64,000 bases of DNA, from the NCBI GenBank assembly GCA_025266875.1, contig JALLLT010000059.1, forward strand, positions 124,001-188,000, in the 5' to 3' direction. This document shows positions 1 through 64,000 of this stretch, piece after piece. The DNA is from Fennellomyces sp. T-0311 (lineage: Eukaryota > Mucoromycota > Mucoromycetes > Mucorales > Lichtheimiaceae). Position 1 is the stretch's first letter. Every line of letters starts with the position of its first letter. The notes under the pieces are model-generated. The model ran no database searches and had not been told where the DNA came from. It worked only from the letters and a program-made list of their open reading frames with translations. Both the position numbers and the translations under genes were made by a program.

Positions 1-1144
1 GTAGAGAATTTTATGTCTAGTTTGATGGAGTTATCAGAAGTTAAAGCGAGCGCCACTGAAAAGGAAGCTTACCGATTCCGCATATCGATCAAACGCTGCT
101 TTTGTCGACAGAGTGGTTCCTTTTCAAGCTTGTGAGCAAGATTCGTTTTAGATTATTTCGGCAATCTTCGGTACCTTTGTCAAATCCCGAGGTTATACAA
201 AACAATCAAGAGCCAGATTTTCTAATTTGGAATACAACACGAGAGGCAATCTATGAACAGTTTTGGTCGTGTCATTTAGTGTGGACGAAGGCATCTTACT
301 TTCTCTTGCAATAGTGGATAAAAGTCCTAATGCCCTCCATAAGAAGGCTGGGTATTAACTTATATCTTCGTTTCTTCGAAATATGGAAGTAAAAGGCTAG
401 TGCAGCGAGTGTGACCCGGACGGGGTTCGTTACCTTTGACCCTTGGATCTGATGGCTCACAGCATGTTTTCGCTTTTTGTCTGAGGTTAATGTGGGTGTA
501 TGAAGATTATAATGCGGCGGCTCGTTGCGGCATCTTAGAAAAATAACGGAAGAGCACGCTATTTGTTACTTGGTCGAACTGTCCGACATACTAATATTAC
601 CATGCTTCGTAATAAGGGGACCGTAGTGTCGGAATCGGGGTCGTCAAATATGATCGAGTGCGACTATTAATATACTTCTATGTGTTGCACAAGTAGTAGC
701 CAGGTCATTTGTGTAACTCTAGATATTTTCTTAGACAAGTTTGGCGTAATTATTTGAAAAATCAGCTCAGACGGTTTGTGCTCTCATGGAAAGCGAGCAC
801 GAGTATAATAGATAAACCTGTGACTAAACAACAAACCCGCTACTGTAATTTAATTTAAAAAGTCACTGTCTTATACAAGATCTTCGGCAAAGCCAATGTC
901 GCGCTTATACGGCTTTCAGGCAACTGAATCGGCAGTAGCCTGCTTAAACATCCATACGATGATGGAAATTAAATTATGCTGTGTGACAGTCGTATCAGCC
1001 AAAAATCCCGACTATTTGTAGATGAGGCATTGCAGAAGGATCCATAATACGAGCTACAAGTAAAAGGAAGAGTTTATGTATGCTACTGTATATACAAAGA
1101 ATCACACAAGTATGGTACATAGAGTTGTGAAGCAAAATAAAATA
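1..1144. other. stretch without a recognised gene
   Basis: Only short open frames with no recognisable motif or splice-consistent coding pattern are present. Base composition is AT-rich and unlike the coding island that follows. I see no repeat ends, RNA gene or transposon signature here. Confidence 0.5.
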
Positions 1145-2810
1145 CTATTGGATACGGGAGACTGTTGGCAGGCCAGTAAGCGCTTTAGCTGTCACCAAGT
1201 GCGACTGGGGATCTTGGAGCACGGTATACATGAGAATCCACTGCAGTCTATGCACAAACCAGGAGTTTAGCTGCCAGAATCGCAACCGCTCGATTTGCCC
1301 AATTGCGCGCACTCCGTCCCAGAAGGTTAAGCCAACGGTGTTGGTCCCATGCTGCTGTCGGCCATACCGTTCCACAACCTGACCGCCTATTCTTCCGGTG
1401 AGCAATGGTGCGCCGTATGCGAGAGCAGGCGCGAGTCTATCGGTGTAAATAGGTAATGAAATGATGTCGCTCAAAGAACGATACAAAAACGGGAAGCGAT
1501 GGGGCGATGTGAGTGGGGACAGTCGAACGTGCATCAATAGAGTGACAGGAATAGCGGTAATGAACGAATAGCCTAGGTCACGGAGCGCCTTGAACGTGTC
1601 CAGCATGTTGAACTTGCCACGACGATGCTTGTCAAAGTGCTCAATTCGTTCTGCAACCACAGTCATTTCGGCAGCCTTTTGCTCTTCCACTTCCTCCTTG
1701 CGATTCTCCAAAAGAACTTGCTCGGGGGTCACTTGTTCATCCGAGTTATCTTGTTTCCATTTCCTGGCCTCTCTTCTCGCACTCTCCTTCATGATGGTCT
1801 CCTCGTCGTATTGAGGATGGCGTGGAACAGCTCGTGTAGACGCAGAGGGCGGTGCTTGGTCCAAATTGCGACCTGTGATGTTGGCAAAAGATTCTTTTTC
1901 ATTATCGGTGGCAGATGGTGTTTTGTCTTCGACACCAGCTGCAGCGTCAGCTGCACCACCTATCTTGGATATCTCAGTAAACATAGCACGATCGCGGTCG
2001 GCGTTAGCGCCTTGTTCAGCCATTTGGTTGGCCTGTGCTAATGTCGGGAAGTTTTCGTGAGTGATGTCACTGGGATCCTCTGGTTGGTTTGCCAATGCGT
2101 CATTCTGCTTTTCCAAGGCAATGGTGCGTTCACTTGGCTTTTGTTCCTCGTGGGCCGACGCTTTGGCTGCTATCCTGGCAAAGCTTTGCGAAGGCGGTGG
2201 TGGCTTGACCTTCATGGTAGGGGTCCCAAGCATATCTTTGACATCCGGTATGCTCGACAAGCTTTCCCCGGAAGTAGCAGAGTGTGATGGGCTCGGCTGC
2301 AGGGCTGGGAAGTCCTTGTTTCCAGCTACGTTTGCAAAGGATCGTTCTGGATGCGGAGGCACGGTGGGATCTTTTCGGACGACTTTATCGTGATCCTCTT
2401 CCAGCAGATCGCTTACGCCCATGGATTTGGGTCCCTCCGATGGCTTTGATGCCTCTTGAGGAGAAGGAAAGTCGCTGACAAACGCGTAGGACCGCGCGTT
2501 TGCTTCTACACAGCGGCGATGTAAGTTGTAGGTGCCACAAGTTTCATGCATCATGTACCATACCTGGACTTGACGTTTTGATGGAGGGCTGCTTGTTGGT
2601 GTTGAGCAGGTCACCCACGCCCGACGCAGTTGGTTTGGAGGGGCCGGATGCTTCGCGTGGAGAGGGAAAGTCTGCCGACGCAGTGTCAACATGCTGCTCA
2701 CGATGATGATGATGTGCGTCCGACTGGGGAGGACGGTCTCGCAAGGCGTGGCTGTCATGGTTGCGCGCTGACAACCAGTCGTTGTTTTGCTGGTGCTGAT
2801 GGTTGGACAT
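1145..2810 (-). CDS. caleosin-like lipid-body protein with a long repetitive N-terminus
   Basis: Two exons: 2564-2810 and 1145-2505. The 58-bp intron has donor GTATGG and acceptor TGTAG, and the phase-1 join keeps the frame. The start is the ATG at 2810 (MSNHQHQQN...). The C-terminal ~165 residues resemble the caleosin family: a degenerate EF-hand (HFDKHRRGKFNMLDTFKAL), the 'LRDLGYS' that follows it, a hydrophobic stretch with prolines (membrane knot), and a late W-rich block (SWFVHRLQW). Caleosins bind Ca2+ and sit on lipid droplets, often as haem peroxygenases; here the EF-hand has lost most acidic ligands. The N-terminal ~270 residues carry repeated short blocks (DFPSPREAS / DFPSPQEAS, SFANVAG, SFARIAA, SFANITG, NFPTL) of unknown role. 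It is divergently arranged with the acetyltransferase gene. Family assignment is by eye and moderate; the N-terminal half could be a separate disordered module. Confidence 0.6.
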
Positions 2811-3438
2811 TGAGATAGGAAAGTGGAAAAGGTGTGTTTGTAGTGGAAGTCGATGGAAAAAACGTTGATATTTCAAAACCATAACGTCATGGCAAGTGTT
2901 TGACTAGCAAGACTTGTCCAATCACTGGAGGCTAAAGCCGCTTTTGCCTGTTTTGGATAGCGGTGGTCTGGACCATCCATGGCTTTCCAAATGGTCTGTG
3001 CGATGTCGTGGCAGTGGGTCTAGCGTGCTGGCCACGGAAGGTTGGTGCTCGCGGGATGAGGTGGCACCGTTGCCGAAAAAAAAGTGGGCCTACAATAATT
3101 GGTGTGTGCAACGGTTGCTGTTCATGGCACCAGAGCAAAAGGCTCCGTGCGCGAAACCTCCCATGCAGCAGTCTTTTTTACTTTGACCCCCCCAAAAAAT
3201 ATCATCGGGTAGCCTTGCTTTTCCCTCTTCCTTTCCACTCGTCGTGCTGGAATTCCAAATCCTTGATCCACAGCCCATCCGAGGGCACAAACGCAAAAGA
3301 AGTTCCTTACAAGATTCATTCAAGCGCAGACCTTTCGGTTTGGCTGGATCGCCCACCGTGATGGGGTCATCGCGACCCTTACCGTCAGTTTCATCACCTC
3401 CCCAATATATTCAGCAAACGATTAGCTCGCCATGCAAG

Positions 3439-4002
3439 ATGGCAGGGCCGACTGGTGGCTCGGGCAGCCGCAAGCGGCCAATCACCATAGGCATCCAGAC
3501 GGAGAGCCCGGCGCCCAAGGCGCGCATCGTTGACTCTCGCGTGCAGGCATCAGACATCAGCCACGACGTGCAGGCGTGCATGTTCAAGATGAAGCTGGAC
3601 GAGCGTGGCAGCATCGGTAAGGGGCTAAGCCATACAATGAAGCGGGATCAGACGGATTTGATTATTAAGGCAATGTTGTCGTGCACAATATATAGCGGCA
3701 CTATGCTACCTTCCGACCCGGATTCAATCACTTATCGAGTTCTATCACACAGTAAGCGGCCACTGAGGCAACAATAGGAAGACGCTAATTACCATGCATA
3801 GGAAATCCCGCTGGAGTACCGGCACATGGGCCTCGGGGATCTGCTTGCGTCGAGGGCATTTGCGTGGGCGGAGGAGCAAAAGGCGTTGGTGGTAGCGACG
3901 TGCCCGTTCGTGCGGCGGTATCTGCTGCACCATCGGCATGGCAACGTTGTGCGCACCGAGCAGGAAGCGATAGAGCTCTTAATGAAAGACAAATGTTATT
4001 AA
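3439..4002 (+). CDS. NATD1/YjdJ-type GNAT N-acetyltransferase domain protein
   Basis: Three exons by splice and phase agreement: 3439-3616, 3696-3751, 3802-4002 (144 aa). Donors are GTAAGG and GTAAGC, acceptors TATAG and CATAG. The joined product reads through the compact GNAT fold of the YjdJ/NATD1 family: FKMKLDERGSI (strand), IEFYHTEIP (the conserved HTEVP-like motif), then YRHMGLGDLLASRAFAWA (acetyl-CoA-binding G-x-G loop and helix) and VVATCPFVRRY (the conserved C/P-F/I-x-x-Y). Such proteins are small, usually stand-alone, with poorly known substrates. The start is uncertain: an in-frame ATG at 3361 would add 26 residues, and no targeting sequence is obvious. None of the three exons looks coding by itself, so the splicing pattern is the main evidence. 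Confidence 0.72.
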
Positions 4003-4193
4003 AAAGCAGGGCAGTAAGAAATCATAATTGATGTTGACATGAGCCATGCCTTTTTCATCCAACGAGTTGGCTGGTGACACAAGTTGCACATGTGTGAGGG
4101 TACAGTTGCAAATGAACTCACTCTCCTTTACCTCACTTGACCCTTTCACTCTCTATTTATTATTTTCCCTTTCTTTCCTTAATTTTGTCACCT

Positions 4194-4250
4194 TTTCTCT
4201 CTCTCTCTCACACACACGCACACCTTTCTCTCTCTCTCTCTCTCTCTCTT
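4194..4250 (+). repeat. CT-rich tract in the kinase 5' leader
   Basis: Two (CT)n runs separated by a short (CA)n stretch end about 44 bp before the kinase ATG. Pyrimidine tracts just upstream of the start codon are common in fungal promoters and leaders; here it probably belongs to the kinase core promoter or 5' UTR (inference). Confidence 0.6.
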
Positions 4251-4293
4251 ACAACACTTGTACAAACGACCACACTCACTCTTAGCATACAAT

Positions 4294-7194
4294 ATGACAG
4301 CCGCCACTGTTGCGCCACCACCCGCTGTCGTCGCCAGTGAATATCAGCGTGAGCCTGAAGTGCTGACACGTCGGTCGCCATCCGTCCGGTCATCCGCACA
4401 TGAATCGAAACGATTATCGACTGGGGGGCGGGATCCGTCCCTGCATCGACACGGCAGCACGCAGAGCCAGAGCAGCTCGCTGGACAACAAAAAGCGACGG
4501 AGCCAGGAGAGTCTGGTGAGCCGACGCCAATCCGAACGGCGAAAACCGATTCGCATTGGGAACTACATAATTAATCGCAAGACGATTGGCGCCGGGAGCA
4601 TGGGCAAAGTCAAGCTGGCCGAGTGCCTCACGGACAGCGAGCGGCAACAGGTCAGCAGCCAGGTTTCCTTTTATTTTTGTGGTGAAGTGAGGATGATAAC
4701 CGAGTTGGTGTGTGTGTGTTTTTCTTTATAGTATGCCGTCAAGATCATGCCCAAGGTCAACCTGGCGGCGATGAGCGAGAGCAACAGCAACAAGGCCAAA
4801 GACCCCAAGGACACGCCCAAAGAGCGCGAGCAGCGCACGGTGCGCGAGATGGCGATGATGCAGCTTCTGCGGCACCCCAACATCTGCCAGCTCAAAGAAT
4901 GGATCAGCGAGGGCGACTACTACTACATGTTTCTGGAGTATGTGGACGGCGGTCAGCTGCTGGACTACATCATCAGCCACGGCAAGCTGCGCGAGAAGCA
5001 GGCCCGCAAATTCGCCCGGCAGATCGTCAGCGCCTTGGGTATGCGCTGGGCTGACAACGACATTAAGGACCAGGATGGCTAATTTTTGCTTTATGGGGTA
5101 GATTACTGTCACCGGAATTCTATTGTGCATCGAGGTAAGCACGAGCTCGTTAGCCTTGATCATCGTTTGACCATGCCCCGCTCCTTGCCGCTTTTGGAAC
5201 AGATCTCAAAATAGAAAACATCCTGATTACCCGCGACGAAGACATCAAAATCATCGACTTTGGCCTCTCCAACATCTACTCGCCCTCGCGTCTGCTCAGC
5301 ACCTTCTGCGGGTCGCTCTACTTTGCCGCCCCCGAGCTGCTGCAGGCCCGTCACTACACCGGCCCGGAGGTCGACGTCTGGAGCTTCGGCGTGGTGCTGT
5401 ACGTGCTCGTGTGCGGCCGCGTTCCCTTCGATGACACCAGCCTGCCCGCGCTGCACGCCAAAATCAAGGCCGGCCAGGTCGACGGCTTCCCCGACCATCT
5501 CAGCAAAGGCATGTGCTGGAAGACCCCTCCCCGCCGCGTGCGAGCGCTAACACAATGAAAATAGATTGCGTGGATCTGCTGACCCGCATCCTTGTCGTGG
5601 ATCCAAAACGAAGAGCCACACTGTCTCAGGTGCGATCCCACCCGTGGATGAACAAGGGCTACGACGAGCCCATCCAGAACCACATCCCCCACCGCCAGCC
5701 ACTGGTCACCGTCGATATGGACATCATTGCGGGCATGGGCGGCTTTGGCTTTGGCGAGCCCAAGGACATCTATGCCAAGCTCGAGACGCTCATCGCCAAC
5801 TCAGACTACCGCACCGCCGCCTCTCAGGTCGACCAAAACTACCAGCAGAACCTGCTCAACCAGGGCAGCAGCAGCAAGCCGCGCTGGCGCAGAAGCTTGA
5901 GAAGCAAACGCATGTCGCAGATTCAAGACGACCCACAGTCCCTTCCCGCCATGTACGAGCCCCTCGTTTCCATATACTATCTCGCCAAAGAGAAGAAAGA
6001 GTACGACAACCGACAGCGCCAGCTGAAACGAGCACAAATGGCTTCGGCACAGTCCACGCCTGTCTTGCGACGATCCAACAGCACCATCGCCGCTTCAACC
6101 AGCACCAGTTCGCGAATTGAATCTGGTCTGACGCGACGGAAAACCGATCGCACGCCCAGCACTCCCAAACTCAACGGCTCGTCAAACATCACTCGATCGG
6201 GCAGCGTTCACTTTCCCACTCGATCAAACAGCGCACGGGGTGCCTCGTCCACTCTGTTGGCACGCAGCAAGAGCGCCGCACGCCGCATCGGTGCCATGTT
6301 GCCAAACACCAACATACAGCGCCAGTCCTTGGACGACTCGTCAGACAAGGACAAGGCTCTGCCACCTCTACCAGCACAGCCACCTGACCCCTCCGAGGCC
6401 AAGCCTACGTCGTCGCTGTCCACTCCGCTAAAGAAAACCTTCCAGCAGTTGCTCAAAGTCGACTCGTCCAGCGCCAGTACTCACAGCAAGGACGGACCAG
6501 AGAATAAGCGACCGTCATGGCGCCGACTCTCAATTAGCCGCCACTCGAAGTACACGCGCGCATCGATGGAAGCGGCAAGTGCCGTAGAGCCCATGCCTCC
6601 ACCGCCCACAAACAACAGCAATAATAATAATAATAATAGCAAGGCGGCTGCGAGCAATGGCCGAGTCTCCGAGTCTGGAGACGCACGAGGTAAACAACCA
6701 TTGTTTCCCATGCGCACAGGGTTACTCACGCATAACAATTAGACGTAGATGTAGGACCCATGCCTAAATTGGGCGCGCATCCAAAGAGCTTGTTCAACTT
6801 TAATCGAAGACACTTGTTTCGCAGCACCCCGCAAAAGCTTATGGATGACCTCAACGACCTCTTATGGCTGATGAACATCCGAACGCAGCAGTCGGTGCTG
6901 GAGCCGTTTGTTTTGGACTGTGAGTGCGACTATCCCGACTGGACCAAGTTCTTGCACAGAAGCACGGACGGCGACTCGGGCCAGTCGAGCAACATCGATC
7001 CAGATTCGGATCTGGAGGGCGAGCCGCTGCGATTCACAGTGATGATCTACCAGGCACGCTGGGCTGGAGGCAGACTAGGCGTCAAGGTCAAGGAGGCTGA
7101 GGACGATACGGCCAACGCAGCCAAAATTTACCGAAACTTGTATCACACTATTCTTTGCGAACTAGGCAAGGTTGCTGGTCGGACGCAAGCATAA
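4294..7194 (+). CDS. kin1: Kin1/PAR-1/MARK-type Ser/Thr protein kinase with KA1 domain
   Basis: Six exons: 4294-4650, 4732-5038, 5102-5134, 5203-5509, 5565-6689, 6743-7194. The kinase domain starts near residue 88 (glycine loop [13 protein letters not shown], then YAVKIMPK with the ATP-binding Lys). It continues through the catalytic loop HRDLKIEN, the activation segment DFGLSNIYS, a T-loop with [24 protein letters not shown] and HPWM. Next comes a long Ser-rich linker with a poly-Asn run (AAT repeat near 6620). The last exon holds a C-terminal KA1-like domain (FNRRHLF...[13 protein letters not shown], [13 protein letters not shown]) that binds acidic membrane lipids. In yeasts Kin1/Kin2 act in polarity and exocytosis. 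The fourth intron appears to use GC-AG ends (AAAG/GCATGT ... ATAG): only this split restores SKDCVDLL. Exon 3 is 33 nt. The symbol is given by family, not by alignment. Confidence 0.9.
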
Positions 7195-7411
7195 TAATAG
7201 TATACCATGTACCTCTCTGTTCCCCTTTCCCTTATATATACTATACTATATGTTACTACTTATCTTATATTAAAAACGGGCATCGCAGCATGACAACGCG
7301 TATGTATTATTTTTACAGTCAAGAACAGAAGGTAAAATGGAGTTTGTATGTAATGTAACAATGGAAAATGATAGGGAAAATATACACAGGGAGGAGGGGA
7401 ATAAATAGTAA

Positions 7412-9743
7412 CTACCACGCATTACTTGGTGCCCATGGGTCCCAGTATTGTGCGGTGTATGGTCGTGTCGCAAACATGGCCTGGAGTAGCTCGCTTTCGA
7501 TGCTTTGGTGGTGCTCCCACATGGCTCTGTCCGCTGCGTTGTAGTGATAACCTTTCCGTACTATGTCGACGCACCGCAGCACATACTCACGCGACGCCTT
7601 GACAACCCGGATAGGTACGTGCTTTTGCGCCTCTTCTGGGTCGACTAGGCCCAGGCACGCATTCCGGACATGTATATCCCACGCACTCAACAGACACGGC
7701 ATCAGCAAATCAGTGCATGCGTCCAAATCATTGATCACGTATTCGAAAAGCCGAACTAGGACCACCGCAGACCGATAGCAGATCTCTAGTGCTCGCAGTG
7801 TGTGCATTGCGCGCTCTTTTTCCTCGTACTTTTCGGCCACAGTGGAATCCTCGTTCGTGGACAGCTCCGACAGCACACCCTGGGAATCCTTTCTGCTGTT
7901 ATTCAGCCCATATTCCGGCGGTAGTGTCGGAATGAACGGTTCGTGGATGCTAATTAATGCTTGGTAGTACCGTACTGCCAGAAAGAGGGAGTTTGCATCA
8001 CAATTGTCCTCTTTGCTCAGTCGCCGTCGAAACTCGTCATCTGTCAAGTTGCTTTCAAAGATGCTGAGCGATAATCGAAACTCGCGCGGAAGATCTTTGC
8101 GGTAAAAGTCATTGAGCGCAGCCTCTGTCTTGACAAGCAGGGGCAACGGTATGGGGTCGTTAGAAAAGCGGGTTGTGTTGAGGTACGGATGGAGAATCGA
8201 ATGCATGCGCACACCGTACCGTTCCTTTGAGATTGCGCGTGATACTTCCGTTGGCTCGTCAGGGAACGTGACAGGTAAACTGCGCCGGCGATCGACGTAT
8301 CGAAACAGCTCCTTCAGCATTGAACGAGATTGCTCGCGCGTCTTGCGCATGGACTGCACTGCAATACCGCGTTGATTATTGTAAAATTCGATTTTCTGGG
8401 CGATAAAGAACATGATCGAGTGAGACCGTTTGAAGAGCTCCTGTTCCGCAGAGTGTGTGGTGCTATCTTGGGGTGGCATGTACTCGTCCGCCAGTAAATG
8501 CCGTAACCGCACGCAATGCTCCAAATATTTGGTGGCTTCGGTCGGCTGTTGCAGGTTAATATAGTATAAACCGATAAACAAATATGTCAAATATGACTCC
8601 AGGGTGAGGTCGTCGAACACGTGTGCAACCATGTACTTGGCGCGTCGGATGTAGTACGAATGCACATTGATTTGCTGGGAGTACGGGACGATGGCCAATA
8701 TATGTCGACAGCGCATCGTCAGAATAGCAGCCGCAATGGCACAGACTGCAGGTGACGATTCAGGATCGGTTCGATCAACGAATAATGAGTAGAACGTCGC
8801 TCGATGGAGACAAATGCTTCGGTAGAACTGGCACGAGAAAAAAGTCTCCAATAGCTTCAATGCAAGCTCTGTTCTTCCGGAATCTTTAAAATGAAGTACC
8901 AGCTCAGCCTCGTTCCCCTTCTTTTCGCCGTCATCTAGCCGTCGTTGCTCGTTGACGTGAATACAGCTTTTGACTGCTTGGAAGTGCGCTCGACGCAATG
9001 GCGAGTTGAGAGTGTAGCGATGCAATGTGGGCATTATCATCGACGAAGGCTGTTTCAGCAGAGGGGCACAATCGTCAGTTGCAAACCCAAATGCCTGGAT
9101 TTGATGCAGCAAGTCGTCATACGACAGAATATTCGTCTCGATGCATAATCCGTGTTTCCCTATCTTTAGCTTCCAATTCGCTGCCGGTGGATGACGTTTC
9201 CGAACAATTGTAAGCTGTGCAGGTGTCAGTGTCGATGTGGACGACGTTGGTGAGGACACTGTGGACCCACTCGAAGACGAGCAATTACTGCTCATGCCAG
9301 GCACAGAATCATCTGTAAAAGATTGTCTGGTGGACACTGATGGCCGTGTTCTGACTGCCCGATCCTGTGATGGTGGCGATTGCTGCAGTAGTCGCATTTC
9401 TTCTTCCATGTCGATCATGAGCTGTTCAAGTTCGTCCACATGTGCTTCGAGCTCATGGCTGTTAACCATGTCGACGTAATTGAGGTCGGGAGGCACTGCT
9501 GGCTTCAAATAATGACAATCAATGCCGAGCCGTTTGCATCTGTTTGTTACATGCGTTAGTCGAAAGGGCCCTGTTTAGCTATTGAGCACACGTGCGGTGG
9601 GTGATTACCGTTCGCAAGGCTGGCCCGAGCTGCACTTCTTTTTACGCTCCCGACAACCTGCAAAAAGATATTAGTAACGGAAGGTCGCCATCGTTGCAAT
9701 GTGGTGTACCTTCACATGGTACATTCTTCCCTTTCGTTGTCAT
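7412..9743 (-). CDS. Zn2Cys6 fungal-type transcription factor
   Basis: Three exons: 9710-9743, 9609-9657 and 7412-9539. The first two are tiny and are needed to complete the zinc cluster. The joined N-terminus begins MTTKGKNVPCEGC and gives the exact spacing C-x2-C-x6-C-x5-C-x2-C-x6-C (ending RLGIDCHY), i.e. a Gal4-type binuclear cluster. A leucine/glutamate-rich helix follows (HELEAHVDELEQLMIDMEEEM, possible dimerisation coiled coil), then a Ser-rich linker and a ~500-residue helical region typical of the fungal-specific middle homology region. Total about 720 aa. It is convergent with the kinase gene (217 bp between stops). Target genes cannot be inferred. Confidence 0.88.
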
Positions 9744-12731
9744 TATTTTTGCTGCGTGAAACCAGAGAATTGCAGCAAGAACCGCAATTTGATCGTTGGT
9801 CTGACCTCCGAAACACCGCGGACTCGCACCATTTTACCCACCAGCATTCGTTCTATCTCGATCGAACTTCTTCAGTACGCAATTGCTTTTACCCGTCTTT
9901 ACATAACCCCCGTGCAAGAAAATGCATCATACTATGTACTGTGATGCCTCCTGCAAGGGCAAAACAACCTTCTCCAGACACTGGGATGAACGTTGGAAGC
10001 ATGTAAAGCGCCCCGTAACGTGCAATTTACGGTGCTGGGTGGTGTAAGCCAAAATAAAAGCACTTAATACGTAGTGCTTTTAGCTTGAAAAGGATAATAT
10101 GTATATTATAATTCACTTTATCAGTCGAGCCATTCGGCTCAGCACCATGTAAAGGAGTATCAGCTACTACTTGTACGACACCATCTTTACTCAAAGGGAT
10201 TGGTCAACACGAAAAATCTATTTTGCCGATTCCCGAAGGTTTGGTGAGAGTCTCCGAGTTTAACAGTAACGGCTCAACGAGTGTCCACAAGTTGGCAATT
10301 AAACCCGCTGAGGATGGTACTCTATATAAACAAACATCTAACTCTAAGATATCAAACAGCCAGCTGCATTTAATGACCCTGAGTTCCGCCTTATCAGATC
10401 ATCGACACTTGAAACAGTTGAAGTGAATCGCAACATAAAAATCGCTGGATGTTATCGCTATCGACGATCATAATTCTATCTACCGAATTACGTAGAGCAT
10501 AAAGAATTATGGTCCAAATTGCGGATTAACATGAATCAAAGGCTAAACAAAACGATGGCCAAATGGGGGTACTGCATAGTAAGTTCAAGGTTACTGTCTT
10601 GAATAAGTAACAGTTTCCAAGATTTATCCTTACAACGTTTAAAGTACGAAGTGCAAGCATTAGATTAATGCCTACAGGCAGATCTCGCCAAGATTTTGTT
10701 GCAGAAAAAGAGGTTTTATCGAGTAATAAGTTCCTCCAAAATGATGCAAAAATCAAGGCTGTTGCGAACCTGAGTGTTGCAAAAGCAAGGTTCGGCTGTA
10801 CTAATATTTATGGTAAAATATTGCTTATGGCTAGAATGGCGGATTAATGCAAGCGGATATGCCCACTGTAATATGCACCATGACAATCAGTTGATAATTA
10901 CGCAAGGTAATATAAAATTGCTATATAGTACCTGTGAACTTGTCATCGATATGTTTATTTACTGATTACAGTCAGATATCGCATTTCGCAACTCCCGATC
11001 GTTGCACACTCTACGAGTTTTGCAACAACTTTTTGCAATTGAAAGTGATAATTCAGAGCTTGTGTACCCCCGTTTGTTGCAGATCTCCCTTTTTTGTACA
11101 CAAAAAAGTGGGGTTCGACTGTACGTACCTTTTCTTGATGATAGCTCCTCTTGAAGATGCTACGTATTCTGGTTACCACGATTCGAACCTTACCTGGTGA
11201 AGCTGCTTCTCCATGGAGTAGCTTTTTTCTTCATCTGTGGTGGCTGAATCGCAGCACCTTATGTAGGCTATGGATATTATACAAAAGTGTTATATATGCG
11301 AAACCAATCAGATGAGACCCATCGGTCGAAGATTTAAGATTCTTTATTTTATGAAAGACCTTTTTGTCTGCTTTTATACAAGAGATAGTTGATATGGTCA
11401 ATTACTTGCGTCTCTTGGTGTAAACTAAGGGTTTTGCCAAGTGTATCAAGGAGTTCTTTTATCAACGGCTGCGCGTGCTGTGATGTGCATCTGCAATTCT
11501 CAGTCCTCAGCTATTGTAGCGTGCGTACAATCCTTCAAGGGATAACGAAGAAATCAGTATGGTGTATGTATTTTATAACCGACACAAACCTTAATTTTTC
11601 TCAATTTTTTAATTTCAAATTCCGCTTTATATATAAAGGTAGAGAGGGTTACACACAGCTAATCGTGTCTGCCAACTCTTCTGTGGGACTTCTGTCGCCT
11701 AGGACTTCCACTGCTGCCTCTCCTGCATTGTGGCCTAAACTATATGCTTTGATATATTGCATGTACTGATTATAGTATCGTTGTATGATAGCCTTGTCTG
11801 CTGTCTTATAGAGTAACTAGTGAATGTTTTTTGTAGGCCGCGGAATGAGTAGTCACATTGCAGACGCGCTTCACGTTTTGCTGCAAGGTGGCGAGCGAGC
11901 TACCATCATAATAAGCACGAAATAAATTATCAGCACCTTCTTTCCATGAAAGTCATCGACCAGAGAAAGTTCAGGTCTGGCAATAGGCATTAACTGATTC
12001 GCTGATATGTCTGGTAGTTCCCAGTCTTCTTGCCTCTCAACGGATTCAATTGTTGACTCCAATGACTCACCAGGATCACTTGTAGCAGCCTTCTTAAATT
12101 TTCAACTGGTACAGTTCAAATTTGCAACAGCTTTTTGACACTTTATTTTACCAGCCATTCTGTAAGAGATCGAAACAAGAAGGATATAGATGAGCAACGG
12201 CACGCTGAGATCGTAAACGTAGGTCCAGCCAATGACAGCGGGTACACCAGTGTTACACAGTTATTTCAAACTCAATAAGGCATTTGGGTATTCTCAATTT
12301 TTTCTCGACCTTAGTATATTTTGCCCGAACTGACCAACTTTGAACTCTCATAAAAATTTTCTTTGTTAGAAAAATAAATAAAGTGGCTCGTAATAATTAT
12401 TTACAAAGGCTTTATCTTCCATTATTACGAATTAGTTTTACGAAATATTGACATAGAAAAGTGTTATAACGATTCAAAGTTGGGGTAAATTTGTGTCGGT
12501 TATTAAATACATGCACCATACATACTCCACTGCTCCCAGCGGGCGTTAATTGTCAGTGGATGTAAACGCCCGTCTTGTTCTTAAGAATATTGGACATGAG
12601 CTATCAATCAAAGCTGGTTTTATTTGATGATTGCAGTTCCCAGAATTAGCCGCTACACAGTTATCAACAACAAAACATCAAGTCATACCACTAATTTTAA
12701 TATACTGGTTACTTAAGGTTATATAGGTGAT
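9744..12731. other. gene-poor stretch with repeat scraps
   Basis: No splice-consistent gene was found. Two short motifs ending in GTTCGGCTGTAC (near 10790) and GGTTCGACTGTAC (near 11110), the second next to a ...TTTTTTGTACAC run, resemble the terminal repeats of the Tigger element at 17542, so decayed pogo-type scraps are likely. A B-box-like TTCGAA at about 11183 is not in a tRNA fold. Confidence 0.4.
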
Positions 12732-14810
12732 TCACTTGATCTGGCCCAATGTCTCCACAACTGTATCTAGTAAGCTCAGATGGCACGATTTTTCAATAAG
12801 ACGGAAATGGCCGATAACAACAAATGGGTAGATTGCTTCATGTTGCAGGATCATTTTGTAATCATAACAGCCCCAGCTTTACGAGTTTATAAATACATGT
12901 ACACAAAACGTATAAATTTCAGTTACCGTCAACCAAAAGGCCACACACTAGAGCATGCATGATTCCATGCGAAGCAAGGATATCGACCATTTGCTTGATT
13001 TCTTCTGCTAGCTTATAGTAGTCATCGCTAACCTGGTTTCGGCCCGGTGCTTTCACGTCAATTGCAAACACATTCAGTTTTTCTTTGTGTTTTCCCATGA
13101 CTGAAACAAGGTAATCCGGTATGACAACTTTCTTTGTCGTGCTTTCGTCTGACACGGTCAGAAAAACATTTGCCATCCGTTTACTCGTCCTATACCACAA
13201 CATTGCGTTTGAGAATCATCACCAGTCGTTGGCTTGTGCTTACCATTCGTGACTAAGCAACTCGTTGTCGCCGAAAATGACGTCCACTAAGTCACCTAAA
13301 TGATTCTGGATGAACGTTGCTTCAACAACTCGCTTCTCGTGCCAGATGCAAAATCTCGGAGATCTACATACAATTAGACTGTTTTGAATAAAAGCGAAAA
13401 ATGTTCCAAACCTACAGTCGATAGATGACATCGGCGAGATTCAAGACCAAGTCGTCATCCATATCCATTGCATGGGTCAAGTATTTCGGACCTTGCTTTT
13501 TGATTTCTCTCGAATTTTTCGCATCAACAACCACCTGAATTCAGTTAGTAACTGTGTGTAGTCGCAACACAAAATTTCTGTTATGAACCGGCACCATAAA
13601 ACATGTACGGTAAAATGTTACAAAATACGGTGTAGGTCCATAACAAAGATTTATGCTTCGATCAGTACTAATAACGAACCTTTTTCATTTCGGCAAGCCA
13701 CATGATACAAATCGAAGGAAAGCTTCTGTGGTGCTTGCGCAGATTCAGCTACTCGACCACCAGCTGGTGCGCTCGTCGTCCAAGCACAGTGGTCGTCGAC
13801 GCTTCGTACTGCTTACATATGTAGGAGATAAAGTTTCGTGCGCTACAACACATTGATCCGTTGTAAGTATCTGTGTATCGCGCGATATCAACCACCAGCT
13901 AGCTTACAGTCGCTCATTGTCGGCAAGATGTTCGTTTCTCTCTGCTTTCATCATCACTTGTTCTCGGAAACTCATTAACTCTCCTGAGATATCAACATCG
14001 CCAACTATCCACTAAAGGATACCAATCGTTAAAAGTATCCTCGCCGGTAATATGTGCACCTTACTCTTCCTTCATCATCCTCCAGCATACTGCTACGATA
14101 TCCACCATACTTCAAGTGGTTTAGGCGCTTTTTCTTGGGGTTGTCAGCCTTTTTGCTGTCATTTGTGCTTGCTGTGCGCTACATGAACTAGTTTAGTGGC
14201 ATGCTGTAAATTGCCCTGTATACTTACCTTGTCTCCCAAACTAAATATAGAAACGAATATTAATACTGTGAGGCTTGACTGTTCATCACACTAACCTTAC
14301 GCCATAATTTGGTGATAATTTAGCTCACCAGGTGGAAATAATAAGGCGATGACATCCTAGCCACCTGTTGTTGGGCTACCAATCCCAAGCCTAATGTAGC
14401 AATTACGCTACTGGTCAAGGGATTTTCGAGACGAGTCTTTTACAAAATTAGTATCTTTCTAGAGCATTATCAAAATCAAACGTACACTGTTGATTGTTTT
14501 GGAAACAGCTTCTGCAATAAGGTTCTTCTTTTCATGGAGCCAAGAATTTGTAATAATTTCTTTATTATGGCGTTTCTAGCATGGCAGGTTGGTATTTATT
14601 TTCAATAAAGCGCGTGATTAATACCTTAAGCTGGCCCTCCAATTGTTTGGCCTTGAGAGTAACATCCGCTTTGGAGCTTGTCTTCAAGACTTCAAGGCCC
14701 ACTGCTAATTGCTTGTGGGCCATGTCTTTCGTGATGTCTGGTTGCTCTTGGACAATGGCCATGTCAAAATTTATGACGCTCCAACTCGGAAGTGCATTTC
14801 ATGACCAATA
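12732..14810 (-). CDS. many-exon gene of unknown function
   Basis: I do not recognise the family. At least eight coding blocks on the minus strand join in phase through short introns. In order of translation they include: a block ending QLEGQLK; RHNKEIITNSWLHEKKN; a block around NFVKDSSRKSLDQ (14400-14440); TNDSKKADNPKKKRLNHLKYGGY; GDVDISGELMSFREQVM; VVVDAKNSREIKKQGPKYL; FCIWHEKRVVEATFIQNHL; MANVFLTVSDE...VIPDYLVSVMG with LNVFAIDVKAPG; and a final exon CYDYKMILQHEAIYPFVV ending at 12732. Two joins near 14250-14400 are unresolved. The conserved-looking Asp/Glu-x-Lys blocks (VVVDAK, FAIDVKAP) are reminiscent of PD-(D/E)xK nuclease cores, but this is weak. It lies directly downstream of the Fanzor gene on the same strand, so it may be a companion gene of the same mobile element or just a neighbour. 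Confidence 0.5.
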
Positions 14811-14980
14811 CTTGGATATCGTATTGATGTTGAATTGTCGCTAAGAGAATGTTGCTGCCGGGATCGGCTAAATGCACCCCACTCTCGTGCGCCTGTCGCT
14901 TTCTACACCAACCAGCGACATTGGCACGCGAACATTTTGTTCCACAACTTCAAAGCAATATAGAAGTCAAGGACCTCGAA

Positions 14981-15250
14981 CTAACGATGGTCAAAGTCTA
15001 GTAGTTTGCACTTCCCAGGAGATATGACGTGGACAATGGTGATGCATTTTTCATCAGGAGCCTTCCACGCGTGACTGCATATGTCATATGAAAGTCGACG
15101 ACGGAATGTTTCCGCCAGCTCGTGTTTAGCTGTTAAGTAGCGGCACCAGAGACGACCACCAGTTGCATAGCAACGTTTATCACGATGCATTAATTGGGCC
15201 CAACTAACATGGCTGGGGGGCACCACTTCCCAACCACGCCCTGGTCCCAA
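14981..15250 (-). other. open frame just downstream of Fanzor, possible 3' flank / guide-RNA region
   Basis: An 89-codon open frame starts 22 bp after the Fanzor stop on the same strand, but it has no clear start context or recognised motif. In known Fanzor and TnpB loci the guide RNA is transcribed from the end of, or just beyond, the nuclease reading frame. The 14850-15270 stretch is therefore the natural place to look for such an RNA. No structure was computed; this is a placeholder for that region rather than a claimed gene. Confidence 0.25.
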
Positions 15251-15272
15251 AAACTAAAGCTGTGGCACATTT

Positions 15273-18200
15273 TTATTGATGGCCTATCAATTGTGGACGG
15301 CGCAAAGGTACAGGGCGATGATCCTGGTCACCGTCCATCATCATATAGTTCAACCCGATTCGGCGCATGTTCCTTGCCGCATTCCGATCCCGATCAATGA
15401 CCTGCAAAAGTAGACGTCAAAAAAAATCAAAGCTATAAGAGGCAAGCACTCACGACATCGTGCTCATGGTTGAGACAACGTTTCAAAGACCACAGCTCGG
15501 TTCCTATGGTTACCCCAGTGAGCAAGCTGTCGTACAATATTTATGATGGCCTACCTTGCTGTTGGCCTTGAGTACACAAAGATTGTCTGTGTAGACGTTG
15601 GCCGTCCATGTTGACACATGTCTTGACCTTCCGACCACGCGTGCGTCTTATACGGGTCTGGACACGCTTTCGTTTCATCCTTAAAAAAACTTATCAGCAT
15701 ATATGAAACTAGCACCTTACGCTGCTTTACCGATGCGGCGTCCTAATGTACGTTCCCCGTATGGGTACAAGCTGAGCGTCACAATCCGAATGGATTTGAC
15801 TGGTTCGAAACTCCCCAGTGAGGATGACCAATGCGAATTTAGCCACGAACAATATGATTCCCTAATACTTGGTGAGTAAACTGATATAACACACACTGTT
15901 GAGTTGAAATAAGCATCTTACCACATGTGGAATTGGCGCAAAGTAGGGTAAAGTGGGCATCTCACCGTCACCCCAGAAAATGATCGTGTCATTTTCGTTC
16001 CGAACCCAACCTGACAATTCACGCGCTGCTTGGCGTCGGTGGCGATGCCATCGCTTCCGCATCCTTTTCGAAGAAAGATGGATGTGATGCATCTTTGTTC
16101 CCTATAAGAGTATGTGAGCAAAGATGAAGCGTTGCACAACAATATTCAACATACTGGACGGAATGGAGGTGTCAACCCGAGCAGTTGATTCATGATATGG
16201 TGGTTGGCGCTCTGTCGTGCACTGGCTAAAGTAGCACGAATTTCGCGATGTTTGAAAAAGCGCATACTGCCGCTGCGATGTAAGAACAATCTAATAAACT
16301 TCACAATCTATCTTACCGATTTCTAACACGCGACATGACTCGGATGTGCTGCTCAAAATCGGCAGCAGCAGAAACGTTGGATGAATTTCCTGCAAGTTGA
16401 TCGTATTCATCTTGTATATTGTACTTGGTGCGGTTATTTGCTTCTTTCTGATATTCCCAAAAAACTTGGGTTCTTGCACTATGATACGTATAGTTAATTA
16501 AAACCAGAATACGTAAGTTGAAGAAGCTACTTACTGGTAACTTCTTGTGCGTACTTCCACTTCTTGTTGCCATAGACCCGGCTGGGGCATTTCATCTTGT
16601 GTCGATGTTGCGGTGATCATGCTCGAAACCCCTGCGAGGTGATGAATTGCAAGTCGATATCATATCGCCATAGACTGAACTTACCTGGATCCAGCCCGAC
16701 AATTCGAGAATTTTCAATTCGTGCCTCGTTCAACCCACGGGGTCCTTTATCCAAATGATACACACCTTTGGTCCAGGCTGTAACGTCGAGGTTTTCCGGT
16801 AAGCGGCGGATTTCCGCGCGAGTTGTTACTACCGGTTCTAAGCAAAAAGGCAAAACATGTTAGCGAAATTTTCAATATCCATGTAACACACTCACCAATC
16901 TGCAGTAGTATTGGCTTCTCAAACAACAAATGGGCCTTCACGCCATCTGACTGCATGCTAAACGCGAATGATATCGCATTGAGATTAACCACGTCATTGA
17001 CTAGGGAAAATTTAGATTAACTGTTTTTGGGACACAAGGATATAAGGGTCTTTCAACTTACGGTTATCTCCCAATCGCCAGCGGTGACGCTGTACGTGGT
17101 TTATATTGAATATTGTTTCCCAAACCAGCTGCTGGGTTGCTGGGTTACCGGTAAGACGGGCGAGGGCATGCAAATTCATAAACTGTCCGTTCTTCATCAA
17201 CAGTTAGCAAGAATGGTAATAGCTCTTAATGTAACACTTTACCGCTTGTCGTAGTACATTGGGCACTGGCGTATTTTCGACGTTATGAGCGCGCCGACGC
17301 AGTATTAGGCATAGAGTTCTCGTACAAATGAGGAAATTCGATACTTGATGTTTTGCTACCGGAAGAAGCGACCAACGTTTTGCCGCTTGCAAGTCTTCAG
17401 CCGCCTGTAAGCACCATCGACTGACATTCAAAATGCGATTACACATTGCGTAATCGATGTGTCTTGCATATACAAGCCATAGATCAACATCGGCCAAGTT
17501 TGCTTCAAACACATCGCGCAACATTCTAATTTTGTTTATTACAGTGGAACCCCGCTTTTTGCACCCCCGCTTTTTGCACATAATTTTCAGGTAAACCCGC
17601 TCTTTACTTAAGAAAATTTGCACATCCCCCGCTTTTTGCACTTTGCACACCAAAATTTGGGATGTGCATTTTTCCTGCTTATCCTATATTATTCAGATCC
17701 GATAGCGGGATATGAGATTCGAACTCGGCTCTAAGAGTTTTCCAGGAAGGTTGCTAAAAAAGTACAAATTATTATTATGTAAAATAAGAAGTCAGTGCTG
17801 ATTGGTGCGTCTGACCCTTTTTGCAGAAATCATCACGGACTTTACGCAACTCCTCCATAAGTTCGCCATGCTCTAGATCATCCAAAATATTAAGAATACC
17901 AGCAATCATATCAGCCTTCTGCAACCAACTATATGTTGGAGTAGGAGAAACAGCATCTTCATGCTGCTGAGATTCATCACCTGCTTCTGTAATGGATACT
18001 TCCACAAGTTCCTCATCGAGCAGAGCACTGACAATTTCTTCATTGAAAAGCACCATATGCGTTGCACCAGCTTCCTCAGGTGGATCTGCATCAAAATATT
18101 GGGCTTCTAAAGAATCTTTTCCATACATATGATCTAAATGACCACGGATCTGATTCAATGCCATTATTTCTGCTTCATCTAATCCAACGCCAGTGCCCTC

Positions 18201-21200
18201 ACCGTCTCCACCCAACACTTTCGTTTTTCTGTAGCAGCTAGTGATTGTGGTCATCGTAACTTAGCGCCAAGCAGCATGCGCCCATTTCAGAGCTGTAAGC
18301 ACATCTACACGGAATGTGTTTCCATTATTTGCTGACAGGCCTGCCTTTAGACGTTGCTGGATTTTCTCATATGCATGCTCATACTGTCGGTTCCTATTTA
18401 TAACATGGAAGTTGATCTGTTAAGCTACTATTAATGTTAATTTAAATATACCATAACGTACTTGACATGTGCCTTAAAACTTTTGATGATACCAGCATCT
18501 AGCGGTTGCATCACTGACGTCGTGTTGGGAGGAAGATAAAGGAGCTCAATGTTGGATGGCGTAAAGTCGATCGCAACTTGGCTAGAAAAGTTGTCCAAAA
18601 GCAAAATGATCTTGTGCTTTTCATATCCCATGGCGTTGTCCAATCGCTTCAAGTACAACGTGAACAGTTCACGAGTCATCCATGCATTGGCATTAGCATA
18701 ATAGTTGCTGATATTGACCCGTTCCTTCTTTGCCTTTGGTATTATAAGTATACATATCTAAATTATTTAGCATAGTATTAGCTTACTCTTGAAAAACAAG
18801 TTGGCTTTTTAGACTTGCCAATAAACCATAGGTCACGTTTATCTGAGCCATCAGCATTTACAGTAACTACAACTGTCAACCTGGACTTGTCCTGCTTGAC
18901 GCCTTTGAAGCCAGTGGTAGCAATTGTAGTTGTAGGAGCACTGGCATAGAAGTAGGACGTTTCGTCCATGTTGTAAATGTCCCTGGGTTCATAACCTCTT
19001 GTTTTGGCTTGAACCTCAGGTAACGTAGTAGCTGCTAGCTCGGTATCCGCTGAGCTAGCTTCTCCGTGGAGCTTGACCATCTTTAGCCCGTGACGTCTGC
19101 GAAATCGGTCTTGCCAACCATTCGAGAAATCCAATTCAGTTAGGGTTCTCCATTCGGGTTTTCGAGTCGGGTATCTACTGACTCGTACCCGACCTGAAAA
19201 AAGTTAACTCGTACTTGTCAAATACCCGAAAAACTCGAAAACTCGTACTCGAAACCCGACTCGAAAATGATACAATGGCTTAGGTGCAATCAGCGTAAAA
19301 GTAGCAAAGATCACAGAAATCGAGCTCAATGTGACAATGTCAAGCATAAAAATAATTATACTGGTATAAAATGGATCTACATTGGCTTGAAACAGATATC
19401 AATAAGAGGCAAACACTGAATTGGAGGCATGTGAAAAAGACACAATCTTCAATATTATGGTGAGAGAGAATGGATCGAGAAAAACAGTAAATTCCGTGAG
19501 AATCGAATATGTCTTTATTATGTTAACGGTTCTCTCTATTTATATTGCTCGCAATAAAGCTCATAATCAAATAGCCGTGGTCGGGAGGATGCCATATCGT
19601 ATAGCTGACACGGCGATGTTTCTAGACTTCTTGGAAGATCTAGTCATGCCATAAGGCTGTCAATGTATTATTCAGGTACCATCATACGTTTATCCGGTAG
19701 TGCCGACTAGCTAGTACCTTGGATATCACAAATATTGTTTTACTATTGTTGTTGTTGTAAGTGGCACATATCATGACGATGACAATTGCCAACGGGAAAT
19801 GAATGGAGGTAGCAGGTAATAGAAGTATGGTTTGGCACAAAAATCATTTTCTAGCTTATTTTATAACCAACTTCATTTGCATATGATTAAGCTTATTCAT
19901 GAATGACACTGACACACGCCTTTAGTAACCACTCTGTAAATAAAGCTTAATTATCAAGTGCAGCTATACATTACTTTCCATTGCTATATATCCCGGATAC
20001 ATCCGCCTCCTATGTATTATCTTGTACATATAACTAGCCGAGTCGAGTCGGGTATTTCAAAAAAACTCGAAAACACAACGAGTCGAGTATCTGTCGACTC
20101 GTACCCGACTCGTCATGCCGAGTATCGAGTCGGATACGAGTATTCGGGTATATTGGAGAAGCCTAAATTCAGTTTCTGGAACGTCAAGCTGCCGAGCAAA
20201 ATCTCTGCCAGCAGACTTGATAACATGCCAGTTAATTGGTGTTCTGTCAAAGAATCTTTGTTCTATCCACATTGCAAGGGCACTCTCTACCAGCTATATA
20301 TGCAGCATTGTAAGTAATAAAGCTAAGTATTTCTTTTTTATTAGGGCGCGTACTGGAAATTTTGCTCGCGATTTCTGCCAAGTATTGCTGGTTACTCCCG
20401 CTTGGTCGTCAATCCTTCTTCTTTTAATCCAACGGCCAACAGCAGTTCTATCAGGAACGTTCTGGATCTTCTTCTCGTTCTGGGCCCAATTGATAAGATC
20501 ATGGATCTTAATCGGTCTGTTGGCTCGTTCTCTTTCAAAAAAGTATGAAATGATGGCTTCTTTATGATTTTCCTCGATTCTAGGCTTTTCTTTTGGTGGC
20601 ATATTTAATAAAAAGAATAAGAGAAAGAGCAACGCTTGCTAAGATATTTGAGCTTATATAATATCATCTATTTTGCGCTATACTACATACTATTGGCTGA
20701 CACTAACTAATGGATATTATATTTTCCTTCGTGTAACAACCTCACTTTTTGCACACCCCCACTTTTTGCACATAATTTGGATGTAAACCCGCATGTGCAA
20801 AAAGCGGGGTTCCACTGTAACTATAACTTTTTTTCGCGATAGATGGCGTGCTACTTACTGATAATCCTCGGCAATATCAAGATTCAGCAAATCGGCTGGC
20901 GGCTGAGGATCATGATGTACGATCGCTCTTGCCAATTGGGCGCTTGCTCGTTTAGCTTCCATGCGATTGAGGCGGGGCTCCAATGCCGCTTGCCATAGAA
21001 TGGCAATGTGTTGTTGTAATCCTCTCAGGTGCTCCTTGAAATCTATCATTGAGTTAGTAACGTGTTCATTAATGATATAATAGAACCTACTTTGAATGGC
21101 TTGCCTGGCAAAATTGCCCGCCATTGTTGCTTCCAATGTCCCATCGTTAACTGTGTCAGGCACATAGTAAGCTGTAAAAGTTGGAATTTAGCTAATATAT

Positions 21201-21708
21201 CCTCCCACTCGCACTCACATCTCACCTTCGTTAGCTTCCTGATCAATTCTGCAAGTTTGGAAAACAGCGAATGTTCCCATCAAATCATTATCCTATATCA
21301 CTAAAAAGATCAGTACCCCTATAATTCCAGGTGATCAACAGGACTTACCGTAGCAAGGAATGCCGGGATATTTTCCGCTTGGGGGTGCAATCCAACAAGC
21401 TTGTACACCCATGTCCACCACGTTTGGTTGAAGATAGGCGGTATTACCGCGAAATTACCCTCGAGGTACCGCCGCATATGGAGATTGACCAAGTTAAAGG
21501 CATCTTGGCGCCTGGTCGCGTTAACTTCCGCTATTAACCTGATCTCTGTCTATTTTGCTTTATCAGAGTAAGCTTTCGATTGTCTTTACCAACCCACCTG
21601 CATGAATCCGTATTCCGGTTGTGTCAGTGCCTTCAACGAGCAATTCCGAGTAACATTGCGAGTTTGGTCAGGAAAGCCATTAAAGATGGGCTGTGGGATG
21701 TTGGCCAT
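15273..21708 (-). CDS. Fanzor (eukaryotic TnpB-like RNA-guided nuclease), 17 exons
   Basis: Exons (translation order): 21598-21708, 21349-21543, 21226-21292, 21091-21171, 20859-21042, 17243-17525, 17062-17191, 16896-17000, 16685-16837, 16535-16631, 16317-16478, 16155-16272, 15922-16101, 15731-15861, 15555-15679, 15454-15503, 15273-15401. Lengths sum to 2301 nt, every join is in phase and no stop interrupts: 766 aa. RuvC-I is GLDPGVSSMITAT (D435), RuvC-II is TGEFRTSQIHSDC (E639), RuvC-III is VIDRDRNAARNM (D729); all three catalytic acids are present. The N-terminal RNA/DNA-recognition half has Fanzor-like blocks (NATRRQDAFNLVNLHMRRYL; FSMQSDGVKAHLLFEKP). The usual CxxC/CxxC ribbon is replaced by H646-x2-C649 and C717-x2-H720. 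TnpB-type proteins cut DNA guided by an omega RNA. A 3.3 kb Tigger sits in intron 5. The start ATG (21708) is the first in frame after an upstream stop; extra 5' exons are possible. Confidence 0.88.
19141..20165. mobile_element. hAT-type non-autonomous element (copy 1) with 8-bp TSD
   Basis: It starts TAGGGTTCTCCATTCGGGT and ends ...TTGGAGAAGCCTA, a short imperfect terminal inverted repeat (TAGGNTTCTCC). It is flanked by the 8-bp duplication AATTCAGT (19133-19140 and 20166-20173). Subterminal GAGTCGGGTA/TACCCGACTC repeats in both orientations are present near both ends. There is no coding capacity of its own. Of the 1025 bp, 275 are a solo LTR at 19456-19730 and 5 bp its TSD. It lies within the Tigger transposase frame. 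The second copy at 59975 shares ends and interior. Confidence 0.85.
19456..19730. mobile_element. solo LTR (family E) inside the hAT element
   Basis: It runs TATGGTGAGAGAGAATGG ... GGATATCACA, 275 bp, nearly identical to the LTR at 41614-41888 (same length). It is flanked by the 5-bp duplication AATAT (19451-19455 and 19731-19735). The second hAT copy lacks it at the equivalent site, confirming an insertion. The canonical terminal TG is mutated to TA. Confidence 0.85.
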
Positions 21709-21800
21709 TGGGTTTTTTGAGAAAAGAGGATCAACCAACAGAACCTTCACTTATGCATGGGTTTTTTACTTCTGAGTTTTCCGAGCTGATCCTGCAGCCT

Positions 21801-22237
21801 TTACTGGCACTGATGAATCGGAACATCAATCTCTGGCGACGTATCGTACGTCATCCTACCTGCTGTAGAATCCAGCTTCCAGCCAAAGAAGCGGCTCCTC
21901 TCGTTGACTGTTTCGGGTGCTTTTGTTTTTAATTTGACGTACCCGCCATGAACTACACAATTGTCGAGGCACAACTCTTCATCTCTTTCATGCACCGGAT
22001 ACCAGAGACGCATGTATGGCCGTGCTTGTACGAGCTCTACTTCCTGGCATCCTGACCCTTTCTTTGGGCATATCATCTACACCTATTTTATGCCCACTTT
22101 CGCATCAATGGGTTGGACCGCTACAGACCTCGTGCTTATCGTTACATCACATCTTACCTGACCGGTTCGACGCACCACTTTGTGCTCTTGACGACCTTGG
22201 ACGAGATACAGCTGCCCACTTCATCTTCACCTGCCAT
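21801..22237 (-). other. coding-like segments upstream of Fanzor
   Basis: Two blocks read on the minus strand: one starting at an ATG at 22237 (MAGEDEVGSC...) and one of 91 codons (21801-22076) containing PYMRLWYPVHERDEE and FFGWKLDSTAGRMTYD. I could not join them to each other or to Fanzor exon 1 in phase. They may be 5' exons of Fanzor, the end of another gene, or decay products. No family is recognised. Confidence 0.35.
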
Positions 22238-22239
22238 CC

Positions 22240-23620
22240 TGGAACCTAAGACGTTTATTATTGTCACCACAGATACAACTTATTGCTGGCAGTATGGCGT
22301 GCGCATTTTATTTGTATTTCTTCTACTTATTCCGTTTTGTACGACTAGAGGTAACGAAAAAACCTCTTTCAACATCAGCCACATTGATCCGCCTCCTTCC
22401 ATCATAACAAAAAAAAGAACAATCAGAAGCAAAAAAGATCGTACTGACAAAGTAGTATTTTTTCCTCTCTCTTCTTGTATGTAATAGCTTTGCTTCGCCT
22501 GTTTATCTTTCGTTCAGTCGTCCCAACTCACAGTTAATTAATTTTTCAGAGGCCATCAATAAATCCAGCTGGTTTGTCAGCGAATATTTAAACAAAAGAG
22601 ATCACAAAGAGATCACCGAGGTACAATTGACTGCGACCACCAACTAGTACTGCATGCTGATACCGCGTGTAAGCTTATCAACGCGAACTACTTTCCAGTA
22701 CCCTTGGCTAAAGTATCAATATGATTACAAGCAGGCCGGGGAGAGTTCCGCATAGGACTGAAAGTAGGTATGTTTCGCATCACATTATTTTCAATGGGTT
22801 TTTGAACAACTAACCATGGTCAAATAGCATTGATATGCTTATGTAGAAGACAAGGGTGGCAACAACGCTGGGGCATATCGATCTGAATATGACGAGCATG
22901 AAGATACAAATGTTAATTCAGACAACACAAGTGATGTGACAGCTATGGAGGTAGTGTATGATACGTACATTGAGGGTAATGGAACAGGAATGGGTATGGT
23001 TTGAGAGCAAACGGCACAACGTTACTGGAGAGAACATAGGCAAATTACGCAAGTAGTGTCAGTGAAAGCGAAACAATGGCCGTGGTCACAGAAGAGATGA
23101 TCGGTATCGACAAGTTGGTTTTGCAAGCGCATTGAGTGAGACTATTACGGTAAGGATGACTTGTATATAGCCTCGAGTCTGCAAGTTCTGTCTTTATATG
23201 CTGATCAGCAGGTAAGTCTCACTTCACTTGACATTGACATTCTTAAGCTATTAGTCTTTTAGTATCATGTTGGTATATGCTCTAATAAAAGTCAGCGTTA
23301 TGCTTTTTGATATGCAAAACGATATCATAATATTATTAGTAAAGTACACATTACATATACATGAAAACTTGTTCAAACTTCATTGAAACTAGTCTAAACT
23401 TTTTCAATCTAGCCCTTGTTATTCACTTAATAAAAAACCAGATTCAACAAGATCGGTTTTCCCACAGTGTAATAAATTCAGACATACCTATCAATGTCTA
23501 AATTCTTCGTGCGTAGGGATTTTTGTTGTATCCCTTTAATCCCATTTCTGTATTGCAGATAGGACAACGCAGCCTTTTCCCCTCGTCTAACAATAACCTT
23601 GGATTCTATAGGAAAACTCG
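22240..23620. other. stretch without a recognised gene
   Basis: AT-rich sequence without a splice-consistent frame or recognised repeat ends. The only open frames are short and featureless. Confidence 0.4.
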
Positions 23621-23626
23621 AGGATA

Positions 23627-24000
23627 TTAGAGTAGAGTAGGGTCTATGTCTTCCTGGTTTCGAAGGGCAAAGAAAGGTGCAGGCGGTTCAACCCAGAAGG
23701 ATCCACGGCAATATTCGCCCGGCATTCCGTATTTGCTCGTGCCATCTTTAAACCGTTCTTACAAGTCAGAAAAGTACTCTTTCAGAGCCGCACTTTCTGC
23801 CTCGACCAAATCTCCATCAGATCCAGTTGGTTCGTCAACATGAAACGTAGGATCATCATCAACTGTTGTTGTTTCATCTGCGTTCGATCGTGTATCCCCT
23901 TCTACCTCACGCATAAGAACTTCCAAAGTGATACGGTCATTCTCAGGTGAAGCGTCCGCAGAAGTACAATGTCTCTGTAATGCTATGCGTCAAAAATAAA
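23627..24000 (-). pseudogene. transposon-type coding relic with one nonsense codon
   Basis: One minus-strand frame runs through an acidic block (ENDRITLEVLMREVEGD, DPTFHVDEPTGSDGD) and then, after a single TAA, through GMPGEYCRGSFWVEPPAPFF and ALRNQEDID before ending at 23627. The style resembles an N-terminal portion of fungal tnp2-type transposases, but this is not certain. The in-frame stop and the lack of downstream exons mark it as decayed. Confidence 0.4.
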
Positions 24001-24672
24001 ACTTTTAATTGCGATTTCGGCTGTATACCTCGCCACTAATCTTATCGGATATGCTTCTACTGGCGGAGTTTTGCCTGTTGGAAGGATGAGTGGCTTCGGT
24101 GCTGTTAATGATTGACTCTCCTTTCTTCAACTGGCACTGCTGATGGTAATTGTCCAGTAGTACAACGGCGAATGGTTGCTTGGTTTTTTGTAATTTTTGG
24201 GCTTATTAATGCTTCCTTTAGTTCTTCTCATGATGAGGATAAAGTTTAGATAATATCACAAACATCCTGAAAAGATTTTCGGTTACACTAATATGCGTTA
24301 ACTATGGAATTCATTGGGCAGATCTCACCGTTTCCTTTGATCTTATAGGATCTTCTTCTCCGCGTTAAGTCTTAAGGTCATTGGCGTGGCGTCTCTACTG
24401 CCCCCCAGGAGCTTCAACCCAGCCATTAATTGTGCTAAATTATTTGATAATAAGATCGCTCATATTATATTTGGCCAAAGGGCATCCATGCTGTGGAGAG
24501 AGATTGAAAAGAAAATATTGTCATAGGTGCGACTTAATCGAGAGTGAAACAGGTCGATTGATTCGATGCAAGAACTAACGGCGGTGCCGACAGTTCCAAA
24601 ATGGTCGAAGTATTACGCTCCCAATATGATAATGAATACATTTATTGAAAGTAGACAGTGATAACCAACCGT
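24001..24672. other. intergenic sequence downstream of RPS14
   Basis: No gene is recognised. It contains the likely 3' UTR and terminator of the ribosomal protein gene (minus strand) in its last part and otherwise unremarkable AT-rich sequence. Confidence 0.4.
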
Positions 24673-25477
<805 letters not shown>

Positions 25478-25706
25478 ATTAGCGGATGAGAAAGAGGAGG
25501 AGCAGTGAGACGAATTTCCACGACAAGTAAATGCCTTCTATAAGCCACACAACCTACATTACCTAGCGGTGTTCAAAAATCAAATAAGACCGGAGGTTGA
25601 TTCCGTGCTTCCGATACTGATGGAGGTTGTCACGTAGTTACAGAGTATCTTTATTTACTTTTCATTATTTGAATGTCTCGTATAATACAAATTCTAATAT
25701 CTATTT

Positions 25707-28700
25707 CTAAGCCTTCTTATCCAAAAAATCATAAAACGCCTTTTGTGGAATTTCCACATTTCCTATAGAAGGACATTTAGTTCAACGGCTCTGCCAACGT
25801 CATTTATGGTTGCCTGGTTACCTATCATTTTCATTCTCTTCTTGCCCTCCTTCTGCTTCTGCAGAAGTTTCATCTTTCGAGACACATCACCACCATACTA
25901 TAGAAAAGATTTAGTATCAACAAAGGACTGTCCTGCCATATCTCGCTTGGTGAACTCACGCATTTCGCTGTGACATTTTTTCGGAGCGCAGGTATTCTAC
26001 AAAAAGAATTGGGTTGAGAATAAGTTCGGTTGTTGATTTTCTTTTGCTCCTTACGTTTCACGGGCGACAATTTTACCACCGAGAGCTGTCTGGATAACAA
26101 TCTCAAACAGTTGCTTTTGAATTACATCCTTGAGTCGTTTAACCCAATCTCGCCCGACCATCTCGACCTGCGACCGATGAAGAATCACAGATAATGCGTC
26201 CACTGGCTTGTGATTGAGAAGGACGGACATCTATTCAAAATAAAATAGGTGAGTTGCGCACTGTAGATGATTACCATACAACTTTACTTTGACAAGGTCG
26301 CTTTCTTCATATCCTGCTTCTTCATAGTCAAACGTCGCGTATCCCGATGATCTGCTTTTGAGTTCATCGTAAAAGTCCGTGACAACTTCGGCTAGCGGCA
26401 AAATGTATTTCATCATGACTCTGTTTTCGTCAACAAAAACGTAATCCCGTTGCTCTCCACGTCGGCTCTAATGTATTACTTGGTTAGTGAATAGATTGCG
26501 ACTCTCAAAATAATCGATGCGTACACCGCAGAGCTCAATCATCTTCCCCATATATTCCTAACGATGAAGAAATCAATCAAGGTGAACCAAGGAGCAGTAC
26601 TTTCGCATAGTATTACCTCCGGGAAAATCATCGTTGCTAATACCATGGGCTCTTCCAACCGGGCGACTTTTAAAGCACGTTCGTCCGAATCTGGGAAATC
26701 AGAAGGATTACGGACTATCTTGGTACTTTTATCTTTATAGACGACTGGGTAGGTCATAGTTAGTTGTGTGGTCTGTATGCATCAATCGCCTCAACGCACC
26801 TCGATATGGTACTGTCGGTTGAGTGACGATAATATTTGCCTCATATTCCTGTCCCAGTAAACAGTGAGAAAAGCTATGCTTCGTAGTCATTCTCTACAGA
26901 CGCTCACATTTTCCAATCGTTGTCGAAATACATCCATGTGCAATGTTCCCAAAAAGCCAAGACGCCATCCTTGACCTAGAGCATGACTGTACACTATAAT
27001 TTAAATGACTGTCATCACAACACTTGTTGTCATACAAACCTTGTTTCTTTGTGAACAGAAACACTTGCATCATTCAGCGTAAGCTTGGTAATAGATTCAT
27101 CCAGTCGGCGAAAGTCGTTTGTGTCGACTGGGAATATACCAGCAAAAACCATGGATTGCGCAGGTTGAAAACCAGGAAGTTCCTCAACTTTTTGTCCAAC
27201 GTGATAAAAGGTATCACCGACACTAGCCTCAGAAGCGGTCTTCATTCCGCATACAATATATCCTACTTGGCCAGCATGCCTAAAATTCACATATGTTAGT
27301 TTATTGGTATTGTTGACCTTGTTGGAAGGGGGTGTGCTTACAGATAACCAGTTGAAACTTGCTCTGGATGCATAATGCCAACCTAGCATTCCGTTAGTGA
27401 TTATAATTTTTTTGTTTGTCTCCACAAAAAGAAAACTTACTTCGGATACCTCGTATTTGCTTAACGAATGTGCGGACGTAATCTTATCCCCTTTTGGAAA
27501 TGAAATAATTAGGGCCATGGAAAAACAGAGCTTTGTAAACCGTACCTTTTTTTATTTTCCCATCAACTACACCCAGCATACACACGACACCTACGTACTG
27601 ATCATACCACGAGTCGAACAAAAGAGCTCGGAAGGGTTTGTCTTTGGATCCAGTAGGTCTAACAACCATCTGTATTAGTAAAACATTTCGTGTAAAACGG
27701 ATTAGCTTACGCAGGTATATTTTCGATGACGTTGGGTAGGACCGAGTCAATGTTTACCCCAGTTTTGGCCGAAATCTGTGCTACCATTAAGTTGCGTCGT
27801 ACTAATTGGATCTAAAACTTACCTTGAGAATTGAAGAGGTATCAAGTTCGAATGCACTTTGGATTTGCTTGATTGTTTTTTCACAATCTGCCCCAGGCAA
27901 ATCCACCTTGTTCAGCACAGGGATAATATGGAGACCTTCCCCAAACGCGAGGTAAAAATTTGCCACCGTTTGGGCTTGAATTCCTTGAGCAGCATCGACC
28001 AGTAGTAGCGTGCCTTGACACGCTGCCAGGGAACGAGATACTTCATAGCTGAAATCCACGTGCCCCTGTTTGGATGTAGAGCTCCAATATCAGCACACAT
28101 AGCATGTATCATGTTGTACTCACCATACCGGTGTGTCAATAAGATTGAGCAAATACTCCTTTCCATTGAACTTGTAAAACATGGATACAGTCTAACAAAT
28201 ACAAGGATAAGCTCAAGCGAGATCGAGTTTTGCGGTTGAAAAATACCTGTGCTTTCACAGTAATGCCGCGTTCGCGTTCAACTTTCAGTTTGTCGAGAAC
28301 TTGCTTATTTGATCCAGTGGATGAAATCGTATTTGTTAGTTCGAGCAACCTAACCAAATCGAAACGTTTATTTACTACACTCGTAGTGAATCTAACGTTA
28401 CCTATCAGCCAGCGTGCTCTTGCCGTGATCTTCATTGTTGACAATTATTATTATTATTATTACAAGATTATCTGTGCTATACAGCGATCTGGTACCAACC
28501 AATGTGTGCTATAATGCTAAAGTTGCGAATATTCTCGGCTGGAAAAGCTTCCATATCAATATTTCTCGAAGGATCGGCCGCTTTCAGTTTCTGTGAAAAT
28601 CATTTTATTGACACATTGACCATGGTAGCTGGCATAAATTGTATACCTCGGTTGTCGTTCGTTTCGAGTACCATCGGCTTATGCCAGTAGTTACTGGTAG

Positions 28701-28757
28701 CCTCATGGGAGCATGACAGCATCGAGCTGAGACAGCGATGCGTGTCAAAAATACCAT
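25707..28757 (-). CDS. GUF1: mitochondrial translation factor GUF1 (LepA/EF4 family GTPase)
   Basis: A many-exon gene. Exon 1 (28647-28757) encodes 37 residues with an Arg-rich presequence-like profile ending near [11 protein letters not shown], suggesting mitochondrial import. The GTPase follows: G1 [13 protein letters not shown] (split by an intron after HI), G2 region [13 protein letters not shown]3 [14 protein letters not shown] (split at DTP/G), G4 [11 protein letters not shown]. It continues with LepA-type domains II-V and the diagnostic tail [22 protein letters not shown], reached by splicing the last intron; the stop is at 25707. LepA/Guf1 is a ribosome-bound elongation GTPase that supports protein synthesis under stress. 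An unspliced reading of the last intron would give a different tail (NQATINDVG...), which I reject. It is divergent from HSP78. Confidence 0.92.
28443..28463. repeat. (TTA)n microsatellite in a GUF1 intron
   Basis: A short run of TTA units lies inside the intron that splits the G1 motif of GUF1. Confidence 0.7.
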
Positions 28758-28864
28758 GGCAGCTGGCAACAATTAAGACAGGACCGTGACGGCGGACGTC
28801 ACTTTCATAATGCTCACCTTTCACTGTCAGCTCGTTTTTTCTCGTAGTTTCTTCCGCTTTCATA
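28758..28864. promoter_or_regulatory. shared divergent promoter of GUF1 and HSP78
   Basis: The two start codons face away from each other with only 107 bp between them. Both products are predicted to be mitochondrial and linked to protein synthesis or quality control, so co-regulation from one bidirectional promoter is plausible. I see no clear TATA box or heat-shock element (nGAAn arrays) that I could assert. Confidence 0.6.
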
Positions 28865-31800
28865 ATGTTGCGATTCCACCGAACCATTCCAGTGAGTGCA
28901 CCAAGCTACAGAGGAGTAGCTAGATATAGCACGAGCCTTGTTCGTAGACATGGAACGAAGAGCGGTTCTTTGCCTTCCCCAAACATGCGTGCAGCGGCAG
29001 TTCTAGCAATAGCTAGCCGCGCAACCATACTTCGCGCAGTCTCTGTGTACACAGTGAAGCGTTTTTATAATGGTACGCACTGAGGCTTATTGAGTATGAA
29101 AAATTTGTATCAAGGATCTGATGGAACTCATATTTCGTTTTAAGGCGGTGGAGGAATGCCAGGCGGAGGATTTCGTTTAAATCCGAACCAGCAAGAAGAA
29201 GAGCAGAAAGCGTTGGAGCAATATGTACTGCACGGATATTAAGCCGCCTTCTCTAACTAACCAAGCGGTTTATGTTAGGGTATCGATCTTACAGAAATGG
29301 CGGAGAAGGGGAAGCTCGGTATGTTAATGCAAGGTTATTGTCGGACTTGTTTGACTCATCCAACCACTCTCGTAGATCCCGTTATCGGCAGAGACGAAGA
29401 GATCCGACGAACAATTGAAGGTAAATTCTATCGAATGGTTCACTCTTAGTAACTTGAAGCTAATATACGTCACACTTAGTGTAAGTATTTGGCAAAGCAT
29501 TATGCTAGCTAGGACTGAACACCTATCTCACAGGTTGGCTCGTCGTACGAAAAACAACCCTGTTCTAATCGGTGAAGCTGGGTAAATAGTCGATGAATTT
29601 GAATTGTTATGCAAAGGCACTAAACAGATTTTGGTAGTGTTGGAAAGACTGCTATTGCTGAAGTAATTACAGAAGCCATGGTTCCCTAGAATTCTGGGTA
29701 TCATTAACTGATCGTATTGCACAACAACAGGGACTTGCGCAGCGAATTGTGGCGAACGAAGTACCGGAGTCAATACAAGGAAGGCGCGTTGTCGCTCTGG
29801 ACCTGGGTGTAAGTAGTGCTGTATCTATGATAGGTCATTTCAATACTTAGGAATGATTGCGACTGTAGAGTTTGATAGCAGGCGCGAAATTCCGGTAAGC
29901 TAATCCCTTAAAAAGGCTACTTTTGCTAATATGTTGACAATAATAGTGGCGAGTTTGAAGACCGTCTGAAGGGTGTTTTGAAAGAAGTCACTGAAGCCGA
30001 AGGCAAGATCATTCTTTTCATCGATGAAATACACAACCTTCTTGGACTTGGCAAGTCAGAAGGCGCAATGGATGCTGGTAATCTCCTAAAGGTATACATA
30101 GGTAGCCTTTCCTTTCAGAACTTCACTGACTATCTAATGATTCAATGCAGCCTGCTCTTGCTCGAGGTCAGCTTCGTTGTGTTGGCGCGACGACTATTGA
30201 TGAGTATCGCAAGGTAAATATATCTCGATGAGTTTTATCCGATAAGGTTTTAACTTGACATGGGTTGAAGTACATCATGGCAGACCCCGCTTTGGCACGA
30301 CGTTTCCAATCAGTTATGGTAAGTTCTAATAGGCGGTACTATTTTAAAACAGTGGCTGACCCGTAAATTCAGGTTGAAGAACCATCAGTAAGTCAATGGT
30401 TATTAGTGTTTGATGATACATTAATACCTTTTTCATCTCAAAGGTTCAAGATACGATTTCAATTCTGGTATGTGAATATGCCATAAATGATATTAACGTA
30501 TTTGCTCATAAAACCAATAGCGAGGTTTAAGGGAACGATATGAAGTGCATCACGGTGTGCGCATTGCGGTAAGTTCCTGTTTGGAGGAGGCGTTACAAAT
30601 GATCTAATACATTACATCCAGGATTCTGCACTTGTTTCTGCTGCTATTCACGCGCATCGATATATCTCGGATAGGTATGTCTGGCTGCAACGATCTCGGT
30701 CCTGATTTGGCTCCATTAATAAACTGTGATAGATTCCTCCCGGATAAAGCAATCGATCTTGTCGATGAGGCTTGCTCAAAGTTGAGATTACAGCAAGAGA
30801 GCAAACCTGAAGCTCTTGAAAAGCTCGATCGTCAGATTATGACTATGCAGATTGAGCTCGAATCTCTGCGGAAAGAATCAGATACGCTTTCTGTGGAGAG
30901 ACGGGAAAAGCTGCAATCGGAATTGGACGAAAAGCAGAAAGAGAGTGAACGGCTTTCAGGTGTCTGGAACGAAGAAAGGTTAGCCCAATATATGCTTTGA
31001 TATACAGCTCTATTTTATATATTACATCCACTAGACATAAACTGGATGAAATTAAACGAACAAAGGAGGAGCTGGAGCAAGCTCGTGTTGACTTGGAATC
31101 AGGTAAGTGCTTCGCATAATAATAGACACTGAGCTCCATTATATAACACGATGTTTCTTATAGCCCAAAGAAGTGGTAACTTCCAACGAGCATCCGAGCT
31201 GCAGTATGGATTGATTCCCAACCTCCAGAAGAAGCTTCCAAAGGATACTACAGAAGAAGAAAATCCAGACTCTTTGATTCATGAGCGTGTTACATCTGAT
31301 GATATTGCACGCGTTGTAGCTCGCATGACCGGTATCCCAGTTCGCGTAAGTTTATAAGTCATGTTGTTATCCTCAGTGCCCTAACCTTCGCTTCAGAATT
31401 TGATGCGCGGGGAACGTGAGAAGTTGCTCCACATGGAAGACGTCCTGCGTGAACGTGTTGTTGGTCAGGATGAAGCTATAACAGTAAGCAAGTCATGTGC
31501 TATGACACTTCTAGAAGCAGCTGATTTACGAAACTATCTTTCCTAAAGGCTGTATCGGAGGCGGTCAGGTAAGCGCTGGCTTGAAAAGTGTAAGTTTCAT
31601 TACTGAAGCCGCCCTCTTAAGATTGAGTCGTGCAGGTCTCCAGAATCCTTCCAGACCCATCGCGTCATTCATGTTCCTGGGTCCTACTGGTGTAGGAAAG
31701 GTACTTTATGTCTGGTATTTTGCTACAATTCGGATATTCACTCTCGGCGTGGTTAGACCGAACTTTGCAAGACAATTGCCCAATTTTTGTTTGACACTGA

Positions 31801-32876
31801 AAATGCCATTGTCCGTGTCGACATGAGCGAATATATGTAAACTTACGAGCACCATGTCTATTGCTGTTGGCATGTAACTAACTACCTATTTTAGGGAGAA
31901 GTTTGCTGTGAGTCGCTTGATTGGCTCTCCCCCCGGCTATGTTGGTCACGAAGAAGATGGTGAATTAACCGAGGCAATTCGACGAAAACCGTATGCAGTA
32001 GTTTTGCTTGATGAAATGGAAAAGGCCCATCGTGACGGTGCGTTTTTCAATAGTAATCCGAATAGCAAAGTACTAATGTTGCACCTATATTAGTTTCCAA
32101 TCTCCTTCTTCAAGTATTGGATGATGGTGTGCTCACTGATAGTAAGTTATTTCTACTAAGGGTAGCTGATACGGTTGCTAAAGTAGGCGTCTTTTAGGCA
32201 AGGGGAGGAAAATTGATTTCAAGAATACTATCATTATCATGACTTCCAATCTCGGTGCTGAAGCTCTCGTTTCTGATACACGTGAAGAAGGTGTTGTCAG
32301 TGCTCGAGCTAAGCAGAGCGTTATGGATGCCCTTCGACACGCTTTTGCACCTGAATTCCTCAATCGTGTTGATGAAATGGTAACTAATTTCCATAATCCA
32401 CATATACCATTTTACTTCATACTTATTATTTACCACAGGTCGTCTTCAACCGTCTATCTCGAACAGCTCTTCGCGACATAGTTGATGTGCGCTTGCATGA
32501 AGTGGAAGAGCGTGTACGTGACCGACGGATCACAATCGATGTCGATATGAAAGCACGGGATTGGCTTGGTGAACGGGGATATGATCCATCGTATGGTGCG
32601 CGACCACTTAATCGCCTTATCATGAAACAAATCTTGAATCCGTTGGCGCGTTTGTTGATTGACGGGGGTGTAAGAACTGGAGAGTCGGCCAAGATTAGAG
32701 TCGCAACGCTGCCATCTGGTGAAACTACTCTCGAAGTACAACGAAACCATGTTCCTGGTGAACCTGCTAATGAGCAACAAGAAGAGCAAATGGCGCCAGT
32801 TGGCGACGAAGAAGAAGTACAGCGAGATGAATATGAGCAGAAAAAGGAAGATGGCAAGGATAAAAAGCCAGAGTAG
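28865..32876 (+). CDS. HSP78: mitochondrial Hsp78 (ClpB-type AAA+ disaggregase)
   Basis: More than 20 short introns. The ATG at 28865 opens an Arg/Ser-rich presequence ([17 protein letters not shown]...). There is no ClpB N-domain, as expected for Hsp78. AAA-1: [12 protein letters not shown], Walker A GEAGVGKTA, Walker [10 protein letters not shown], pore-side [13 protein letters not shown] coiled-coil M-domain follows around [22 protein letters not shown]-2: VVGQDEAI, Walker [30 protein letters not shown], Walker [12 protein letters not shown], sensor region MTSNLGAE and the C-terminal [15 protein letters not shown]. The last ~45 residues are a charged E/Q/K tail. Hsp78 works with mitochondrial Hsp70 to resolubilise proteins in the matrix. 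Several exons are tiny (15 and 24 nt near 30375-30470), and the frame requires a 1-nt exon at 29480. Confidence 0.94.
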
Positions 32877-33462
32877 CCTAAATAGTTTGTCTTGAACGGA
32901 GCGTGATATCTATACACTACTGCCACCCCTGTGTAGATCACTGAAAGAAAAGCAATAGTAAAAAGCTGTTTATGAATGCAAAAGTTTTAATGTAGCTGCC
33001 AAATACAGTGCTCCACCGGTTTTTTCCTAGGAGGAAGAAACGCCAAAAACCGAGGTAAAATATATGTTAAAGTCGAATGGATAGCATGGTCAGACCGATG
33101 GAGGACGCGAGGGCGAGGAAAAAAAAACGGAGGAAAACGCAGGGGTTCAGTGTAAATGCCTTCATTACTGCGTATGCTAATGTTCATACTATGAGTTGAA
33201 AGTTATATTTAAAGCATGTTTAAATATGTACGTATATGCACGTATAGTTCAAACGTTATAATTTATTGCTAGGAGGTATTGGACCTGTTCCTGTAGATAT
33301 TAGGTCGCCCCCTTGCGGGTATGTATGTTTGTTTGAATATTACAAAGGGGGTAGGATTCCATGCTTGAAGAAACCGTAAAGGTGAAAAAAAAGCAAGTCG
33401 GTGTAGAGGGAAGGTGATAGACAACGGGGCGTTACTATTTTATACTAAATTTAAGACTTTCG
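32877..33462. other. HSP78 3' flank, no gene recognised
   Basis: 3' UTR/terminator region of HSP78 followed by AT-rich sequence. No splice-consistent reading frame or repeat ends were seen. Confidence 0.4.
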
Positions 33463-33489
33463 GAAATCACACATCTCATGTGTGATTTC
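33463..33489. repeat. 12-bp perfect inverted repeat (hairpin)
   Basis: GAAATCACACAT and its exact complement ATGTGTGATTTC face each other across a 3-nt CTC loop. It sits over the stop codon of the retroelement relic to its right. It could be a terminator-like hairpin or a palindromic scar; nothing decides between these. Confidence 0.55.
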
Positions 33490-34100
33490 GGTATATCAGT
33501 TCAGCCAGTTCTTGGGTGTTGCTTCCAGTACTTGTCTCACTATCTTGATCGTCGGCATTCGGATGAACCAGTTTGCCGGTCTGATGTAGAGTTCGGAACA
33601 GTGCTGGCCAAATTTTCTACCATTTACCACTGGTAAGACCGACATCAGAACGCGGGAGGCAGTTCATAATGTAGTCAATTGGGTGTGTCACGGCGGCCGA
33701 CTCGGGTATGTTGCCGTACGCTACTAGCAGTTCTTGCATTTGTGGTTTCGCGTGCGGGCAGGTGACAAAGTGACTTCGCTTGGCTTTGGCTTGTCCACAA
33801 GGGCAGTCTGGCAGCTTGTATGTCGGTGGGAGCCAGTGGAGTCTCCAATTGATGAGACTATGTCAATCGTTTGCTGTGTTTCCAAATACAAAATCGGATC
33901 GATCATTCGCGTCGGCCTTAGACAACGTACGGTGATGGATTATTTAGCTCTTACTGCGAACTCTTCATCTCGGTTGCTGTCTATGGCTTCTTGTACCGGG
34001 TACCTTGGTGGAGTTGGCCCTCTCAGCAACTTATTGAGCTGCTGGCTGATAGAATTGGACGATGTCAACCGCTGTCATTGTTGATCGCAGGATTTCCTCT
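33476..34100 (-). pseudogene. LINE-type retrotransposon 3' relic
   Basis: The minus strand reads WRLHWLPPTYKLPDCPCGQ then AKAKRSHFVTCPH: a CxCx(n)HxxxxC zinc-knuckle arrangement like that at the C-terminus of many non-LTR reverse transcriptases. It continues with AVTHPIDYIMNCLPRSDV, a TAG stop within SGKW*KIWPALF, and a tail ending at 33476. Upstream sequence to about 34100 is frame-shifted and contains further stops. No reverse transcriptase core remains in the window. Confidence 0.5.
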
Positions 34101-34279
34101 TTCCACTGGATATAATTGAGAGCTCTACCGCACGAACCATAGTTAACAATGGTAGCGATTGCAGACATGTGTCGAACTTGAACAGGAAGGCATATATGCA
34201 CGTATAGAGCGAAAAAATTTGAAGTGCTGGCGTGCGTTATGTCATATACATTAATGCAAATGCAGAACTTATGCCACAT

Positions 34280-34768
34280 AAAATAAGCAAGAAAGGATGG
34301 TGAGAAATGTTTTCATGCTACCTATATTACAGTTTCATTTTTACTTACTCGTATCGAGGGTTCTATAACATAACGCTTCCGTCTACTTGAGCCGATGGCA
34401 ATAACATATTCGTAAGAATATGTCGGCTATGCACGACTGGAGTAATTGCCATAGTAATAAAACTTATTGTTGCCACTTACAATATTCGTATGTACATAGT
34501 AATTGGCAAATACAGCAGTCCTTGACTTCATTTCATCTGCCGGTGGGACATGAAAAAGCAAGGAGCAAACATTGGAGAAGGAAGCTGGTGCTTACTATAT
34601 AGCGTGTACCGAATAGATGGGTAATGATTTCAGAGAATGTATGAATATATATCTGTTGTTGTTCGGTTATTATGCTCTGCTACTAAAGATATTCACTTTA
34701 CTTGTAAAAGTCTAATATCATTCATTTTATTTTTTATTCTACGAGGTAATAAGAGGATAATGATGCTA
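34280..34768. other. intergenic sequence, no gene recognised
   Basis: AT-rich sequence before the SCAMP 3' end (minus strand). It probably holds the SCAMP terminator; nothing else is recognised. Confidence 0.4.
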
Positions 34769-35880
34769 CTAGTTACGACTATTCCATGCCATATTAATAG
34801 CCGCATCCCGTGCAACATTGGATCGACCGATTCGCCCATATGCATCGTCCTTTGCTTCCTTGAATGTATGACCAGCTTCCTTGTAATGGTCAAAAGTTTT
34901 CTTGTAGAGATATATTGCCAGGAGGCCCATACCGATCCAGCAGATGGCCGCCAATAGTGCAATGATGCCTGTGATGACGAACCCATCCGTGAAGAGGGTC
35001 ACCACAAGAATCAACCCGGCGCCGCCTCTGCAATCAACTGTTAGTTAATAATAGTCACGCTACCTAGCCCCAGAGTAAGGATACATACGTGTTTGGGATG
35101 CCTATAGCCTTGTAGACGGTGTAAAGGATATGGAAGCCATTGAAGACGAAATAGAAGTCTAACATTGGAGCTGTTAACGCACGATTCCAACCCAATATCC
35201 AAAAACATACTGTAATACAGGGAGACTTCCTTCATATATGCGTTATAGACAGGTCGATACCACAGGAAGAAGCTCGCAAGTGTGTGCGTGAACATTTCGG
35301 TCAGGGCAATACCCAGGTCCGTCGGAGCACTGGTTATCGACTCCGGGTGTGAAAAGAGCAGGCACAGACATGCCACAAAGTTCCACACTAATGTGATCTC
35401 GAACCACAGCCATTCGCGATAAAGCCACCATACCGTCGACTGGTGATTCAAGGGGATTTCAGTAGCAATGTTGAGATACATAATAGGGAAGCAGGGAGGG
35501 AAGTTGTTGGCATGAGGCCGGCGCTGTTCCTCAAGCTGTGCTTCACGCTCTGCGAGTTCGCGTTCTTTTTGTCGTAATGCTTCCTCCCTTGCATTGAAGT
35601 CATCATTCAACGGTGCCCCTTTGCTGCTGCTGCCGGCTCCTTGCTGCTGCTCATCAATGAACACTTTTTGATCGTGAACATTGGCGAAAGGATCGTGCTG
35701 GTCATCTGGGAATTGTCGAAAGCTAGTGAATTCATCGCTGTTTCGATGTCTGTTGCCAAGATGATCCTGCTCAAGCTCGTATGAGGTATCTTGATTGTTG
35801 GAGTTCAATGCCGAAGTGATTGTTGGATCCTGGAAAGGGTTGGAAGGATCATCGAATGGGCTAGCTTGATGATGAGCCAT
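34769..35880 (-). CDS. SCAMP (secretory carrier-associated membrane protein)
   Basis: Three exons: 35211-35880, 35089-35158, 34769-35027; donors GTATGT, phases consistent. The N-terminus (MAHHQASPFDDPSNPFQDP) has NPF motifs that bind EH-domain endocytic proteins. Then comes a coiled coil (REEALRQKERELAEREAQLEEQ), the conserved NNFPPCFPIMYLNIATEIP entry to the membrane domain and four hydrophobic segments. The middle exon (YFVFNGFHILYTVYKAIGIP) and the third exon (GLILVVTLFTDGFVITGIIA and ICWIGMGLLAIYLYKK) carry the later segments, followed by a cytosolic tail with SNVARDAAINMA. SCAMPs act in post-Golgi and endosomal vesicle traffic. All diagnostic parts are present, so the gene looks intact. 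Confidence 0.93.
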
Positions 35881-36496
35881 TTTTTGGTAGTTCTTTTCGA
35901 TTAAGAAGAGGCACGTCGGGTCAGGCTTGAAGCGCACATAAGTAGCATGAAGCAACCTGATTGGGCGAGCATTTATGCCTTCATTATTCATCCCTCGTCT
36001 GTTATGGGCTCATTTGAATCCAAGCCAAGCCAGTCTAAGGAGCATCTGTATATTATAGAAGCTATCCATAGAGTTGAATTTGGTTGCAATGTTCTATCCC
36101 GTAGTACCACATATAGGTATTCACCTGTTATTCGTTTTTTGTAAATACGTCCCATTCGTTCATATTACAGCTATTTTGAGCGTAATCCCTTTTGAAGGGC
36201 TTTGCTACGGGCACTCCTAATAGCACTCTATTTTATTAAATAAAGTAACTATTTGTTACGCAGCATGTAGAAGACTATACCTTATTTATAAGATATAGCA
36301 TGGAGTATTATAAAACGGAGTGCCATATCAAAATGAAGTATGAAGTGTAATCGGTAAAAATTCAGTTTAGGCGTCACTCCCTATTTGATTATTTTGGGCT
36401 CTCCCACTGGTAACCACAAACTTATATTTAACCCACCTAACCTGGCCCGATAAGCATGTCTGGGCTGACTCGAATTAATTTTTCAATTTTAGAAGG
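35881..36496. other. SCAMP upstream region, no other gene recognised
   Basis: The likely SCAMP promoter and leader lie at the left of this stretch; the remainder is AT-rich without recognised features before the solo LTR. Confidence 0.4.
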
Positions 36497-37316
36497 TGTC
36501 GTATCCTGATATACCAGCCATCCATTGTCTACATGCCTTTCCATCTTAGCCTTTGTTACATCCGGTCCTCTATTTCGACATCAACAACAGCGCAGTTATC
36601 TATTGGGCCGTTCACTGGCTTGTGCGTCAGTGAGACTTTGATCTGGGTTCAGACTTCAAGAAGGACCATTCATGTTAACTCAGTCTCTGCATTGAAGTAT
36701 CAAGAGAGAGAATATGTGTAAAAGACAAATATGTCAACGAGACTCAAAAAGGTAACTGATTTATTTCATATGGTTTGCTCTCTCTATTTATAATAAATGC
36801 TTATCCATGATTGGATTTCCTTAAGCTGGTGTTTCCGTGAGTGATGTGTAATGTCAACCTTATTATCATTGAGCAGTTACGGATCGTGATGGTCGATAGG
36901 ATGAATGCTGACAGAGCATATCCGTGAAGAGACGCGTTGACCGGAAGGACGTGTCTATGAGTAACCTGATTGGCTGAGTATTTGGTAAGCATGAAGCTCA
37001 ACGTTCCGATGTCGGAAGTGGGAAGCGGCGGTAAGGATGGAAAGCTCTGATTCGCTGACGGACAGCGTAGATGACAAAGAAGCTTGTTAGGGTGTGTTCA
37101 TGTTGGATACAACATGCATGATTATCCGCTCCTTCGTAATAAGGGAGTATATTCATTAGGGAATACGACGATAACACGGATTCCGCTCTGATAGAAAAGT
37201 ATTCACCTTCTCAGTCCCGATTCATCATCATTATAAATAGAGAATAGTTTTTCTCAATAAAATATTATCTTATTTTCAGTCTCGTCATTGAAGCTTTCCA
37301 ATTAAGCAATACCACA
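36497..37316 (+). mobile_element. solo LTR (family A) carrying a nested solo LTR
   Basis: It starts TGTCGTATCCTGATATACC and ends AAGCAATACCACA. It contains TATAAATAGAGAATAG and AATAAAATATTATC promoter/poly(A)-like signals before a GTCTCGTCATTGAAGC tail. Subtracting the nested element and its TSD (428 bp) leaves 392 bp, matching the other copy at 41007-41400 (394 bp). The 5-bp flanks (GAAGG / TCGGT) do not match, so the original TSD is lost. Confidence 0.75.
36692..37114 (+). mobile_element. solo LTR (family C) nested in the family A LTR
   Basis: It runs TGAAGTATCAAGAGAGAG ... GTTGGATACAACA, 423 bp, flanked by the direct duplication TGCAT (36687-36691, 37115-37119). The uninterrupted relative at 41007 reads CTCTGCATGATTATCC across the same point, proving the insertion. 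A related copy ends at 39916 (...GTTGGATACAACA). Confidence 0.85.
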
Positions 37317-37736
37317 TCGGTCCATGCCTTTTCAAGTGCCCCGATTTTCAGGCACGGTCTAGCAGCCTTGCCCGTCTAAAGATGACCGACGGTCGTCGGT
37401 CCTTGGGTATGGACCAACCGATATGCCCAAAAATCGTCGGTCCACGTCCATTGCAAGCCTTATCCATTGGATTAGTTTCTACCAACATCTGTCGGAAACT
37501 ATTTCCATCTAGATTAGGACATCAAAGAACTTCTCGAGTTTACCCGAGACATGTATAAGTTACTTAACAGGACACTCGTCCTATATCATTGCCAAAACAT
37601 GGACCAGGAACATCACCAAGAAGCGTTCATCCCGACTGCTTCAACAATATAAATATCTGAGTAGTTGTCATCAATAAAAACATCTTTAATTCAGTCTCGC
37701 ACTTTGACCGCCTGATCTTATTTGAAGAATACCACA
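37317..37736. other. probable decayed LTR
   Basis: The right end reads ...ATCAATAAAAACATCTTTAATTCAGTCTCGCACTTTG...GAATACCACA, which matches the 3' terminal style (AATAAAA ... GTCTCG ... ACCACA) of the family A LTRs. The left end is not defined. No coding sequence is seen. Confidence 0.45.
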
Positions 37737-38036
37737 GTCCTGCTTGACGCCTTTGAAGCTAGTGGTAGCAATTGTAGTTGTAGAAACACTGGCGTAGAAG
37801 TACGACGTTTCATCCATGTTGTAGAAGTCCCCGTGTTCATAACCTCTCGTTTTGGCTTGAACCTCGGGCAACATAGTAGCTGCTAGCTCGATATCAGCTG
37901 AGCTAGCTTCTCCGTGAAGCTTGACCATCTTTAGCCCGTGGCGTCTACGAAATCGATCTTGCCAACCATTCGAGAAAAGCAATTCGGTTTCTGGAACATC
38001 AAGCTGCCGAGCAAAATCGCTGCCAGCAGACTTGAA
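37737..38036 (-). pseudogene. Tigger transposase fragment (second copy)
   Basis: About 300 bp match the Tigger transposase around 18891-20215, reading RFRRRHGLKMVKLHGEASSA and YNMDETSYFYAS. It is continuous across the point where the first copy carries the hAT element, and so shows the uninterrupted sequence FSNGW next to the upstream exon. It is cut on the left by an LTR end (ACCACA) and on the right by sequence starting TAGGGCTCTAAA. Confidence 0.8.
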
Positions 38037-38039
38037 AAC

Positions 38040-38394
38040 TAGGGCTCTAAACGGGCCATGCCTTTTGCCCGAACCCGAAATTGCAAGAGCCCGAATTAAG
38101 GTGGCCCGCCCGACAAAATCTACAATGTGAACTACCTTAATGACGCAATGACTAATGTAGAAGTGAAATGGGGTTCCGCGTTGTGTTATGGTATATAATG
38201 TTTGGGCAAAAGTCGTCTTTATTATATTAAGTCACGAAATCGCTATCATACACACTTTTTTTTGGAACAGCGGAACTTTTTTCTAATAAGAGGTTATTAC
38301 CTCATTTGTTTGTAATTTCGCGTACCAAAGGCAGAGGCGGATTGCTGCAAGCAACAAAGAAAGACCAAGAAGTACAAAATGTCAAAGTGACACC
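38040..38394. other. possible second hAT-like element, left end TAGGGCTCTAAA
   Basis: The sequence starts TAGGGCTCTAAACGGGCC and is rich in GCCCGAACCCG-type subterminal words. A similar start (TAGGGCTCTAAATACAGGCGG) occurs at 60948. TAGGG is a common hAT terminus, but I could not define the right end or a target duplication. Confidence 0.35.
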
Positions 38395-38711
38395 TGTTGT
38401 ATCCACAACATGATTATGGCTTATGTATCATTTACCCTTGTTTGCTTATTGACAACGGGTTACTTTAATTTTCCGATCTACAGCCAAATCCCTGTCTTGA
38501 CATGCGTTCATCGTAATAACCTTGCCTATCTTAGTGAAACCCACATAACCCTGGTTACCACAGCGGTTCATGTGCCTTACAACCATGTCAATGATCCAAC
38601 CCCTCGAGAATAAGCTTTTATTATTTAAAGTGATGATTCAACATACGAAATAAATCAGTCTTTACTTGAGTCTCGTCACTTACCTGCCTTTTACTATTGT
38701 TAAATATCACA
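38395..38711 (-). mobile_element. solo LTR (family D), reverse orientation
   Basis: 317 bp, TGTTGTATCCACAACATG ... TTAAATATCACA on the plus strand. It is the reverse complement of the copy at 57412-57728 (also 317 bp), and is flanked by the 5-bp duplication ACACC (38390-38394, 38712-38716). Confidence 0.88.
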
Positions 38712-40753
38712 ACACCCTAAAACAAACCAGCAATTCGACATTGCAATTGGAGCAGGAATGCCTTAGGCTTTGCATTTCTTTAGCGACGTTTTTCACTCGA
38801 TATCCGTTAAATGGAATTCAGGCTCAATGTTCGAGAATATCAAAAACAGGTCGACTATATTGCCTCAGAACGAATTTTTAATCACCACATACATACAGTA
38901 CTGCTCGGCCACATATATTTTCCGTACAACTCAATTTTACCACACGACTTACTGTTGTTTTACCGGCACTTCATTCCATTTCGACATTGTGCATCCTAAT
39001 CAAAAAACGAGTGGCTGCGTACATACTGTTGTCATGACCGATTAGGACATAGTAACAGTATGTATCGTTGTCACCCCCTTCCCCTTCCTTCATTAATATT
39101 ACCCCGCATTATTGCTCATCTTACCGATATTGTATTTCATTGTCATTAATTCCATCGTTGTATTTATTATTTCTTGCGAGCATTGGGTATATATATCGGA
39201 TAAGAATAAGAGCAATAAAGGCATCAGTTTATCTCGTCACATTATTCTATCTACCTTATTCTTGTCTTGACCAACCTCTAGGGTCCATCTCTATCCTAGT
39301 TCTTGTCCTTGTCCGGTCTTGCCATCGGTAACCATCCATGTGGTCAATGCGTAGTGGAAAGCACCTAACACCCACCTTCTAGTCTAGTCTTGTTCTTGTC
39401 TTGTTCTGTCTTGCAGCTTGATCCATTCTCATGGGTTCTTGCATTCTTGTTGATTGGTTAGTAGTTGTATTATCCTTTAGTAGAGTAGTATTCTTATCTC
39501 CTGAGATAAGAGCGAAGTAGCGAGTATCGAAAAGGGACAATAGAAGTCAACGAGACTCAGAAAACTGTAGTTTATTGATGAAGAGTTCGCTCTATTTATA
39601 TTAAATGCTTATCATGGATGGGACTTCCTATTACCGATGTTATCCAAGGTTATATCATGATTATACCTGTATATCCGTTACGTATGTCATGTTGGGGTGT
39701 TATTGAGAAACGAGTGATGTCTATCATTATGGAGCCGGTCCATAACGGATAATGATAAGCTAAGTGATAGCTGTTGACACGCGTTCATGATAACGTCTAT
39801 GACAATATGCCGGATATGGAAGATATGTCTGCATGAGTGAGTTTTACCAAAAAGGAAAGTGAGAGATAACCGTTCCGAGATACTGATCAGTGATTGTGTT
39901 CATGTTGGATACAACACTTGGGTCTATTTTGACCAAAAAATGGCCAAAAGGCAAGGCTATACACTGGCGATTTTGTTGATTTTCGACCGTTTTTGACCTT
40001 TTTACACAACCTCTTTCAGCTCGATGAAAAAAAATCGTACAACATATCGGCTGGTATCTATCTACTGTGGGAGGGCCCCTTGACAACATACTGAACGCTC
40101 ATAGCCCGCAAAATTTTTTTGGCGCACCATCTCTGGAGTTCGAGTTTGTATGCGCATGTCTTAATTATATTGTATGTACTGTCCGCTCATTATCTGAAGC
40201 CCTTTTTCATTTTTTCAACAGTAAAACCATGTTAAAAAATACATTTATATTGATGTAATCGATATTACTATAGTTTTTCGTACGTTGCAACGTACTTAAG
40301 TTGAAATATTTTCGATTAACAGATCAGTCAACAAACTTCTGTGTTTAGAGATCTTTCGTATTACTTAAAACAGTAGCCTCGCACACCAGGTGCTCTGAAG
40401 CATTAAAAATAGTAATTTAGAACTTGTCATGCTTTGATATACAATAGATAGTCGCGTAGAGCTTGCAATATGATTGTCTCAAGTTCATATACCTTCCAAA
40501 AAACCTACCATGTGGATTTGAGAACTTGATAGTCATCTTAACTATAAGTATGCAATTGTTACATTCCTACGACGTAAATCAGTGCGTTAGTAGTACCTCC
40601 CCCCTCCCTTATAACTTGCAATTTTAAAAGCATTCGGGTTATATCTTACTTCTACAGCCACAAGAGCCCCACTGGAGTTCACTCCTATCTTAATAACCAT
40701 ATTTAGCAGCGGTAAAATATCCCATTCAAAGAAAAGAAAAAAGAGATGAGAGT
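38712..40753. other. repeat-derived, gene-poor stretch with LTR remains
   Basis: No gene was recognised. About 39500-39916 is related to the family C LTR (GTCAACGAGACTCAG ... GTTGGATACAACA) with an undefined left end. 39030-39480 contains LTR-like promoter sequence (TATATATCGGATAAGAATAAG, AATAAAGG, then a TCTTGTC-rich stretch). The rest is AT-rich. Confidence 0.4.
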
Positions 40754-41006
40754 TTACTCGGCATCTTCTTGGAAGAGCCTTTCGAAATGTTTGTCGTCGG
40801 CTTCCAGTTCTTCGTCCGATTTAGCTACTAGAGCCTCTTCGTCTTCATCATCTTCATCTTCATTACTATTCTCGCCATCTTCGTCCTTCTCCTTCTCCTT
40901 CGCCTTCTCGTTGCCGTCGTCATCGTCGTCGCTGTTGCCATCAACGGCATCTTCGGGCTCGTCAATGGCGGGCGAGTTAACCACACCAGGGATCTGGAGT
41001 AGCCTC
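40754..41006 (-). pseudogene. 3' end of an acidic protein gene cut by a solo LTR
   Basis: The minus strand encodes a 3' terminal piece reading VNSPAIDEPEDAVDGNSDDD followed by a run of D/E/K residues and ending KHFERLFQEDAE at 40754. Its upstream part is missing because the family A LTR begins at 41007. Long acidic tails occur in many nuclear proteins, so no function can be assigned. Confidence 0.4.
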
Positions 41007-41400
41007 TGTCGTATCCTGACATACTAGTCATCCATTGTCTACAGACCTTTCCATCTCAGCCTTTGTTACATCCGTTCCTTTATTTCGACATCAACAACCG
41101 CACAGTTATCTATTGGCCTGTTCACTGGCTTGTGTGTCAGTGAGACCTTGATCTGGGTTCAGACTTCAAGAAGGACCATTCACGTTAACTCAGTCTCTGC
41201 ATGATTATCCGCTCCTTCGTAATAAGGCAGTATGGTCATTAGGGATTACGGCGATAACACGGATTCGGCTCTGATAGAAAAGCATTCACCTTCTCCGTCC
41301 CGACTCATCATCATTATAAATAGAGAGTAGTTCTCTTCAATAAAACATCATCTTATTTTTGGTCTCGTCATTTGAAGCTTTCCAATTGAGCGATACCACA
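41007..41400 (+). mobile_element. solo LTR (family A)
   Basis: 394 bp, TGTCGTATCCTGACATACT ... GAGCGATACCACA, with TATAAATAGAGAGTAG and AATAAAACATC signals. It is the uninterrupted relative of the LTR at 36497. Flanks GCCTC / GACAC do not match, suggesting rearrangement after insertion. Confidence 0.8.
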
Positions 41401-41613
41401 GACACACTTATAAGCACGATCGAAACGCGAGCCAAGGGAGCCATCTGGGACCAGATCGAACAGGTGTATACCCAAACCGATCCTGGGGGCCGCTCAAAGG
41501 AAGCCTTGCAAAAGAAGTGGGGTGACTTGGTAGACATCTACCGCGATGTCCGGACCGTGGTGCAAGACCAATCTGGCGAGAATGGCCCTCCTGGTCAAGA
41601 ACGATGGGAATAT
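41401..41613 (+). pseudogene. Harbinger-associated Myb/SANT-like protein, N-terminal fragment
   Basis: The frame reads TRAKGAIWDQIEQVYTQTD and then RSKEALQKKWGDLVDIYRDV, a trihelix/Myb-like DNA-binding helix set as found in the second protein of PIF/Harbinger transposons. It is cut on the left by the family A LTR and on the right by the gypsy LTR at 41614. A likely C-terminal continuation lies at 52969-53317, next to a Harbinger transposase. Confidence 0.5.
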
Positions 41614-41888
41614 TGTGGTGAGAGAGAATGGATCGAGAAAAACAGTAAGTTCTGTGAGAATCGAATATGCCTTTATTATGTTAACGGTTCTCTCTATTTA
41701 TATTGCTCGAGATAAAACTCATAATCAAATAGCCGTGGTCGGGAGGATGCCATATCATATAGCCGACACGGCAATGTTTCTAGACTTCTTGGAAGATCTA
41801 GTCAAGCCGGAAGGCTGTCAATGTATTATTCAGGTACCGTCATACGTTTACCCGGTAGTGCCGACTAGCTAGTACCTTGGATACCACA
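41614..41888 (-). mobile_element. LTR (family E), 3' LTR of a gypsy element on the minus strand
   Basis: 275 bp, TGTGGTGAGAGAGAATGG ... CTTGGATACCACA on plus. On the minus strand it is preceded by the polypurine tract GGAAGGGGGTAA, directly after the chromodomain-encoding end of a gypsy polyprotein, as expected for a 3' LTR. The left flank is AATAT. Confidence 0.8.
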
Positions 41889-41924
41889 TTACCCCCTTCC
41901 AGGCTTGAAGCTGATTTTGAGTAT

Positions 41925-42115
41925 TTATGCTTGTCGGCGTTTTTTCCGACTTTCAGCATTATTTCGAGGGCTAATGCGTTTTGCACGTTCAGCAGGCATA
42001 CGCTTATTATTTGTTTGTGGTAGACTGGTTCCTAACCGTTCCCAGTACTTGGTAATAGTACGAGGGTCGGTGAATTGTTCATATGGCTCCCATGTATCGT
42101 CCTCAGTGTCGTGGC
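41925..42115 (-). pseudogene. Ty3/gypsy polyprotein C-terminal chromodomain
   Basis: The minus strand reads DTEDDTWEPYEQFTDPRTIT and KYWERLG, the second half of a chromodomain as at the C-terminus of chromovirus integrases, then a basic tail ending at 41925. It is truncated upstream by the LTR starting at 42116, so the rest of Pol is absent. Confidence 0.75.
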
Positions 42116-42412
42116 TGACATGATAATTCACATAAAGATGAATTCGGATAAACATAAGTTCGGATAAAAGAAGAATCGGATAAAATATGAAAGTGAAACA
42201 ATCAGAGTGAAGAGCGACACTCAGTGAAACATCACTAGATGACAAATGTACCTTCAATAACTAGAAGATGCTAGAAGGACAGTCAAAGATGTGCCATAGT
42301 CAACAGTATAAATAAGGCACTAGTTTAGCATATGAAAACACAATCAGAACAGAGATTTATTTTACGGTCTCAGCGACTCTTTATTGTTACCAATTGATCC
42401 TTCTACATCACA
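42116..42412 (+). mobile_element. LTR (family F) of a second gypsy element
   Basis: It starts TGACATGATAATTCACAT and ends TTCTACATCACA (297 bp), with AGTATAAATAAGGCAC as TATA region. Placed 22 bp before the Gag start codon it behaves as a 5' LTR. The left boundary is inferred from where the chromodomain frame of the other element breaks. Confidence 0.6.
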
Positions 42413-42434
42413 TTTTTTTTCGCTGAATTCCACT

Positions 42435-43300
42435 ATGTCTACCCCTGCCGACAAGCAACCTACCAAGGAACAACCTACCCCTCAAACCATGGACAAGGAA
42501 CCTGTAACCACTGGACTCGAGAAACTTGCCATCATCGACGATCCAATGGAAGAAGTCCAACAGGACAAGGACCCCAAGCCAACCGACCTCGCCAATCCCA
42601 AGGAAGAAGAGCGACTGGCATTGGAAACAATCCAGAAGCTTCAGTCACAAGTCACCGATAAGGAAAAGGCCTACCGGGAAATCATCAACAATGGCGGCAC
42701 TATGGGAGAGCAAGAAAAGGCTCTACGGGAATTCGTTGCCCAGCAAGACCACCTCGAAATTTACCATACCATGTGCAAGCAGCGCCATCCAAACCGTCTA
42801 GAATTCTATACCTACGAGGAGATCCAGGCTAAAAATGCCAAACTTGAACGCCAGTACCGGTCAGTGGACAATCGTGCAAACGATCATTATGTCCCTAAAG
42901 ACCTACCAGTCTTACAGATTGTTGGCTCAGACAAGTGGCACCCAAATAAGGTCGTGCATCTGTCCGCAGAAATGTTTCTAAGGGCATTTGAAAAGGAATT
43001 GCGAGCATGCAACTTACCTATTAGCGATCACTGGGAAAGATTGTTGCCTAAGTGCTTCAATGACGGAGACTCTATATGGTTGGATGATGAAATGAAAACT
43101 TCATCCCTCACCTGGGCTCAAATCCGTTGCAAAATCGTAAATAAGTTCGACACGCCAGAACAAAGGCTCAAGGGCATGGAAGTAGTCTTCCACATGCGCC
43201 AGAAAAAAGGCGAAAAAGTTCGTTCGTACGTCCGTCGATTTCACCAACGTTGCATTGAATCTGGATTAGACCAGTATCACGTCCCCATGATCACTGCGCA
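42435..43300 (+). pseudogene. retrotransposon Gag, truncated by the CACTA element
   Basis: The ATG at 42435 (MSTPADKQPTKEQP...) opens a charged N-terminus, then the capsid-like region: VHLSAEMFLRAFEKELRACN, ISDHWERLLPKCF, LTWAQIRCKIVNKFDTP, EKVRSYVRRFHQRC. These are the usual Ty3/gypsy Gag landmarks. The frame runs into the CACTA end after PMITAQW and stops soon after. The nucleocapsid knuckle and Pol are missing. Confidence 0.8.
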
Positions 43301-44323
43301 GTGGGTGAGGAATCCCCTATCTGAAAAGTGGGGGATTCTCTAAGGTATTCTCAAGAATCCCCTAGCGAATCACCTAGTAGGGGATTCCTCAGTTGAAAAA
43401 AGGTTCCGTAAGAATCCACTAGGGGATTCCTCAACACTAACCAAAAGCAGAATGCATGCAAAGATACAAAAAGAGACGCAGACTGCATAACACTTATATG
43501 CACATAGCCTGCCGGTGCATACATAAGAGTAACAGAATATGTGCTTTCGATCGATCGATTTTTAGCAGCGATGCTGTGCATACATAATTATAGTGCATTA
43601 TTTGGTAGCAGTGGTTTATGAACGACCAAAAAATTAAATGGTAGCAATTTGGATGGAATACGATTGCATGGTTCAAATATATTTTTTATTATTATGGCAG
43701 TAATGCTACAATGTCTAAACAGCTATAGGTAACGCCTAGGATGGTAGCCGGAGCAATGCGATGGTGAATACAAAACGGTTGATACTTGCCGCAACTTGGA
43801 TTCCGTGAGATGTCTGTGAGAAACAAAGAATCGTTAGCGTTAATCCTTCAGCGATTGCAATCTCAACACCACTAACCTGTAGTCATGGCAATGTGAACGA
43901 AGGTGAACTGGTATTGAAACGCGTTAGTAAGAAAGAAGACGCTGCTGCCGCATTGGAAACTAACCTTTTGTTTTAACGGAGCATGATGAACTAGCTATTG
44001 GGACGGTGTTAGTATAACAGAGAGAATAGAAATCTTACCGGATATTATGAGAGCCTGTGTAGACGGAAAGCAGAAAAGATCAGGAAAAGAAAGAGAAGGT
44101 TACGAAAGAAAAGCGGCAATTGCGCCCTTTATATACCGTTGTAGAAAAAACCCGGTCCTGCTGTACTTGGCAAACGTGAAGTCATGCGTGATGTCTATCT
44201 GCAATAAAAGCAGCATAAAATGAGTTCCTTGTCATTTACTTTCTTTAATCCACTTACTTCGATCGCACCTATAAAGTAAGATAGAGCACCCACCAGAGAT
44301 CAATATCCTTAGATAGCCTTTAG

Positions 44324-45561
44324 ATGTCTTCCAACAACAACAACAACAGCAACGAGCGCCAACAGCACGCAGAATCGCTGGAGCTTTCCGGATTGCGTGC
44401 GGCCGTTCAAGACCTGCAAGGGCAATGCGATACCTTGCGGGGCGAAAACTATGCGTTGCGGCAGCAGCTCGAGGGCCTAGCGTCGCACATTGCTTCTCAG
44501 CAACAGCAACAGCAACAGCAGCAGCAGGATGCGGTGGGTGCCGTGCGTGGATTGGATGATGTGGTCCGCGCAGAAGCTGTTGTAAGAACACTTGAAAAAT
44601 GCATTCAATACTTTCAATATCATCGACTTACAAAACGTTGCCAGAGTAACATCACCCGCATCCACGATTCTCTTCCCAGTGGCCAAGGGTATGATTACAA
44701 CCTGACCTTCCGTGCAGAGCACAACGAGTCGGTAACTGCAGCCATAGCTGCGTGCTGCCATACCGCTGTGGTCGGTGATAGACGAAGTGCATTGGAAGGT
44801 GGATTCTTGCGTAAAAAGATCCACCAATACTTTACCGGCCAACAAAAGGAGCTGAGGAAGCAAGATCGGGTGAATGCGGGTCTTCAGGTTGCTGGTGAGG
44901 ATGAGAAGCGCAAGACGCGCAACAAGAGGGTGTGGAGCGTGAGTACTTTTGGGTAGCTTTTTTTAAGGCTTGTACAGATTACTTACGCTGAAAAACAGAA
45001 GATGAAGGCGCGCAAGGATGCTCGCGCACGAAACGCAGCATCCTTGGAGGAAAGGTTCCCGAATGGAGAAGACCTCCTTCGGAGGGAGTGCATGTCTCCG
45101 GAGATCTCGGATCCGGAGTCAGACGCGATCCTTTGGGTTCGGAAACCTGGATTCCGCAGTGCGAAGGTAAAAGCTTTTTTGTTTCGTGAAAACGGTAGCA
45201 TCATGCTGACTTGAACGCCGTAATGCCACAGGCTGTGGAGTACATCAACGAGCTGGATAGGCTTGTTGAGGCGAGCAAAAAAGTGCCTGGACGGCAACAG
45301 CGAGAAAGAAAGCCAGTTGTGGACGAAGACGCTGTGCTTTCTCAAAAAGTACGAGATGCATTGCCGACTGGGCATAATAAAGCCCGCTTGCTTCCCTCCT
45401 TTACTTTTATTTTTTTTTTCACTACGCAACGCTTCTACGCACCAACGGAATCACAACCATCGTTGCGCTGTCACGATTTGTCTGGGCACCATAAGCAACA
45501 ACGGCGACTTGGCTCAAGATTCTGTGTACTGGCAAGATGCACCGGAAGTCATCCGTCATAA
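44324..45561 (+). CDS. CACTA second protein (TnpA-like, function unknown)
   Basis: Exons 44324-44938, 44999-45166 and 45232-45561 join in phase (370 aa). The N-terminus has poly-Asn and a coiled coil (LRAAVQDLQGQCDTLRGENY) followed by a poly-Gln run from CAG/CAA repeats. A basic central block includes RKKIHQYFTGQQKELRKQDR, and exon 2 has NGEDLLRRECMSPEISDPES. I do not recognise a family; by position it is the partner of the tnp2 transposase, convergent with it, so a TnpA-like DNA-binding role is plausible. The last ~60 codons overlap the transposase end antisense and look non-coding, so the true 3' end is probably nearer 45400. Confidence 0.6.
44507..44527. repeat. CAG/CAA repeat encoding poly-Gln
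   Basis: A run of CAG/CAA codons in the second CACTA gene. Confidence 0.8.
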
Positions 45562-47042
45562 AACTGTTACGCCATTCCTCCAGGCCTTCTCTTTCAAAGC
45601 GCTGTGGTGAGGCCTGGGTGCGGTACCAGCGGACATACGCGAAGTAGTGCTTGACGATGCTGTGATTGTGGACAATTTCACTGCTGAAGTAGTACTGCAC
45701 TTGGCCAGTCCAGGCAACAACACGGTTACCCTGCTCAAACAAGGCCTGTATGTGTGATCCTCGAATCGATCGGGCTGTTGCTGACCTGTACGTCTGTCCG
45801 TAGATCTCTATCGTTTGGAACTTCTCGATGCTGTTGGGGCAATGGAATGCTTCCCCTTCGTAGTGGCGGCGGTAATGCTGCAGCAGGAATCCGTACAGCA
45901 GGGTGCTTGCGATCACTTTCCGACCATGACGCATAGACTCAAAGGTGTCCGGTGGTAAGGCCTCACTGCCACAGGCCTCGGCACTGACATCGAAAGAATG
46001 GGAACCAAAGCGAACTGGGTCGAAAGCTGCAGCGTTTGTTTCGGTGGGTCGACGATGCAACTGGCCGGCAATCTGGAGTAGAATGCGGCCATAGACGGGA
46101 TGCTGAGCAACGCTTTCGCGAATATTGTAGCGGACAAAGTCAACAGCACCAGTTTTTTCGATGAACCGCTTCATGAACGTCAGTTCAAAGGCATCCTTCT
46201 GGTTCGTTTCAGCATTCTTCATGTAGCCGTTATATCGCTCAAAACTGAAAACCCAAAATGCATAGATTGGTCCAAAGTCTTGGATGGTGCGGCTCAAGTG
46301 CAAGTGCAAGTGCATATTTGGGGTGATCGATTCAGCACCGTACAACCGCGCGCAGCCACGTACGAATCGTATCAGCAAGTCTTGAGCTTCGTCAATTTCG
46401 GCATATGTGATGACAGTCTTGGCGAGGAGGCGGCAGGCAGACACAAAGAGCATCCAATGCCGATAATAGTTACCAGCAAGGACCCCTTTCAAAACAAATG
46501 CAGAATACACCAGACACCACGCCTTCCAGTCTGCAGCGTTCATGAAGCCGAACTTACGCTCGATCTTTCGCTGCAAGGTAGGAATACCAGGAGGCAAGAC
46601 AACTCCATCAGCCAGCTTCTGCATCGTCACGCCATCAGCGTCAGTCAGTAGGCCGCGGCTTCTCCATATGCAGACCATTCGCTCAGCCGTACCGAGGAAG
46701 AGATTGTGCATAGGATCGATAACTGTATCCCGCACTGGATCAAAGTATGTAAGCCGGTGGATTTGAGAATACCGCGTTCCTGTTTCACGCTCGACTCTAT
46801 AGCGCCCAGCTGATGAGGTTTCCTGTGCCCAGCGCTCGGCATCATGTGCGTTGCGCTCCTTCGTTCTCAATTCACCAAGAGTATGGCCGGAATAGTCAAG
46901 TTTCGTGGTACCAGGGAAGACAACAAATTCTCGCGTACATTTATTGCATGCGCGCGTGCTGCAATGACTGGTGACGGTTTTACTTCGGACAGAAAGGAAC
47001 GAGTCACCCTCGGACAGAATAGTTTCAGTGAGTTTAGCAATT

Positions 47043-47086
47043 TCAGTCTACAATCAGTCTACAATCAGTCTACAATCAGTCTACAA
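47043..47086. repeat. 11-bp tandem repeat next to the MULE left terminus
   Basis: Four head-to-tail copies of TCAGTCTACAA directly follow the inverted repeat. They are identical and without spacers, so this is a minisatellite-like subterminal repeat. Confidence 0.85.
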
Positions 47087-47276
47087 TCATCTAGTATAAC
47101 GTGCCAAAAAAATTCTTGTCAGCCAGCCAATTGAACAAAACTTTATCATGTGATAAAAAAGGTTAGCAAGCTATACATGTGGTCTATGTCTATGATCTAT
47201 ATGTCTAAAGCAAAAAAAAGTAGAAGTGGAAGTGAAATTGATGGAAACAAAAAAAATAATGATAATTCTACGTATT

Positions 47277-50200
47277 TCAAGAGTTAAACTGTGTTGCCCA
47301 ATGGTCATCATGCTCGAGAACAGTACATGCAATCTTATGTGCGGCGTTAAGTGGTGGCAGGATGAAATCAGATAAGTTGTCGTGCAGTTGAATAAGTACA
47401 AAATGGTTGCGGCGGACGAGTTGCATGATGATGGGCTTTGGAAGTATATCCGGAACATTGAATCCAATAGGCAAAAATAGTTGAGCAAAGCGACCTGTAC
47501 CAGTATAAATTGCAATAGGCGTGAGGAAGGCATCAGCAGCAATTTGGGCGCAGTCAGGAGTAGTTGTGGTGAGAGAGTTATTAGAGATAGAATAGGTAAC
47601 AAGAATAGAATTCGTTGAGAATCTGAATAATTGTATGTCCTTTATTATGGATGAACTCTCTCTCTTTTACATCTTTTACTGGAGATTCTAATATCCGTTC
47701 CTGGATAAATGATACTTGGTCGAGGACGTATCGGGTTGCGTTTTCATCTTACGTTTTACCGACGACGGCAGCTATCGACTCCGTGTACTCTGTGATAGGT
47801 GCATGTCCTGTAGAACATCATTCAGCTTCCTTGAAACCGGTGTAAGGTAATACCGTTCATATCTTAGTCATCAATACTCTTCCAGAGTGTTCGTCTGATG
47901 GAATGTGCTAGAATGGATGTTTGACCGATCTCCATTGTGTGCATACATGTAGTGGTTCACCACAGTAGTAAACCAATATTCGGCTGGGCAAAAGTCTTCC
48001 ATATACGTCAGTGTCTCGAGTAATCCTTTGGTTTTGTAATAAAAAGGTCGTTCTGAGTACAATCGATGCCGAGCAAGTAGTGTTGATCGCATGGAGAGTC
48101 TGATGGCTGGCCATTCTTCTTGATCTCCAAAAATATGTTGCGCGATACATCTGAACCCACAATGACCATCGCCTTTGACGTCCCAAACAGTGTTGACAAA
48201 TTTTTTATCCAAGAGACCGTCCACAGAGATACCATTGATGACAACCGATGGCGGTAGATCCGCAGGTATACTCGAAGCCCTATCGAATATAGATTATGAG
48301 TAAAGCAATACAAACACATAATACAATACCAACCTTTCGTCAAATATGACGCTTTCTTGATCATCCTCCTCATCGCACTTGTTGATGTTACTCTGCCCGA
48401 CACCGTTGTTTACAGTTAATTTTATCTTTTTGACGCGATTTTCCTCGATAGTCTTCTTCTTTCTTTTCTTCTCGGCTTTCTCGTGTGCAGCAATCGTTTT
48501 TTCTTTTAGTTCAATGGCAAGTGGGAGGCGTTTGGTTCCTTTTGGGCGGCCTTTGCTTGACTTCAAAGGAGCTGGTTCATTTAGTTCTTTCAATGCAGGA
48601 ATAGATGTAACATTATTCACAAGCTTCGTCAACTGGTCTAGGATTGTTACACGTTGTTGGTCGTCATGTAGTTTCAAAAGTGCTTGCTCAAAGGAATAAA
48701 CAGTTCTTTTGATCGTAAGGTCCGTTTTGGATACATTGATTTTTTTTTTCTTGATTGCTGTAAGTTACATCTACTATGCTTACATCAACAGAAAGCCACA
48801 AAATATATATTATCCACTTTACCTTGGGTAGGTTCAGATTGCTTTTCATTCAGGTGCCAGCGGGCAGGTACAGATGAAAGTGATATGACCGATTGGTTGA
48901 CTAATAGGTGCTTGCAAGGTATGTTGAAGTTTATACGGACAGGACAGGTGCAGTTGATATTTGGTTTTGTGCTTTTTGTACGCTTTGCGCATTCCATTTT
49001 GATTTTATCGATCGCATAACGCGAAACTTTGCCCAGTAACTCTACCAGCACTGCTTTGTCATTTGCAGCCATGTACGGATCATCTCCAAACTTTTGAATT
49101 TCGGTACTGTACAGGATGGCCTCCCTCTATTAATAACATAAGTACACTGTTATAAATTACAAAACGAAATGCTTATACCTGGTTACGTATGAAATTGTCG
49201 ATTGTCAACATTGCACTGCTAAGACTCTTGGCGGAACAAAGTTCCTTCTTGATGACAGCGTGGGCACCTTCAACTCGTTGGGTCGTTGTATTACCAAAGT
49301 GCAGATAGTGACAAGTATACGCTCCAACCCATGCTTTTTTCTTTTTCAACGTGCTTTTCGGACGTTAGCACTATACATATTGGCGTACAAAACACACTTA
49401 CAATTCAAGGTAGCTAATGATATGATCGGCTTTTGTACTAAACATCGCGATGCTGACATATTCTTCTTTGGCTTTATCGACGTCCTCCAAGGTACGGCTA
49501 TATATCAATTTTTTCACGGTCTTGATCAACTTGTCTTGCTGGTCTTGAGTATCGAATCCTTTTAAACAATGCTTTTTAAAATTGTTGATGATGTGAAAAG
49601 TGCAAAGAAGTTGAACGCTGGATGGGAAAACATTGCTGACCGCACATAGTTCGGCTGCTGAGTTGTCCATTACAATCGAAATAGGTTGAAGTTTGGCTGG
49701 TGCATATACAACATCAAAAAGCTGAGTTGTTGTCCACTCATACGATGCTGTCGATTCATCCGAAATCCATGCTCCAGCAATTGCAAACGTCATCAGTGCC
49801 TTGGCACCCACATTCCCCATCCCAACCATATCCACATATGGCATTTTATATCTGTTGGTTTTGTAAGTGGCGTCAAGAATCAAGACCTCGTAAAACCGGC
49901 GTGCTTTGTTGATGCTTGATGGATGACAGAAAAAGATGCTTCGAAGACAGTTTGTAGAATCATACCGGTACCGAACGTGGTATCCCTTACAGTCCAAGTC
50001 GTCAGCCAGTTTTTTCAACTGTCCTGGTTTTCCATCTTCTACACGGCGCATTTGATATCGAATGTTGCTGATGTCTTTGGGGCTTGCAGTGGCATTTCCT
50101 TCGTCATCACGAAGTGCATTGGCAATCGTTTTGGGGGTAGCATCGGTGGCAACCATCTTGACCACATGATTATAGTTTTCTTGGGAGAGTTGGCGGTGCT

Positions 50201-50519
50201 GGTGGAAAATCGTTGGGTCCTTTGACATTTCGTGGTTATGTGTATATACAATGCTTGTTACAATCCAATGATCCTTGACCGCTACAGCCTTGATCTTGAA
50301 TGGGCAATTGATACGGAAAGACGGACGTTTGACTTTTACTGTGGTACTATCGAGATCCCAGTTGTTTCGAAAGTTGCCTCCCATGGTACATTGCCACCAA
50401 GTATGGTTGGAGGAGCTAGTGCAGATGCTGACCGCAAACCCATTCTCTTTGGCATATTCGCGGCATGCCGCCTTCAATTCGTCGCGAGAGATAAAAACAG
50501 AGTTGAGCAATTGTGACAT
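47277..50519 (-). pseudogene. MULE transposase with FAR1-like, SWIM and C-terminal OTU protease parts, split by a solo LTR
   Basis: ATG 50519. The N-terminus has a FAR1/WRKY-like zinc region (WWQCTMGG ... INCPFKIKA ... YTHNHE). The MULE DDE core includes LILDATYKTNRYKMPYVDMV, FAIAGAWISDESTASYEW, SIVMDNSAAELCAV and LLCTFHIINNF. A later exon (48785-49072) has a SWIM finger CTCPVRINFNIPCKH. A basic linker (KKRKKKTIEENRVKKIK) precedes an OTU-type cysteine protease: VKGDGHCGFRCIAQHIF (Asp/Cys) and RRNHFVLIQL (His), ending at 47277. A family G solo LTR (47565-47964) lies in the OTU coding part between YWFTT and PDCAQ. OTU enzymes remove ubiquitin-like tags; a role in transposition is unknown. Confidence 0.82.
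47565..47964. mobile_element. solo LTR (family G) in the OTU coding region
   Basis: 400 bp, TGTGGTGAGAGAGTTATT ... GTGGTTCACCACA, flanked by the 5-bp duplication GTAGT (47560-47564, 47965-47969). Its start shares TGTGGTGAGAGAG with family E but the body differs. Removing it with one TSD restores the OTU frame. Confidence 0.88.
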
Positions 50520-52105
50520 TTTAGCCAGTTACAAAAAGTTACCAAAGTACTTTATTTCGCAATGAATAATCAAAGAGTGCTGAGAAGAACGGAGATGGGC
50601 GGAGATGGCTGATCTGTGGAAGTTCTTCGACTTGCTAAACTCACTGAAACTATTCTGTCCAAGGGTGACTCGTTCCTTTCTGTCCGAAGTAAAACCGACT
50701 GGTGAAGCCAGCGACTTTGCGACTGGCGGGAATGTCGCAGGCAATGTTGAATAATGCTGCTCGAACCATCACACGATCACGACTTTGGTGTGTTGACATC
50801 AGAATTCCATCACGAAGCCACTGGAAATCGTCGACAAGTGGCTCCAAGTAATGGTTCATTTCATAGGTATGTGGTTCCTTTGGTCCAGGTATGACACCGA
50901 CAAGGATCACGTTCTCGATTTTATAGCGTTCGGCTCGAGGCAAATTGTTGACAATGAGATATATGGCGCCGATGGAGTAAGTACCGTTAAAAGGAGAGAA
51001 CCAGTCAATGTTGAGCGTAAGCATTAACGAGCGTGGGTGCTCAACAAAAGGAAGACCATCGTTATCCTGGAGCGACCGCCAGCGCATACCGTCGTATACA
51101 TCTGTGAAAACACCCGGTCGATACTGGTATCGTCTCCATTCATTGATGCTGTCTTCGAAGCCTTCACGACTGAAAAGCCGCTCCAAACTTTTCCCCAATG
51201 GATAGTAAGCATACTGCTTAATGGGTGTCTGCGAGATTCGGTTGCTTAATGTTTGCTTCAGAAGCCGTGTGCCGCAAATAGACAAGTCGACATTCGTGCA
51301 CGTAGCTGGGCCAGGCAGAGGGGAAATGGCATGGCACGTGGGGCAAGCACTGTACATGCGGAGATCTTCGGTAAGACGGGTGAAGCCGATCCATCTTCGC
51401 AGACTGGTGATCGTTTCTGGCACGGATGGCAACAAATCTCTCGATTGGGAATGGATCAAGGATACGCAGAAGCCGATGAGGATGACGGCAGCTCTCTCGG
51501 ATATGTGATACAATTGGAACAATACAAGGAAAGCGAAGACGAACAACAGCGAATCAGGGATATGATCCTGAAGGCTGGTACCGTCTACAATTTCTTGATC
51601 TAAACGTTTTGCGGTCAACACTACTTTGCTTCCTCTACAGATCCGTTAATTTCACAAACCTTCATCATCCTCAACTGCGTGCCCGAACTCGACATCGACG
51701 GCTTCGTTCATTTCATTTTGATCCCTGATCCCAGGATCGCGAATGTCAAATGTTTGGACCGGTGGTTCTTCTATAAATTGGTATGAATGTTTTGCTTCGG
51801 TATTTAGCTTACATGAACCTACCATTGACAACCATCGGTGCAGGCTCACCAAAATCATCGTCGTCAGGCTCACTATGCATCATGGTAGTATCACCATCTG
51901 AAGGAATACAGGTAAGTTAGATTGCCATCAACACTCGCATGAATTCAGGCATACCATTATCAACGCGAGTCGATACAATGGCGGCAATGGCATTGGTGGC
52001 GCTGGCACGCTGGTGTTCATTATATGTTCGCTGGTTGACAATAGCCCCATTGGGGTTTCTGCCTCGGCAAAGTTCACAGTAACACATATAGGATCTTGTT
52101 GACAT

Positions 52106-52960
52106 TTTAGAAACGGTAGATACGATTTGATACCATACCTACTGCTCGAACATTCTTCTTATATAGTCTTTCGTCAATGCACGAATAATAAAAAAATATC
52201 CCATTATGCTTCGCCACATTGGTCATTCGTCTTGGCAGCATCATTGGCACTGTTCCTACATCACCATGGCCGTTTACCTTGGCAAGTTCATATCGATCTG
52301 TCTTGGCACCGTCATAGCGACTAAGTCTCAACACAGCAGTGTTTGCCTTGGCAGCATTGCATTACAATTGGTTACTAATTTGTTATGGACCGTCATGTGC
52401 AACGTGAACCGTGCATTTTGCTGTCTTGGCTTTATTAGGCTCTTCTATATATGTAAAGTGTACAGGAACACGGATCACTATTTCAATAGCACAATACCAA
52501 TATGTGCTAGAGTCGTGTATACTTCTTTTCGTACAATGCATGACGCTATACTACAACGCATCCAACTTCCTTTTTTCTTGCTGATGCACCATGTGCGTCG
52601 GATTGCCGATATAAGGCACCAGTTTTAAAGTTTCTCATGGTACTGAAATATTGACTACCCTTTGTAAACTCAACACCGCTTGTTAAAGACTTCTCCTCCA
52701 TTCCATTTCAACATTGCTGCATCAGCACCATTTCTGAAAATAAAATTGGTCGTTCACAAAAATTACAAATTGCTTATACAGCACTCTGCATGCTGGTGCA
52801 GAAACATGCAGAAAGTCACCGCATCCATCTTTTTCAAGCAATTATGCAGTTCTCCATGCAGCTTTCACTCTGGAAACCGGGGGTACGAGCTGCGTCTTAT
52901 CCCCCAACAAAAGATTCTTAAGAATCCCCTACCTTCCTAGTAGGGGATTCCTCACCTGGT
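52106..52960. other. CACTA 5' subterminal region
   Basis: Upstream of the tnp2 start to the right terminus. It is AT-rich with repeated TTGGCA/CTTGGCA words at 52230-52350 and GGGGATTC-type words next to the terminus. No gene is seen. Confidence 0.5.
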
Positions 52961-52968
52961 GCGCAGTG

Positions 52969-53317
52969 GGACTCCATCAGTGGCCTTGTTCGAAACAGAC
53001 AACGCAACAACGAGGATGGAGTTAATGAGCGGCCAGCACAAAGACGCCGAACCACCGCGTTCCAAGAGCAGGTCCTCGAAAATGCTAACCAGCAGATGGA
53101 TCGCCTGATAGCCAGTATTGGCGAGTCTTTCCGTCGGTTTGAGGAGGCCGAGGATCGTCGTGCACGAGATTTTGAGGCAGCGGAAAACCGACGCCATTCG
53201 GAGTACCTTCAGACACTGAGGGAACTTTTTGGTCGCCCTGGCAACAGTGGTGGCCCAAACAATGGAAGCACAAGCGGTACTGAAGCAGAGCAAGCTGATA
53301 ATCATGATGATCAATAA
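52969..53317 (+). pseudogene. C-terminal part of the Harbinger Myb-like protein
   Basis: The frame reads LVRNRQRNNEDGVNERPAQR, then a coiled coil (RLIASIGESFRRFEEAED, RRHSEYLQTLREL), a Gly/Asn-rich tail and a stop at 53315. It is convergent with the adjacent Harbinger transposase, 51 bp between stops, as expected for the two genes of one PIF/Harbinger element. The DNA-binding N-terminal part is probably the fragment at 41401-41613, about 11 kb away. The link is inferred, not proven. Confidence 0.45.
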
Positions 53318-53368
53318 ATGACTTTGTTTAACTTCTACTTAACTTTTTATAATGTTTGTTTTATTTTA

Positions 53369-54821
53369 CTACAATCTATGACTGGCTTCATACAATTCAT
53401 CTCTTAATCTATCGCGTACTGTGACACCTTGCTGACGCAGCGACGCAGTGTCTCCAGTACCGCGCTGGTGTCCTGAACTCATTACAGAAATGCGTCCTGT
53501 GCCTTCATCTTCTTCCATATTCAATGGAAAAAGTTCATTGGAATGAGGATCATGCCGTTCGATGCAGATATTGTGCAATATACAGCATGCGTATATTGCC
53601 AATGTCAATCGCTCATGATTCTTAAGATAAAGGTAATGGCGCAGGAATCTCCAACGAGAAACAAGGCAACCGAAGGCTCGTTCAATAGCCATACGCATGG
53701 AAGAGTGGACGAAGTTGAACTTCTTCTCGGCAAGATCTGTTGCTGTCCGTGAATAGGGCACCATTATCGTGGGTCGTAGTGGATACGCAGAGTCTTTCAA
53801 GTACAAACAGCTTCATGTCAGTAATATTCATTAAAGCACAGAATGCTGGAAATGCTAACCGGCAAGGATATATGCTCCATTTAGGCACCATTGTTCAGTT
53901 TCGTTTATTAGCTTCGTATTGAGGGAGCTATTGGCAAGCGTACGTGCATCACGGGTTCGACCTTATAGATTGATTTGAAAATACATTAGACTGAGTAATA
54001 TATCGATATTATAATACGTAATTGACAATACCTGATTGACCGGCTTCTATGTATGAGAATCTCTCATCAGCAGTACAAACAGCAAGTAAGTTGATGGAAT
54101 GGGGCAATTTACAATCCCAGAAGCGCTGTTCATTGCTAGCAGGCTTGTGGATTACAATGAGTTTGCCATCCATCGCTCCGATGCCTCCTTGTAATCTTCT
54201 GTCTGCATCGTTGGTGCTCGCCAGCCCAGTAGGTGCCGAAAACGCTTGGGCAGCTTGCTGTGCTTCTTCTGGTGTGCTTGGCCATCTGATCTGTTGCCGG
54301 TGAACGTCCCAGATGGCATTTAGGAATCGCATCGTGAAGTTGTGATACGATCCTTGGCTCAAGCCAAATTGCGTTTCGAACATGCGGTATCCAACATGAG
54401 TGTTTGCGAAACGCCACACCGCACAGCAGACTTGAATGTACACTGGGGTCATTCGAGGAGAGTCCGAGGCAAATGCTTCGTGCGTCGACAAGGTGCTGAT
54501 AAGCTATTCCAAAGTTGACTTCTTCATGCGATAATGCCATCTGTAACTGTCATAGCCATCGTCGTCATTCAGGTTTGGATGCGTCAATGTCCAGAATTGC
54601 GCACCATGCGTTCGGCTAACTTTTGCTGCACGAAAGTGGTGAGGTGAGCTTGCAAAAGCTGCAACAATGCTCGCATCAATAAAGTGGGTAGCCTGTACTG
54701 ATGGCGCAATAAGTTCTGTTAGCCGTTGCATAAATGCTGCTCGACGGCGTCTTCTTTCTGCAGCATTATTATGTCTGTGACGTTGGATCAGAATTGGCGG
54801 TGGGATGCTGTTGTTGTTCAT
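53369..54821 (-). pseudogene. PIF/Harbinger DDE transposase with one nonsense codon
   Basis: ATG 54821 (MNNNSIPPPILIQRHRHN...). The frame is open to YRMKKSTLE, then TAG at 54504-54506, and continues in the same frame with LISTLSTHEAFASDSPRM. The catalytic region has GGIGAMDGKLIVIHKP (first Asp), CTADERFSYIEAGQSG and, after two short introns, DARTLANSSL, then the third-acid helix region MRMAIERAFGCLVSRWR and ILHNICIERHD. These are typical Harbinger (DDE_4) landmarks. The single amber codon is the only defect seen. It pairs with the Myb-like gene on its left. Confidence 0.82.
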
Positions 54822-55754
54822 AGTAAAGAAATGTTGGTATTAAAAAAAATAGTAGAAGAAGATAGAGAGACAATGAGAAACAAGAGGCATATATTTTGTA
54901 ATACTCTGATCGCATTTTAAAGCACAGAAGAAGTGACAGTTTCCTTTTATATCGATCCGAGCGAGTCTTCGCAGTGGTATTTCCACCGAGGAGCAGCTAC
55001 CAAAGTAGGAGACATCCGCGAACCCTAATTTTAGAAGGTGGAATGGAAAAATTATTTCCCATCATCAATTTTGGAAATGAGGTTCTCTGTTCGGAGCATA
55101 ATGAGAGCACCCTTACTCCGTTTCCTTTTTCGATACTCCTTCCATCATTTGTTGTGCAGCAGCCGTTGCCAAGACTTGTATGCTAGCTTAGTTTTTATAC
55201 TCAACATCATGTGCAACATGAGTCATTCTATAATACATACATTACCAAAGTAACCTATTTGGTGCAAACTATTCCACCATTGTATTTTTATTTTTTTAAA
55301 GTACGATCTATTGGCCAAGGACAATGGCAATCATGGTAGAATCTATAGTAAAGATGCATCATTTGTACTAGTACGCAGATTATATACACAATAATATACT
55401 ATAATTGGAAGTTATTGCGTTCTTTTGCTATTCTCGCTACTTGTTCTGTCCATGTTCTGTCCGAAGATGATCCCCAGATTAATGCTGCTGCCGAATATAT
55501 ATTGAGTTTGTAATCGATAATACTTCATAACAACAATATTTGGGGAATATCATTGAGGCTGCTGTGTGGGTTATAACCCAGGTCACCCGCCTGGCAGTGA
55601 CCCAATTCCAATATTCTGAAACAAGATTCAACGACTGTCTGTGAGTTTATTTGTGCGTGTGGCTCTGCAAGCCTATTTGTTTCTTGTTCCTTGTTCCTGT
55701 CAAACTTTGTCAACCTTTTTTTTCACTCTCTTACTGTCACTCATTGATATCAAA
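54822..55754. other. stretch between the Harbinger and Crypton genes
   Basis: No gene is recognised. It should contain the right end of the Harbinger element and the left end of the Crypton, but I could not identify either terminus by eye. Confidence 0.4.
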
Positions 55755-58700
55755 ATGGCACGAGGAAATGGTCATGGTCGCAACCCTGCCGCTGTCCCCT
55801 AGGGAAGTGGCATGGGCAGTAGCAGTGGCGGCGTACCATTGCCTGGCCTTTCTCTTCCTCCCCCTCTCCAACAAAATGGAATGTATTTCCAACCACAGTT
55901 CTTCAATCAACAAGCAAGCTATGCTTACGATGCTGTTAGGGCTGGACAGCAAACCTTTGAAGAGGCCAAGGCGACAAGAGCCGCAAACACAAACAAGTCA
56001 TATACGCCGAAGCAAGAAGAATTCCTGCGTTGGTGTGCCTGCCGCTGTCCGCCAGACCATACAAACCAAATTGTCGATGATGCAAAAGTTCATCTTTTTC
56101 TGGTCGAAGAGGTACAGTTTCTGTTTATCATCTTTGTGTAGAATAGAGCCACTTACATGTTCTATAGGTTGTTTTGCGTGAAAAGCAGAAGCCGGGAAGA
56201 AAGAAGGTTTTGCCTGCCATCACCAATTCAGAATCATCTGCTGCTGCTGCTGCCCAAGAAACACATTTCACTGAACTTGCTGCTGAAGCTGCCGCTGCTG
56301 CCGTTACCATGTCGTCTGACTCTCCTCCTCAGAGCGCCACTGTGATTTCGTCGCCCCCCTCTGCCACATAATCATCATCCTCTACTGCTCCCCCGGCCAA
56401 TACTACCATTACCATGTTTGCTGCTGCCGGCGTGGATGCTGCCGCCGATGCCGTCTTATCTCGTATGCCTGCCAATGAAGAAAAAAGAGTTGGTCTTGCC
56501 ACCGTTCTCGCGTACATCAACTCTCTCGTCGATCTTTATACAATGCAGATCGAGAAAGACGGCTGCTTTTCCCGACCTCATCCCCGTAGGCCCTATGTTC
56601 AAGCTTTGGTGAGGAAGCTAAAATACCAAGAAAGCACTTTGAAGCGTGAGCGATATGATGATAGAGGTGCGGGCACGATTGCAGATGGATACACAACAAC
56701 CGAGGAGATGAAGGTTATGGTCGACTACTTTTTTGGCAAAAACACGGCGGAACGATTGCGAAACTGCACCTCGTTTTTGCTTGCTCATTACGGTTTGCTA
56801 CGTGGCGAAAGCATTCGAAAAATGGAGTTTGCCGATTTACAGACCATGTTGCTGGAGAACGAAGGTGTCACTGAGTGCCATGCATTAATTATGGTTTTGT
56901 TGCAAGGAAAAACCAACCAGAAGGGCCGTGTCGAATTTGCTGCTTGTCTCAGGAATGCCAAGGTTCAGATTTGTCCACAGATGATCCTTTCAACATACCT
57001 CTTTTGTCGGTGGCATGTACGTGGCGAGCAGTTTCCAAATTTAAACACAAACAAGGATTGGTACCGGCTCAAACTTATCAAATCCTCGGGCAATGACAAC
57101 ACTGCAGAGTTATCGTATCCAGCACACTTAGCAGCAATTAGTGCAGCATTCAAGGAGGTCGGCTTGCACTCGAAGGCAAAAACACACGCAATGCGTGGGT
57201 CGGGAGCACAGATGGCAGAAGTTTTGGGCACTAGCGAAGCAGCAATCCAACGTTTGGGCAGGTGGAATAGCAATGCATTGTCAAAGAAGTACGTGACCAA
57301 TATCCCAAGAGAAGCATTACGAACGCTCGCAGGTTTTACTCGCCAAGTGGGCCAATATTACCTACCACGTGCGACTGTCACTCCTCCTCTTGAACTTTGT
57401 CGGAAGGTGTATGTGATATTCAACAATAGTAAAAGGCAGGTAAGTGACGAGACTCAAGTGATGACTGATTTATTTCGTATGTTGAATCATCACTTTAAAT
57501 AATAAAAGCTTATTCTCGAGGGGTTGGATCATTGACATGGTTGTAAGGCACATGAACCGCTGTGGTAACCAGAGTTATGTGGGTTTCACTAAGATAGGCA
57601 AGGTTATTACGATGAACGCATGTCAAGACAGAGATCTGGCTGTAGATCGGAAAATTAAAGTAACCCGTTGTCAATAAGCAAACAAGGGTAAATGATGCAT
57701 AAGCCATAATCATGTTGTGGATACAACAGTGTACCCGTGGGTCGATACTTGGCGCCAGCGCTTAGACAGTGGAAATATGGAACAATCGTCGCTTGCAGCG
57801 GATGGGTTTTTAAAGTTGCTAGAGCAACTTCGGATTGTGTTTCTACAGGATTCTGTCCTTTTGAAGAAGCAGTACCCGCACCATTTTGTTTGGAAAGATC
57901 CTCTTTTCCAAGACGACCTGTACCTGCAGTTCGAAAGGTGCGTGATGAATAGCTTTAATTACTATGGTTAACTTACTGTATCAACTATTGCTAGTGATGT
58001 GAATGATGCTTTGGACGTGGAAGTTGAACCAAGTGAATTGCTGCTACAGAGGGCTGTACCGATCATCGAGAGCAGACTTGGAGTTCTACAACAGCAAATC
58101 GCTCTACAATTTCAAAAGCAAAACGAGTTCATCAACTCTCTCGCTGGTCTTCTTACTTCTCTCCAACCTCTTGCTCAACTCGGTCAACAATCGCACGACA
58201 TCCAAAATGCTATCCAACAATGGCAAGATCTTGTGTGCGGTCGTACATCGTTGAGCTTTTCGCTCAACATCAATCAACAGCAACAACAACAGCACCAGGC
58301 GCAGCAGCAACACCAGCATACAAATCCCTCTGTAGGAGCAACAGTAACAGCAACACCATTGTTCTCTACAACAACAACATCATCATCACCGTTCCCTGCA
58401 GCAACAGCAACAACGTCATCGCCCTCGGCAGCAGCAGCATCGTCTCCAACAACAGCAACTGCAACATTCACAACAGCAACAGGAGCAAACCCTGTGCTGC
58501 TCCCACCGCCATCAACAGAAGAATCGCCACAACCGATTCCAAAGTACAAAATGTGTCGAGGGGTGGAAACGTTCAAGACCTTGTGGTGCGAGTTCTTTGA
58601 GGGGTTAGTGGTTGATCTGCCAAACGGCGGAAAAACACGCCTGCCCAAAGTTGACGATCTCGAAAAAAAGTACAAAAAAAGGTGGCGCGAAGAATCTGGC

Positions 58701-58871
58701 GAAAATCAGTTCTTCTGCAGAAGAAACCGCATCATCAAACGAATCAAAGCCGAAGTATCTGAAACCAATCCTGTTCAAGACGTTTTGCAACGGTATCACT
58801 TGAGAAAGTTAACGAAAGATGTTTCGTTCGACTGGATTTCGAAGAATATGTCTTCATTTTTTGAAGATTGA
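55755..58871 (+). pseudogene. Crypton-type tyrosine recombinase with GCR1_C DNA-binding domain
   Basis: The frame starts MARGNGHGRNPAAVP, then TAG (55800-55802), and is followed through an intron (56113-56168) and a second stop TAA at 56369-56371. The core (56414-57410) is the Ndc10_II/DUF3504-like tyrosine recombinase: LLRGESIRKMEF (first Arg), THAMRGSGAQMAEVLG (His-x2-Arg) and RLGRWNSNALSKKYVTNIP (Tyr), then AGFTRQVGQYYLPRA. A solo LTR interrupts between LELCRKV and YPWVDTW. The downstream part has poly-Gln/Ser/Thr and the GCR1_C domain (FKTLWCEFF, DLEKKYKKRWREES, FFCRRNRIIKRIK). Cryptons move by recombinase without TIRs. Two nonsense codons and the LTR make this copy non-functional. Confidence 0.85.
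57412..57728 (+). mobile_element. solo LTR (family D) in the Crypton recombinase
   Basis: 317 bp, TGTGATATTCAACAATAG ... GTTGTGGATACAACA, flanked by the 5-bp duplication GTGTA (57407-57411, 57729-57733). The reverse-oriented relative is at 38395-38711. Removing it with one TSD joins LELCRKV to YPWVDTW in frame. Confidence 0.9.
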
Positions 58872-59974
58872 TCTTACTGTCGCCGTCTTGTTTCGTTCTC
58901 ATGTTGCCTCCTCAACCACCCACCTTACTTTTCTTTTGGTTCGTCCCATTCACTTGTCCTGCCTCCCATTTGACTTGCTGCCTGGTGATCGTTGCCTAGT
59001 TGTCTCTCTGCTCGCTGCGGCCTTTGCCGTTACTTTTGCCGTGCTCGCTTGTCTTGCCCTGCTTGACGTACCTCTTTGCCATCTCTTTTTTGCTGTGCCC
59101 TGCCGACCACCTCATTCTTCTCTCAATATTAGACATAGATTTTTTTTTTAAAATTTTTTCTTGAATACACTTTAATAATGCTGCTTTATGCACATATAGC
59201 TGTATATTACATTGCTGCTATTGTGCATGAAGTAAGCTGCTGCACCATGCAGTTTGTGTCATCAACTCATACAGGCAGCATTAACATAGCACTGTCAGGA
59301 ATTTGAATTGCTGCTTAACTACTATAAGAAAGCAAACTAGCCGTGCTTCCACAAAGCTTTGTAGCCATTAACGCTTACAATGATTAAGATTCAATTGTAG
59401 TAAAGATCATCCCATCACAGTAACTACAATCGCAATGCTCGCCCATGACCATTGACATGAAACCGAGAACTGAGCACTTTATGCAATAACCGTTTATGCC
59501 GCTCGTCAGGCAGTATGCCTTTTGCGCTGGTGACCTCGGCAATAAATATCTAGAGATATCAATTGTTTAAACCAATGATATCGTAGAATATCTATATACT
59601 GGGTCTCAAAAAGTCATAACCTGGAAAAAATTTTGTGACCTCAGGATTTGATAATTGTATCCAGAAACGACTTCTTTTACTACTTTTCTCTCAAGTTCAT
59701 CTATGTATGCATTCCGTCGATTCATTCGCTAGCAATGATGTGACCTTTTACACTCTCAGTCTCTCAGCTGCTAACCTTCTACAGCACTCGGAATTTAGTT
59801 TATTATTGCTATTCGAAATTCTTAGTAATATCGCAGTTCATTATGGCGTCTACTATGTTAGATACAACAGCTTCTCTAGGTTCCATACAACATTATGTTA
59901 TATAGCAAAGGTATTAAAAGTTTTTTCTTTTACTCTTTTATACTATATATTCTATAGCATAACATAGTGTAGTG
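58872..59974. other. stretch without a recognised gene
   Basis: Probably Crypton 3' flank at the left, then AT-rich sequence. No splice-consistent frame, transposon ends or RNA gene were recognised. Confidence 0.4.
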
Positions 59975-60724
59975 TAAGGTTCTCCATTCGGGTTTTCGAG
60001 TCGGGTACCTACTGACTCGTACCCGACCCAAAAAAAGTCAACTCGTACTCGTCAAATACCCGAAAAACTCGAAACCTCGTACTCGAAGCCCGACTCGAAA
60101 ATGATACAATGACTTAGGTGCAATCAGCATTAAAGTAGCAAAGATTCCGGAATCGAGCTCAATGCGACAATGTCAAGCATAAAAATGATTATACTGGTGT
60201 AAAATGGATCTACATTGGCTTGAAACAGATATTAATAAGAGGCAAACACTGAATTTGAGGCATGTGAAAAAGACACATTCTTCAAAATTGTTTTATTATT
60301 GTTGTTGTTGTAAGTGACACATATTGTGACGATAACAGTTTCAAACGGGAAATGAATGGAGGTAGCAGGCAATAGAAGTATGGTTTGGTAAAAAAAAATT
60401 CACTTTCTAGCTCATCTTATGACCACCTTGCATTTGCACATGATTAAGCCTATTTATGAATGACATTGACGCACGCCTTTAGTAGCCACTCTGTAAATAA
60501 AGCTTAATTATCAAGTGCAACTATACATTACTTTCCATTTGCTATATATCCCAGATGCATCCACCTGTATATATTATCTTGTACATATAACTGACCGAGT
60601 CGAGTCGGGTATTTCAAAAAAAAACTTGAAAACATAACGAGTCGAGTATCTATTGACTTGTACCCGACTCGTCATGCTGAGTATCGAGTCGGGTACGAGT
60701 ATTCAGGTATATTGGAGAAGCCTA
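59975..60724. mobile_element. hAT-type non-autonomous element (copy 2) with 8-bp TSD
   Basis: 750 bp, TAAGGTTCTCCATTCGGGT ... ATTGGAGAAGCCTA, flanked by GTGTAGTG (59967-59974, 60725-60732). Its interior matches the copy at 19141-20165 along its whole length apart from the solo LTR there. It has no coding capacity. Subterminal GAGTCGGGTA words are in both orientations. Confidence 0.87.
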
Positions 60725-60732
60725 GTGTAGTG

Positions 60733-61121
60733 TATTCAATGAAAAAAAATAAAACCATAAGCTTAAGTATACATATGAAGAACATTTAATCATCTGAAGG
60801 CACCAGAAACATAATACTGCCATAGTTGTGGCTAGTTTTTATAACTGCTCGGGCATGCTGGTACAGTTTAGCTGGTCTCATTTTGTCAACCGTACAGAGC
60901 TCATCATATTCGTTTAGTTGCCGATTCTATATACGCTCAGTCAGGTCTAGGGCTCTAAATACAGGCGGGCAGACCTGTGGACTGCCTGTTTTGGCCTGGA
61001 ATTTTCGGGCATCGGGCCAGGAAAGCTGTATGTAGGTAGGTGCCTGAACAGGCACAGTATTATATAGAGGCCCGGCCGTCAGGCCACTGGCCCGACCGAG
61101 TGCCCGAATGTGAAGCATATA
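60733..61121. other. repeat-derived stretch, Tc1 target
   Basis: It contains a TAGGGCTCTAAATACAGGCG start at 60948 and GGCCCGGCC/CGGGCCAGG words like those after 38040, suggesting a second hAT-like repeat that the Tc1 element then entered at a TA. No gene is seen. Confidence 0.4.
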
Positions 61122-62472
61122 CAGTCATACACAAAAAGTATTCAGACGATTTTCAAAAATTTAAATTTTTGAAAAGGACCTGATAACTTTAACCATGTAA
61201 AACCAACCTTCCCAACCATACTACAAGATTCAAAAAACAAAGAATAAAAGATGATGTTATATAGATGCATAATCAAAGAAAAAAATAAGATTGTCTAATA
61301 ATGGGTGTGGCCACCTTGGGCATTAATCACAGCTTGACAGCGAGATGGCATACTAGCAACGAGGCTTTCTGCAAGCTCAAGGCTTAGATTTCGCCATTCA
61401 TCCTGGAGACAGACCTTTAACTGTTCCTTATTTTTGATGTGGTGTCTTCGGCTCTAAATCCGCCTTTCAAGAGCTCACCAAACATGTTCGATCGGGTTCA
61501 GATCAGGACTTTGTGCGAGCCATGTGTCAAACCCTCTAATCTGCCATCTAGTCTTATACCAGGTTGTGTATGACCCTGTATGGCAGCTGGCACCATCCTC
61601 TTGAAAGATGAATTCACGTTCTGGATGATCATCAGACAGAGCGCGAAGAAACAGAAGGAAATTGTCTGACAAACAGTTGACATATGCATCCTGGTCTACG
61701 GTGCCATCCAAAATTACAAGAGGTCCAAAGCCTCCTGCCCAGAAGCAGCTCCAGATCATAACCGAACCTTTGCCAAACTTTACTGTTGGTACAATATGGT
61801 TCCGGTCATACCGTTCGCCTTCGCGCCGAAGTACACGGGCCCCTTCATCATTGCCCCACACGGTAAATCGCGATTCATCAGACCAAATGACATTGCGCCA
61901 TTGATCCACTGTCCAGTTGGCATGTTCACGAGCCCAGTCCAGCCTCTTTTGCATGTGCGCCGTCGTAAGTGCAGGCTTACGTGCAGGAGAGTACGAACCA
62001 AACCCCAGCCTCCCCAAATAGTTGATAATTGTGTTGCGGTGGACGTTGATACCAACTTGCTCTAAAGTGACCTGGTGCGCGGCATATGGCTTGAATGGAT
62101 CAGCGCGTACAGACTTTACAAGCGCTCTTTGGCCTCTTTCAGTTATGGTACATGGTCTTCCACTTCTCTTCTTGGGCAACGTTGTCCCTGTTTTCTCCCA
62201 ACGATGGAAAATACTTGACACAGTTCCCTTGGGAATGCCAAGTTTGGTTGCTATGCCACCAAATGATAGACCTTGCTCGTGTAAGCCGACGATGCGACCA
62301 CAAGTGAACTGGTCGTACTCTTGACTTTTTTCACGCTGTGTATTAGTTGTGTCGCTAAGTGGCATGGTAGTTTTATTGAGAAAGTTTAGGAAAAGAAAGG
62401 GTTTGAAAAAGATGTTGTGTCAAAATTTACGCCAAATATGCAGGTCGTCTGAATACTTTTTGTGTGTGACTG
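61122..62472 (-). mobile_element. Tc1/mariner transposon
   Basis: 1351 bp with ends CAGTCATACACAAAAAGTAT (left) and the near-perfect complement at the right, both flanked by TA (61120-61121, 62473-62474). It contains one transposase gene on the minus strand. Confidence 0.9.
61295..62365 (-). pseudogene. Tc1-type DDE transposase with two nonsense codons
   Basis: ATG 62365 (MPLSDTTNTQREKSQEY). N-terminal paired-like helix-turn-helix regions (GLSFGGIATKLGIPKGTVSS; GRPCTITERGQRALVKSVRA) are followed by the catalytic core: VIWSDESRFTVWG (first Asp), FIFQEDGASCHTG (second Asp), SPDLNPIEHVW (Glu). About 35 residues separate the second and third acids by my count. The stops are TGA (61475-61477) just after EHVW and TAG (61454-61456); the same frame then continues with NKEQLKVCLQDEWRNL to a natural stop at 61295. 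The catalytic triad lies before both stops. Confidence 0.88.
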
Positions 62473-62701
62473 TATATATAACGTTCTGCCAGGAAACATG
62501 TATCCAAACTTTAAACGCCGATAACTTTGTGAATTCATGTCTGTTTCGTATTGAACAAAATGCTGTTGATAGCTGAAGGAGCTTTTCCGTGTAATATATA
62601 GTTGGGTTTTTAATTTATTGATTTAAAGCTGTACAATGTTGTAAAACGTAATTTCAGGCATTTTTTTCCATGAAATTTTGGAAGAATGAAACACAAACCT
62701 T

Positions 62702-63079
62702 TTAATTTTTCCCCAACTGAATCTTCTTCATTATACTGTTGAAATTGCTCCACCACTTTTCAAAGGAAATGAGGTCGCTTTTACCCACATCAGAGAAGTA
62801 AGTATACAATTGTCGAGTAATTTGTACTTTAGTGCAGTTGAGGATCTGATTATATGCGACTTCCTGCTTAATGGTGGCCTGAAGTTCCCTATTGGTCGCA
62901 GTCTTGCAAAATATTTTGGGGATGTCACGTAATCCAGCCTCCTTCATATCCTCTTTGAGAACCGTGAAGCAGAGCGTCCTAATTCTTTCATCCTTAAGGT
63001 GATCCTGAAGTAGCTGTGCAGTAACAGGCTTACCAACTTTGACACGGTCGACAGCGAACACCATGGTGGAATATTTCAT
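62702..63079 (-). CDS. hypothetical protein
   Basis: A 125-codon frame starting MKYSTMVFAVDRVKVGKPV (or at the second Met), mostly helical in character (LLQDHLKDERIRTLCF, ATIKQEVAYNQI) with a final basic stretch. No family is recognised. Length and composition are protein-like, but there is no other support; it may be a transposon-associated gene. Confidence 0.4.
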   Translation of the reverse strand: MKYSTMVFAVDRVKVGKPVTAQLLQDHLKDERIRTLCFTVLKEDMKEAGLRDIPKIFCKTATNRELQATIKQEVAYNQILNCTKVQITRQLYTYFSDVGKSDLISFEKWWSNFNSIMKKIQLGKN

Positions 63080-63343
63080 TAATTACAGTGTAAACAGGTC
63101 AACTTTCTTAAATTTCGATAGGATTGGATAGATTTGGGTGATAAATTTGTGACAACAGGGTTTCACAGGAAATTTCAGTGGATTATGATAAATTTGGGTG
63201 AATGAGTAAAGGTAGTTCTGGGTGAATACAGATGAAATGCTGTTAGCTTTATATATATAATTAGAGAATATACAGTATACAGGAGTGTTGATTTAACACA
63301 GTAGTTATGTATCAACAGCAAGTTATTATTATGTAAAACCATT

Positions 63344-64000
63344 TTAAATTCTTCTGTCTATACCCAGATTTGTACCATGTGGTCTGAGTCCTGGATACAC
63401 ATAATAGCATCTGTTTTCCTTTTTTGATCTCAGAGTTCCAATAAAGCAATCAATGCGTCTTGAGTCTGTAATGTATAGCTTTGACTTGCTAGCATCTTCA
63501 GGATTCGGTCCAATTGGCATCTCATTCGCAGTCGCGCTTACTCCTTTGAATATCCGTACCAGAGCTAATATTTTTCTTCTTCCTACGATTATATTAGAAT
63601 CACCACAAGTCCAATAATATGTACAGGTATTTGTTACACCTACCATTAAATGCATGACTGAAAAATAGCATACATTCACCAAAAAATTCTTTATATTCCA
63701 TTTTTTCTGTACGACGGGTAGAGCAGGCATTCGCATTCACAGGTAAAGTTAACTTGACTAACGTTGAAGGTCGTTTCACATGTTTGTCGCGGTAAAATTG
63801 TGAATCATAGATGTTGCCATAGGTGAACATGCGCTTCGCGACAATAACATCATCTTCAATGTTTGGCGCAGATTTCAATTTCTTTGTTCGTTGCCAGTAC
63901 TTTTTCAGCAAAGTCTCGATGTGAATGTCATGCTTTTCATATATCCAAGAGAGCGACGCGTGATCATTAACAATATCCCGAAGCTCTAGATAATTGACCT
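63344..64000 (-). CDS. partial gene, probably tnp2-like transposase C-terminus
   Basis: The frame is open from the window edge (…DIHIETLLKKYW) through FTYGNIYDSQFYRDKHVKRP and ECMLFFSHAFN. A short intron (donor GTAGGT, acceptor CGTAG) joins it in phase to GRRKILALVRIFKG, ending at 63344. The order (a YGxxYxS block, a basic RxS block, a block with FFS...LAxVR) parallels the C-terminal part of the CACTA transposase at 45422-46870. A second tnp2-type gene cut by the window edge is the best guess; identity is uncertain. Confidence 0.45.

Follow-up and report, generated by a model that had tools for sequence, protein, structure and literature searches.

Comparative analysis of a 64,000-nucleotide stretch of the genome of Fennellomyces sp. 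T-0311 (Mucorales), referred to below in its entirety as the window, points to a gene that quite likely encodes a divergent RuvC protein of the Fanzor1 type and that is carried as the cargo of its own transposon family. The link to Fanzors is drawn because of the register of the motifs, a profile-to-profile match and the anatomy of the element, which is probably a new and very divergent variant of the Fanzor1 type. The initial annotation had presented a single hidden gene; this was not borne out, the window gene being one member of a transposon family found at no fewer than 25 places in this genome.

Gene Structure and Sister Copies

The gene lies on the minus strand (15273..21708), where splicing and translation from 21708 to 15273 give 17 exons, GT-AG ends for all introns and a single open frame: exons 1-5 at 21708-21598, 21549-21349, 21292-21226, 21171-21091 and 21042-20859; exons 6-11 at 17525-17243, 17182-17062, 17000-16896, 16837-16685, 16631-16535 and 16478-16317; exons 12-14 at 16272(or 16266)-16155, 16101-15922 and 15861-15731; and exons 15-17 at 15679-15555, 15503-15454 and 15401-15273. 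The spliced gene of 2298 nt encodes 765 amino acids plus the stop, with a start codon present and internal stops absent. Its introns measure 44-61 nt, with the exception of intron 5 (3333 nt). Most of this architecture had been anticipated correctly by the initial annotation: the 17 in-phase exons form one frame on which the sister copies agree, the longest exon is indeed 283 nt, and the 3.3-kb transposon said to divide the gene sits entirely within intron 5. The proposed count of 767 codons is corrected to about 765; by arithmetic, 767 would result from the exon 12 acceptor at 16266 together with an exon 7 acceptor 9 nt earlier, as in the annotated protein P0001.

An unguided splice search also finds an open path across the whole stretch, yet with 16 exons and 779 amino acids: intron 4 is retained as coding, the exon 12 acceptor is 16266, and intron 13 is altered, so that the RuvC-II/zinc stretch falls in another frame. 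We prefer the 17-exon model because the sister copies share its splicing. Seven of the 20 sister loci fetched from the same genome carry the 17 exons free of stops and frameshifts (together with the window copy, the eight intact copies referred to below). Across representatives of three subfamilies with about 50% identity, phase is conserved for all 16 introns, of which 15 occupy the identical alignment column and one lies within 3. The open sister loci and the introns common to three subfamilies make the 17-exon frame more than a chance occurrence. A codon-level comparison for purifying selection, suggested earlier, was run and gave dN/dS of 0.18-0.43 in each of nine within-subfamily pairs of intact copies; the family evolves under purifying selection, which is evidence on the family and not on the current state of the window copy.

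As to that state, the window copy lacks the four residues immediately before an invariant KHRE motif, which the other seven intact copies keep; sequence comparison with three of them (E040, E042 and L041) places the 12-nt in-frame deletion at 16251..16260 on the minus strand. Intron 5, which measures 55 nt in the same three copies, here holds a pogo-type (DDE_1) transposon (17542..20817, minus strand; PF03184, E=8.1e-21) recognized by its ends and TA duplication. Because of this four-residue loss and the 3.3-kb insertion, the activity of the window copy is doubtful: judging from its sequence, it is probably impaired, and its sister copies are more likely to be active. We lean towards regarding it as a dead copy of a family active now or formerly, a reading that concerns this copy only and does not conflict with the main explanation, even though the nested element leaves the splice sites on both sides in place and the otherwise intact frame differs from E040 by 3 synonymous and 4 non-synonymous changes over 765 codons. 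The description of the gene as intact and possibly active thus stands for the reading frame and is weakened for activity.

Transposon Ends and the Right-End Hairpin

Copy comparison places the ends of the element that carries the gene at 15194..24424 (minus strand; 5953 bp once the nested pogo-type element is subtracted), between target-site duplications TTAAT on the left (24425..24429) and on the right (15189..15193), the latter also supplying the first bases of the predicted guide. Among nine copies with both ends read, six share all five bases of the duplication, two share four and one has no duplication. Directly 5' of the left duplication, on the same strand, stands GCACAA (24430..24435), a candidate target-adjacent motif; GCACA adjoins 10 of the 15 left ends read (24 places in all), in nine of these ten as GCACAA, and is absent at the expected position in the other five. 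GCACA was rejected as part of the element, as it lies outside the target duplication. Fanzor2/IS607 elements are not known to make a target-site duplication; here, duplications occur in eight of nine copies. A 331-bp stretch elsewhere in the genome (G000:C117:1118560-1118890) has, by its coordinates and 28 nt at the left end, both element ends and no room for the gene, and is in this respect likened to the ghost loci of S. punctatus described in PMC10432273.

Between the stop codon and the right end (15194..15275, minus strand; 82 nt including the stop) lies a covarying two-helix hairpin whose end coincides with the final base of the element. In the comparison of copies 93.0% of its cells are paired vs. 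22.7-47.4% with slid partners, and both sides are changed in 11 cells vs. a shuffled mean of 4.2, while two of the five covariation measures do not rise above shuffles. Folding z-scores range from -2.5 to -4.6 in five right ends, for pieces of 65-70 nt cut once the hairpin was known, vs. 0.22 in one left end; the full 82-nt piece of the window scores -0.91. Rfam has no match in positions 15000-15600 of the window. This hairpin is a candidate scaffold for a guide RNA (omega-RNA/reRNA), placed as in SpuFz1.

An alternative, which appears rather unlikely to us, is that the hairpin is no guide RNA but a DNA-level structure serving the transposase and that GCACAA reflects merely the target preference of the latter. 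It would fit the exact coincidence of the hairpin end with the element terminus, transposase preference accounts equally well for GCACAA, and a search for empty sites with the joined flanks of two copies returned only the flanks of each copy itself. Nevertheless, nothing like this hairpin appears in the single left end that was folded, and TnpB elements provide a precedent in which a single motif is both the insertion target and the TAM. The position and size of the hairpin also fit the SpuFz1 scaffold: in Saito et al. (PMC10432273), an 80-nt region from the stop codon to the right-end repeat gives rise to a 75-nt scaffold plus a 14-15 nt guide, and the window element is laid out in the same way, its right end following shortly after the stop codon.

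The 5' part of the element (21709..24424, minus strand) retains remains of a DUF6729-like reading frame (PF20499, E=0.0012, obtained with a composite query containing guessed residues). PF20499 also matches inside two other copies, and the DUF6729 gene of some copies is the best transposase candidate. A KDZ and a Crypton origin of the element were considered as well. The KDZ transposase PF18758 occurs at 90 places, none of which, on our reading, is enclosed by both ends of a copy; one (C120:267405-268172) is located about 2 kb upstream of L045, a 5'-truncated copy for which no left end was detected. As for Crypton-like genes, those in the window are more than 30 kb away.

Catalytic Motifs and Family Assignment

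The three acids of a RuvC site are encoded on the minus strand by the codons of Asp434 (RuvC-I, GLDPGVSS; 16689..16691), Glu638 (alternative RuvC-II, TGEFRTSQ; 15811..15813), which stands six residues before the zinc-ligand motif, and Asp728 (RuvC-III, DRDRNAARN; 15387..15389); the DPG, the Glu and the second Asp are invariant in alignment A6. The candidate zinc ligands, within 15460..15792 on the same strand, are His645 (15790-15792), Cys648 (15781-15783), Cys716 (15475-15477) and His721 (15460-15462), with a long insert between the knuckles. DPG, E-x6-HxxC and RDxNAAxN each occur in all eight intact copies, all of which have H-C-C-H in place of C4, and the D-E-D acids with the four H/C residues are invariant among one representative of each of the three subfamilies. 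Such H-C-C-H residue sets can bind zinc. The PMC10711439 survey gives as marks of Fanzors the DPG Asp and an alternative RuvC-II Glu that precedes the zinc finger by six residues. None of the eight intact copies matches the pattern of PMC3627910, in which [TS][TS]xx leads into a C4 zinc finger, or the full regular expression of PMC10711439. The relative P0010 has E-x6-CxxC and fits the first C4 pattern by its first CxxC, where its model ends, and not the full expression.

The RuvC-I and RuvC-III stretches named in the initial annotation are thus present with their acids, and so is TGEFRTSQIHSDC, given there as RuvC-II, whose Glu is in Fanzors the relocated ("alternative") one. The trio said there to define TnpB/Fanzor is in register with Fanzors; the defining C4 zinc finger is replaced by H-C-C-H.

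At the level of families, no Pfam or NCBIfam entry reaches its cut-off with the window protein or with its relatives (NCBIfam returns nothing). PF07282 scores 10.6-14.3 bits where bits are listed, below its curated cut-off of 26.3; it is not listed for P0001, for P0010 or in one further Pfam scan, and it matches three of four C-terminal pieces (best E 0.002). Searching the PDB by sequence with A1, P0003 and P0010 as queries found no Fanzor, and a C-terminal profile retrieved PpFz1 from the PDB at E 0.41 only, behind two MafG chains. Two AlphaFold models have pLDDT of 38.4 and 35.4, too low to read the fold. Protein searches, which require shared 5-residue words, returned only proteins of Fennellomyces sp. 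T-0311, while searches with two peptide patterns each gave 48 pattern-matching stretches in viral contigs (query A6) and 49 in prokaryote genomes (query A4), with no confirmed relative in either.

A profile match comes from comparison with a reference profile of three short segments (PpFz1, SpuFz1 and another Fanzor of the Fennellomyces sp. T-0311 genome). The three subfamilies together with P0010 match it at probability 94.6 and E 6.9e-8 (one comparison), with the catalytic Glu in register; P0010 alone at probability 85.5 and E 5.6e-6; and the three subfamilies without P0010 at probability 36, with a score of 31.0, where the highest among 200 column-shuffled scores was 22.5. The match to Fanzor1 segments is therefore strong only with this CxxC-bearing relative, which itself matches the family profile at E 3.2e-58. 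The profile check proposed at the outset gives, in sum, a match to segments of solved Fanzor1 proteins (weak without P0010, strong with it) and none above the Pfam and NCBIfam cut-offs; the Fanzor identity proposed there is upheld by the DPG/Glu/RD register, the profile match and the element anatomy, and not by a C4 zinc finger.

The substitution of H-C-C-H for C4, the long insert between the knuckles and the Pfam score under the cut-off could also be taken as signs of a Fanzor descendant with a decayed zinc ribbon, without nuclease activity or repurposed, e.g., as a regulator of transposition that does no more than bind the element end. We consider such a descendant improbable, as the catalytic acids and ligands are invariant across the subfamily representatives, the intact copies evolve under constraint, and two histidines would hardly be kept in place under decay. 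It is very improbable that the protein is not a TnpB relative at all but an unrelated protein of the RNase H fold with a chance likeness in motifs: this would agree with the lack of a significant match to known Fanzor/TnpB in sequence or family searches, and is opposed by three motifs ordered and in register, the Glu preceding the first ligand by exactly six residues, by a profile score above all 200 shuffles, and by P0010, a close match to the family profile that keeps the CxxC and matches Fanzor segments.

Discussion

TnpB of IS200/IS605 is a RuvC nuclease which takes its guide from the right end and has its motif adjoining the left end. According to PMC10711439, TnpB typically has D-phi-G and a canonical Glu that precedes the zinc finger by about 50 residues, whereas the window family has DPG, an alternative Glu and target duplications. 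Closer likenesses are found in the Fanzor1 proteins PpFz1 (Parasitella parasitica, PDB 9cf0) and SpuFz1 (Spizellomyces punctatus, PDB 8gkh), in which the Glu likewise precedes the first zinc knuckle by six residues (DEFRTSSFC and DEYKTSSVC, respectively, vs. GEFRTSQIH in the window protein) and which, according to their papers, share with the window element the DPG and RD motifs, the setting within a transposon and a short stretch with structure from stop to right end. Unlike the window protein with its H-C-C-H, both have C4, and a whole-protein sequence search gives no match to them. The motifs differ as well: the candidate is GCACAA here vs. ATN for PpFz1 (PMC11423790) and CATA for SpuFz1 (PMC10432273); one passage of PMC11423790 has the motifs of GtFz1 and SpuFz1 the other way round. 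Within the Mucorales, the MCi-2 elements of Mucor circinelloides (Bao and Jurka 2013, PMC3627910) are likewise multicopy, carry Fanzor1 in their 3' part, lack recognizable terminal inverted repeats and insert at sites whose 5' half is fixed and 3' half variable (ATAATTNNNN(N)). They differ in that their duplications measure 11-12 bp and that they carry part of a Crypton transposase; the element here has GCACAA on the left only, duplicates 5 bp and retains the remnant of a DUF6729 frame.

The right-end hairpin may be transcribed to give a guide-RNA scaffold, and the flanking DNA immediately beyond the right end (the duplication plus flank) would serve as the guide. The Fanzor-type protein would bind this RNA and cut guide-matching DNA beside a (GC)ACAA motif; the cleaved target would be the element-free site, and the element would thereby persist and spread, with a transposase supplied in trans, possibly by the DUF6729 gene of some copies. 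That these features together define a lineage of RNA-guided nucleases with a stable H-C-C-H for the C4 ribbon, a GCACAA-type motif and a transposon, unassigned to any superfamily, with a DUF6729 transposase is a tentative proposal, possible but short of likely.

A literature search covering mostly openly accessible main texts revealed nothing on Fanzor in Fennellomyces, no DUF6729 paper and no H-C-C-H Fanzor. Other work of 2023 reportedly deals with introns in Fanzors. Of two surveys, one sought Fanzor relatives by C4 regular expressions (PMC10711439), and the other used structural and profile mining (PMC10432273). The window family fails both the C4 regular expressions and the Pfam zinc-ribbon cut-off, and its gene is broken into short exons. 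The association of a DUF6729 gene with a Fanzor element may offer a lead to an uncharacterized transposase. Overall, if our reading is right, one genome provides several intact copies that are nearly identical, along with many natural insertion sites and a scaffold hairpin that is comparable, and the motif, the scaffold and the swap of zinc ligands would become directly testable.

Gene Structure and Sister Copies

The gene runs on the minus strand from 21708 to 15273 of the window (G000:C138:124001-188000 in the 45.6-Mb, 182-contig assembly of this member of Fennellomyces, a genus of Lichtheimiaceae, Mucorales), and splicing and translation of its 17 exons, separated by GT-AG introns throughout, gave a 2298-nt open frame that encodes 765 residues before its stop codon, bearing out the structure proposed in the initial annotation. 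A splice search that used simple site scores and no guide also yielded an open path, differing from this model in three respects: intron 4 is retained as coding, exon 12 uses acceptor 16266, and an alternative intron 13 shifts the RuvC-II stretch into another frame. The 17-exon model is preferred at introns 4 and 13 because sister copies agree with it, while acceptor 16266 is rather favored for exon 12, since sister loci L051 and L056 lack the two extra residues of the 17-exon model.

A genome search with the window protein produced 167 exon-level matches, which, grouped by eye, represent at least 24 places besides the window among the matches listed. Twenty of the 24 places were analyzed as sister loci (E039, E040 and E042 being L039, L040 and L042 lengthened leftward with L059-L061) using a protein-guided spliced aligner written for this analysis, whose reproduction of the window model under guidance by the window protein is a check of the program only. 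Seven of the 20 (E040, E042, L041, L051, L052, L056 and L057) have 17 exons with neither stop nor frameshift; in L051, L052 and L057 the aligned part has no initial ATG of its own, one being present in frame farther upstream with no stop between. Stops or frameshifts are present in 12 other loci, and L045, although free of both, was not counted as intact, as it allowed only an implausible 25-exon fit. The window copy, L051 and L056 represent three subfamilies with ∼50% protein identity; with L051 guided by the window protein and L056 by its own annotated protein, phase is common to all 16 introns, 15 of which occupy the same alignment column and one of which is three columns off. All homologous proteins found in protein searches are from Fennellomyces sp. 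T-0311; among its annotated proteins, P0001 lacks the last exon, and P0003 (from L056) is complete.

Relationship to Known Fanzors

The RuvC-I, -II and -III acids initially reported as kept lie in motifs (DPG, E-x6-HxxC and RDxNAAxN) that are present in all eight intact copies. Published Fanzor signatures require a C4 zinc finger (PMC3627910) or CxxC...CxxC (PMC10711439), and neither occurs in any of the eight. Instead, His645, Cys648, Cys716 and His721 (window numbering) fit a looser H-C-C-H pattern in all eight and are invariant in alignment A6, which has one sequence per subfamily; this conserved set departs from the Fanzor family definition. Nor did a search of the spliced product against the TnpB-type Pfam profile place the family, PF07282 remaining below its cut-off in Pfam scans. 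The family profile recovered a CxxC-bearing relative from the same genome, P0010 (E 3.2e-58; 27% identity to P0003 across 83%), which retains VCYGC and likewise received no call by Pfam or PDB search. Matches to the P0010 gene lie on contig C26 and in a minimum of three further places.

Against a small reference Fanzor profile (PpFz1, SpuFz1 and the Fanzor at L001), the three subfamilies combined with P0010 reached a probability of 94.6, P0010 alone 85.5, and the three subfamilies without P0010 36, the last with a score of 31.0, whereas none of 200 column shuffles exceeded 22.5 and the reversed alignment scored 14.1. All three comparisons align the Glu in register. A PDB search ranked PpFz1 third (E 0.41), collinear across RuvC-II and the zinc region. 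The proposed Fanzor identity is thus favored by motif register and profile matches, but not by the C4 and PF07282 results; as judged from sequence, the gene is a real, multi-exon, divergent Fanzor1-type gene within a transposon family.

A second, repetitive Fanzor family occupies L001-L008 and nine other places in the genome; in the eight members read, the knuckles are of the standard CxxC form and the C-terminal frame is long and open, and PF07282 matches this family at 17 places (five above cut-off).

Element Ends and Genomic Surroundings

Sequence common to the copies stops sharply on the right, at window 15194, and extends to a left end at 24424. End queries of the genome located at least 24 left-end and at least 25 right-end places, of which 15 of 24 and 24 of 25, respectively, were read, window included. 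At the expected place, 10 of the 15 left ends have GCACA (GCACAA in nine of those); the deviating ends have CCACAA (L070), GAACAA (L075), a shifted GTACAA (L071) or nothing similar (L074 and L077). When the five bases separating the left end from GCACA(A) are compared with those past the right end, a 5-bp duplication is seen at 5/5 bases in six of nine copies with both ends paired, at 4/5 in two, and not in one (L044). No clear terminal inverted repeats were found by eye.

None of the gene matches listed lies near five of the 25 right ends, among which is that of a 331-bp mini-element (G000:C117:1118560-1118890); it has both Fanzor-element ends and no room for the Fanzor-type gene, and resembles published ghost loci. 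A composite query revealed remnants of a DUF6729-like frame in the 5′ part of the element; further PF20499 (DUF6729) matches lie within the elements at C160 and at C2:800813, the latter match containing stops. Two longer copies, with left ends at G000:C160:24801 and C133:214896, extend ∼6.2 and 7.4 kb from left end to gene, the C160 copy carrying a 380-codon DUF6729 frame, a candidate transposase. PF20499 is a large multicopy family (51 places), and no paper on DUF6729 was found in the literature searched. Since most listed PF20499 places are not near placed Fanzor copies, DUF6729 may represent a separate transposon family.

Upstream, the element's left end adjoins a gene at 24672-25490, which by eye we take to be ribosomal protein S14-like, with the insertion ∼240 bp from its 3′ end. 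Elsewhere, the window contains a plus-strand pair of Crypton-like genes at 56372-58871, NDC10_II (PF16787, E 8.8e-43) and then GCR1_C (PF12550, E 5.3e-13), a combination that marks Cryptons, and transposase frames of MULE (49401-50528, PF10551), Tc1/mariner (61478-62419, PF01498) and DDE_Tnp_4 (54012-54503, below its cut-off) type.

Selection and State of the Window Copy

The test for purifying selection suggested initially was run on the family and agreed with it: dN/dS is 0.18-0.43 in all nine within-subfamily pairs of intact copies (pairs with branches in common, hence non-independent; restriction to intact copies biases against stops, not against missense change). Non-synonymous change is deficient in the five pairs tested (P 0.0005-0.022, assuming a non-synonymous site share of 0.775). 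In comparisons across subfamilies, dS is saturated, with dN at 0.44-0.48.

The window copy differs from E040 by three synonymous and four non-synonymous changes, and is therefore young. Although its frame is open, the suggestion that it is intact and may be active is open to doubt: 12 nt (four residues), absent also from annotated protein P0006, are missing immediately ahead of the KHRE motif, which is invariant in A6, and intron 5, 55 nt in E040, E042 and L041, contains a 3.28-kb transposon with a TA duplication and a DDE_1 (pogo-type) transposase. At 60 times the usual size, this intron may be poorly spliced, and the window copy, though young, is probably impaired. By eye, the pogo-type transposon (17542-20817) is itself interrupted at ∼19170-20150 by sequence with CGAGTCGGGTA-like repeats at its borders, and a second related frame lies at 37686-38231.

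Right-End Hairpin and a Possible Guide RNA

An alignment of 23 right ends, all of the 24 read except L042, whose 90 nt here do not differ from those of L040, revealed one two-helix hairpin terminating at the element's last base. Pairing extends to 93.0% of cells in 20 distinct rows, vs. 22.7-47.4% with slid partners. The percentage paired, the cells with both sides changed and the covariation score exceed all 500 shuffles, which take no account of the close kinship of many rows; pairs with double changes and further pair types do not (167/500 and 142/500 shuffles as high, respectively). Trimmed to 65-70 nt with the hairpin already in view, five right-end pieces have folding z-scores of -2.5 to -4.6, compared with 0.22 for one left end and -0.91 for the 82-nt window piece.

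The hairpin is located between stop codon and right end, as is the SpuFz1 scaffold (PMC10432273), and would be the scaffold of a guide RNA, with the flank past the right end as putative guide. For Fanzor1, PMC10711439 predicts that the scaffold includes the target duplication; here, where its sequence differs from copy to copy, the duplication would rather belong to the guide. Such a guide would let the protein recognize the element-free site, for which (GC)ACAA is a candidate target-adjacent motif.
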